DNA of 41,258 nucleotides, from assembly GCA_022641595.1 (NCBI GenBank), contig JALCDN010000007.1, positions 1-41,258 of the forward strand, read 5' to 3'. Shown in pieces: positions 1-41,258 of the stretch. The notes beneath the pieces were generated by a model. It ran no database searches. It saw only the letters and a program-made list of their open reading frames with translations, and had not been told where the DNA came from. The position numbers were made by a program, and so were the translations under genes. This DNA comes from Ruminococcus sp. (GTDB taxonomy: Bacteria; Bacillota; Clostridia; Oscillospirales; Ruminococcaceae). Position 1 is the first letter of the stretch. Every line of letters begins with the position of its first letter.

Positions 1-1173
1 CTAGATGAGAATATCCTCTTTCATGAGTTATTTGACTGGCACTACGATCAGATTGCACCTCATAAGCTGAAAGAATATACACTGGAATCCAGCCGTTATA
101 TTCTCGAAACTTATGTGCTGCCATACATCGGAAACATGAAGCTGAAAGACATCAACACAGCAAGAATTGACGCACTGTTCAATGAGCTGCATCGCCACGG
201 CAGTAAGCGTGAAATGTACATTTTAAAGGATACTTCACTGCTTGCGTATGGTTGCCGCAGACCGCTTTCCCGAAAATCTGGAGTAAATATGAATACGCTG
301 CGGGATATGGCGAATGGTAAGGCTGTGATGCGTTCCACAGCAGAAAAAATTTCAAAGGCTTGTGGCAAGACGTTGAAACAGGCATTCACACTTGCGGAAA
401 GTAGTGGCGGTTTGGAAGACGGCACAATTGCAAGAGTACGCACGGCACTTTCTCCGATTTTCTCAACTGCTGTCAAAAAAGAATTGTTGCTGAAAAATCC
501 CGTTATGAATGCCACCACGCCAAAGGATACAGATACAAAGGAACGAGCGTATCTGAATGCAGAACAATGCAAAGAACTTCTGACTATCATCAATGAATTC
601 AGTAATCCACAGCTTACACGGCTTGTCAGAGTGCTTCTGTTCACCGGAATGCGAGTAGGCGAAATCACGGGTTTGCATTGGAATGATGTGGATTTTGAAC
701 ATTCCACGCTGACAGTCAGATACAGTCTGTATCGCAGTAAAGGACAATACAAGCTTGGTACTCCGAAAACGAAAAGCAGTGCAAGAGTAATTTCACTGCC
801 GCCACAGGTCATGGAAACACTGGCAGAGCAGATGGAATGGCAGGAGCATAGAAAGCAGGATATCGGAAATCGATGGATTGACAGGGGAACGGTTTTCACA
901 GGCGAGTACGGAGAGTACATGAATTCCACTTATGTAAATACAACATTTAAAGAACTGCTGAAAAAACATGATTTTCCTAATATTCATATTCATGATCTTC
1001 GTCATGCAAACGCTTCACTCCTTATCAATATGGGAGTTCCGGTTAAGGTGATTTCAGATCATTTAGGACATTGTGACACTCGTACAACGGAAAATATCTA
1101 CGCTCATATTTTTGCAGAAACAAGAGCGAAAGCTGCCGACGCCATTAGTCAGGCACTCGGGACAGTCAATTGA
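1..1173 (+). CDS. Tyrosine recombinase/integrase, 5'-truncated by the window edge
   Basis: The reading frame is open from base 1, so the start codon lies upstream of the window. The product would catalyse site-specific strand exchange for an integrative element. The C-terminal catalytic domain shows the expected residues: Arg in TGMRVGE, Lys in the TPKTKSS turn, HDLRH, LGH and the nucleophile Tyr in NIYAHI near the C terminus, so this part looks intact. The N-terminal part carries the SAM-like core-binding fold, starting at about base 20 and resuming with GTIARVRTALS. Between its helices, at about bases 215-410, sits an insertion resembling a Cro/CI-type helix-turn-helix (LSRKSGVNMNTLRDMANGK, then AEKISKACGKTLKQAF). 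A strong hairpin follows the stop codon. The neighbours are another recombinase remnant and cargo genes, which fits an ICE or prophage end. The family call is firm; the element type is unknown. Confidence 0.93.
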   Translation, partial: LDENILFHELFDWHYDQIAPHKLKEYTLESSRYILETYVLPYIGNMKLKDINTARIDALFNELHRHGSKREMYILKDTSLLAYGCRRPLSRKSGVNMNTLRDMANGKAVMRSTAEKISKACGKTLKQAFTLAESSGGLEDGTIARVRTALSPIFSTAVKKELLLKNPVMNATTPKDTDTKERAYLNAEQCKELLTIINEFSNPQLTRLVRVLLFTGMRVGEITGLHWNDVDFEHSTLTVRYSLYRSKGQYKLGTPKTKSSARVISLPPQVMETLAEQMEWQEHRKQDIGNRWIDRGTVFTGEYGEYMNSTYVNTTFKELLKKHDFPNIHIHDLRHANASLLINMGVPVKVISDHLGHCDTRTTENIYAHIFAETRAKAADAISQALGTVN

Positions 1174-1183
1174 ATATATGAAC

Positions 1184-1237
1184 AAACGCCATGCTGATTC
1201 GGACACAGAAATTCGTTCAGCATGGCGTTTATTTGGT
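1184..1237 (+). terminator. Intrinsic terminator after the integrase gene
   Basis: A perfect 14-bp inverted repeat (AAACGCCATGCTGA at 1184-1197 and its complement at 1217-1230) has a 19-nt loop. It begins 10 bases after the integrase stop and is followed by a short T-rich stretch. It most likely ends integrase transcription. Its symmetry could also make it part of the element's recombination region. Confidence 0.7.
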
Positions 1238-1352
1238 GTTTGAACCTGCAAAATGAGGGGATACGATATGCAGCGATATACATTTACGGACATACGGAAT
1301 TGGCGTAAATTCGGCACTTTTCAACGATACAATACGTTATGATAGCGATGGG

Positions 1353-2537
1353 GTGGTGTTTGAAAAAGAAAATATCAATACAATGGATTCCAAAGGCGAG
1401 GTGCTTCTTACCATTATGGCATCCCTTGCTCAGCAGGAAAGCGAGTCCTTGTCGCAGAATGTCAAGATGGGTATTCAGTTCCGCTACCAGCAGGGCATCG
1501 TTCAGGTCAATCACAACCGATTTTTAGGCTATACCAAAGATGCTGATAAGCACCTTGTGATAGTGCCGGAGGAAGCAGAAATCGTAAAGAGAATCTATCG
1601 GGAGTACCTTGAGGGAGCGAATTACAAGGAAATATCCTCTGGCCTTGAAGCGGATGGCATTTTGACTGCGGCAGGAAATCCGAGGTGGCATTCCAGCACT
1701 TTGAAGAAGATTCTTACTAACGAAAAATATATGGGCGATGCACTTTTGCAGAAAACCTATACTGTGGACTGTCTTACCAAAAAGCGAGTTGCCAACGATG
1801 GAACCGTTCCACAGTATTATGTTAACAATGACCATGATGCGATTATTCCGAGAGAACTTTTCACGAGAGTTCAAGAGGAGATGAAACGCAGGGTCAACAT
1901 TCGGCAAGGTATGGACGGAAAAAAGCGTGTTTACAGCAGTAAATATGCCCTTTCCAGTATTGTCTTTTGCGGACACTGCAATGATGTGTTCCGCAGAACC
2001 CACTGGAACAATCATGGGAAAAAGCAGATAGTATGGAGATGCATTACACGGCTGGATGCTCCGGGAGTGGAATGTCCGGCAAGGACACTGTCAGAGGTAC
2101 AGCTGCAGAACTTGGTGCTTGAGGCCATCAACAAAGTTCTTGGCGGCAAACAAAGAGCCATTAAGGTTCTGGAAACTAATATTTCACAGGTTCTTGGAAA
2201 TGCTCACACTGAAGAATTGGAGCGAATCAGAAAGCAAATTGAAAAGCAGCAGACGCTCCTTGTCAAAATGACTGCCGCATCGGAGGATTACTCCAAGGTG
2301 GTTGATAAGATTTATGCCCTGCAGAATGAGCAGAAACAAGCACTGGCGGACAGTGTGAATTATAAGGCACAAGCTGAGCGAACGGAGGAAATGATAGAAT
2401 ATCTGAAATCGCAGCCGAAAAGAGTGACAGCTTATGATGAACAGCTGGTGCGAAAGCTGATAGAAAAAATCACGGTGTATGATGACCATTTGAATTTCTT
2501 GTTTAAGTCAGGCATTCAGATTGAGATAAAGGGATAA
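1353..2537 (+). pseudogene. Large serine recombinase, N-terminally truncated (catalytic domain lost)
   Basis: The protein matches the middle and end of large serine recombinases of Firmicutes mobile elements. The end of the resolvase domain is present (VFEKENINTMDSKGEVLLT, then SLAQQESESLSQNVKMG). The recombinase domain follows (EEAEIVKRIYREYLEG, KKILTNEKYMGDALLQKTY), then a zinc-ribbon-like segment (CGHC, later C-x8-C) and a coiled coil around the last 120 residues. The first roughly 100 residues of the catalytic domain, including the nucleophilic Ser and most active-site Arg residues, are absent. The frame is open back only to a TGA at 1254, and the residues before VFEKEN do not resemble the family. 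The GTG at 1353 is therefore an annotation start, not a likely true one. The product cannot be catalytic. A deletion or element insertion at about base 1345 probably fused it to unrelated sequence behind the integrase. Confidence 0.88.
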
Positions 2538-2554
2538 AACAACACAAAATAGCG

Positions 2555-2591
2555 ATAGGCACTCTGTGAAAATGCAGGGTGTCTATTTTTC
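2555..2591 (+). terminator. Intrinsic terminator after the recombinase remnant
   Basis: A 12-bp stem with G-U pairs (ATAGGCACTCTG at 2555-2566, CAGGGTGTCTAT at 2575-2586) encloses an 8-nt loop and runs into TTTT. It lies just after the recombinase stop and just before a new promoter, so it separates the remnant from the cargo operon. Confidence 0.75.
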
Positions 2592-2600
2592 TGCAAAGGA

Positions 2601-2629
2601 TTGAAAAATTCATAAAATGGTGGTACAAT
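2601..2629 (+). promoter_or_regulatory. Promoter of the XRE-PRiA4-RhuM-GNAT operon
   Basis: TTGAAA at 2601-2606 and TACAAT at 2624-2629 are separated by exactly 17 bases, matching the housekeeping sigma consensus at 10 of 12 positions. It sits 55 bases before the start of the first cargo gene and directly after a terminator. Confidence 0.75.
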
Positions 2630-2683
2630 AAATTATCTGAAATGTGTTAGAAATAGTCGGTTTGCAAAATGGGAGAAAACAGT

Positions 2684-2902
2684 ATGCTGAAAAATAATAT
2701 AGAAGTGGATGTTAAGGTCAAATGCATAGAGAACGGTGTTACGCAGGCACAGCTTGCCGAGAAGATTGGCACCACGGGGCAGTATGTCAACCGCATTATA
2801 AAAAAACAGGACGGTGTGGTAAACAAAACCTTCGTGCAGATGCTGGAGGCTCTTGGCTATGATATTGAACTGACCTATGTGAAAAGAGAAGATGAGGAGT
2901 GA
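2684..2902 (+). CDS. Small XRE-family helix-turn-helix protein
   Basis: This 72-residue protein is essentially one Cro/CI-type DNA-binding domain. The turn-containing segment (TQAQLAEKIGTTGQYVNRII) is followed by a hydrophobic dimer-type helix (FVQMLEALGYDIEL). An upstream in-frame ATG at 2669 exists, but GGGAG at 2671-2675 is correctly spaced for the ATG at 2684, so the later start is preferred. It is the first gene after a consensus promoter and ends 6 bases before the next start. It probably autoregulates this small operon, as such proteins do in integrative elements; that role is inferred. Confidence 0.85.
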   Translation: MLKNNIEVDVKVKCIENGVTQAQLAEKIGTTGQYVNRIIKKQDGVVNKTFVQMLEALGYDIELTYVKREDEE

Positions 2903-2908
2903 TATATT

Positions 2909-3502
2909 ATGGCAGATGTATATAAATTTAAAGTCAGACTTTGTGAATTAGAAAATGTGATATGGAGAGAGATAGAGATTACTTCGGTTTCCAGTGTTGC
3001 AAAACTGGGATACTCAATTTTGGCTGCATTTGAAAGCACAGCAAGCCACCTGTTCAATATAAGATGTAATGGAAAGCGTTATGAAATTGTATTTGAAGAG
3101 GATGATTTTGACGATGAACTCGCAATTGACCCTATCAAGACAAAGCTTTCAGCGTTAAAACTAAGAATTGGCGATAAGCTGAGTATGGAATATGACTACG
3201 GTGCAGGCTGGGAGTTTGAGATAGAGTTGTTGTCTGTAACTGATATGAAGCGTGGTGCAGGAACGCATTATCCCTATGTTACTGCTGGCAAAGGGAGAGG
3301 AATTATTGAAGACACATCACCATATGAACTTGCTGAAATAATTGAGAAAACTGATAAGGACAATTCTTTGCCTAAAATTATGGATATGTGTATAGGTGAA
3401 GAAGTATCATGGGATTACAGAAAATTTGACTTGGAATACTGCAATGTGTTTTTCAAGGACAATGTATGGAAAATACAGAATGCATATGAGGAGTATGAAT
3501 AA
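2909..3502 (+). CDS. Plasmid pRiA4b ORF-3-like family protein
   Basis: This 197-residue protein shows the typical start of the pRiA4b ORF-3 family: a beta strand (YKFKVRLCELE), then VIWREIEI, then a helix ending in an aromatic/His cluster (AFESTASHLFNI). Further on come an acidic segment and the family-like pair GDKLSMEYDYGAGWEFEIEL and GRGIIEDTSPYE. The family occurs on plasmids, transposons and islands. Its molecular function is not established, so none is assigned. GAGGAG overlapping the end of the XRE gene provides the ribosome binding site and indicates co-translation. The next gene starts 31 bases after the stop. Confidence 0.85.
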   Translation: MADVYKFKVRLCELENVIWREIEITSVSSVAKLGYSILAAFESTASHLFNIRCNGKRYEIVFEEDDFDDELAIDPIKTKLSALKLRIGDKLSMEYDYGAGWEFEIELLSVTDMKRGAGTHYPYVTAGKGRGIIEDTSPYELAEIIEKTDKDNSLPKIMDMCIGEEVSWDYRKFDLEYCNVFFKDNVWKIQNAYEEYE

Positions 3503-3533
3503 AAAATATAGCTGGCGAAGGGAGAATAAGGCA

Positions 3534-4529
3534 GTGGATAATCATGGAGAAATGCTGATTTATCAGACCGAAGATGGTTTGACAAAAATAGATGTTAATA
3601 TGCAGGACGAAACTGTGTGGCTTACACAACAACAGATGGCAGACTTGTTTCAGACTTCACGAACCAATGTTGTGGAACATATAAAACATATTTATGATGA
3701 AGATGAGCTTGATGAAAATTCAACCTGTCGGAAATTCCGACAAGTTCGGAAAGAAGGAAATCGTGAAGTTGCAAGAGAGATGCCGTTTTACAACCTTGAT
3801 ATGATTATTTCCCTTGGATATAGAGTAAAATCTTCTATTGCAACTAATTTTAGAAGATGGGCAACAGAACGCTTAAAAGAATATATGATCAAGGGATTCA
3901 CTATGGATGATGACCGCTTGAAAGAACTGGGCGGTGGCGGATACTTTAAAGAACTACTTGAGCGCATCCGTGACATCAGAGCTTCTGAAAAAGTGTTCTA
4001 TCGTCAGGTGCTGGAAATTTACGCAACGAGTGTGGATTACAATCCTACCGCAGAGGTTTCTGTTCAGTTTTTCAAGCGAGTACAGAATAAGATTCATTAT
4101 GCTGTTTCCGGCGAAACGGCTGCCGAGGTAATTTATCATCGTGCGGATGCTGAAAAAGATTTTATGGGACTCATGACTTTTTCGGGAGATCAGCCGACAC
4201 TCCGTGAAGCGAAAGTGGCAAAGAATTATCTGGATGAAAAGGAACTGAGAGTAATGGGACAGCTTGTTTCAGGTTATCTTGATTTTGCTGAAAGGCAAGC
4301 AGAACGACAAGTGCCAATGACAATGGAAGATTGGGCAAAGCATCTCGATGGGATTTTAACATCAACGGGAGAAAATCTTCTCACTGGAAATGGTGCAGTC
4401 TGCCATCTGCAGGCGATGGAGAAGGCTCAGACGGAGTACAAAAAATATAAAGCTAAAACATTAAGCAGTGTCGAGCAGGATTATTTGGCAAGTATAAAGC
4501 TGTTGGAGAAAAAAGGTAAAAAGAAATAG
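3534..4529 (+). CDS. rhuM: RhuM family protein
   Basis: The protein belongs to the RhuM family, named from a Salmonella pathogenicity island gene and common on islands. Its biochemical role is unknown. The first 100 residues contain the family hallmark VWLTQQQMADLFQTSRTNV (a winged-helix-like segment), then HIKHIYDEDEL and YNLDMIISLGYRVKS. The C-terminal half is helical and ends in a Lys-rich tail. The frame is open further upstream, overlapping the preceding gene. AAGGGAGA at 3519-3526 best fits the GTG at 3534, giving 331 residues, which is normal for the family. The ATG at 3495 is the alternative, but its GAGGAG is only one base away. It is the third gene of the cargo operon. Confidence 0.88.
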   Translation: MDNHGEMLIYQTEDGLTKIDVNMQDETVWLTQQQMADLFQTSRTNVVEHIKHIYDEDELDENSTCRKFRQVRKEGNREVAREMPFYNLDMIISLGYRVKSSIATNFRRWATERLKEYMIKGFTMDDDRLKELGGGGYFKELLERIRDIRASEKVFYRQVLEIYATSVDYNPTAEVSVQFFKRVQNKIHYAVSGETAAEVIYHRADAEKDFMGLMTFSGDQPTLREAKVAKNYLDEKELRVMGQLVSGYLDFAERQAERQVPMTMEDWAKHLDGILTSTGENLLTGNGAVCHLQAMEKAQTEYKKYKAKTLSSVEQDYLASIKLLEKKGKKK

Positions 4530-4534
4530 TATTT

Positions 4535-4561
4535 CAGTTGTTCGGGCATTCCGAACAACTG
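4535..4561 (+). repeat. Perfect 11-bp inverted repeat between rhuM and the acetyltransferase gene
   Basis: CAGTTGTTCGG at 4535-4545 is exactly complementary to 4551-4561, with a 5-nt loop. There is no following T-run, so it is not a classic intrinsic terminator. It may be an mRNA stabiliser or processing structure, or a partial terminator that lowers acetyltransferase expression. Confidence 0.6.
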
Positions 4562-4604
4562 TATGGTTGAAAATGATAAATTTGAATTTATGGAGGAGAC
4601 ACGG

Positions 4605-5132
4605 ATGAGTGAATTTAGATTATTACCTGTAACTAAGCAGGATAAACATATTTTTATACATGATGTGCAGGAGGCATTCCAGTTTGGATTTGAAGCGGAA
4701 TTCGGGTCATCAGATGAAAAAATACTGCCGGAAAAAGATATTGAAGAGTCGTTTGCTACAAAAGGTTCTGAAGCATATTTTGCAGTTTCTGATGGCGAAG
4801 TGGTCGGTGGGACCATTATTGTAATTGATGATGAAACCAAGAAGAATCATTTGGATTTACTATATGTGAAAGTTGGCTGTCAGAGTAAAGGGACTGGTCA
4901 GAAAATATGGAAAGCAATCGAAGAATTACATCCAGAGACTGAAGTATGGGAGACTTGCACACCTTACTTTGAAAAAAGGAACATTCATTTTTATGTGAAT
5001 AGACTGGGATTTCATATTGTGGAATTCTATAACCAGCAACATAAAGACCCACATCAAAGTGGAGAGCCTGCAGGTGGTATGCCAGAGGGTGTAGGCGATG
5101 AGTTCTTTAGATTTGAGAAAGTTATGAAATAG
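4605..5132 (+). CDS. GNAT-family N-acetyltransferase
   Basis: The 175-residue protein has the GNAT pattern: a first beta-alpha unit (FRLLPVTKQDKHIFIHDVQ), then strands ending in AYFAVSDGEVVGGTIIVID. The acetyl-CoA-binding motif follows (LDLLYVKVGCQSKGTGQKI, a Q-x-x-G-x-G signature). The C-terminal segment RNIHFYVNRLGFHIVEFY is also typical. It would transfer an acetyl group from acetyl-CoA to an unidentified amine. GGAGGAG at 4592-4598 fixes the start at 4605 rather than an upstream in-frame codon at 4563. It is the last gene of the cargo operon, and its 3' end overlaps a leftward stub ORF. Confidence 0.85.
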   Translation: MSEFRLLPVTKQDKHIFIHDVQEAFQFGFEAEFGSSDEKILPEKDIEESFATKGSEAYFAVSDGEVVGGTIIVIDDETKKNHLDLLYVKVGCQSKGTGQKIWKAIEELHPETEVWETCTPYFEKRNIHFYVNRLGFHIVEFYNQQHKDPHQSGEPAGGMPEGVGDEFFRFEKVMK

Positions 5133-5223
5133 ATAGATTTGAAGTTGTAGAGGTGATGAAATTGGATATAATAGCAAAATTGACATCCAAAGACGATAAA
5201 TGTGCTTGTGCAATTTTTATCAC
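5122..5223 (-). other. Leftward 33-codon ORF stub behind an intact promoter (element remnant)
   Basis: On the minus strand a GTG codon at 5223-5221 follows AAGGAGG (plus-strand 5234-5240) at 10 bases and opens 33 codons before a TAA inside the acetyltransferase 3' end. The peptide resembles nothing I recognise. The well-formed promoter, operator-like palindrome and ribosome site in front of such a short ORF suggest the start of a mobile-element gene whose body was lost at a junction. Whether it is translated is unknown. Confidence 0.35.
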
Positions 5224-5229
5224 CTTTCC

Positions 5230-5288
5230 GCTACCTCCTTAGATGATAGGTTCATCTAAATTGTAGCATTCTTTTTCGGCGCTGACAA
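5230..5288 (-). promoter_or_regulatory. Leftward promoter with an overlapping palindromic operator
   Basis: On the minus strand TTGTCA (plus 5283-5288) and TACAAT (plus 5260-5265) are 17 bases apart. The palindrome TTAGATGA-TAGGT-TCATCTAA (5239-5259) covers the expected transcription start, as a repressor operator would. A GCTAC/GTAGC pair at 5230-5234 and 5263-5267 extends the symmetry. On the plus strand the same hairpin precedes ATTCTTTTT and could end acetyltransferase transcription. Confidence 0.6.
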
Positions 5289-5366
5289 CGGGCTTCTACC
5301 TATGCACTTTTCGAGCCCCTTCTCTGCATTTTTATTTTAGCACAAACAATTTATTAGAATGGTTTA

Positions 5367-6713
5367 CTATATTAGTGAACGTCTCATAGCTATAACATCA
5401 AAAATATCGATTTCGTTGTCTTTGTTGAAGTCGGCATATTTTGCCTGCTCAGCGGATAGCTGTGTTATGTTTATAATTGATTTCTGCAACATAACGATGT
5501 CTGTAATTGTAACTGAGCCGTCACCGTCGATATCACCGACAGAACGGGCAGGTTTGTTTGAATTTAAAATATTCTGGAAATTCGTTTTTAGAGTCTGGTC
5601 AATCATTTTGCATTCTGTACGGTCATAATGAAGACCGGTTACGTCCCAAAGAACAGGACATATATGACGTTTATAGGCGGCATCGCATACTGATGTCAGA
5701 AAAAGTCTTACAGAATCAGCATCTTTGTTTTTCTTAGGACAGCCATATTCACCGATTATAACAGGGATACCTTTGTCAATATATGTTGTTTTGAGCATAT
5801 CCATCCATTTGTTGAGTTCGGCAAAATCGCTGTCGGAGCCCCATGTTGAAGTCATTTTTCCCCAGTCAGCATCTTGTTCGAGAATTGCAAATCCGGCAGG
5901 AGTATAGTAGTGAACGGAAACTGCACATCTGTTAGCAGGGTCTGTAGGCATTTTGAACATAGTGTCGCAGGTAAGGTCAATTCCGGTGTTGTAGCCTGAG
6001 ATGAGAAGATGACGTTTAGGGTTGTTACCACCTGAATTTCTGACCGTATTGACGAAATTCTGATTTATGTCGTTTACAAGCTGATAGGCTTCCTGCTTGC
6101 CGGAAGTACCTGCCCATCTGTTCCACATAGTGTCCCAACCAAGTTCTTCGTTCTGAGATTCAAACATAAGATGGTCACCGTAATTCTGAAAACCGCTGCA
6201 AATCTGAGACCACATTTTGTTGTAGCGTTTCATACTTTCGTCTTTATTGTCAGGAAACTTGTTTACCCAGCCGTTATCCCAGTGAATATTGATGACAGCG
6301 TACATATCGGCGTCTATAGTCCAGTCAACGACCTGTTTTACGGCATTCATGTAAGCTTCACTTATGGTGTAGTCAGAACCCATAAGATTTGACCATGCAA
6401 CAGGGATTCTTAATACGCCGAAGCCTTCATCGGCATAGCCCTGAATTATTTTCTGAGTTATTTCAGGACTTCCCCAAGCAGTTTCGTATGATTTTACAGA
6501 GCCATCGCCGTACTGTGCAATCCAGTCACCGCAGGATTCAAAAGTATTGCCGAGGTTTATGCCTATGCCCATATCGTTAACAAGCTGTGTAGTCGATATA
6601 TCACGCATAGTATTATTGCTTTGCAATGAATCTGCAGCCGAAGCTGTCTGGTATGATATGCCGCATAACAACGTTAACGCACAAAAAACAGAAGTGATTT
6701 TTTTAATCAGCAT
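5367..6713 (-). CDS. Secreted GH5 endoglucanase with C-terminal type I dockerin
   Basis: This 448-residue cellulase probably acts in an extracellular cellulosome. Residues 1-26 are a signal peptide (Lys-rich start, hydrophobic core, TASA cleavage site). The GH5 domain runs from about 30 to 385 and starts with GINLGNTFE, typical of subfamily GH5_4. Visible active-site residues are HWDN (144-147), acid/base Glu189 in SQNEE, His268-Tyr269, nucleophile Glu322 in IIGEYG and Trp356. Residues 392-448 form a dockerin with two calcium-binding repeats (DIDGDGSVTITD and DFNKDNEIDIFD), which would plug the enzyme into a scaffoldin cohesin. GGAGGA before the ATG at 6713 fixes the start; an in-frame ATG at 6731 overlaps that site. 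It is divergent from an AraC-type regulator. No clear terminator follows the stop. Beta-glucan or xyloglucan activity cannot be excluded. Confidence 0.95.
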   Translation of the reverse strand: MLIKKITSVFCALTLLCGISYQTASAADSLQSNNTMRDISTTQLVNDMGIGINLGNTFESCGDWIAQYGDGSVKSYETAWGSPEITQKIIQGYADEGFGVLRIPVAWSNLMGSDYTISEAYMNAVKQVVDWTIDADMYAVINIHWDNGWVNKFPDNKDESMKRYNKMWSQICSGFQNYGDHLMFESQNEELGWDTMWNRWAGTSGKQEAYQLVNDINQNFVNTVRNSGGNNPKRHLLISGYNTGIDLTCDTMFKMPTDPANRCAVSVHYYTPAGFAILEQDADWGKMTSTWGSDSDFAELNKWMDMLKTTYIDKGIPVIIGEYGCPKKNKDADSVRLFLTSVCDAAYKRHICPVLWDVTGLHYDRTECKMIDQTLKTNFQNILNSNKPARSVGDIDGDGSVTITDIVMLQKSIINITQLSAEQAKYADFNKDNEIDIFDVIAMRRSLI

Positions 6714-6745
6714 TTCAATTCCTCCATACAAAATAAGATAACTTT

Positions 6746-6774
6746 ATTATAAAACTAAAGAGCGATTAATTAAA
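6746..6774 (-). promoter_or_regulatory. Possible promoter of the GH5 gene
   Basis: A perfect TATAAT on the minus strand (plus 6746-6751) lies about 33 bases before the GH5 start. The sequence 17 bases further upstream (TTTAAT) is a poor -35, which fits a promoter needing an activator such as the divergent AraC-type protein. Confidence 0.4.
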
Positions 6775-6838
6775 TATCATTTTGTGCTTGAAATTATCAC
6801 ATTTTATGCAAAAAGCGATCGTAATTAACATAAAGTTA

Positions 6839-6867
6839 TTGAAGATTAAGAGAGAAAATGTTATAAT
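6839..6867 (+). promoter_or_regulatory. Promoter of the AraC-type regulator gene
   Basis: TTGAAG at 6839-6844 and TATAAT at 6862-6867 are separated by 17 bases, about 33 bases before the regulator's ATG. About 70 bases separate its -35 from the opposing GH5 promoter, leaving room for shared operator sites. Confidence 0.7.
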
Positions 6868-6899
6868 TTATATATGAATATGAAATACGGAGGTGTAAA

Positions 6900-7691
6900 A
6901 TGGAAATACACAGCATTGGATATCATCATGCACATGACAGAAATTTTGTTATTGACAGACCTGATGGAATTGGACAAAGTTGGCTTTTTCTTGTGTTTGT
7001 GACAAAGGCTGTTGTACGTCAGAACGGTGAAGATGTAATAATCAGACCACAATCTGTGATATTGTACTCGAATGATTCTCCGGAGTATTATCGTGCCTGT
7101 GAAGAAGAATATGTTGATGACTGGTTTCATTTTACAATTGAACCGTGCGACCTTGTACTGTTTAAAGAACTTGATATACCATTTAATCAGGTGCTTTATC
7201 TTGGAGATGCAACAGAAATATCGTCAATTATAAGAGCTATGACGTATGAGTTTCAAACTGCTGGTTTGTACAGTGCAGACCTCGTTGTTCTTAATCTCAA
7301 TATTATGTTTTTCAAACTTAGTCGGCTGATTCATACGTCAATACGTTCTGAAGCTGATAATCCATCGCCTTATCACAGCGAAATGGTTGATCTTCACAAT
7401 AGAATATATAATTCTATACGTACAATAACTTCTATTTCTGAACTTTCAAAGGAATTTTCAATGAGTAAATCAGCAATTCAGCATAATTACAAGAAGCTGT
7501 TCGGAGTAAGCATTATGGATGATATTTTAAATTCACGACTTGTTTGCTGCAAAAGACTTCTTGCATCAACTATGCTTCCGTTGAAAGAAGTAGCCGAAAG
7601 AAGCGGATATAACAGCGAATTTCACCTTATGCGTCAGTTCAAATCTCAGACAGGTATGACACCTACTCAGTACAGGAAAAAATGCAAGTGA
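6900..7691 (+). CDS. AraC-family transcriptional regulator
   Basis: This 263-residue protein has an N-terminal cupin-like sensing part (beta-rich, about 1-130, including EDVIIRPQSVILYSNDSPEYY and DDWFHFTIEP). A helical linker and a C-terminal AraC DNA-binding domain of two helix-turn-helix units follow (about 165-263). The domain is recognisable from ISELSKEFSMSKSAIQHNYKKLFG and the signature PLKEVAERSGYNSEFHLMRQFKSQTGMTPTQYRK. GGAGG at 6889-6893 supports the start. Divergence from the cellulase gene suggests control of that gene by a plant-glycan breakdown product, but this is inferred from position only. The gene ends 17 bases before the capsule-operon promoter, so it could act there too. 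Confidence 0.92.
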   Translation: MEIHSIGYHHAHDRNFVIDRPDGIGQSWLFLVFVTKAVVRQNGEDVIIRPQSVILYSNDSPEYYRACEEEYVDDWFHFTIEPCDLVLFKELDIPFNQVLYLGDATEISSIIRAMTYEFQTAGLYSADLVVLNLNIMFFKLSRLIHTSIRSEADNPSPYHSEMVDLHNRIYNSIRTITSISELSKEFSMSKSAIQHNYKKLFGVSIMDDILNSRLVCCKRLLASTMLPLKEVAERSGYNSEFHLMRQFKSQTGMTPTQYRKKCK

Positions 7692-7708
7692 ATTTTGCTA
7701 TGTGCTGC

Positions 7709-7738
7709 TTGACAGTATGTTAGTCAATGTGGTATAAT
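7709..7738 (+). promoter_or_regulatory. Main promoter of the ABC-type polysaccharide operon
   Basis: A perfect TTGACA at 7709-7714 and a perfect TATAAT at 7733-7738 are separated by 18 bases. It is the strongest promoter in the window and lies about 230 bases before the first gene, leaving a long leader. Confidence 0.85.
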
Positions 7739-7744
7739 TAAAGA

Positions 7745-7967
7745 ATCGTTATGCTTTGACAGAATTTGCTAATTGCGATTTTTCTTAATTCTGCGTCATA
7801 ATTGATATTTTAAGCAGATATTATATTTAATTGATATGACATTTTCTTGCGATTTTTATTTTGTATCAATTGTAACTGAGCTTGCATCAAATTGCCTTTA
7901 AGTAGATGCCCTGAAGCTCAACTATTTGCTGAATGATGGGCGATGCCCTTTATCAAAGGAGTATGCA
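7745..7967 (+). other. Long 5' leader of the polysaccharide operon
   Basis: About 220 untranslated bases separate the promoter from wzm. They contain an 11-base direct repeat TTGCGATTTTT (7773 and 7847), a repeated AATTGATAT (7800 and 7829) and a repeated GATGCCCT (7905-7912 and 7942-7949). A GGGC at 7938-7941 can pair with either copy of GCCC; the downstream pairing forms a tight hairpin 7 bases before the AAAGGAG site. No known riboswitch, T-box or JUMPstart/ops element was recognised. A regulatory leader is plausible but unproven. Confidence 0.4.
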
Positions 7968-8744
7968 ATGAATGCTTTAAGAGAACTTTATGATTATCGT
8001 GAAATGATTTTCAGTCTTGTCAGAAAAGATCTGAGAGGAAGATACAAGGGTTCTGTTCTTGGATTTTTATGGACATTTATTAACCCTCTTCTTCAATTGG
8101 TAGTATATACTGTGGTTTTTTCGTTTATACTAAAGACAAATATAGATAGGTATTATCTTTATTTGTTTGTTGCACTGATTCCGTGGATTTTCTTCTCTTC
8201 GTCTGTTACAGGAGGATCTTCATCTATAGTTGCACAGAAAGACTTGATAAAGAAAATTTATTTCCCTCGTGAAGTAATACCTATTTCTTATGTTACAAGC
8301 TGTTTTGTAAATATGCTTTTGTGCTTTATAGTTATATTTTTTGTTATAATCGTTTCAGGTTCCGGCATAAATCCTGTTGCAATACTTACACTTCCTGTAA
8401 TTATGATAGTAGAGTATGTTCTTGCTCTTGGTATGGCTATGTTGGCTTCAGCAATAACAGTGTATTTTCGTGACCTTGAGCATATTCTTGGCATTTTTAT
8501 GATGGCGTGGATGTATATGACACCTATTATGTATGACAAACAAATAGTCCCGAAAAGACTGATGCCCATATTCAATCTAAACCCTATGACTCACGTTATT
8601 GAATGCTACAGAAATGTACTTTATTATAAAACCATGCCTGATCTTAATTCATTGCTTTCGTCATGCATACTCGGCGTTTTCTTCCTTGCACTCGGAAGCA
8701 TTGTATTTCGTAAGCTTCAGAAACACTTTGCGGAGGAATTGTGA
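7968..8744 (+). CDS. wzm: ABC-2 type polysaccharide export permease (Wzm/TagG-like)
   Basis: The 258-residue membrane protein is the permease half of a polysaccharide ABC exporter. It would move the undecaprenyl-linked glycan across the membrane together with the ATPase encoded next. The N-terminal cytoplasmic helix has the family motif VRKDLRGRYKGSVLGFLWTFINPLL, followed by about six membrane segments. The loop SIVAQKDLIKKIYFPREVIP is the conserved coupling/gate region, and the final segments include NPMTHVIECYRN, also typical. AAAGGAG at 7955-7961 fixes the ATG at 7968; a TTG further upstream in frame lacks such a site. It overlaps the ATPase gene by one base (ATGA), implying translational coupling. 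Confidence 0.95.
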   Translation: MNALRELYDYREMIFSLVRKDLRGRYKGSVLGFLWTFINPLLQLVVYTVVFSFILKTNIDRYYLYLFVALIPWIFFSSSVTGGSSSIVAQKDLIKKIYFPREVIPISYVTSCFVNMLLCFIVIFFVIIVSGSGINPVAILTLPVIMIVEYVLALGMAMLASAITVYFRDLEHILGIFMMAWMYMTPIMYDKQIVPKRLMPIFNLNPMTHVIECYRNVLYYKTMPDLNSLLSSCILGVFFLALGSIVFRKLQKHFAEEL

Positions 8745-10030
8745 TGAATCAGGAAGAAATTGCTATTGAAGTCAAAGATATTACTAAAAAATTCAAAATA
8801 TATTACGATAAAGGCAGTCAGCTTAAAGAAAAACTTTTATTCAGAAAACGAAGCAGATACGAGGAACGCCTTGTACTCAAAGGAATAAGCTTCAAAGTGA
8901 AAAAAGGTGAAGCAATAGGACTTATCGGTCATAACGGCTGCGGAAAAAGTACAACACTTAAGCTGCTTACAAAAATTATGTATCCGGACAGCGGTTCTAT
9001 AATAATGAACGGAAGAGTTTCAAGTCTGATAGAACTTGGTGCAGGATTTCATCCTGATATGAGCGGCAGAGAAAATATCTATACAAATGCAGCTATTTTC
9101 GGTCTTACAAAAAAAGAAATCGACTCACGTCTTAATGATATTATATCATTTTCAGAGCTTGAACAGTTCATTGATAACCCTGTAAGGACGTATTCATCTG
9201 GAATGTATATGCGCCTTGCATTTTCTGTTGCTATAAATGTTGATGCAGATATTCTTCTGATTGACGAAATACTTGGTGTCGGTGATGCTAATTTTCAGGC
9301 AAAATGCTTTAATAAACTTCGTGAAATCAAGGCAAATGGCACTACAATCGTTATAGTCTCACATTCACTCGGTCAGATTGAACAGATATGCGAAAGATCT
9401 ATCTGGATTCATGACGGTCTTATAAGAGCAGAGGGAAAACCTAAGGATATTGACCTTGAGTATCTCGAATTTATGGGACAAAAGCTCCAGGAAAATACAG
9501 AAAAAGAACTCGCTGAAAAATCTCAGAACAGTGAAGATAATAATGATTCTGAAAAAGAGGCTGACGATAATAATGCCAGTTCCGATTCAGACGAAGATTC
9601 TAAGCTTAAAAACAGATGGGGAAACGGAAATGCAAGAATTACTTCAATCAGAGCATTTTCCGAAAATGGTATGGAACAGCGTGTTTTTAAAACAGGTGAA
9701 GATATTAAGATCAATGTTGAGTATGCTGTAAAGCAAAAGGTTGATGACGCAGTCTTTGGAATTGGTATATTTAACCTTAATGGTGTTCAATGCTATGGAA
9801 CTAATACACATATTGACAAATTTGATATGTTCAGCCTGGAGAAAAACGGATGTGCTACTGTTGTTCTGAAAAATGTAAGCTTGCTTCCAGGAGAATATAT
9901 AATTGATATTGCTATTGAATCAGGCGACGGTATTCCGATAGACTATTTTAAGGAAGCTTACAGAATAGAGATGATTTCTTCTGTTGGTGACGTTGGAATT
10001 ACAAGAATTGAACATGAATGGCAAATATGA
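8744..10030 (+). CDS. wzt: Polysaccharide ABC exporter ATPase with C-terminal Wzt carbohydrate-binding domain
   Basis: The 428-residue protein powers glycan export with the preceding permease. Residues 1-245 form the nucleotide-binding domain: Walker A GHNGCGKST (62-70), signature YSSGMYMR (150-157), Walker B ILLIDE (170-175) and the switch His in VSHS. Residues 250-289 are an acidic low-complexity linker rich in Glu, Asp, Ser and Asn. Residues 290-428 match the Wzt C-terminal beta-sandwich, starting RWGNGNARIT and containing GIGIFNLNGVQCYGTNT. In the E. coli O9a and Klebsiella O12 systems this domain recognises the capped non-reducing end of the exported chain. TagH-type teichoic-acid exporters lack this domain, so recognition of a specific chain end is expected here. 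The gene starts within the wzm stop. Confidence 0.95.
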   Translation: MNQEEIAIEVKDITKKFKIYYDKGSQLKEKLLFRKRSRYEERLVLKGISFKVKKGEAIGLIGHNGCGKSTTLKLLTKIMYPDSGSIIMNGRVSSLIELGAGFHPDMSGRENIYTNAAIFGLTKKEIDSRLNDIISFSELEQFIDNPVRTYSSGMYMRLAFSVAINVDADILLIDEILGVGDANFQAKCFNKLREIKANGTTIVIVSHSLGQIEQICERSIWIHDGLIRAEGKPKDIDLEYLEFMGQKLQENTEKELAEKSQNSEDNNDSEKEADDNNASSDSDEDSKLKNRWGNGNARITSIRAFSENGMEQRVFKTGEDIKINVEYAVKQKVDDAVFGIGIFNLNGVQCYGTNTHIDKFDMFSLEKNGCATVVLKNVSLLPGEYIIDIAIESGDGIPIDYFKEAYRIEMISSVGDVGITRIEHEWQI

Positions 10031-10054
10031 AACATATAGCCGGAGGAATATGCT

Positions 10055-11197
10055 ATGAGCAATATAGATAACTTTTTGCAAAGTTCCAGAAAATCAAAAT
10101 TCAAAAGAATTGTCAGAAAACTTCTTTATGGTCATATTCTCTCCGGCCTTGAAGCAGTAAGCCTGGATATCAATGAAAATTCTAAGAATATAAAGGCTTG
10201 CTCAGAACAGGTTGAATATGCACTTAAAACAATAGAGCTTTTAAGACATGATGCTGAAAATCTTGGCGAAAACGTAAGAGTCCTTAATTCAAAGTCAACA
10301 GTATTAAAAAATGATTTCGATAATTTATGCGTAAATGTACGAAATAATAATAATGTAATTGACCAGTTGAGCAGTGAACTTGAACTTTCAAAAACAAAAC
10401 TTGCAGGTATTCAGAAAAATATAAAGGCATATTCAAATTCAGGTAAAAGTGAAACGATTTCTGCTTCAGATGAAAAAGAAAATGTACAGCAAAATGCTAT
10501 TAAGCCTTTGCAGGATAAAGAATCGGAATACGATTCAATAGACTATTTTGACTTTGAAAACCATTTCCGTGGTTCTATCGAAAGCATAAAGAAGTCGCAA
10601 AGCTGCTATCTGAAATACTTTAAGTATAAGGAAAATGTTGTTGACATCGGTTGCGGAAGAGGGGAGTTTCTCTCGCTTCTTAAAGATAATGGTATACACG
10701 CAAAAGGTGTTGACGTATATGAGCCTTATGTCGATTACTGTAATATGAAAGGCTTTCAGGCTATATGCGGTGACGGAGTCGCTTACCTTGATTCACTCGA
10801 CAGTATTGACGGAATTTTTGTAGGTCAAGTTGTTGAACATCTTCAGACTCATCAGATAATAAGACTTTGCAATACTGCTTTTGAAAAACTTACAAATGGA
10901 GGTTGCCTTGTTATCGAAACTCCTAACCCGACATCACTTGCTATATATACAAATGCCTTTTACATCGATCCATCTCATGTAAAGCCGGTTCACCCGCTTA
11001 CATTGAAATACCACCTCGAAAAAGCAGGATTTAAAAATACGGAAATTGTCTATACAGCAGGCAGTCGTCCTCCGGTTTCAATTCCGGAACTGAAATGTAA
11101 CAATTCAGATAATATAAATGAATTTAATCAGGCTATGCAAAAGGTATCTGACATAATGTTCGGCAGTCAGGACTATGCAATAATCGCTGTAAAGTAG
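10055..11197 (+). CDS. SAM-dependent methyltransferase with N-terminal coiled coil
   Basis: This 380-residue protein has a basic amphipathic stretch near the start (KSKFKRIVRKLLYG), a long predicted coiled coil (about 30-125) and a Ser/Glu-rich linker. A class I methyltransferase domain follows (about 160-380). Motif I is VVDIGCGRGEF (196-205), followed by the acidic residue in KGVDVYEP and the motif VGQVVEHL. The C-terminal part (IETPNPTSLAIYTNAFYIDPSHVKPVHP) resembles methyltransferases of polysaccharide loci. Being next to a Wzt with a chain-end-binding domain, it may methylate the growing glycan's terminus. In E. coli O9a, WbdD combines methyltransferase/kinase and coiled coil to set chain length, though in a different domain order. 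The methyltransferase call is firm; the capping role is inferred. GGAGGA at 10042 supports the start. Confidence 0.85.
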   Translation: MSNIDNFLQSSRKSKFKRIVRKLLYGHILSGLEAVSLDINENSKNIKACSEQVEYALKTIELLRHDAENLGENVRVLNSKSTVLKNDFDNLCVNVRNNNNVIDQLSSELELSKTKLAGIQKNIKAYSNSGKSETISASDEKENVQQNAIKPLQDKESEYDSIDYFDFENHFRGSIESIKKSQSCYLKYFKYKENVVDIGCGRGEFLSLLKDNGIHAKGVDVYEPYVDYCNMKGFQAICGDGVAYLDSLDSIDGIFVGQVVEHLQTHQIIRLCNTAFEKLTNGGCLVIETPNPTSLAIYTNAFYIDPSHVKPVHPLTLKYHLEKAGFKNTEIVYTAGSRPPVSIPELKCNNSDNINEFNQAMQKVSDIMFGSQDYAIIAVK

Positions 11198-11215
11198 TCT
11201 CGAAAGGAAAATTTT

Positions 11216-11716
11216 ATGGAAAATGAAAATAATATCTGCATAGACGATATTATGCAGCAGATAAAAACTGAAATAAAAGAAAAAAATCTTACTTCTGATA
11301 TGCTGAGTTTCGATGATGTTCCTTATAAAACCGCTGAAGAAATGAACCTGACTGACAAAAATATTTTGCAGGATACAGAACCAGCTTCAATTTATGTCAA
11401 CAGCCACTATTATATTCAGCCTTATAAGGAGCTTTCAGGTAATCCATTCGCTGTTTTTGTAAAAAAAGTAATAAGAAAACTTACAAAATTTTACGTTGAA
11501 CCGATTACTTTCGAGCAGAACGAATTTAACGTGAATGTTGTCAGACTTATCAATTCACTAAGAAATTCTGAAAATAACAGAAACACTGATGCGGAAAAGT
11601 CAGATAAGCTTCTTAGCCGCATTGAGGTTCTTGAACTTAAGCAAAAAAGTCTGGCATCTAAAATAGAAAAGCTCGAAAAAGAAAATGCGGATCTGAAACA
11701 ACGCCTCGGAAAGTAG
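11216..11716 (+). CDS. Coiled-coil protein of unknown function in a polysaccharide operon
   Basis: This 166-residue protein has no enzyme domain I recognise. It starts with an acidic segment (about 1-55). A conserved-looking basic stretch follows (NPFAVFVKKVIRKLTKFYVEPI, about 82-103), then QNEFNVNVVRLINSL and a strong heptad-repeat coiled coil to the C terminus (about 130-166). The basic amphipathic stretch plus coil echoes the N terminus of the methyltransferase encoded just upstream (KRIVRKLLYG plus coil). The two may form a membrane-associated complex. AAAGGAAA precedes the ATG. Gaps of 18 and 7 bases to its neighbours place it firmly in the operon. It could be a scaffold or ruler component; no function is claimed. 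Confidence 0.75.
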   Translation: MENENNICIDDIMQQIKTEIKEKNLTSDMLSFDDVPYKTAEEMNLTDKNILQDTEPASIYVNSHYYIQPYKELSGNPFAVFVKKVIRKLTKFYVEPITFEQNEFNVNVVRLINSLRNSENNRNTDAEKSDKLLSRIEVLELKQKSLASKIEKLEKENADLKQRLGK

Positions 11717-11723
11717 GATAATT

Positions 11724-12794
11724 ATGGAAATGATTCAGCTTCTTCCTACGTTATCATTTGGTGACGCTGTTGGAAACGATACGATTGCACTTAAAGGTGC
11801 AATAAGAAATATGGGCTTTAAAACGTCAATTTATGCCGAAAATGTTGATGCACGTCTGCCTAAAAACACCGGAGAAAATATTTCAAAGCTAAAAGGCGTA
11901 AGCAAGGACGATGTTATTATATATCATAAATCTACGGGAACAGACCTGAGTTTTAAAATTCCTGAATATAAATGCCGCAAAATTATGATTTATCATAACA
12001 TAACTCCTTCTGAATTTTTCAGACCATATAATTCAATCGCCGTATCTCTTACAGAATATGGTCTCGAGGGCGTAAAATATTTGTCTGATAAGGTTGACTA
12101 TTGTCTGGCAGATTCGTCATTTAACAAATCAGAACTTATAAAAGCCGGATATAAATGTCCAATAGATGTACGACCGATACTTATACCGTTCGATGATTAT
12201 AAAAAAAAGCCGGATGAAGAAATTGTAAGAAAGTTTTCGTCAGATGGATATGTGAATATTATTTTTGTCGGCAGAATAGCTCCAAACAAAAAACATGAAA
12301 ATATAATAAGAGCTTTCTGTCAGTATAAGAAAATAAACCCGAAGTCGCGTTTGTTTCTCGTAGGTTCATATTCTGGTATGGAAAATTATTATGAAAGACT
12401 GCTGAAATATGTAAAGGCTCTTGAGCTTGATGATGTATATTTCACAGGCCATATCAAATTTAATCAGATACTTGCTTATTATAGAATTGCAGATATTTTT
12501 CTTTGCATGAGTGAACATGAGGGATTTTGTGTGCCTCTTGTTGAGGCAATGTTTTTTAATGTACCAATAATTGCTTATGATACAAGTGCTATTTCCGATA
12601 CTCTTGGTGGAAGCGGAATCCTTATAAATGATAATGACCCGTTGTTTACTGCTATGCTGATTGACAAGCTTGTTAATGATGACATCCTGCGCAGTCGTGT
12701 CATTGAAAAGCAGAAATCAAGGCTTGAGGATTTTCGCTATGAAAAAATACGTGATATGTTTGAAATGTATCTCAAAAATTTCCTCGGAAAGTAA
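11724..12794 (+). CDS. GT4-family glycosyltransferase
   Basis: The 356-residue protein is a GT-B-fold retaining glycosyltransferase. The acceptor-side N-terminal domain includes VIIYHKSTGTDL and HNITPSEFF. The nucleotide-sugar domain starts with NIIFVGRIAPNKKHENIIRAF (about 178-198), whose Arg and Lys bind the diphosphate. The retaining-GT E-x7-E motif is Glu266 to Glu274 within EHEGFCVPLVEAM. It probably adds one sugar to the lipid-linked chain on the cytoplasmic face before ABC export. The sugar is unknown. It lies 7 bases after the coiled-coil gene and is the first of three consecutive GT4 genes. Confidence 0.92.
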   Translation: MEMIQLLPTLSFGDAVGNDTIALKGAIRNMGFKTSIYAENVDARLPKNTGENISKLKGVSKDDVIIYHKSTGTDLSFKIPEYKCRKIMIYHNITPSEFFRPYNSIAVSLTEYGLEGVKYLSDKVDYCLADSSFNKSELIKAGYKCPIDVRPILIPFDDYKKKPDEEIVRKFSSDGYVNIIFVGRIAPNKKHENIIRAFCQYKKINPKSRLFLVGSYSGMENYYERLLKYVKALELDDVYFTGHIKFNQILAYYRIADIFLCMSEHEGFCVPLVEAMFFNVPIIAYDTSAISDTLGGSGILINDNDPLFTAMLIDKLVNDDILRSRVIEKQKSRLEDFRYEKIRDMFEMYLKNFLGK

Positions 12795-12805
12795 TGGTGT
12801 TGTAA

Positions 12806-14005
12806 TTGAAAAAAATAGGCTTTGTTGTTCCATGGTTTGACGATAAAATTCCCGGTGGTGCCGAAATGGAAATGCGTGAGGTTTCTGCACATTTGCATAT
12901 GTACGGTGCCGACGTTGAAATACTTACAACTTGCGTCAAGGAATTTGGTGCTGACTGGAGCGTGAATTTTTACCGTGAAGGTGATTCGGTTTCCGCAACA
13001 GGCATAAAAGTAAGAAGATTTAAAGTAAGGAAACGTAATACGGCGGCTTTTGATGCTGTAAACCTGAAGCTTATGAATAAACAGAAGATTACACTGGAAG
13101 AAGAGGACATTTTTCTCAACGAAATGGTAAACAGTCCTGAGCTTTACAAATATATCAGAGAACATAAAGATGAATATTCGGTTTTTGTATATATTCCTTA
13201 TATGTTTGGTACAACATATTTTGGCGTAAAAGCGTGTCCTGAGAAAGCAGTTCTTATTCCTTGTTTTCATGATGAAGCTTATGCATATCTTCAAAGATTC
13301 AAAGAAATATTTCCAACAGCTGCTGGCATGGTCTTTAATGCCAAGCCTGAACAGGTGCTTGCAGAAAAACTGTACGGATTCAGCAAAAGTGGCACTAAAA
13401 CTGTTCTTATGGGTATTGGTATGGATACAAATATATCAGCCGATGCTGAAGCTTTCAGAAAAAAATTCAATATTAATAAACCTTTTATTCTTTATGCAGG
13501 CAGAAAAGATGAAGGTAAAAATGTACACACGCTTATAAAATATTTTTCGGAATATAAAAAACGTATTGATAATGATATGCAGCTTGTTCTCATTGGCGGC
13601 GGAAAACTTGAAATACCAGGTGATGTCCGCAATGATGTGCATGACCTCGGATTCGTCGATATTCAGGACAAATATAATGCTTGCGGTGCAGCTATGGTTA
13701 TGTGTCAACCGTCAAAAAATGAGAGCTTTTCACTTGTAATTATGGAAAGCTGGCTTTGCAACCGTCCAGTTATAGTACACGAAAAATGTGCTGTAACAAA
13801 GAATTTTGTTTCAGAATCAAATGGCGGTCTGTATTTTGATAATTACTTTGAATTTGAAGGCTGTGTGAACTATATATACAGTCATGCTGATGTTTCCGAC
13901 AAAATGGGCGTAAACGGCAGACAATATGTTCTTGAACATTTTAAGTGGGACGTTATAACAGAAAAATATATAAAGTTTTTTAAAGAAATTGCAGGTGAAA
14001 TCTGA
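12806..14005 (+). CDS. GT4-family glycosyltransferase (TTG start)
   Basis: The 399-residue GT-B protein begins with the usual first strand KKIGFVVPWFDDKIPGGAEM, whose Gly-Gly-Ala-Glu loop contacts the acceptor. The C-terminal donor domain starts at FILYAGRKDEGKNVHTLIKYF and contains E-x7-E within NESFSLVIMESW. The only sensible start is TTG at 12806; the next in-frame Met would remove the first strand and the GGAE loop. The ribosome site is weak, so low translation relative to its neighbours is possible. It closely resembles the next gene's product (shared SNGGLYF-x-NYFEFEG near the end), pointing to tandem duplication. Sugar specificity is unknown. Confidence 0.9.
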   Translation: MKKIGFVVPWFDDKIPGGAEMEMREVSAHLHMYGADVEILTTCVKEFGADWSVNFYREGDSVSATGIKVRRFKVRKRNTAAFDAVNLKLMNKQKITLEEEDIFLNEMVNSPELYKYIREHKDEYSVFVYIPYMFGTTYFGVKACPEKAVLIPCFHDEAYAYLQRFKEIFPTAAGMVFNAKPEQVLAEKLYGFSKSGTKTVLMGIGMDTNISADAEAFRKKFNINKPFILYAGRKDEGKNVHTLIKYFSEYKKRIDNDMQLVLIGGGKLEIPGDVRNDVHDLGFVDIQDKYNACGAAMVMCQPSKNESFSLVIMESWLCNRPVIVHEKCAVTKNFVSESNGGLYFDNYFEFEGCVNYIYSHADVSDKMGVNGRQYVLEHFKWDVITEKYIKFFKEIAGEI

Positions 14006-14007
14006 AA

Positions 14008-15186
14008 ATGAAAAAAATAGCTCTTGTTAATCAAAGATATGGTCTCGAAGTAAACGGCGGTTCTGAATATTACACAAGACTTATCGCTGAACGGCTTGCA
14101 AATCATTTTGAAGTCGATGTTATTACAACAAAGGCTCTCGATTACACAACATGGGCGAATTATTATAAAAATGATGTGGAAAAAATAAATGGAGTTAATG
14201 TCCTGCGTTTTCCCGTCAAAGCTTTGAGAGCAGATGATTTCAACGATTATAACGGCAGATATCTTGAATATATAAGAACAAATGGTACAGATTTAAAACG
14301 TGAAGATGTCTGGTTTGAAAAACAGGGACCGCTTTGTCCTGATGCAATAGACTATATAAGAAAAAATAAGGATAAGTATGATGTATTTATATTTGTCACA
14401 TATCTTTATTACCTTACAGTAAAAGGGCTTCCCGAAGTCGCAGAAAAAGCTGTACTTATTCCTACTGCTCATGAAGAACCATTTATTCACTTCAAAACTT
14501 TCGAGACTATTTTTAATCTCCCAAAAGCTTTTGTTTTTCTTACTGATGAGGAAAAATCACTTGTTCAGAATTTGTTTTCATGCAAGAATATTATGTGCGA
14601 TGTAATGGGTACAGGCGTTGAAATACCATCAGTTCCGGATGCAGCGGCATTTAGAGAAAAATATAATATAAATGATGAATATATAATATATGTTGGCAGA
14701 ATAGACGAAGGTAAGGACTGTCCGATGCTTTTCAAATATTTTCTTGAATACAAAAAACGCCATTCGGAAAGTAAACTAAAGCTAATTCTTATGGGAAAAC
14801 AAGTATGCGATATACCAAAATCAAATGATATAATAAGTCTTGGGTTTGTCAGCGAAGAAGATAAATTCAACGGTATATGTGCAGCAAAATGCCTTGTTTT
14901 GCCATCAAAATTTGAGAGCCTTTCGATTTCCGTTCTTGAAGCAATGTCACTTTCGGTTCCTGTAATAGTAAATGGAGTATGTCAGGTGCTTAAAGGTCAT
15001 TGTACGAAAAGTAACGGCGGACTGTACTATATGAACTACTTTGAATTTGAAGGAATTATTGATTACATTTTTTCACACAATACTGAATATCTGCAAATGC
15101 GCCTGAATGCAAGAAAATATATAACAGATAATTATGAATGGGACGCAATTATGAAAAAATTTGAAAATCTCATAAGCAGTATATAA
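14008..15186 (+). CDS. GT4-family glycosyltransferase, paralogue of the preceding gene
   Basis: The 392-residue GT-B protein starts MKKIALVNQRYGLEVNGGSEYYTRL, an acceptor-side start of the same type as its neighbour. The donor domain begins at YIIYVGRIDEGKDCPMLFKYF, and E-x7-E lies in FESLSISVLEAM. The C-terminal SNGGLYYMNYFEFEG is almost the same as in the protein encoded upstream, while the N-terminal halves differ more, as expected if donor use is conserved and acceptor use has diverged. It starts 2 bases after the preceding stop. It likely adds the next residue in the same chain; this is inferred from order only. Confidence 0.92.
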   Translation: MKKIALVNQRYGLEVNGGSEYYTRLIAERLANHFEVDVITTKALDYTTWANYYKNDVEKINGVNVLRFPVKALRADDFNDYNGRYLEYIRTNGTDLKREDVWFEKQGPLCPDAIDYIRKNKDKYDVFIFVTYLYYLTVKGLPEVAEKAVLIPTAHEEPFIHFKTFETIFNLPKAFVFLTDEEKSLVQNLFSCKNIMCDVMGTGVEIPSVPDAAAFREKYNINDEYIIYVGRIDEGKDCPMLFKYFLEYKKRHSESKLKLILMGKQVCDIPKSNDIISLGFVSEEDKFNGICAAKCLVLPSKFESLSISVLEAMSLSVPVIVNGVCQVLKGHCTKSNGGLYYMNYFEFEGIIDYIFSHNTEYLQMRLNARKYITDNYEWDAIMKKFENLISSI

Positions 15187-15201
15187 GAAAAAGGTGACGG
15201 A

Positions 15202-17646
15202 ATGTTTATAATACTATTTATTCTATGCATAATCCCTAACGTGATTTCATTTTCTGCTTTAGGGAAAAAAGCTTCATTGGTAAAATCAGTAGTTTTGTCA
15301 GCAGCATTTTTCTTCATACTGTTCATACTTACATCAAGCGTGTATTTCTTGTTTGATAATTTCAGAATGAAATGTGTGCTTGCAACCTGTTTTGCGATAG
15401 AGAGTGCGGTCGCAGCTATATTAGTGTTCGTGTTTAAGAAAAAAATAGAATTTGATTACTCCATTAAGAATGCAATTATACCTACTGCTGTTGTTGCACT
15501 GCTGACTCCGTTTCTCATAACTCATTTTGGCTACTTTGGAATGGGACAGGATCAGGGTGTCTATCAGGTAAAAGCACTTAATTTAATGAACGGCGTAACA
15601 CAATATCAAACTGATTTTGACGAATATTCAAAGCTTGATTCAACATACGAGAAAAATGAATTTGAAAGTCAGGTTAAAAGATACCTTGCAGGATATGACA
15701 GACATCAGCCGGATTTTCCAAAAACAACTTACAATGACAATATAAGCCCTGTTTCAGGAATATTTCACGGAATACCGGTTTATCCGGCAATGCTTGCACT
15801 GTGGGGATTTATGTTCGGTGCTGAAAATATGGCAGGCCTCAGTGCATTCTGGCTCATTATATCTATATATCTTATAAGCTTTTGCTGTGATAATCTGAAA
15901 ATAAAAGCGTCGGTTAAGCTTATGGTTTGTTCAATAATGGGCTTTTCACCAATTATGATATGGGTTTCAAAATCAACATTGACTGAGATGTTTATCTCCG
16001 TTTTGTTACTGTCGTTCACATATCTTATTACACGAAGTGAGTATAAATGGCTTTCAGTTATACCGGTTGTTGCATATGCATTTTATCATGTTTCATTTTT
16101 TACAATGCTTCCTATGTTTATAATAATTTATGCGGCACTGTATATTTTTACAAATGACAGAAAATTCGTTGTCTGCGCAGCAGTGTCATGCTTATCATAT
16201 GCAGCAGGCTTTTTCACAATGAGAGCTTTACAGCCTATATATACATTAAATAACTACAAGGTAGTATATAATAGCTTAATTAACAATAAAAACGTAAATA
16301 TTGTAATTTATATTTTAATGGCTATCTGTATTATTGCATTGGCAGTATTTTATATGATTATTAATAAAATAAGAAAGAATAGCTTTTTACCTGAGCAGTT
16401 TATTTCTAAAGTTTTTAATGGAAAAACAGAAAAAATATTGATTCCTATTGCAATAATTCTACCTTTGGTAGCAATTGGCTTTAAAATGTACGGCGATTAT
16501 GAACGATTTACTTTTTCTACAATAATGTCATTTATGTATTTAACAGGTATGATAATTATTCCGTTGTCATTGATATTTTGTGCCGTAAAACCAAAAGTAA
16601 TCGTTAACAGCGTCAATACATTAACCGTTTTTGCACTTTTTGAATATTGCGTTTTGATATATTCATGGGTACTTCGTCCTGACATTCAGTATTACTATTA
16701 TTACTCGAGATATATTTCACCGTTTATACCGGTTGCACTCATCTTTGGAGGAATCGTCCTTAATTCAATAAATAAAAAATATATAACATTTCCTGTAATA
16801 GTAGGAAGTCTTTGCTTTATACTTCCATATGATAATCTGCTTGCACAAAAAAAAGATGATACAATTATGCAATGGAATGTACTGAATGACGTTATAGATT
16901 CTGCAAATGAAGGGGACTGCTATATTGTAGACGATATATATGCTTCAACTTGTTGGTTTCCATTGAAAAATATTTCAAAAGCAGATGTATATCCTGTCAT
17001 CGGAGACGTAAATGATCAGCTCAGTAAAATGAAATCAAAATACAAAAATGTATATTATCTGACGGATATGCCTGTTACTTATGATAAAGAGCCACTATAT
17101 CGAGTGATATATAAAAATAAAGTATATTCATCACTTGATGATAATTGCACCAAAGGTAAAGTTCTGCCACTTCCTACTGACTTTTTAAAATTTGAAGATG
17201 GCATATATATTTACAAGTATAATGGCTATAAGCTTAATTATACAGCTGATGAATGTATTGATGATTTTTATGGATTTAGTTATCTGGAGCAAGATTCTTT
17301 CTGTTGGATAACCTCTAAAGAAAGTGCAGTTGTTACGTGTCTGAAACCTGATAACTATGTTATGACAGTAGAACAGGGGGCACAAATACCGTTTGAAGAT
17401 CTTACTTTCACAAAGGAAATCAATGTTTCGGCATATGTCAACGGAATTTTAGTCGGAACAGTAAAAATCAACAAGGATAATGCTGATAAGCCGCTTGTCT
17501 TTAAAATCGACAGGAACATTATGCTTAATATGCAGAATACAGTAAGCTTTAAAAGTGATTTGTGGTCACCATCTGAATTTGGCTCTGAAGACGAACGGCA
17601 ACTTGGATTTTCAATATCGTCTATAAATTTTGCAGAAGCTAAATAA
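15202..17646 (+). CDS. Large polytopic membrane protein, probable GT-C-fold glycosyltransferase
   Basis: The 814-residue protein has about a dozen membrane segments in the first 590 residues and a soluble, largely beta C-terminal part (about 600-814). The first extracytoplasmic loop carries an acidic motif (GMGQDQGVYQVKA, about 113-125), placed where GT-C enzymes keep their catalytic Asp. The following loop is Tyr/Asp-rich (YDRHQPDFPKTTY). The fold would use a polyprenyl-phosphate sugar on the outer face of the membrane. The next gene encodes a polyprenyl-phosphate-type GT2, a natural donor supplier. AAGGTGA precedes the ATG. I do not recognise the exact family, so an alternative membrane role such as an acyltransferase-like or polymerase function stays possible. 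Confidence 0.7.
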   Translation: MFIILFILCIIPNVISFSALGKKASLVKSVVLSAAFFFILFILTSSVYFLFDNFRMKCVLATCFAIESAVAAILVFVFKKKIEFDYSIKNAIIPTAVVALLTPFLITHFGYFGMGQDQGVYQVKALNLMNGVTQYQTDFDEYSKLDSTYEKNEFESQVKRYLAGYDRHQPDFPKTTYNDNISPVSGIFHGIPVYPAMLALWGFMFGAENMAGLSAFWLIISIYLISFCCDNLKIKASVKLMVCSIMGFSPIMIWVSKSTLTEMFISVLLLSFTYLITRSEYKWLSVIPVVAYAFYHVSFFTMLPMFIIIYAALYIFTNDRKFVVCAAVSCLSYAAGFFTMRALQPIYTLNNYKVVYNSLINNKNVNIVIYILMAICIIALAVFYMIINKIRKNSFLPEQFISKVFNGKTEKILIPIAIILPLVAIGFKMYGDYERFTFSTIMSFMYLTGMIIIPLSLIFCAVKPKVIVNSVNTLTVFALFEYCVLIYSWVLRPDIQYYYYYSRYISPFIPVALIFGGIVLNSINKKYITFPVIVGSLCFILPYDNLLAQKKDDTIMQWNVLNDVIDSANEGDCYIVDDIYASTCWFPLKNISKADVYPVIGDVNDQLSKMKSKYKNVYYLTDMPVTYDKEPLYRVIYKNKVYSSLDDNCTKGKVLPLPTDFLKFEDGIYIYKYNGYKLNYTADECIDDFYGFSYLEQDSFCWITSKESAVVTCLKPDNYVMTVEQGAQIPFEDLTFTKEINVSAYVNGILVGTVKINKDNADKPLVFKIDRNIMLNMQNTVSFKSDLWSPSEFGSEDERQLGFSISSINFAEAK

Positions 17647-17671
17647 TGTATAGCGGATAAAGGAGATTTTT

Positions 17672-18637
17672 ATGAAATTAATAATTCAGATACCTTGCTA
17701 TAACGAGGAGGAAACCCTCGAGCTTGCGTATAATGACCTGCCACGGCATATTGATGGCATAGATACTATTGAGTACCTGATAATAAATGACGGCAGTAAG
17801 GATAATACAGTGGCGAAAGCAAGAGAACTCGGCTTTCATCACATTGTTTCATTTAAACAGAATAAAGGTCTTGCTAAGGGGTTTATGGCAGGAATAGATG
17901 CTTGTCTTCATTTAGGTGCTGATATAATCGTCAATACTGATGCAGACAATCAGTATTGCGGAGCTGATATTGAAAAGCTTGTAAAGCCGATTCTTGAGCA
18001 GAAAGCTGACATAGTTATTGGCGAACGCCCGATAGATCAGACTGAGCATTTTTCATGGAAGAAGAAAAAATTTCAACACCTCGGAAGCTGGATAGTAAGA
18101 GTCGCTTCAAACAGCGATATACCTGATGCACCAAGCGGATTCCGCGCATATTCCCGTGATGCTGCTATGAGACTCAATGTTGTCAATGAATATACCTATA
18201 CACTCGAGACAATAATTCAGGCAGGTCATAACAAAATTGCTATGACATCAGTTCCGATAAGAACCAATCCTGAAACACGTCCGTCAAGGCTTTTTTCAAG
18301 TATGTGGAGATATATGAAACGCTCCTCGACTGTTATTACACGTTCATTTGTAATGTACAGACCACTTAAATTCTTTAGCACAATAGGTTTAATTCTTTTA
18401 ATTTTAGGTGCAGCTTTAGGAGTAAGATTTCTTGTGTATATGTTTTCAGGAGATGGAAATGGTCACATACAGTCATTGATTCTTACGGCTATACTGATAA
18501 TGATGGGATTCCAGACTTTAACTATAGGTCTCATTGGTGATACAATCGCCGCAAATAGAAAAATACTTGAAGACGTACAATACAGAATAAGGAAAATTGA
18601 CTGCAATGGGGAAAATAATGGAAATAAAGTCGATTGA
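17672..18637 (+). CDS. GT2 polyprenyl-phosphate glycosyltransferase (DPM1/GtrB-like)
   Basis: The 321-residue protein has an N-terminal GT-A domain: IIQIPCYNEEETL, then IINDGSKDNT, then the metal-binding NTDADNQY (about 90-97). SGFRAYSRDAAMRL is typical of the dolichol/polyprenyl-phosphate family. Two membrane helices follow at about 228-250 and 262-285. It should transfer a sugar from a nucleotide donor to undecaprenyl phosphate at the inner face, supplying the lipid-linked sugar for a GT-C enzyme such as the one encoded just upstream. AAAGGAG at 17658-17664 supports the start. The gene's 3' end overlaps the next start by 20 bases. Confidence 0.9.
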   Translation: MKLIIQIPCYNEEETLELAYNDLPRHIDGIDTIEYLIINDGSKDNTVAKARELGFHHIVSFKQNKGLAKGFMAGIDACLHLGADIIVNTDADNQYCGADIEKLVKPILEQKADIVIGERPIDQTEHFSWKKKKFQHLGSWIVRVASNSDIPDAPSGFRAYSRDAAMRLNVVNEYTYTLETIIQAGHNKIAMTSVPIRTNPETRPSRLFSSMWRYMKRSSTVITRSFVMYRPLKFFSTIGLILLILGAALGVRFLVYMFSGDGNGHIQSLILTAILIMMGFQTLTIGLIGDTIAANRKILEDVQYRIRKIDCNGENNGNKVD

Positions 18638-19610
18638 TGATATCAAAAATTTAAAGGTACTGTACATAGCAACAAAAAACTCAGATTATCTGAGAATTAC
18701 ACAGGAAATAAAGATACTTTGCAGTAATAATAATGAACTGCAAGTGATAGCTTCACATAGCAAAAGTTATCTGAAGCGTCTTTTATTTGTGTACAAAAAA
18801 TTAATAACAGTAAAAATAAAAGATTTTGATTTGGTGTTTATAGGATTTGCACCACAGCTTGTTATTCCAATTTTTGGCATAAAACTTGGTAAAAGACCAA
18901 TTGTAGAGGATTTTTTCATTTCGGTTTATGATACGCTTTGTTTTGATAGAAAGAAATTTAAACCAAATACACTTCTTGGTAAACTTATGCTTCTAATTGA
19001 TAAGAAGACGATAAAAATGGCACAGCTTGTAATATGCGATACAAATACACATGGAAGATATTTTTGCAGTGAATTTTCATATCCTCAGCAAAATATGAGC
19101 ACACTATATTTACAAGCCGACAGCAGTATCTATTATCCACGACCGCAAGAAAAGCACAGTGATTTTACTGTGCTTTATTTTGGAAGTGTGCTTCCACTAC
19201 AGGGTGTACAGGTGATACTTGATGCTATAGAAATTTTGGAAAATGAGAAAAATATAAAATTTATATTTATAGGTCCGATTGGAAAAAATAATGTTAAAAA
19301 AGGACTAAAAATTACTGAGTTTATAGAGTGGTTGCCACAGGAAAAGCTTGCGGAGAAAATTGCATCTGCTGATTTATGCCTTGCAGGACATTTTGAAAAG
19401 TCAATAATGAAAGCACACAGGACTATTCCCGGAAAAGCATATATATACAGTGCGATGAAAAAGCCAATGATTCTCGGCGATAACGAGGCGACTCGTGAGC
19501 TTTATGATGAGTCGGAAAATGGGATATATTTTACTGACATGGGAAATTCTCAAAAGCTTGCACATCTTATTATGAAAATCAAGGATGAAATATATGAAAA
19601 AAACAATTAA
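18618..19610 (+). CDS. GT4-like glycosyltransferase
   Basis: The 330-residue protein has the GT-B layout. The N-terminal domain shows NLKVLYIATKNSDYL and LVFIGFAPQ. The donor domain shows FTVLYFGSVLPLQGVQVILDAI and IKFIFIGPIGKNN. The usual E-x7-E is replaced by a region reading FEKSIMKAHRTIPGKAYIYSAM, as in more divergent GT4 members that keep a K-x-Y-x-Y-x-A-x-x-K-P segment. In-frame starts exist at 18597 (TTG), 18606 and 18618; the last has GGGGAAA close upstream and the shortest overlap with the preceding gene, so it is preferred. It probably acts in the same glycan pathway; the sugar is unknown. Confidence 0.8.
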   Translation: MEIKSIDDIKNLKVLYIATKNSDYLRITQEIKILCSNNNELQVIASHSKSYLKRLLFVYKKLITVKIKDFDLVFIGFAPQLVIPIFGIKLGKRPIVEDFFISVYDTLCFDRKKFKPNTLLGKLMLLIDKKTIKMAQLVICDTNTHGRYFCSEFSYPQQNMSTLYLQADSSIYYPRPQEKHSDFTVLYFGSVLPLQGVQVILDAIEILENEKNIKFIFIGPIGKNNVKKGLKITEFIEWLPQEKLAEKIASADLCLAGHFEKSIMKAHRTIPGKAYIYSAMKKPMILGDNEATRELYDESENGIYFTDMGNSQKLAHLIMKIKDEIYEKNN

Positions 19611-20535
19611 GATTGTCGGAAATATACTGACTGTCCTTGCGTTACTCTTTGTTGTAAAAAAATTCATTGATATGGACGCTGATTTTTCAAATCTATGCTC
19701 AAGTGGTGCGGTAACAGCAATGATAATCAGCTTTGTTTTGCAGACACTGATAGTCATAATGGGAAGTTTTCCGTGGCTTGTGTTTACGCAATCGTTGTCC
19801 GGAGTTAAAATTCCGTTTTCAAAAGCAATGCCTGTATATACAAAATCTAATATATATAAGTATCTTCCTGGAAATGTATTTCAATATATCGGTAGAAATA
19901 AACTTGCAACTGATATGAATATCAGTCATGTTGACGTAGCTTGTGCAACAATACTTGATATAATTTTTTGTGTTTTTTCAACAGCAATTATTTCTGTATT
20001 ACTTCTTGGTAAAACAGTTTCATTGCTTATTGAAAAATATGGGCAGAATTTGGTTGTAATAGCTTGTATTGTTACCTTGTTATTCGTACTGATTTTTTTT
20101 GTGCTTTGTGCAAAATTCAGAGAAAAAATGAATAATTATTTTAATCGCTACAAGAAAGCTTTTGAACGTGGTAAAAGAAGAAAATTTATACAAGGCATAT
20201 TATACTATTTTCTACAAAATTCTTTGTCGGCAGTAATGTATTTTGTTTCAATGAAATTGATAATTGGAGATGCTGAAAGTACATCAGAACTTATATCACT
20301 TACGGGTGCATTTATGTTTGCATGGATAATTGGATTTGTAACTCCGGGTGCTCCTGGAGGTATAGGAATCAGGGAGTCCGTAATGCTGTTTGTTTGCGGA
20401 AATAAATTTTCGGATAAAATTATGCTTTTCGTGCTTGCATTGAGGATTTCCTCAGTTTTAGCTGATATAGCAGCATTTCTGATTGGAAATATATATTGTG
20501 GAGTTTCAGCTGAGAAATCAAAAGAAACATATTAA
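19594..20535 (+). CDS. LPG_synthase_TM/AglD-like integral membrane protein
   Basis: The 313-residue protein has about eight membrane segments and the hallmarks of the lysylphosphatidylglycerol-synthase transmembrane (UPF0104, AglD, YbhN) family: KYLPGNVFQYIGRNKLA (about 89-105) and TPGAPGGIGIRE (about 252-263). Members are proposed to flip or handle lipid-linked substrates; some accompany polyprenyl-phosphate glycosyltransferases. Here it follows a GT2 and a GT-C-like gene, which suggests it moves the polyprenyl-phosphate sugar across the membrane. This is inferred. AAGGA at 19581 favours the ATG at 19594 over 19585. It overlaps the preceding gene by 17 bases and is followed by a 164-base gap with a new promoter. 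Confidence 0.85.
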   Translation: MKKTIKIVGNILTVLALLFVVKKFIDMDADFSNLCSSGAVTAMIISFVLQTLIVIMGSFPWLVFTQSLSGVKIPFSKAMPVYTKSNIYKYLPGNVFQYIGRNKLATDMNISHVDVACATILDIIFCVFSTAIISVLLLGKTVSLLIEKYGQNLVVIACIVTLLFVLIFFVLCAKFREKMNNYFNRYKKAFERGKRRKFIQGILYYFLQNSLSAVMYFVSMKLIIGDAESTSELISLTGAFMFAWIIGFVTPGAPGGIGIRESVMLFVCGNKFSDKIMLFVLALRISSVLADIAAFLIGNIYCGVSAEKSKETY

Positions 20536-20618
20536 TACTTTTAGAATTAATTAATATATTAATATATGCAAAGTCACACATAGCTGTAAGCTGAATTATG
20601 AAATTTATGTATTTTTTC

Positions 20619-20647
20619 TTGACTTAAAACAATTTCTATGATAAAAT
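20619..20647 (+). promoter_or_regulatory. Internal promoter before the YfhO-like gene
   Basis: TTGACT at 20619-20624 and TAAAAT at 20642-20647 are 17 bases apart, about 50 bases before the next start codon. The flanking gap (20536-20699) is very AT-rich, with alternating TTAAT/ATATT sequence and no convincing terminator. This would give the CDP-sugar half of the locus its own transcription on top of read-through. Confidence 0.65.
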
Positions 20648-20699
20648 TATAAGTTAAGTTATAATTTGTGCTTATAGTACATGGACAGGGAGTTCTAAT

Positions 20700-23432
20700 A
20701 TGAAGTTTAAATTAAGTATACCAAAGAAAAACAGCCTATTTTATTCTGCTTTTCCGGCAATTCTAATTGCTGCGTTAATAATAATGACAGTATATAAGAT
20801 AAAAGGCATTTTTCCATTTGGAGATGATTCAGTTGCATATATGGATATGTGGCAGATGAATGTTCCTATTTATTATCATATATATGATTTTCTTCATGGT
20901 GATAAATCACTTTTTTATGACTTCTATTCAGGCTTGGGAATAAATATGTCAGAAAGTGTTGCTATTTGCAGCTTGCTTAGCCCTTTTAACTTGTTATTTT
21001 ATTTTATCAAACGTGATGCCATTATGAATTTTCTTCCGATATATACAATGCTTAAAATTGAATTTTCAGTATTGTTTATGAGTATATTTTTGAAATACAA
21101 ATTCAAAAATACACACTTTTTCTGGATAAATTTAGCTTCATTGGCATATGGCTTCTGTGGAATGAATATGATGTACTGTACCAATAGCCAATGGCTTGAT
21201 ATGGCAGCTTTTCTTCCACTACTTACGATGTCACTTGATTATTCACTGAAGAATAAAAAAGTTGTTCCATATGCTTTAATGATGGCATTTTATTGTATTG
21301 TAAATTCATATATAGCTATGGTTGCTTTAATGTTCATTTTCTTTATTGCATCAGCATATATAATACTTATTATTCCAAAGCGTGATAGGGCTTTGAGCGT
21401 GCTTCATCTTGGCATCGGCACTTTATGCGGAGTCGGAATGTCAGCATTCATTCTTCTTCCTTTTATGAATCAAACTTCTAAAACCGCAAGAGTAGGCGGT
21501 AGCATCATAACCACAATCAAGAATTTGATTTTGTCCTCACCGTCGAAAACAACTGCAAGTGTTAAAATGCAAAAGTACTGGATGATGTGGGCTACTGCTT
21601 TGGCTTTAGCAATTATTATTTATGGTGTAATCGTTAATTGGCGTAAAGCAAGGAAAAATACAGCAGCTATATTGTGCGTTGCATTTGTTACGGCTCAGCT
21701 GTTTTTTGAAAATGTTGATCTGATCTTTCATGGAGGTTCATATGTACTTTTTCCAATGAGATTTGGATTTATTACAGCTTTCGTAATGTGGACAACTGCA
21801 ATAAGTTATGTTAATGATATTTCAGAGCTAAATGAATTTCCTGATGTTTCATCTATATTAAAAAATAAATTCCTACTACAATTCAAAATATTGCTTTTAA
21901 TTATGTGCATAATTCTCATACCAATTTTTTCAATTGCACTCGCAAACCGTTTTTGTGATATTACGTTTGAAAAAAGAACTTCATTTTCTTTAATTATTTT
22001 TTTGATACTCACAGTAACATATTTAATTTTAATAAATAGAAATACTCCAAAATTTTTCAGGGGCTTTATTTGTACTATGCTTTGTGCAGAAGTTGCTGCA
22101 GGTACATATCTTTTTATCGGCAAACCTTATATAGACCCTTTTTTTGGCAGTGGAAGTCCTGATATGAAATTTGCTCAGGAAATTACTGATGCAGCAGATA
22201 CTTTTAAACTTACACCTTCAAAATTTTCAAGAGTCAAGAATGCTGATGCAAGATATACATCTAACTACCCTCTATTAATGAGAAAATCTGCACTTAGCAA
22301 CTGGACTCATAGCGTAGATGAAAAAATTCAGAATGCTTTTAAAAATCTTGGCTATACTACAATATATACAAGGCTTGTTGATACTGGTGGGACTGTATTT
22401 TTTGATTCTTTACTGAATGTTGATGACGTTGTAACTATGTCAAAGTTGCCTGAGAAATCTTATACTTACGTTGATTCGCTTATTTCGCAAAAGCCTGTTG
22501 CAAATACAACTGTCAACCATTACAGGACAAATTATTCTTCAGGCTTTGGCACAGTAATGTCTGATTCTGCATTAAATATTCCTATATCAGATGCTTTTAC
22601 AATGCAAAATGGCTTATTTAATGCAATTGATGGTGATAACAATCTGTTTCACATAATTCAAAGTGGTACTGATATAGATCCGGCTATTATTACTTGCAAA
22701 ACAAGTAATGTACTAAACAGAACTGTTGATTACTCGATAAAGGTTTCTGGTTGCCAAAATCTTTATCTTGCAGGTTGTGCAAGCCTAAAAATTAATATCA
22801 ATGGCAAGAACTTTATGATGCCAAGACAAGGACGCAAAAATTATTATTATCCAACAGGTTTTAATAATGGAATTGTTGATCTTGGAGTTTTTGAAAACGA
22901 AACAGTTAATCTTGTTCTTAAATATACGAATGCAATTGATGAAAATTATCTTAGTATTGCACTTATGGATTACTCAAAGCTTGATAATTTAAATTCAAGC
23001 TATTCCACAAAAATTACTGAGGAACATAAAAATAGCTTTGAGCTTAAAGCAAATGCTTATAATGACTCAAGTGTGCTTGTGCTTCCACTATCATATGATA
23101 AGGGAATTGTCTGTAAGGTAAACGGTAAAACTGCTGAAACTTCAAATGTTGTAGGCTGTCTGACCGCTGTCAGACTAAGACAAGGCGAAAACACTGTTTC
23201 AGTAAAATATGTCCCGACCGGCTTTGTAAATGGACTTATTATTGCTACAATATCAGCTTTGATTCTTGCTACATATAATATCATTCTGCTTAAAAGAAAT
23301 AAAGTTAAGTTCAGCGGCACAGTTGAAACGATAATTTTACAAGGCTATATCAAGCTTTGGACAATTGCTGCTGTCATAATATATTTTGTGCCAATGTTTT
23401 TCCAGTTGTTTGATATGTTCAAAAATAAATAA
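20700..23432 (+). CDS. YfhO-family large membrane protein (GT-C-like)
   Basis: The 910-residue protein fits the YfhO family. The first membrane helix is followed by a loop with an acidic motif (FPFGDDSVAYMDMWQMNVP, about 38-56). Further features are YSGLGINMSES and CGMNMMYCTNSQWLDMAAFLPL, about a dozen membrane segments, and a long extracytoplasmic region (about 480-860). A final helix pair ends near NVILLKRNK and the C terminus. Family members act outside the cytoplasm, in Gram-positives attaching sugars from undecaprenyl phosphate to cell-surface polymers. Genes for CDP-sugar synthesis, GtrA and GtrB follow, so it is the best candidate to attach the special sugar. AGGGAG precedes the ATG. 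The exact acceptor is unknown. Confidence 0.85.
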   Translation: MKFKLSIPKKNSLFYSAFPAILIAALIIMTVYKIKGIFPFGDDSVAYMDMWQMNVPIYYHIYDFLHGDKSLFYDFYSGLGINMSESVAICSLLSPFNLLFYFIKRDAIMNFLPIYTMLKIEFSVLFMSIFLKYKFKNTHFFWINLASLAYGFCGMNMMYCTNSQWLDMAAFLPLLTMSLDYSLKNKKVVPYALMMAFYCIVNSYIAMVALMFIFFIASAYIILIIPKRDRALSVLHLGIGTLCGVGMSAFILLPFMNQTSKTARVGGSIITTIKNLILSSPSKTTASVKMQKYWMMWATALALAIIIYGVIVNWRKARKNTAAILCVAFVTAQLFFENVDLIFHGGSYVLFPMRFGFITAFVMWTTAISYVNDISELNEFPDVSSILKNKFLLQFKILLLIMCIILIPIFSIALANRFCDITFEKRTSFSLIIFLILTVTYLILINRNTPKFFRGFICTMLCAEVAAGTYLFIGKPYIDPFFGSGSPDMKFAQEITDAADTFKLTPSKFSRVKNADARYTSNYPLLMRKSALSNWTHSVDEKIQNAFKNLGYTTIYTRLVDTGGTVFFDSLLNVDDVVTMSKLPEKSYTYVDSLISQKPVANTTVNHYRTNYSSGFGTVMSDSALNIPISDAFTMQNGLFNAIDGDNNLFHIIQSGTDIDPAIITCKTSNVLNRTVDYSIKVSGCQNLYLAGCASLKININGKNFMMPRQGRKNYYYPTGFNNGIVDLGVFENETVNLVLKYTNAIDENYLSIALMDYSKLDNLNSSYSTKITEEHKNSFELKANAYNDSSVLVLPLSYDKGIVCKVNGKTAETSNVVGCLTAVRLRQGENTVSVKYVPTGFVNGLIIATISALILATYNIILLKRNKVKFSGTVETIILQGYIKLWTIAAVIIYFVPMFFQLFDMFKNK

Positions 23433-23474
23433 ACATTTGCTTTGTGGTAAAGCAGACCTGAAAGGAATTTGATT

Positions 23475-24248
23475 ATGAAAGTAGTGATCCTTGCAGGAGG
23501 TTTTGGAACAAGAATCTCTGAAGAAAGTCAATTCAAGCCGAAGCCTATGGTCGAAATAGGCGAAATGCCGATACTTTGGCACATTATGAAACTTTATTCA
23601 CATTATGGCTACAATGAATTCGTAATTTGCCTTGGATACAAAGCACACGTTATAAAGGAATTTTTTGCAGATTATTTTCTCTATAATTCTGATATAACAT
23701 TTAATCTTGCCGAAAATAAGATGATAGTGCATAATAATTCTGCTGAACCGTGGATTGTAACGCTTATAGATACAGGTCTTAATACTATGACAGGCGGACG
23801 TATTAAAAGAATAAAGAAATATGTTGGAAATCAGCCATTTTTTCTTACATATGGCGATGGAGTGTCAGATGTCAATATAGACAGTCTCCTCGAATTTCAT
23901 AAGAAAAGCGGCAAAATAGCAACAATGACTGCCATAAAACCTGAAGGCAGATTCGGTGTTCTTGATATAGATGATGACTATATCCATGCTTTCCGTGAAA
24001 AAAGCAAAAATGACAGCGGTTGGATAAACGGTGGTTTTATGGTGCTTCAGCCTCAGATATTTGACTATATCAAGGGCGGAGATGAAGTTGTCTTTGAAAA
24101 AGCTCCACTTGAAACACTCGCAGAAACTAATCAGCTTGTTGCATATAAGCATGACGGATTCTGGCAGTGTATGGATACTCAGCGTGACAAGCAGTATCTC
24201 GAATCACTTTGGGCAGACGGCACTGCACCTTGGAAAGTGTGGGATTAA
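23475..24248 (+). CDS. rfbF: Glucose-1-phosphate cytidylyltransferase
   Basis: The 257-residue enzyme makes CDP-glucose from CTP and glucose-1-phosphate, the first step to all CDP-6-deoxy and 3,6-dideoxy sugars. It starts MKVVILAGGFGTRISEES, the nucleotide-binding loop, followed by FKPKPMVEIGEMPILWHIMK, which is typical of RfbF/DdhA. Metal-binding Asp is in LTYGDGVSDV, with EGRFGVLDID, WINGGFMVLQP and DGFWQCMDTQRDKQYLESL further on. Length and motifs are complete. The ATG at 23475 is preceded by AAAGGA; an in-frame TTG at 23469 is less likely. The stop overlaps the next start by one base, so it is tightly coupled to RfbG. Confidence 0.96.
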   Translation: MKVVILAGGFGTRISEESQFKPKPMVEIGEMPILWHIMKLYSHYGYNEFVICLGYKAHVIKEFFADYFLYNSDITFNLAENKMIVHNNSAEPWIVTLIDTGLNTMTGGRIKRIKKYVGNQPFFLTYGDGVSDVNIDSLLEFHKKSGKIATMTAIKPEGRFGVLDIDDDYIHAFREKSKNDSGWINGGFMVLQPQIFDYIKGGDEVVFEKAPLETLAETNQLVAYKHDGFWQCMDTQRDKQYLESLWADGTAPWKVWD

Positions 24249-25312
24249 TGAATTTCGATTTAAGATTTTATAAAGGTAAAAAAGTTTTTGTTACAGGTCA
24301 TACCGGCTTTAAAGGTTCGTGGCTTTGCAAAATTCTTTCAATGGCAGGTGCAGAAGTTACAGGATATTCGCTTGCACCTTCTACTTCTCCGAATTTGTTT
24401 GAATTATCAGGTATTGACGCCGATATAACATCGGTAATAGGCGATATACGCAATCTTGATAATTTGTGGGACGCATTCAGCAAGGCTCAACCGGAAATTG
24501 TATTTCACCTTGCAGCACAGCCTATAGTTAAAGAAAGCTATGAAAGACCTGCTTATACTTATGAAACAAATGTCATGGGAACAGTAAATATACTTGAGTG
24601 CATAAGGAAAAGTAATTGCACTGTTTCTTTTCTTAATGTTACAACTGATAAGGTATATCAGAACAAGGAATGGGAATGGGGATACCGTGAAAATGAACCC
24701 CTGAATGGATTTGACCCGTATTCTAACAGTAAGTCTTGCTCTGAGCTTGTTACTTCATCTTACAAAAATTCATTTTTCTCTGACGGAGCCGTGAGAATTT
24801 CAACTGCAAGGGCAGGCAATGTAATTGGAGGCGGCGATTTCTCAAGAGACCGTATTATACCTGATTGTATAAGAGCTGCTTTAAATAAACAAGTAATCGG
24901 CGTCAGAAATCCTTATTCCGTACGCCCATATCAGTATGTCCTTGAACCACTTTTTGTCTATCTGATGATAGCAGCTGCTCAGTATAATGATGCCTCAAAA
25001 TCAGGAAACTATAATGTCGGACCTGATGACTGTGACTGCGTTACAACTGGTGAGTTGACTGACATTTTCTGCAATAAATGGGGAGATGGTCAGAGTTGGG
25101 AAAATCATTCGGTTGAAGGTCCTCATGAGGCTAATCTTCTTAAACTTGATTGCTCAAAATTGAAAAAAGTATTCGGTTGGAAACCTGTCTGGAATATTGA
25201 TACTGCTATTGAAAAAACAGTGGAGTTTACTAAATCAGGAACGGATATGCGTTCTATATCAAATGTAATGAAATCACAGATTGATGAGTTCGCCACAGGA
25301 TTTGGCAAATAA
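24248..25312 (+). CDS. rfbG: CDP-glucose 4,6-dehydratase
   Basis: The 354-residue short-chain dehydratase converts CDP-glucose to CDP-4-keto-6-deoxyglucose using bound NAD. The Rossmann motif GHTGFKGSW (about 17-25) is specific to this enzyme group. The active site shows TTDKVYQNKEW and the Tyr-x3-Lys catalytic pair in DPYSNSKSCSE. RISTARAGNVIGGGDFSRDRIIPD and VRPYQYVLEPL are also characteristic. The start at 24248 overlaps the RfbF stop; in-frame codons further upstream lie inside rfbF. The product feeds RfbH, encoded next. Confidence 0.96.
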   Translation: MNFDLRFYKGKKVFVTGHTGFKGSWLCKILSMAGAEVTGYSLAPSTSPNLFELSGIDADITSVIGDIRNLDNLWDAFSKAQPEIVFHLAAQPIVKESYERPAYTYETNVMGTVNILECIRKSNCTVSFLNVTTDKVYQNKEWEWGYRENEPLNGFDPYSNSKSCSELVTSSYKNSFFSDGAVRISTARAGNVIGGGDFSRDRIIPDCIRAALNKQVIGVRNPYSVRPYQYVLEPLFVYLMIAAAQYNDASKSGNYNVGPDDCDCVTTGELTDIFCNKWGDGQSWENHSVEGPHEANLLKLDCSKLKKVFGWKPVWNIDTAIEKTVEFTKSGTDMRSISNVMKSQIDEFATGFGK

Positions 25313-25349
25313 TCAGTCATATTTTAATTCTTATGGAGGAAAATTCAAT

Positions 25350-26675
25350 ATGAACGAAAAAGAAGCAAGACAGCAGATACTCGCACTTGCTGCGGATTAC
25401 TGCGATAAATACAAAACGCCAAAAAATGATTTCAAGGAAGGCGACAGAATACCATACGCATCAAGAGTTTTCGATCATAGTGAAATGGTAAATCTTATCG
25501 ACTCGGCTCTTGAATTTTGGCTGACTTCTGGCAGATATACCGAAAAATTTGAATCAGAATTTGCAAAATATCTTGGTGTCAAGTATTGTTCTTTGGTAAA
25601 TTCAGGTTCGTCAGCAAATTTACTTGCTTTTATGACTCTGACATCACCACTTCTCGGCGATAGAAGAGTAAGAAGAGGCGACGAAGTAATCACCGTTGCC
25701 TGTGGTTTTCCAACAACAATTGCTCCAATTATGCAGTATGGAGCAGTTCCGGTTTTTGTTGATGTTACTATACCTCAGTATAATATTGATGCAGATGCAC
25801 TTGAAAGTGCTTATTCAGAAAAAACAAAGGCAGTAATGATTGCGCATACTCTCGGAAATCCGTTTAATCTCGCTGCTGTTAAAGCTTTCTGCGAAAAACA
25901 TAATCTCTGGCTTGTTGAGGATAACTGCGATGCACTTGGTACTGAATATACTTTAAACGGTGAGACAAGGCTTACAGGTACTATTGGTGATATAGGAACA
26001 TCAAGCTTTTATCCGCCACACCATATGACAATGGGTGAAGGCGGTGCTGTTTATACAAACAATTCGCTGCTTAATAAGGTTATACGCTCAATGAGAGATT
26101 GGGGACGTGACTGTGTTTGTCCATCTGGCAGAGACAATCTTTGCGGTCATAGATTCGATGGTCAGTTCGGTGAACTTCCACAAGGCTATGACCATAAATA
26201 TGTTTACTCGCATCTTGGCTTCAACTTGAAAGCTACAGATATGCAGGCAGCAATTGGTGTAGCTCAGTTGGAAAAATTTCCATCATTTGTTGAAAAAAGA
26301 CGTCATAATTTTGACAGACTTCATAAAGCACTTGAGATTGTTTCTGATAAGTTCATTCTTCCACAGGCATGCGAAAATTCAAATCCAAGCTGGTTCGGAT
26401 TTCTTTTGACATGCCGTGATGGTGTTGAAAGAAAAAATGTTGTCAAGTATATTGAAGACCACGGCGTGCAGACAAGAATGCTTTTTGCAGGTAATATAAT
26501 AAAGCACCCATGCTTCGATGAATATCGTGCAAGTGGCGAAGGCTATCGTGTTGCAGGTTCACTCACTAATACTGACAAGATAATGGAAAAAACATTTTGG
26601 GTAGGTGTTTATCCTGGAATGACTGACGAAAAAATCGACTATATGGCTAAAACCATTATTAATTCGGTAAAATAA
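25350..26675 (+). CDS. rfbH: CDP-4-keto-6-deoxy-D-glucose 3-dehydrase (E1, PMP- and [2Fe-2S]-dependent)
   Basis: The 441-residue enzyme has the aminotransferase fold but removes the C3 hydroxyl of CDP-4-keto-6-deoxyglucose. In place of the PLP-binding Lys it has His in SFYPPHHMTMGEGGAV (His224/His225), the hallmark of this dehydrase group. Cys193, Cys255, Cys257 and Cys265 match the Cys spacing of the E1 iron-sulfur cluster, which separates it from cluster-free ColD-type enzymes. TGGAGGA at 25333-25339 fixes the start. The reaction normally needs a flavin/iron-sulfur reductase (E3: RfbI/AscD/DdhD), and none is encoded in this window. It overlaps the GtrA-like gene by one base. Confidence 0.95.
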   Translation: MNEKEARQQILALAADYCDKYKTPKNDFKEGDRIPYASRVFDHSEMVNLIDSALEFWLTSGRYTEKFESEFAKYLGVKYCSLVNSGSSANLLAFMTLTSPLLGDRRVRRGDEVITVACGFPTTIAPIMQYGAVPVFVDVTIPQYNIDADALESAYSEKTKAVMIAHTLGNPFNLAAVKAFCEKHNLWLVEDNCDALGTEYTLNGETRLTGTIGDIGTSSFYPPHHMTMGEGGAVYTNNSLLNKVIRSMRDWGRDCVCPSGRDNLCGHRFDGQFGELPQGYDHKYVYSHLGFNLKATDMQAAIGVAQLEKFPSFVEKRRHNFDRLHKALEIVSDKFILPQACENSNPSWFGFLLTCRDGVERKNVVKYIEDHGVQTRMLFAGNIIKHPCFDEYRASGEGYRVAGSLTNTDKIMEKTFWVGVYPGMTDEKIDYMAKTIINSVK

Positions 26676-27097
26676 TGCATTTGAACAAATTGCTGTCGAA
26701 AAAATATGAAATTGTAAGACAATTTATAAAGTTCGGAATGGTTGGTGTTCTTAATTTTGCAATTTCAACGGGTATATATTATATTTTTATATACTTTGAC
26801 AAAAAGCTATATTTAATCGGATATGTTGTTGGATTCATTGTAAGTGTTCTGAATGCCTATTATTTTAATCATAAATTTGTGTTCAAAACAAAAATGAATT
26901 CAGCAAAAGAGCATATTAAGGCAATTTTAAAGACTTATGCAAGCTATGGATTTACATTTTTACTTAGTATGTTTTTGCTTTGGTTTTTTGTATCCATCTG
27001 CAATATTTCAGAAAAAATTGTTCCGTTTATAAATCTTCTGATTACAACTCCGCTAAATTTTCTTTTCAATAAGTTCTGGTCTTTCAGAAAAAAATAA
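26675..27097 (+). CDS. GtrA-family membrane protein
   Basis: The 140-residue protein has four membrane segments and the GtrA pattern: an N-terminal basic helix (EIVRQFIKFGMVGVLNFAIS), then VVGFIVSVLNAYYFNHKFVF and finally TTPLNFLFNKFWSFRK. GtrA proteins are proposed to flip undecaprenyl-phosphate-linked sugars in O-antigen glucosylation and wall-glycosylation systems. The partner GtrB-like GT2 is encoded at 29742 and a GT-C candidate at 20700. Its place between RfbH and the YerE-like gene suggests it serves the dideoxy-sugar branch. Confidence 0.9.
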   Translation: MHLNKLLSKKYEIVRQFIKFGMVGVLNFAISTGIYYIFIYFDKKLYLIGYVVGFIVSVLNAYYFNHKFVFKTKMNSAKEHIKAILKTYASYGFTFLLSMFLLWFFVSICNISEKIVPFINLLITTPLNFLFNKFWSFRKK

Positions 27098-27119
27098 ATT
27101 TTGTATAGGTGTGAATTTA

Positions 27120-28829
27120 ATGCTTGTCAGCGATTTTATTGTGGATTTCCTTTCAAAAAATGGCATTGAGCACGCATTTGGTTATCCGGGAGGTATGGTA
27201 ACATATCTTATGGACTCCTTTGCACGTTCAGAGGGTATAAAGGCTCATGTAAACTATCATGAACAAGGAGCCGCATTTGCTGCGTGCGGTTATGCGTCAG
27301 CAAGTGGGAGAACAGGTGTTGCTTATGCAACAAGTGGTCCGGGTGCTACTAACCTTGTTACCGGAATTGCCGAAGCTTATTTTGATTCAGTTCCTGTGCT
27401 TTTTATAACAGGACAAGTTAATACATACGAATCAAAAGGCAGTATGCATTTGCGTCAGAAAGGGTTTCAGGAAACTGATATATTAAGTATTGTTTCACCT
27501 ATAACAAAATTTTCAGCAGCTGTTAATGACGAGAATGATATACTGTATATGCTTGAAAAAGCAATTTATACAGCTAATAATGGCAGAAAAGGGCCTGTAC
27601 TTCTTGATATTCCGATGAATATTCAACGGCAGGACATTGACCATTTGATGCTCAGACATTTTGAAGTCCCAAAGAATAATAAAAGTAATGTTGATTTCAA
27701 TGAGATTTTTAAACTTATAAATAGTTCAAAAAGACCATGCGTAATTGCAGGTGCCGGTATAAAACAAACTGAAACTGTTTCAACATTCAGAAAACTTGTC
27801 GAAATTTTGAAAATTCCTGTGCTGACAAGCATGATTTCAGCAGACTTGTTGCCGTACGGTAATGAGTACTCATTTGGATTTGTAGGTGCATACGGTGACA
27901 GGCAGGCTAATTTCATAATTTCAAAGTCAGACCTTATATTGACAATCGGTTCAAGAATGGACTGTCGTCAGGTCGGTTCAAAGCGTGATAATTTTGCCGT
28001 AAATGCTAAAATTGTCAGACTTGATACTGATATTTGTGAATTTGAAAACAGCATTCATTCAGATGACATAAATGTGAATTTTGACCTTTGCAGTGATTTC
28101 AATGATTTGCTGCATTTTGCAAAATTTTATCAGCTAAATGACTTTTCACAGTGGATATTAGTATGTAAAATAATAAAGGAAAAATTGTCTGATACTGTTG
28201 ATAAGCTTTATCCTGAGGTCATTGTAAGAAAAATAAGTGAATATGTTCCGGATAATGCAACAATTACTACTGATGTCGGACAGAATCAGGTTTGGATATC
28301 ACAGTATTTTAAAATAAAAGAGAGCCAAAGAATACTATTTTCAGGTGGGCATGGGGCTATGGGATTCTCTCTGCCAGCTGCTATAGGAGCTTCACTCTCT
28401 GATACAAAACGACTTACATTGTGCTTTTGCGGTGACGGCGGCTTTATGATGAATATGCAGGAGCTTCAATTTATTGCCCGTGAGCAGCTTCCAATAAAGA
28501 TCTTTGTAATGAATAATCATGCACTTGGTATGATTCGCCATTTTCAGGAAATGTACTTTTCATCAAGATTTGTTCAAACCACAGCTCAAAACGGATATAC
28601 AATACCAAATCTTAATAAGCTTTCTTCAGCTTTCGGACTTAATTACAGGGCAATTACAAATGTATCTGATGTAAGCGAAAATTTATTTTCTGAAGCTTGT
28701 CCTGAACTTATTGAAGTATTTTTACCTGAAACTACTTATGTTTTTCCTAAGCTTGCAATCAACAAACCAATTCAAGATCAGGAACCTCCAATTGACCGCA
28801 AGCTCTACAAAGAGCTTGATCAGCTATAA
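27120..28829 (+). CDS. ThDP-dependent enzyme of the IlvB/YerE type, probable acetyl-branching enzyme for a CDP-sugar
   Basis: The 569-residue protein has all three parts of acetolactate-synthase-like enzymes. The N-terminal domain carries the ThDP-activating Glu48 in NYHEQGAA, and a central FAD-fold-type domain follows (about 195-335). The C-terminal domain has the ThDP motif GDGGFMMN (438-445) to NN (465-466). No small regulatory subunit is encoded nearby, and it overlaps genes for CDP-sugar and membrane glycosylation. In Yersinia, YerE of this family adds a two-carbon unit from pyruvate to C4 of CDP-3,6-dideoxy-4-ketohexose, after DdhA-D (RfbF, G, H, I). The same context here makes a YerE role likely. 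AGGTG at 27107 supports the ATG at 27120; GTG at 27111 is possible. Ordinary acetolactate synthase is the alternative. Confidence 0.8.
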   Translation: MLVSDFIVDFLSKNGIEHAFGYPGGMVTYLMDSFARSEGIKAHVNYHEQGAAFAACGYASASGRTGVAYATSGPGATNLVTGIAEAYFDSVPVLFITGQVNTYESKGSMHLRQKGFQETDILSIVSPITKFSAAVNDENDILYMLEKAIYTANNGRKGPVLLDIPMNIQRQDIDHLMLRHFEVPKNNKSNVDFNEIFKLINSSKRPCVIAGAGIKQTETVSTFRKLVEILKIPVLTSMISADLLPYGNEYSFGFVGAYGDRQANFIISKSDLILTIGSRMDCRQVGSKRDNFAVNAKIVRLDTDICEFENSIHSDDINVNFDLCSDFNDLLHFAKFYQLNDFSQWILVCKIIKEKLSDTVDKLYPEVIVRKISEYVPDNATITTDVGQNQVWISQYFKIKESQRILFSGGHGAMGFSLPAAIGASLSDTKRLTLCFCGDGGFMMNMQELQFIAREQLPIKIFVMNNHALGMIRHFQEMYFSSRFVQTTAQNGYTIPNLNKLSSAFGLNYRAITNVSDVSENLFSEACPELIEVFLPETTYVFPKLAINKPIQDQEPPIDRKLYKELDQL

Positions 28830-29755
28830 TGCGTGCTGTTGTAACAGGTGCTTCGGGTTTTCTCGGTGTTAGCCTGATTGAACGACTTCTTGAAAACGGA
28901 AATGAAGTGCTCGCTGTTATACGCCCAAATTCTTTGAATTTGTCACGAATTCCGAAATACAATGTACTTTCGGTTGTGCAAATTGATGCTAATGATATAT
29001 CTGAGCTTTGCTTGAACGTTAAAAATCAATATGATACATTTTTTCACCTTGCATGGAGCGGAATCAGAGGTAACGACAGAAATGATGCTGATCTGCAAAG
29101 CAAAAATTATTTCAATTCGGTCGCTGCTGTTGAAACTGCATTTAAAATTGGCTGCAAAACATTTGTGTCAACGGGTTCACAAGCTGAATGCGGTATAAAA
29201 AATGAAGTTATCGATGAAAATACTTCATTGGAACCAGTATGTGAGTATGGCAAGTCTAAAGTAAGATGTTTGAATTTTGAACGTGAATATTGCTACACTC
29301 ATAATATGAAATTTGTTTGGGCAAGAATTTTTAGTCTTTACGGTAAATATGATTACTCTAAAAGCCTGATTAATTACGCAATCGACTCAATGCTTCAGAA
29401 CAAACAGGTTAATTTTTCACCATGTACTCAGATGTGGGACTATCTTAATGTTAGCGACGCATCAAGAGCAATTTTGCTTGCCGCAGAGAGTGAGATAAAT
29501 GACATAGTAAATATTGCTGATGGAAATTTCAAGCCTTTAAAAGACTTTATATATGAAATTTCAGATATAACAAAGTCAAATTCAAAGCTCGTTTTTGCTG
29601 ACGCTTTATCATGGAAAACTCCACTTGTAAATCTATGTCCAGATGTTTCTTATTTGAAAAAACGTACAGGTTTTAATGCAAATGTGAGCTTTAGAAACGG
29701 TATTGAAGAACTTATTGCCTTAAAGGTGAAAGGTAAGAATAATGAAAAAAATTAG
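28829..29755 (+). CDS. NAD(P)-dependent SDR (epimerase/reductase), YerF-like candidate
   Basis: The 308-residue extended SDR shows the Rossmann motif GASGFLG (7-13), FFHLAWSG, STGSQAECG and the catalytic Tyr-x3-Lys in CEYGKSKV. MWDYLNVSDASRAI is the conserved region before the substrate-binding end. Its start overlaps the YerE-like stop by one base. After YerE, a reductase (YerF in Yersinia) reduces the added acetyl group to give CDP-yersiniose; this gene is in the right place for that step. It could instead be a 4-ketoreductase such as abequose synthase (RfbJ-like), in which case the YerE-like enzyme would have another job. SDR identity is firm; the exact reaction is inferred. Confidence 0.85.
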   Translation: MRAVVTGASGFLGVSLIERLLENGNEVLAVIRPNSLNLSRIPKYNVLSVVQIDANDISELCLNVKNQYDTFFHLAWSGIRGNDRNDADLQSKNYFNSVAAVETAFKIGCKTFVSTGSQAECGIKNEVIDENTSLEPVCEYGKSKVRCLNFEREYCYTHNMKFVWARIFSLYGKYDYSKSLINYAIDSMLQNKQVNFSPCTQMWDYLNVSDASRAILLAAESEINDIVNIADGNFKPLKDFIYEISDITKSNSKLVFADALSWKTPLVNLCPDVSYLKKRTGFNANVSFRNGIEELIALKVKGKNNEKN

Positions 29756-30683
29756 TGTTGTTATACCTACATACAACGAACAGGAAAATGTTAAGCCGCT
29801 AAGCGAAGCGATTGTTGCTGTATTTAATGACAAGCTCCCACAATATGATTATGAAATTATCTTTATTGATAACTTCTCAAAGGATAAGACAAGACCGCTT
29901 ATCAGGGAAATTTGTGCCAATAATTCTAAAATAAAGGCAATATTCAACAGCAAAAATTTTGGGCAGTTTAATTCTCCGTATTATGGACTATGCCAAAGTA
30001 CCGGAGACTGTACAATACTTATCTGTGCAGATTTTCAGGATCCTGTTGAGCTTATTCCTACATTTGTGAAAGAATGGGAAAATGGCTATAAAATCGTCTG
30101 TGGAATAAAAACCACAAGCCGTGAAAATAAATTAATGCGCTCTGTAAGAACTTTTTACTACAAGCTCATAAATAAGCTTTCATCAGTTGAGCAGATAGAA
30201 CACTTTACCGGTTTTGGACTTTACGATAAGTCGTTTATAAAAGTTTTAAGTGAACTCAAAGACCCAACACCATTTCTTAGAGGCATTGTTGCAGAACTTG
30301 GACCGGAGCGAAAAGAAATTCCATATGAACAGCAAAAACGTCGTGCCGGCAAAACAAAAAATAACTGGTATTCACTTTATGATGCGGCAATGCTAAGCTT
30401 CACATCGTATACCAAAATTGGACTTCGTCTTGCTACATTCCTTGGATTCGGTTGTGCAGCAATTAGCTTTCTTATAGGTCTTATTTATCTCATACTTAAA
30501 TTCATTTACTGGGACAGATTTGTTGCAGGGATGACACCAATGCTTATAGGTATGTTTTTCCTTGGGTCATTGCAATTGTTTTTCATCGGCTTTGTAGGCG
30601 AATATATAATGAGTATCAACACAAGGGTTATCAACCGTCCTCTTGTAATTGAAGACGAACGAATTAACTTTACTGAAACTTAA
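29742..30683 (+). CDS. GT2 polyprenyl-phosphate glycosyltransferase (GtrB-like)
   Basis: The 313-residue protein has a GT-A domain (VVIPTYNEQENV, IIFIDNFSKDKT, metal-binding CADFQDP, then HFTGFGLYDKSF) and two C-terminal membrane helices at about 228-252 and 262-290. This is the GtrB/DPM1 layout. It would load a sugar, perhaps the CDP-linked branched sugar made by the preceding genes, onto undecaprenyl phosphate for flipping by the GtrA-like protein. It overlaps the SDR gene by 14 bases and is the last gene before a strong terminator. It is only distantly like the GT2 encoded at 17672, so the two probably use different sugars. Confidence 0.9.
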   Translation: MKKISVVIPTYNEQENVKPLSEAIVAVFNDKLPQYDYEIIFIDNFSKDKTRPLIREICANNSKIKAIFNSKNFGQFNSPYYGLCQSTGDCTILICADFQDPVELIPTFVKEWENGYKIVCGIKTTSRENKLMRSVRTFYYKLINKLSSVEQIEHFTGFGLYDKSFIKVLSELKDPTPFLRGIVAELGPERKEIPYEQQKRRAGKTKNNWYSLYDAAMLSFTSYTKIGLRLATFLGFGCAAISFLIGLIYLILKFIYWDRFVAGMTPMLIGMFFLGSLQLFFIGFVGEYIMSINTRVINRPLVIEDERINFTET

Positions 30684-30708
30684 AATACTTTAAATAATTA
30701 AAAAATAT

Positions 30709-30743
30709 ATCCGGACATTTTTGAAGTATGTCCGGATTTTTTT
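30709..30743 (+). terminator. Intrinsic terminator ending the ABC-type polysaccharide operon
   Basis: A perfect 10-bp stem (ATCCGGACAT at 30709-30718 and its complement at 30728-30737) has a 9-nt loop and runs directly into seven T residues. It lies 26 bases after the GtrB-like stop and is the strongest terminator in the window. Confidence 0.92.
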
Positions 30744-30889
30744 GATTATCCAAAAATTTGATTCATTTGAATTGAATGAAATTTCTGATTTGCACTTTTG
30801 ATTTGATAATATTGTTAAATATATACAATAAATTGTAAAATCAACAAGAAAATATTTGCCATCGAATAAAAGAAAAATAGAAATATATG

Positions 30890-30918
30890 TTGACTTTAAA
30901 GGAACAAAGTGATATAAT
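30890..30918 (+). promoter_or_regulatory. Promoter of the Wzy-type capsule operon
   Basis: TTGACT at 30890-30895 and TATAAT at 30913-30918 are separated by 17 bases. It lies after the terminator and about 128 bases before the CpsCD gene. The stretch 30744-30889 between terminator and promoter is AT-rich and shows no gene. Confidence 0.85.
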
Positions 30919-30924
30919 ATTAAA

Positions 30925-31045
30925 TATGTGATGCTAATATAGTTGACTGCATTATGAGAATGATTATATTAAACTATGCCTATGTTACGATCATTATATT
31001 AAATGGCAACTGCTTATGTCAAAATATCGAAGGGAAATACTTTAT
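30925..31045 (+). other. 5' leader of the Wzy-type capsule operon
   Basis: About 120 untranslated bases precede the fused CpsCD gene. They contain an exact 11-base direct repeat ATTATATTAAA (30963-30973 and 30993-31003), spaced 30 bases start to start, about three helical turns. Such spacing could suit a DNA-binding dimer, but no known motif is recognised. AAGGGAAA at 31030 serves as the ribosome site. Confidence 0.35.
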
Positions 31046-32590
31046 ATGAGCAAAAAATATACAATAAAAGATCTGATATTTCTTTTACTGAATAAACTTC
31101 TTTTTTTAATATGTGCATTAATAATAGGTGCAGGATCGACATTTTCTGTTTCAAAATTTTTCATAGCACCTAAATACCAGTCAAATGTTTCGCTTTATGT
31201 TAAAAACAACAATGATGATTCAACAGCTAAAAAAACGCAGGGTGTTGATGTTAATGATTTGACTGTTTCAAAATCACTTGTTAGTACATATATAGTAATA
31301 CTTAACAGTGACACTGTAATGGATAAAATTAGTGAGAAACTCCTCAAAGTGTATTCTGAAGATGAACTTAAAAGTTATTTTCAGTTTAAAGACGGTCAGA
31401 TAACTAATCAAAGCCTTAAAGAGTGCTTTACTATGGCAGCGGTTAATCAAACTGAGGTGCTTAATATTGTCGCTACTACGAAAAATCCTGAGCTTTCACA
31501 AAAGCTTTGCAATATAATGGCAGATGTCGCCCCAAATTTCCTTATACGAGTGGTTGGTGCTGGCTCAGTAGAAAAAATTGGCGAAGCAAAATTATATGAC
31601 AGCCAAGTTTCACCTAATGTGACCAAAAATACAGCTTTAGGTGCAATAGCCGGTCTATTGATTGCTATTCTTATCGTATTTATTATAGATTTCTTTGACA
31701 ATTCCATAAAGGATACAAGTGAACTTCAGGAACGTTTAAATAAGCCTATTCTCGGTGAAATCTCTCATATTGGCGGAAAAACCAAGAAAAAAGATATTGG
31801 AAAATCAAGCGACAGAAGGCAAAAGCTTATTAACAATAATAATAATATTCCTTTTAATATAATTGAAAACTATAAATCTATGCGTACAAATGTTATGTTT
31901 TCACTTTCGACAGCAGAAAATAAAATTCTTGCCGTGACAAGTTCTTTGCCATCAGAAGGCAAGTCGGTTACGGTAGCCAATCTTGCTGTAACTATGGCTG
32001 AGGCTGATAAGAAAATACTTCTTATTGATGGAGATATGCGCAAACCTGTTCAACATAAGAACTTTAAACTGCAAAACAAAAAAGGTCTTTCAACAATTCT
32101 TTCAGGCGAAAATATATTTGAAAAATGTGTAAACCGTAATGCAGCTAAAAATCTTGACGTTTTGACTTCAGGAGTTGTTCCACCAAATCCATCTGAGTTA
32201 CTTGCTTCAAAAAATATGCACAGCCTTATTGATAAAATTAAATCGCAATATGATTATATACTTATTGATACGCCGCCAATTCTTCAAATGACTGATGTCA
32301 TTGGCATTTCAGATATAATTGCTGGTGTTGCTGTTGTTGTTTCATATGGCAAAACTAATTATTACGAGATTCAAGAGGTTCAGAAAAAACTTGAACTTGG
32401 CAATTGCAATCTTACCGGCTTTATTTTAAATAACATAACAATCGGCAGCAGTAGCAGCTATGGCTATAGGTATAGCTACAAATATGGATATAAGTATGGA
32501 TATAAATATAAATACTATTCTCAGAACTATAAATATGAACAGGCAAAAGAGGATAATGATAATATCAAAGAATCGGGTGATACCAAATAA
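31046..32590 (+). CDS. Fused polysaccharide co-polymerase and tyrosine autokinase (CpsC-CpsD/Wzc-like)
   Basis: The 514-residue protein regulates chain length and assembly of a Wzy-dependent glycan. Membrane helices at about 13-33 and 195-215 flank an extracytoplasmic Wzz-like domain. The cytoplasmic BY-kinase part runs from about 265. It shows Walker A SLPSEGKSVT (300-309), Walker A' LLIDGDMRKP (325-334) and Walker B YILIDTPP (404-411). The RSMR-type contact region is KSMRTNVMF. The tail at 472-497 has 13 Tyr residues, mostly alternating with Gly, Lys, Arg or Ser, as autophosphorylation site cluster. Gram-positive systems often split CpsC and CpsD; here they are one chain. An in-frame ATG at 31016 exists, but AAGGGAAA favours 31046. 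It overlaps the phosphatase gene by one base. Confidence 0.94.
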   Translation: MSKKYTIKDLIFLLLNKLLFLICALIIGAGSTFSVSKFFIAPKYQSNVSLYVKNNNDDSTAKKTQGVDVNDLTVSKSLVSTYIVILNSDTVMDKISEKLLKVYSEDELKSYFQFKDGQITNQSLKECFTMAAVNQTEVLNIVATTKNPELSQKLCNIMADVAPNFLIRVVGAGSVEKIGEAKLYDSQVSPNVTKNTALGAIAGLLIAILIVFIIDFFDNSIKDTSELQERLNKPILGEISHIGGKTKKKDIGKSSDRRQKLINNNNNIPFNIIENYKSMRTNVMFSLSTAENKILAVTSSLPSEGKSVTVANLAVTMAEADKKILLIDGDMRKPVQHKNFKLQNKKGLSTILSGENIFEKCVNRNAAKNLDVLTSGVVPPNPSELLASKNMHSLIDKIKSQYDYILIDTPPILQMTDVIGISDIIAGVAVVVSYGKTNYYEIQEVQKKLELGNCNLTGFILNNITIGSSSSYGYRYSYKYGYKYGYKYKYYSQNYKYEQAKEDNDNIKESGDTK

Positions 32591-33276
32591 TGAGCTCACT
32601 TACTGACATTCACTCTCATATTCTTCCATTTATGGACGATGGAGCGGATTCTGTCGAAATGTCCATTCATATGCTCGAAATTATGAAGGAACAGGGTGTT
32701 GAAAGAGTAGTAGCTACTCCACATTTTTATCCTCATAAGGAGAAAAATGTAAAATCATTTTTGGAAAAACGCCAAAATTCTTACGAAAAATTAATGTCTT
32801 CTGATCCTCCAATTTCTGACATATTGTTAGGTGCAGAAGTTTCAGTTGAAAAAGATATTTCCGATCTGGAAAATATTAATTTGCTTGCAATACAAAATAC
32901 AGACCTTTTTCTTTTTGAATTGCAGTATAAATCATTTTCTGATTGGATGCTCGAAGAAATAGATAATATTTCTACAGCCTATAAGTTGACTTCAGTTATC
33001 GCTCACATACATAGATATATTCCTTTTTACACAAAGCCAGACTTTGAAAAGGTTTTGCAGTCAGATTCTGTGTTTCAAGTGAATGCTGAGGCTTTTGGCA
33101 ATTTTAGAGAATCTCATTTTGTCAAAAAGCTTATTAAAAATGATTTTCCATTGGCTTTTGGAAGTGATTCTCATAATCTCTCTGATCGTAAACCAAATTG
33201 GAGTTTGCTAAAAAAGAAATTAAACCAAAGCGAAATTGATAAGGCTATGGCACTATTTGAAAGTCATTTGAAGTAA
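32590..33276 (+). CDS. cpsB: CpsB/YwqE-type PHP-domain tyrosine phosphatase
   Basis: The 228-residue metal-dependent phosphatase should remove phosphate from the Tyr tail of the preceding autokinase, closing the regulatory cycle of capsule synthesis. The PHP-family metal ligands are visible: DIHSHILP (6-13), ATPHFYPH (42-49), GAEV (81-84), IAHIHRY and FGSDSHN near the end. Length is normal. The start sits within the stop of the kinase gene, so the pair is translationally coupled. A 190-base gap follows before the next gene. Confidence 0.94.
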   Translation: MSSLTDIHSHILPFMDDGADSVEMSIHMLEIMKEQGVERVVATPHFYPHKEKNVKSFLEKRQNSYEKLMSSDPPISDILLGAEVSVEKDISDLENINLLAIQNTDLFLFELQYKSFSDWMLEEIDNISTAYKLTSVIAHIHRYIPFYTKPDFEKVLQSDSVFQVNAEAFGNFRESHFVKKLIKNDFPLAFGSDSHNLSDRKPNWSLLKKKLNQSEIDKAMALFESHLK

Positions 33277-33466
33277 CTTATTACAAAACAATAATTTGAT
33301 TTTTAATCAGAAATTTCAAACTAAATTAAAGCCTCAAAGAAAATGAAACAGAGATCGCTTAAAAAGTCCTACTCATTTTTTGGAAACAAATACAGTAAAT
33401 TGCGGTGAAGTTGAGGTTTGTTCGGCGTTCATCGCTACAATGATAAATACTATTTGGAGGACGTAT
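33277..33466 (+). other. Gap between the phosphatase and aminotransferase genes
   Basis: No gene is seen in these 190 bases. The first half is AT-rich. A weak promoter-like pair, TTGAGG (33411) and TACAAT (33436), has a 19-base spacer. No terminator is evident. Base composition changes at about 33390, where the more GC-rich aminotransferase segment begins. Confidence 0.35.
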
Positions 33467-34711
33467 ATGAAAATACCTTTTAGCCCACCTGACATTACAC
33501 AGGCAGAAATTGATGAAGTAGTAGACGCACTTGAATCAGGATGGATAACAACAGGTCCAAAGGTGAAACAGCTTGAGGAACAGGTGGCGAAACGCTGTGG
33601 AACATCTAAGGCTGTCTGTCTTAATTCCAACACAGCTTGTTCTGAGATGACTCTCAGAATTCTTGGCGTGGGTCCCGGCGATGAAGTTATCGTTCCTGCC
33701 TATACATATACGGCAAGCGCTTCTGTAGTTGATCATGTTGGTGCAAAACTTGTCTTAATCGATTGCGAACATGGAAAATTCACAATGAACTATGATAAGT
33801 TAGAAAATGCTATAACTGAGAGAACGAAAGTCATCATTCCAGTTGATCTGTTTGGTATTCCGTGTGATTATGACTGCATCTTTGATATAGTAGAGCGAAA
33901 GAAACATCTTTTTCACCCTTCAAATGATATTCAGGCTGCTTTTGGTCGTGTTATCGTCATGGCTGACGCTGCTCATGCTTTCGGTGCTACTTGGCACGGT
34001 GAAACAGTTGGCTCTATTGCAGACTTCACTAATTTCAGTTTTCATGCAGTCAAAAATCTAACCACAGCCGAGGGTGGTGCTGTAACCTGGAGAGATATCC
34101 CAAGCGTGGATAACTGTGAGTTATATAAGCTGTATCAGTTGCACTCTCTACATGGTCAAAGCAAGGATGCTCTTGCCAAGATGAAACTCGGTTCTTGGGA
34201 ATATGATATCGTTGATTTGTGGTACAAGTGTAATATGACTGATGTTCATGCAGCAATTGGATTGGCTCAGAGCAGAAGATACGATGAGATGTTGGCAAGG
34301 AGAAAGCAGATCATATATCGTTATAATGAAGAACTGTCTGGTTTAGGCATCACTCCTGTAGTTCACTTTACCGATGAATATAGTTCTTCCGGTCATCTTT
34401 ATATTACCAGATTGGACGGTTGTACGGCTGAACAGAGAAACGAGTTCATCAAGGCTATGGCAGAAATGGGTGTAGCGACTAATGTCCACTACAAGCCTCT
34501 GCCAATGCACACAGGATATCAAAAGCTTGGGTTTAAGATTGATAATTTCCCGGAAGCATATAAAATGTTTGAAAATGAGGTCACATTACCTTTGCATACT
34601 TGTCTGACAGATGAGCAGGTGGAATATGTGATTGAGTGTGCGAAGAAAGCGATAGTAAAAGCAAAGAAAGCGTTGGATTTAAATGAAATTAAACTCAAAA
34701 CAGTGGTATAA
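33467..34711 (+). CDS. DegT/DnrJ/EryC1/StrS-family sugar aminotransferase
   Basis: The 414-residue PLP enzyme transfers an amino group, normally from glutamate, to a nucleotide-linked ketosugar. The PLP-binding Lys196 is present in SFHAVKNLTTAEGGAV, together with the cofactor-stacking region MADAAHAFGA and the substrate-entry motif IPFSPPDIT...ESGWITTGPKV. This contrasts with RfbH in this window, where the Lys is His. The product is probably a 4-amino-4,6-dideoxy or similar UDP-sugar used by the initiating transferase encoded next. TTGGAGGA at 33454-33461 sets the start; an in-frame ATG at 33380 lacks support. GC content is clearly higher than in flanking genes. It overlaps the next gene by 29 bases. 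Confidence 0.93.
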   Translation: MKIPFSPPDITQAEIDEVVDALESGWITTGPKVKQLEEQVAKRCGTSKAVCLNSNTACSEMTLRILGVGPGDEVIVPAYTYTASASVVDHVGAKLVLIDCEHGKFTMNYDKLENAITERTKVIIPVDLFGIPCDYDCIFDIVERKKHLFHPSNDIQAAFGRVIVMADAAHAFGATWHGETVGSIADFTNFSFHAVKNLTTAEGGAVTWRDIPSVDNCELYKLYQLHSLHGQSKDALAKMKLGSWEYDIVDLWYKCNMTDVHAAIGLAQSRRYDEMLARRKQIIYRYNEELSGLGITPVVHFTDEYSSSGHLYITRLDGCTAEQRNEFIKAMAEMGVATNVHYKPLPMHTGYQKLGFKIDNFPEAYKMFENEVTLPLHTCLTDEQVEYVIECAKKAIVKAKKALDLNEIKLKTVV

Positions 34712-35405
34712 GCTTCCTGAGTGGGATGATCTTCCGAAGTTCATGAGAAACGATGAGATTAAGCTGTATTATAATGTTTTGAAGAAGAGAAAAGTTTCAT
34801 TATACCTAAAACGTGCGTTTGATTTCTCTGTTGCTGCGGTGATGCTTACTGTGTTATCTATTCCTATGGCTGTTATTGCAGTTGGTATCAAGCTGGATAC
34901 ACCTGGTCCTGTGTTTTATAAGCAGGAGCGAATAACAACATATGGTAGGAAGTTCCGCATTCACAAGTTCCGCACAATGGTCGACAATGCTGAGAAGCTC
35001 GGCACCAGTGTTACGGTTAACAATGACAAGCGTATCACCAAAATGGGGCAGCGGCTCAGAGATTTAAGGTTGGACGAGCTTCCGCAGCTTATAGATGTGT
35101 TGCAAGGTAATATGAGCTTCGTTGGCACAAGACCTGAGGCTGTTAAGTATGTGAAACAGTACACATCTGAGATGTTTGCTACTCTCCTGCTACCGGCTGG
35201 CATTACAAGTGAGGCTTGCATCCGGTACAAGGAAGAGTATAAGCTTCTTGATGCGGCAGATGATGTTGACAAGGTTTATGTTGAAGAAGTACTTCCAGCT
35301 AAGATGGTGTGGAATTTGGAATCTGTGAGAAGGTTTAGATTCTTACGAGAAATATTGACGATGTTCAGAACTGTATTTGCTGTTCTGGGCAAGGATTACA
35401 ACTAA
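34683..35405 (+). CDS. Initiating sugar transferase (monotopic phosphoglycosyl transferase)
   Basis: The 240-residue protein transfers a sugar-1-phosphate to undecaprenyl phosphate, the first committed step of capsule repeat synthesis. A short N-terminal cytoplasmic part is followed by one re-entrant membrane helix (about 47-70, with a Pro near its end). The catalytic domain has DTPGPVFYKQERI, KFRIHKFRTMVDNAE, the catalytic Asp131-Glu132 in LRLDELPQLIDVL and MSFVGTRPE. It is slightly longer than minimal PglC-type enzymes and lacks the multi-helix WbaP N terminus. The ATG at 34683 lies inside the aminotransferase gene, and both share the same higher GC content, suggesting they were acquired together. 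Confidence 0.95.
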   Translation: MKLNSKQWYKLPEWDDLPKFMRNDEIKLYYNVLKKRKVSLYLKRAFDFSVAAVMLTVLSIPMAVIAVGIKLDTPGPVFYKQERITTYGRKFRIHKFRTMVDNAEKLGTSVTVNNDKRITKMGQRLRDLRLDELPQLIDVLQGNMSFVGTRPEAVKYVKQYTSEMFATLLLPAGITSEACIRYKEEYKLLDAADDVDKVYVEEVLPAKMVWNLESVRRFRFLREILTMFRTVFAVLGKDYN

Positions 35406-35455
35406 TATTTTTAAAGATAAAACATTTGATAATAAATTTTAAGGAGATTAATAAT

Positions 35456-36457
35456 ATGTGCTATGAGCACAGTCTGAAAAATAAAAAAATTCTATTTTTC
35501 TGCCAGTTCTTTTTTGATTATGAAACAAAAATATTAAAAAAGATGCAAGAGATGGGTGCAGATGTTCTTTTATACAATGAAATGTCAGTAAATAGTTCTA
35601 TTGAAAGAGCAATGTTAAAATTATCGCCGAATCTATTCAAAAGAAAGACAGAAGAATATTATAATAGTATACTAAACAAAATAGAAAATAAATCGTTTGA
35701 TTATGTTTTATTTATTGATTGTGAAATGCCCACAATAAGTGTGCTTAAAAATTTTAGATTGAAATTTAAAAAGGCCAAGTTTTGTTTGCATTTGTGGGAT
35801 TCATTGAATAACCTTAAAGGGGTAAACGAAAAATTTAAGTTCTTTGATTATATAACATCTTTCGATAAGCAAGATGCTAATAAATATCATATTGCGTTCC
35901 GCCCTTTATTTTTTTGTGATGAATTTAGAGCAAATAGCTCAACTGTTCCAATGAAATATAATCTTTCCTTTATTGGAACAATTCATTCTGATCGATTTAA
36001 AATTATAAAAAAAATAAATGATCAGATAGATGATTTCTATGTTTATCCATATTTGCAAAGTAAGTTTATATATTGGTTTTATAAGATTGTTAAGTCGGAA
36101 TTTTGGGATACTCATATAACAGATTTCAAATTCAAGAAATTAAAAAGTGAAAAAATCAGTAAAATAGTGAATAAGTCAATTGCTGTCTTAGATATTCAAC
36201 ATCCAAATCAAACCGGACTTACTATGAGAACTTTGGAAATGATCGGAATGAAAAAGAAAATTATAACTACTAACATGAATATTATGTCTTATGATATCTA
36301 CAATCAGAATAATATTTGTGTGATAGATAGAGATAATCCGATTATTCCTAAGAATTTTTTAAAGTCATCTTATGTGGATTTGGAAAAAGAGATTTATAAT
36401 AATTATTCCATTAATCAATGGATTGTGGACGTGCTAGGAGTGAAAAAAAATGGATAA
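35456..36457 (+). CDS. GT-B-like glycosyltransferase of the CgeB/capsular biosynthesis type
   Basis: The 333-residue protein resembles poorly characterised capsule proteins with a GT-B-like fold. It has an N-terminal strand KKILFFCQFFFDYET, then FDYVLFIDCEMP, a segment ending CLHLWDSLNNL, and SFIGTIHSDRFKII, where the donor domain starts. The C-terminal region (VLDIQHPNQTGLTMRTLEMIGMKKKIITTN) is typical of the CgeB-like group. A glycosyltransferase role is likely but the sugar is unknown. AAGGAG at 35441-35446 fixes the ATG at 35456. The gene is markedly AT-rich (20% GC in bases 36121-36180), unlike the two genes before it. It overlaps the next gene by 8 bases. Confidence 0.75.
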   Translation: MCYEHSLKNKKILFFCQFFFDYETKILKKMQEMGADVLLYNEMSVNSSIERAMLKLSPNLFKRKTEEYYNSILNKIENKSFDYVLFIDCEMPTISVLKNFRLKFKKAKFCLHLWDSLNNLKGVNEKFKFFDYITSFDKQDANKYHIAFRPLFFCDEFRANSSTVPMKYNLSFIGTIHSDRFKIIKKINDQIDDFYVYPYLQSKFIYWFYKIVKSEFWDTHITDFKFKKLKSEKISKIVNKSIAVLDIQHPNQTGLTMRTLEMIGMKKKIITTNMNIMSYDIYNQNNICVIDRDNPIIPKNFLKSSYVDLEKEIYNNYSINQWIVDVLGVKKNG

Positions 36458-37028
36458 ATACTCACCGTCAGAATTTATATCAAATTGCTTTAGCTTTTTA
36501 AGAACTAAACTCTTTTTTAGAGAATGTCGCTTTATTAGATTTCCTTTTTATATTCGTGGTAAGCAGTCTATGAAAGGGGCAGTTAATTTGACACTTGGTC
36601 GCTTTTGTCGATTCGAGTTGGATGGGAAGCACAAAACACTTAGTATAGGTAAGAATTGTGAAATGGGTGATATGACTCATATTGTTGCTCTTAATCATAT
36701 CGAAATAGGGAATAATGTGTTGATTGCATCAAAGTGTTTTATTAGTGATACAAGTCATGGAATATATAAAGGTAAAATTCAAGATAGCCCCACTACTCCA
36801 CCTAATAGTAGAAAGTTATATTCAACTTCTGTGAAAATAGGAAATAATGTTTGGATTGGAGAAAATGTAGTTATTCTTGCTGGAAGTGTTATAGGCGATG
36901 GATGTATTATTGGAGCAAATTCGGTAGTTAACAGTAATATTCCCTGTAATTCTTTGGCTGTAGGTGCACCAGCGAGGATAAAAAAAGTATTTGACGAAGA
37001 TAGTAAAACTTGGGTAAGAGAAAGGTGA
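36450..37028 (+). CDS. Hexapeptide-repeat O-acyltransferase
   Basis: The 192-residue protein has the left-handed beta-helix signature of repeated [LIV]-G-x4 units: LSIGKNCEMGDM, IEIGNNVLIASKC, VKIGNNVWIGENVVIL, SVIGDGCIIGANSVV, ending AVGAPARIKK. The probable catalytic His lies in the SDTSHGIYKG loop. It resembles WcaF/WcaB-type transferases that add an acetyl group from acetyl-CoA to a capsule sugar. TAGGAG precedes the ATG, which lies inside the previous gene. The sugar acetylated is not known. Confidence 0.9.
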   Translation: MDKYSPSEFISNCFSFLRTKLFFRECRFIRFPFYIRGKQSMKGAVNLTLGRFCRFELDGKHKTLSIGKNCEMGDMTHIVALNHIEIGNNVLIASKCFISDTSHGIYKGKIQDSPTTPPNSRKLYSTSVKIGNNVWIGENVVILAGSVIGDGCIIGANSVVNSNIPCNSLAVGAPARIKKVFDEDSKTWVRER

Positions 37029-37036
37029 TTTAAAAT

Positions 37037-38236
37037 ATGGATATATTGGTGGTGTCAGACGCTCATATATGGAAAACAGTAGATGGAAAATATTGGTGCA
37101 ATACAGCTATGCACGGATATTCATTTTGGGAAAGATATTTGGGTGAATTTGATCGGGTTATTGTTGTTGCAAGAATAATGAATACAAGCACAAATTATGT
37201 TAAGAAAAGCAATTATGTGCGTGCAGATGGAACAGGAGTAATATTTTCAGCATTACCTTTTATACGTGGAATTAAAGGTTATGCTCTTCATTTTGGAAAA
37301 ATGATTAGAGCAACCAAAAGAGCAGCACATCAAGATGGGTGTGCTTTGTTTAGATTGCCTTCAATCCCTGGATTTCTCATGCTACAACAATATATAAAAA
37401 CGCATAAGCCATATGCCGTCGAAGTAGTAATTGATCCAGAAAATGAATATTCTGAAGTTCCTTTTCTTAAATGGCTATTTTGTAAAATGCTGAAAAAAGC
37501 TTGTAAGGAAGCAAACGGTGCATCTTATGTTACCAAGGACTACTTGCAAAAAAAATACCCTTCAAAAGCTAGAATACAAGGTAAAAACACAAATAAATAT
37601 TTTGAAAGCTATTATTCTTCTATAGATTTAAAAAAAGAATTCTTTTACTACGATCGAAAGTATAAAGAAAAATATGATACATTAAATATTCTTCATATAG
37701 CTAATAGTATCAATAACGAAAATAAAGGTCACAGAGTTTTAATTGATATATGTCAAAAATTAAAAGAAAAAGGTATTAATGTGAATGTGACATTTGTGGG
37801 CTATGGAGATAAAGTTGGTGAATTTAAAGCATATGGTCGAAGTTTAGGCTTATCTGATTGTCTCCATTTTGTGGGCTATTTATCAAGTAAAGAAATAATA
37901 CGAGAATATTTAATTAATTCGGACATATTTGTTTTTCCAACAAAAGCTGAAGGTTTGCCCAGAGTGTTACTTGAAGCAATGGCTACAGGGTTACCTTGTT
38001 TATCAACGAACGTTGATGGGATTCCTGAGATATTAGATTCAAAAGATATATTTGCACCTTTAGATGCCGATTCATTTGTAAATCGTATATTATATCTGAT
38101 AAATAATCCATATGAATTAGAAATGATGGGAAAACGTAATATAGAAGTAGCAGAGAAATATGAATATACCCAATTAAAGGCAAGAAGAGACATTTTTTAT
38201 AAGCACCTTAGGAATTTATGTGGTCATGATAAGTAG
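37037..38236 (+). CDS. GT4-family glycosyltransferase
   Basis: The 399-residue GT-B protein has an N-terminal acceptor domain (MDILVVSDAHIWKTVDGKYW). The donor domain starts at LNILHIANSINNENKGHRVLIDI, with VNVTFVGYGDKVG and the E-x7-E motif in TKAEGLPRVLLEAMATGLP. DGIPEIL and a C-terminal helix follow. It probably adds one sugar to the undecaprenyl-linked repeat unit in the cytoplasm. AAAGGTGA precedes the ATG, 8 bases after the acyltransferase stop. Sugar specificity is unknown. A 60-base gap follows, without an obvious terminator. Confidence 0.92.
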   Translation: MDILVVSDAHIWKTVDGKYWCNTAMHGYSFWERYLGEFDRVIVVARIMNTSTNYVKKSNYVRADGTGVIFSALPFIRGIKGYALHFGKMIRATKRAAHQDGCALFRLPSIPGFLMLQQYIKTHKPYAVEVVIDPENEYSEVPFLKWLFCKMLKKACKEANGASYVTKDYLQKKYPSKARIQGKNTNKYFESYYSSIDLKKEFFYYDRKYKEKYDTLNILHIANSINNENKGHRVLIDICQKLKEKGINVNVTFVGYGDKVGEFKAYGRSLGLSDCLHFVGYLSSKEIIREYLINSDIFVFPTKAEGLPRVLLEAMATGLPCLSTNVDGIPEILDSKDIFAPLDADSFVNRILYLINNPYELEMMGKRNIEVAEKYEYTQLKARRDIFYKHLRNLCGHDK

Positions 38237-38296
38237 ACGATATATGTTTTCAGTTTTTTGTAATGCTGCAATATTTAGTTTAGGAGACACTGAATA

Positions 38297-39604
38297 ATGA
38301 ATAATATTATCCTTTTCATTTGTTGTTTTGTGATTTTTGCTTATGAATATTATTCAAAGAAAAGTGATTTGTTAAGTCCGGCAGTACTCATTTCTATAGG
38401 TTTTACATTGAGTAGTTTGATTTTTTCATTAACCAATAGAACGTGGCATTACGTTATATCAGGTAGTACAATTATATGGATTTTGGTTTGTCTTGTCGCC
38501 TTTAACTTAGGGTGTCGATTCACTCAAATAATTAAAATAGAAAACACAAATCGAAAATATTATACAATTGAATCACGTGACTTATCTAATTTGGTATTCG
38601 GAATTCTAATTATTGTAGAAATCATTTATATAATACTTAGGTATTACAGTATTATTTCTGTAACAGGAACATTTAGTTTAACTGAAAACGCTCTGAAAAA
38701 GTACAATATAGCAAGCAAAGGAAACATAGCATTTGATCTTCCGTTAAAAATACTTTCAGCTGTAGTGAGTATAATCGGAGTCTATGCAGCGGTTTTTTTT
38801 GTTAATGCAACAAAAAAGAAATCTTTAAGTAAAATAAAGCCATTGATGTTGTTAATTTGCTATGCAGTTTCTACGGTTCTTTCAAGTTCTAGAATTGAAA
38901 TTATTTATTCACTAATATATCTTGCTGTATTTTCAATTCTTTTATATTCTAGCAAACAGAATTATAGAATCACGATTAAAACACTTTGTTTGTTTTCAAT
39001 TGGTGCATTTTTATTAGGACGTACGTTCTTTTTGCTGGGCTATTTGACTGGAAAGTCTCAGATTCAAGTGAATTTCTTTGATAATATGGCAATATATGGC
39101 GGTTCATCTATTGGTGCGTTTGATCATTATTTAAAACGAATGGTTGACACAACGGATAACGTTTTCACATTAAGCTTTAAAGGTATTTATACTTTGTTAT
39201 CATATTTAGGAGTTGACATTAATCGAACTGCTACAGATACAATTGGCTTTGTTCAACTGGGGGATATGCAGCATACTACTAATGTTTATACCTGTTTAAT
39301 GGTTGTATTTCATGATTATGGATATTTTGGAGCACCTTTCGTAATGTTTGTTCAAGGGTGTTTTTATCAATATTTATATATAAAGGCAAAAATGCCAAGA
39401 GAGTCCGTGTTTTCAGTTTGGACTATAATATATGTATATGTATCGCCTTTTATTATTTTATCATCTATTACAGATCGCTTTTTTACACAAATATTTACAA
39501 TTTCATCAATCGTATCATTTATTACAATGTCAATTATAAATTTAACGTTATTACGTTATGAAAATAAAGTAACAGGAGAAAGCAATGAAAGATTGGAATT
39601 ATAA
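38297..39604 (+). CDS. Wzy-like oligosaccharide repeat-unit polymerase
   Basis: The 435-residue protein has about ten to twelve membrane helices and a large extracytoplasmic loop (about 255-330) with GGSSIGAFDHYLK and MQHTTNVYTCL. A short SSSRIEIIYSL segment holds an Arg at a position typical of O-antigen/EpsG-type polymerases. It would join undecaprenyl-diphosphate-linked repeat units on the outer face of the membrane, working with the fused CpsCD protein for length control. TAGGAGA at 38281 supports the start. Polymerases of this kind diverge strongly, so the call rests on topology, motifs and context. It overlaps the next gene by 20 bases. Confidence 0.85.
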   Translation: MNNIILFICCFVIFAYEYYSKKSDLLSPAVLISIGFTLSSLIFSLTNRTWHYVISGSTIIWILVCLVAFNLGCRFTQIIKIENTNRKYYTIESRDLSNLVFGILIIVEIIYIILRYYSIISVTGTFSLTENALKKYNIASKGNIAFDLPLKILSAVVSIIGVYAAVFFVNATKKKSLSKIKPLMLLICYAVSTVLSSSRIEIIYSLIYLAVFSILLYSSKQNYRITIKTLCLFSIGAFLLGRTFFLLGYLTGKSQIQVNFFDNMAIYGGSSIGAFDHYLKRMVDTTDNVFTLSFKGIYTLLSYLGVDINRTATDTIGFVQLGDMQHTTNVYTCLMVVFHDYGYFGAPFVMFVQGCFYQYLYIKAKMPRESVFSVWTIIYVYVSPFIILSSITDRFFTQIFTISSIVSFITMSIINLTLLRYENKVTGESNERLEL

Positions 39605-40568
39605 TTATGTGATATTAGGCTCAAACGACGAATTATATAAGGTATCTTATGCTGAATTGAAAAAATATGAAAATGTTTATTGCATAATGGATTATTTGGA
39701 TACTGATAATTCGTTTCTTAAAGCAATTTTTCGTGTGCATTCTTCAGCTAAAATGAATAAAACTATAAAATTTCCATTTCAATCAATTTGGAATCATTTG
39801 ATTTTTCAGCATAAGTTTTCGAATAGCAAGCCTATTTGCTTTTTGTTTTTCTCGCGAAATCAGCTTTGTAATTTAGAAGTTATAAAATACCTTAGAACCA
39901 ATTATCCAAATTGTAGATGCGTTGCTTTTTGGCAAGATTTGGCAAAGTATTGCCCTACAAGAGATTTTGATAAGTTAGTGAATGGTGGGTTAGATTTATG
40001 CCTTTCATTTGATTTTGATGACGCCAAAAAATATAAAATGGAATACTATCCTTTAGTTTATTCTCCGATAGGTTCAATTGAACCTTTTAGTACAGAAAAA
40101 AATGATGTTTATTTTGTAGGTAAGGCTAAGGATCGTTTATCGACGATAATAGACGCTTTTGAAGTGTTAGAAGGAGCGGGATTAAAATGTGATTTTAATA
40201 TCACTGGGGTTTCACCTGAACATCAGTTACATAAGGATAAGATAAACTATTACGGTTCTATGCCTTACATTGAAAATCTTAGACATATATTATCAGCAAA
40301 TTGTATTTTTGAAGTTATGCAAGGTGGTGGAAAAGGATTTACTTTAAGGTATGGTGAGGCAATTATGTATAACAAAAAGATCATTACCAATAATCAAGAA
40401 GTAATAAATGCACCATTCTATTCAAAAGATAAAGTTCATGTGTTTCAAAATGCAATGGAAATTGATACAACATTTCCAAAATTAGAACCTATTGAAGTTG
40501 ATTATGACTTTAAGGAGAAAATTCTTCCAAGTAATTTGTTGACATTTATTGACTCAAAATTAAAGTGA
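39585..40568 (+). CDS. CgeB/GT-B-like capsule biosynthesis protein, probable glycosyltransferase
   Basis: The 327-residue protein lacks a standard glycosyltransferase signature. It resembles the GT-B-like capsule proteins of the CgeB group, with CRCVAFWQDLAKYCP in the N-terminal half, NDVYFVGKAKDRLSTIIDAFEVL opening the C-terminal domain, and CIFEVMQGGGKGFTLRYGEAIMYNKKIITNN near the end. That last segment matches the TLRxxEA-x5-K-I-T pattern also seen in the protein encoded at 35456 (TMRTLEMIGMKKKIITTN), so the two are probably distant relatives. It is likely a glycosyltransferase for the repeat unit. AGGAGA at 39574-39579 supports the start. Confidence 0.72.
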   Translation: MKDWNYNYVILGSNDELYKVSYAELKKYENVYCIMDYLDTDNSFLKAIFRVHSSAKMNKTIKFPFQSIWNHLIFQHKFSNSKPICFLFFSRNQLCNLEVIKYLRTNYPNCRCVAFWQDLAKYCPTRDFDKLVNGGLDLCLSFDFDDAKKYKMEYYPLVYSPIGSIEPFSTEKNDVYFVGKAKDRLSTIIDAFEVLEGAGLKCDFNITGVSPEHQLHKDKINYYGSMPYIENLRHILSANCIFEVMQGGGKGFTLRYGEAIMYNKKIITNNQEVINAPFYSKDKVHVFQNAMEIDTTFPKLEPIEVDYDFKEKILPSNLLTFIDSKLK

Positions 40569-40586
40569 GCAGGAGAAAATGCTGTT

Positions 40587-41258
40587 ATGAGTGATGTTTT
40601 AGTTTCTGTGTGGTGTGCGACTTATAATCATAAAAATTATATAAGAGATGCACTTGAAGGCTTTGTAAGGCAAAAAACTAATTTTCGTTATGAAGTTATT
40701 ATTCATGATGATGCATCAACGGACGGTACGCAGGAAATCATCGAGAAGTATCATCAACAATATCCAAATATCTTTGTTCCAATCTATGAAAAAGAAAATG
40801 TATATTCTAAAGGAATTAATTCTTTCAATTCTGTTGGTATTTCTTATGTAAGAGGAAAATATGTTGCACTATGTGAAGGAGATGATTTTTGGATTGATGA
40901 ATATAAGCTCCAAAAACAGGTAGATTTTTTGGAAAGCCACCCAGACTATAGTATGTGCTGTCATGCAGGTTATTATGTTGATGAGAGTGGATATAAACTT
41001 CCTGGGGCATTCAAAACTTTCGATAGTGATTGTACAGTTGATACAGATGCATTAATAAAGAAGTGGATTTGTCCAACTGCTTCAATTGTTTACAATTTTG
41101 GAAAGTATATGGATAACCGTTTTCCACCTTTGAAAAATGCTCCTTGTGGGGATTATCCTAAAATTATTAATTTTTCTATATATGGGAAATTATACTTTTT
41201 TTCTTCTATATGGAGCGCATATAGAATTAGTAATTCTTCAGTTTCAGCGAAATGGCGA
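40587..41258 (+). CDS. GT2-family glycosyltransferase, 3'-truncated by the window end
   Basis: The reading frame is open from the ATG at 40587 to the end of the window, giving 224 residues of an incomplete protein. It starts VLVSVWCATYNHKNYIRDAL, then VIIHDDASTDGTQEII and the metal-binding region VALCEGDDFWIDEYKLQKQVDFL, which is the inverting GT-A layout common in capsule loci. AGGAG lies at 40571-40575. An ATG at 40579 reads only two more codons before a stop. It follows the previous gene by 18 bases and continues the capsule operon. Its acceptor and sugar are unknown. Confidence 0.9.
   Translation, partial: MSDVLVSVWCATYNHKNYIRDALEGFVRQKTNFRYEVIIHDDASTDGTQEIIEKYHQQYPNIFVPIYEKENVYSKGINSFNSVGISYVRGKYVALCEGDDFWIDEYKLQKQVDFLESHPDYSMCCHAGYYVDESGYKLPGAFKTFDSDCTVDTDALIKKWICPTASIVYNFGKYMDNRFPPLKNAPCGDYPKIINFSIYGKLYFFSSIWSAYRISNSSVSAKWR

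Follow-up and report, generated by a model that had tools for sequence, protein, structure and literature searches.

A predicted pathway for a C4-branched 3,6-dideoxyhexose encoded in a Gram-positive Ruminococcus

The locus described here raises the question of whether a Gram-positive bacterium makes a branched 3,6-dideoxyhexose of the yersiniose type and displays it. In the CDP-yersiniose pathway of Yersinia, YerF is the reductase that acts after YerE. The excerpted text of PMC12247030 gives YerE as the ThDP-dependent step of this pathway. Our window is a 41,258-nucleotide stretch from Ruminococcus sp. (contig JALCDN010000007.1, assembly GCA_022641595.1, 81% complete), and we consider it likely that a single unit in it makes and displays a C4-branched 3,6-dideoxyhexose by means of RfbF, RfbG and RfbH, a ThDP enzyme, an SDR, GtrB, GtrA and YfhO. 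The cassette spans 23475 to 30683 and encodes RfbF, RfbG, RfbH, GtrA, the ThDP enzyme, the SDR and a GtrB-type transferase; the gene for a YfhO-family GT-C membrane glycosyltransferase (20700 to 23432; Pfam YfhO, 292 bits) ends 42 nt upstream of RfbF. All of these genes are intact and on the + strand. RfbF, RfbG, RfbH, the ThDP enzyme and the SDR are present as an earlier note on this DNA had named them, overlapping or closely spaced: the intergenic distances from RfbF to GtrB are -1, 37, -1, 13, -1 and -14 nt, taking RfbG to start at 24248 and RfbH at 25350. Beyond what that note described, RfbH and the ThDP gene are separated by a GtrA gene, and the unit runs on to the GtrB-type gene ending at 30683. 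On inspection of the sequence, an intrinsic-terminator-like hairpin with a perfect 10-bp stem, a 9-nt loop and a T-run (30709 to 30743, + strand) marks the end of the unit; it is missing from the list of a terminator scanner because its loop exceeds the scanner's limit of 8. YfhO to GtrB are probably one transcription unit. The host is probably a cellulose-degrading Gram-positive bacterium: the window encodes a GH5-dockerin protein and the genome contains two cohesin matches, which agrees with the proposal of a cellulosomal Firmicute but stops short of proof.

From this gene content we infer the following reactions in the host, together with their donor, stereochemistry, electron donor and acceptor glycan. 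RfbF would form CDP-glucose, which RfbG would convert to CDP-4-keto-6-deoxyglucose. RfbH, using PMP and a [2Fe-2S] cluster, would strip the C3 hydroxyl to give CDP-4-keto-3,6-dideoxyglucose, with a general ferredoxin or flavodoxin system as electron source. The YerE-like enzyme, by its family a predicted FAD binder, would then decarboxylate a 2-oxoacid, most simply pyruvate, and attach the resulting acyl group at the C4 ketone, which would become a tertiary alcohol. The ketone thereby introduced in the side chain would be reduced by the SDR. Next, the GtrB-type enzyme would move the sugar from CDP onto undecaprenyl phosphate; after flipping of the undecaprenyl-phosphate sugar by GtrA, YfhO would transfer the sugar onto a surface glycan. 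Because the identity of the branch is not fixed by sequence, yersiniose is one candidate product.

The enzymes of the sugar backbone all score above curated family cut-offs: RfbF, a glucose-1-phosphate cytidylyltransferase (23475 to 24248), with 411 bits against 300 for TIGR02623; RfbG, a CDP-glucose 4,6-dehydratase (24248 to 25312), with 429 against 278 for TIGR02622; and RfbH, an E1-type CDP-4-keto-6-deoxyglucose 3-dehydrase (25350 to 26675), with 721 against 423 for NF011936. The RfbG open frame extends from 24209, and its ATG, at 24248, shares a base with the RfbF stop codon; the RfbH start at 25350 is also an ATG. When RfbH was aligned with the E1 structure 3bcx (513 bits), a His was found at the H220 position, and four Cys follow the pattern C-X61-C-X-C-X7-C. 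RfbH thus carries what marks an E1-type 3-dehydrase, with His for Lys, four [2Fe-2S] Cys and a score above the curated cut-off, and the alignment bears out the diagnostic His and iron-sulfur Cys set pointed to previously.

The ThDP enzyme (27111 to 28829) starts at GTG 27111 or ATG 27120, so that its catalytic Glu, in the sequence HEQ, is E51 or E48, respectively. The intact Glu48 and GDG...NN motifs predicted for it were found at E48 by the ATG count, at 441-443 (GDG) and at 468-469 (NN). Its best PDB match by sequence is 5ahk of P. protegens, very probably PpYerE as judged by inference, with 367 bits; a profile built from 12 YerE-like proteins scored 5ahk at 629 and the best AHAS at 487. The enzyme also shares with 5ahk an insertion and the motif LGM-x-R-x-FQEMYF, and the insertion core [RK]Q-x-[GA]-FQE is found in 85 of the 93 rows on the YerE side and in none of the 33 rows used for comparison. 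A tree of 107 rows, in which 5ahk sits on a long branch (1.68) and from which JanthE is absent, split 13 AHAS rows from the 94 others with an SH-aLRT of 100; the window enzyme falls on the YerE-like side, in a Bacillota clade of its own. With its AlphaFold model (pLDDT 90.4), a fold search returned JanthE (8rph) chains at ranks 1-6, 5ahk at 7-8 and AHAS later, at about 35% identity to 5ahk and about 29% to JanthE. By sequence, JanthE lies below the best AHAS, both for the window enzyme (259 vs 316 bits) and for the YerE-like profile (448 vs 487). As judged from these sequence and model comparisons, the enzyme is kin to YerE and not an AHAS.

Could the ThDP gene nevertheless be an ordinary acetolactate synthase lying in a glycan cluster by chance? 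Its best NCBIfam names are indeed acetolactate synthases, yet its scores stay under the cut-offs (434 vs 538 for TIGR00118, 437 vs 738 for PRK08978), and none of the best 25 models listed reached its cut-off. The genome already encodes an AHAS-type enzyme elsewhere, C15, which groups with AHAS in the tree, whereas the window enzyme belongs to a separate clade and has the insertion motif; moreover, the linkage of the ThDP gene to RfbFGH is conserved across relatives. We therefore regard a chance acetolactate synthase as very improbable indeed. The earlier note had named grouping with true acetolactate synthases as the result that would overturn its reading, and the tree places the enzyme apart from them. 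Acetolactate synthase identity as such was rejected on the sub-cut-off NCBIfam scores, the tree and the insertion motif. In a plasmid search with the enzyme, the best 40 of 1624 records were at most 36.7% identical and were annotated as acetolactate synthase or unannotated. For the chemistry of the branch, a longer or hydroxylated side chain, of the kind seen with erwiniose or with JanthE-type donors, is a more serious contender, though on balance unlikely. YerE-like enzymes accept 2-oxoacids from C2 to C8 and ErwE does not use pyruvate, according to the sections of PMC12247030 available, and in a sister cassette (L065) JanthE-type and PpYerE-type enzymes stand in tandem. Against such a product, no aldolase turned up when the eight genes of the stretch YfhO to GtrB were searched for families, and the window enzyme is nearer in sequence to 5ahk than to JanthE.

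The SDR (28829 to 29755; PF01370, 108 bits) carries YxxxK as YGKSK, and its gene shares 1 nt with the ThDP gene. If it were instead a C4 ketoreductase, it would yield an unbranched 3,6-dideoxyhexose of the abequose or paratose type, and the cluster would make two CDP-sugars. Related SDRs do directly follow RfbH in two cassettes with no ThDP gene (L167 and L171), for which reason we call the SDR step proposed, and in a tree of 54 SDR rows, each above 75 bits, loci that have a ThDP gene are not clearly set apart from those that lack one. Against this stand the overlap with the ThDP gene, the presence of an SDR gene directly after the ThDP gene in L178, of the JanthE type, and in L168, which has a split transketolase, and the set of 10 tree rows that includes the window SDR, 8 of which belong to loci carrying both YerE and RfbH; an unbranched product seems improbable to us, and we keep the SDR as the proposed ketoreductase of the branch.

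Electron supply to RfbH is where the window departs most from Yersinia pseudotuberculosis, whose CDP-yersiniose pathway (DdhA-D, YerE, YerF) it resembles in its RfbF, RfbG and RfbH families, its YerE-like ThDP enzyme and its proposed reductase. The window is Gram-positive and tied to GtrA, GtrB and YfhO, and no E3 was found (YerE and YerF are set beside it by description). An E3 of the DdhD/RfbI type, a component of the CDP-yersiniose pathway and of the assay that the earlier note proposed, was not found in the 81%-complete assembly, which gave 0 PF00175 matches in a search that had no known E3 as positive control; the sole Fer2 match there is a [FeFe]-hydrogenase-like frame, named by eye. That completeness and missing control leave room for a dedicated E3 in the absent part of the assembly, in which case the pathway would simply repeat that of Gram-negatives. 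However, when ORFs of 251-419 aa were scanned by motif, no candidate emerged near any of 84 loci. In a check of 12 carrier genomes with 21 PF00175 frames (those of L144 and L146 read in part, and no known E3 as control), 10 cassette-bearing Bacillota genomes had no PF00175 frame with a plant-type Fer2 motif as far as read (one genome in part), and neither Arcobacter caeni nor genome G072 had any PF00175 match, so that a hidden E3 appears quite improbable. Because no E3 was found, we propose that RfbH may, by analogy with SpnQ, draw on general ferredoxin or flavodoxin electrons. SpnQ of the spinosyn pathway is an E1-type 3-dehydrase that works with ferredoxin or flavodoxin pairs in place of an E3, as stated in part of PMC8987622; likened here by description, it acts on a dTDP sugar, unlike the CDP sugar of the window RfbH.

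For display, the unit holds, at family level, the parts of a multi-component transmembrane glycosylation set in common with CsbB-GtcA-YfhO: a family 2 transferase, a GtrA-type small membrane protein that is a probable flippase of polyprenyl-phosphate sugar (26675 to 27097; PF04138, 71 bits) and the YfhO GT-C. The GtrB/CsbB/PgfS-type family 2 glycosyltransferase (29742 to 30683; PF00535), a proposed undecaprenyl-phosphate sugar synthase, has PgfS as its top NCBIfam model at 180 bits, under the cut-off of 500. A GtrB of at least 58% identity is accompanied by RfbH in 13 of 14 other order-sample genomes, against 14 of the 379 remaining; the 58% cut was picked after a gap between 58% and 50% appeared, all 17 other genomes give 13/17, and the Fisher test ignores relatedness and assumes both samples to be one set of 394 genomes. 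This GtrB clade is associated with RfbH, which lends independent support to the suggestion of decoration through GtrA, GtrB and YfhO, and the branched sugar is probably displayed on the cell surface. The sugars known for CsbB-GtcA-YfhO-type systems are Gal, Glc and GlcNAc in the portion of PMC8035078 at hand, which, unlike our proposal, includes no CDP-linked branched dideoxyhexose.

How widespread is the arrangement? RfbF, RfbG or RfbH lies near 66 of 80 YerE-like loci, and all three near 40; in L037 all seven cassette genes recur in identical order at 63% GC. No Rfb gene was seen at the thresholds used in 14 of the 80, of which 7 hold less than 12 kb; L059, L092 and L101 hold more than 20 kb, and therefore the YerE-like family also exists away from RfbFGH. 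The setting had been called unexpected, which holds within the order of the window, where 2 of 393 further genomes have it, but not across Bacillota, to which the first 32 rows in a scan of named genomes all belong by title; a cultured rumen Pseudobutyrivibrio is among the carriers. The ThDP slot between RfbH and the SDR varies: some cassettes have a PpYerE-type or a JanthE-type enzyme there, others have the two together or a split transketolase, and in some the slot is empty. The branching enzyme of the Gram-positive cassettes seems swappable. We tentatively suggest, at somewhat less than even chance, a modular Gram-positive system in which an RfbFGH backbone supplies CDP-4-keto-3,6-dideoxyglucose, a swappable ThDP slot sets the C4 branch, and a dedicated GtrB clade loads undecaprenyl phosphate for extracellular transfer.

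Among the matches listed from open-licence PMC literature, we found no publication on Bacillota RfbFGH/YerE-like cassettes. PMC12247030 tells of more than 200 YerE-like enzymes in Krug 2024, and of MMAR_2332 of Mycobacterium marinum (caryophyllose), which, likened by description, is like the window enzyme YerE-like outside Gram-negatives, in another phylum. A 2016 account (PMC4753412, in excerpt) set Gram-negatives, making C4-branched octoses through single-chain YerE, against Gram-positives; complete RfbFGH cassettes in a clade of Bacillota extend the view given there. Newly noted here are the interchangeable contents of the ThDP slot and the association of the GtrB clade with RfbH. A chemistry known mainly in Gram-negatives has related gene sets that recur in many Gram-positives: unusual surface sugars are predicted on Bacillota with the cassette, an apparently E3-free 3-deoxygenation is implied, an Und-P-linked branched dideoxyhexose is possible, and new enzymes are on offer for chiral tertiary alcohols. 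If the slot is swappable, side-chain chemistry would be predictable from gene content; if the system is modular, Bacillota would have a family of branched surface sugars made without E3, and split-transketolase sugar branching would reach past Streptomyces.

The YfhO-to-GtrB genes of the window form a tight unit, all on the + strand with intergenic distances of -14 to 42 nt: YfhO (20700-23432, +) comes first, RfbF, RfbG, RfbH, GtrA, the ThDP enzyme (27111-28829, +) and the SDR follow, and a GtrB-type transferase gene closes the unit at 30683 (+). Sequence inspection revealed a perfect 10-bp hairpin followed by T residues from 30709, missed by a terminator scan with a loop limit of 8. RfbF, RfbG and RfbH pass curated NCBIfam cut-offs, and RfbH matches E1, the Yersinia dehydrase (3bcx), at 513 bits; in the alignment, Lys is replaced by His as in E1, and the four cysteines are spaced X61, X1 and X7. 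The set of RfbFGH, ThDP enzyme and SDR described in the earlier note stands. Some 16 kb to the left of YfhO, at the left end of the window (115-4529), genes for a tyrosine recombinase, a serine recombinase and a RhuM-family protein may mark a mobile element.

The ThDP enzyme reached no cut-off among the 25 NCBIfam models shown. Among solved structures it matched 5ahk best (367 bits), with plant and E. coli acetolactate synthases (AHAS) at 316 and lower and JanthE (8rph; PMC12188165) at 259; a profile built from 12 YerE-like members scored 5ahk at 629, the best AHAS at 487 and JanthE at 448. Although 5ahk was deposited as acetohydroxy acid synthase Pf5 of Pseudomonas protegens, we infer from sequence that it is PpYerE, because PpYerE variants have been described at V479 (PMC12247030) and residue 479 of 5ahk, after subtraction of a 20-residue tag, is the Val of LGMVR. 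An insertion core, [RK]Q-x-[GA]-FQE, occurs in 85 of 93 YerE-side rows and in none of the 33 comparison rows. The YerE-side rows lacking it, 8 in number, are second copies, 7 of them in the JanthE-type group; one comparison row (L035) carries a different insertion and groups with the YerE side in the tree. This tree of 107 rows separates 13 AHAS rows, including C15, the other ThDP enzyme of the same genome, from 94 rows including the window enzyme and 5ahk (SH-aLRT 100); the enzyme thus stands apart from true acetolactate synthases, grouping with which the earlier note had named as refuting its reading. Within it, the window enzyme belongs to a set of 38 rows (99), every one Bacillota by title or of the window's order. 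The predicted structure (pLDDT 90.4) matches JanthE first, then 5ahk, with AHAS later. Taking together the scores below cut-off, the 5ahk match, the insertion core, the tree and the fold ranking, we reject an acetolactate synthase identity; the core of the earlier interpretation, a YerE-like enzyme with RfbFGH, holds.

In Yersinia, E1 receives electrons from the reductase E3 (PMC8987622), whereas E3 was not found in the window. A search of the window genome (assembly 81% complete; no E3 positive control) gave no PF00175 protein, and its sole Fer2 match is a frame resembling [FeFe]-hydrogenase by eye. PF00175 matches occur in 10 of 12 carrier genomes (21 altogether), with the plant-type C-terminal Fer2 motif in the sets of 2 of the 12, both Flavobacterium; a motif scan near 84 loci, also with no E3 positive control, gave no E3 candidates. 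The E3 step seems to differ from that of Yersinia. The window RfbH would draw electrons from a ferredoxin or flavodoxin pair, as does the homologous SpnQ (PMC8987622).

The slot between RfbH and the SDR holds different enzymes in related loci. It carries a YerE-like gene in the window, L037 and L038, a second ThDP gene in L169, L178 and L177 (the last with an additional 2.6 kb gap after RfbH), both types in L065, and nothing in L167 and L171. The second type is JanthE-like (L065 copy: 8rph 395 bits vs 5ahk 259); the L178 copy shares 67% identity with that of L065 and takes the ThDP position in a gene order equal to that of the window. L168 (6855-8655; G255) has a cassette of RfbFGH, SDR, GtrA and GtrB that matches except for the YerE slot, where a split transketolase, consisting of a Transketolase_N protein and a Transket_pyr/Transketolase_C protein, sits precisely; according to PMC12247030, Krug 2024 lists 13 putative branching transketolases, all from Streptomycetes. 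Since the SDR follows each branching enzyme, it may be a side-chain reductase, which would reduce the added side chain; however, its family is also present in loci without ThDP genes (SDR tree). PpYerE-type and JanthE-type genes share a cluster, in tandem or close together, in L065 (10001-13621) and also in L055, L069, L070, L073 and L074, and Arcobacter caeni (L080, 10001-16517) has YerE-like and split transketolase-like genes together between RfbG and RfbH. In L072, which has a full-length YerE-like gene, a short adjacent stretch located between GtrA and SDR (9837-10031) matches only part of a JanthE-type gene and looks like a relic of one.

The earlier note regarded the setting as unexpected, and this is borne out in part: the enzyme is rare in the window's own order, but it belongs to a Bacillota clade and is not a single oddity. 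Within the genus, the best match reached 302 bits (35 genomes besides the own one), and over the whole of that search (59 such genomes) it reached 321 bits, while relatives at ≥45% identity score at least 486 by blastp, a different program. In the order sample (394 genomes, own included; E <= 1e-98), 5 genomes match, own among them: G072 and G344 have the cassette (54% and 50% identity), and in G102 the gene adjoins an aldolase-like gene by eye; the G135 match was rejected as AHAS. At E <= 1e-105, 4 of 398 phylum-wide genomes match, again own among them; the G577 and G704 matches are YerE-like and accompanied by Rfb genes, and G696 was rejected as AHAS-like. A named-genome scan confirmed at least 526 relatives, with carriers including Clostridium puniceum, Pseudobutyrivibrio, Holdemania, Blautia schinkii and Oscillibacter. 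Among the best 80 of these, scored at ≥40% identity over 150 (RfbF), 200 (RfbG) or 90 (RfbH) residues within locus DNA, 66 loci have at least one Rfb gene, 63 RfbH and 40 all three; the 14 with none have locus DNA of <12 kb in 7 cases, but >20 kb for L059, L092 and L101. Because L037 keeps the identical order of the same seven genes at 63% GC vs 33-39% in the window, sequence comparison suggests that the cassette is old or mobile. Over 200 YerE-like enzymes were predicted by Krug 2024 (via PMC12247030), and some of these Bacillota enzymes may already be in that list. In L051, L054, L056 and L059, YerE-like genes with 51-52% identity to that of the window have no Rfb genes within locus DNA; a CobW-type gene lies upstream in L059, and Wzc-like genes downstream in L056 and L059. 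The YerE-side ThDP gene of L047 (232-8407), flanked by aldolase-like and dehydrogenase-like genes (by eye) downstream of RmlA/RmlB-like genes, would belong to a different pathway.

For display of the sugar, the unit with its GtrA and YfhO fits, at family level, the known transmembrane glycosylation scheme. YfhO-family proteins also occur in carrier loci L060, L072 and L076, and L058 has a UPF0182 protein in their place. ABC-2/Wzt-type exporter genes (7926-10030) and a Wzz/Wzc, CpsB, DegT and sugar-transferase set (31016-35405) flank the cassette, and there may be more than one glycan export route. Of the 394 genomes sampled (own included), 14 besides the own one have GtrB at ≥58% identity; 13 of these, all but G410, have RfbH, which occurs in 14 of the other 379 (p = 4e-16, with relatedness ignored). 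RfbH is absent from another 3 genomes, whose GtrB matches at 49-50%. RfbG lies near GtrB in 11 of 14 loci, being absent from the locus DNA of L170 (3 kb), L173 and L175. On these counts, the GtrB clade travels with CDP-3,6-dideoxyhexose genes generally, YerE present or not. Three-component systems for pentofuranoses have been published (PMC11127046), and the table of known sugars for transmembrane glycosylation in PMC8035078 gives Gal, Glc and GlcNAc.
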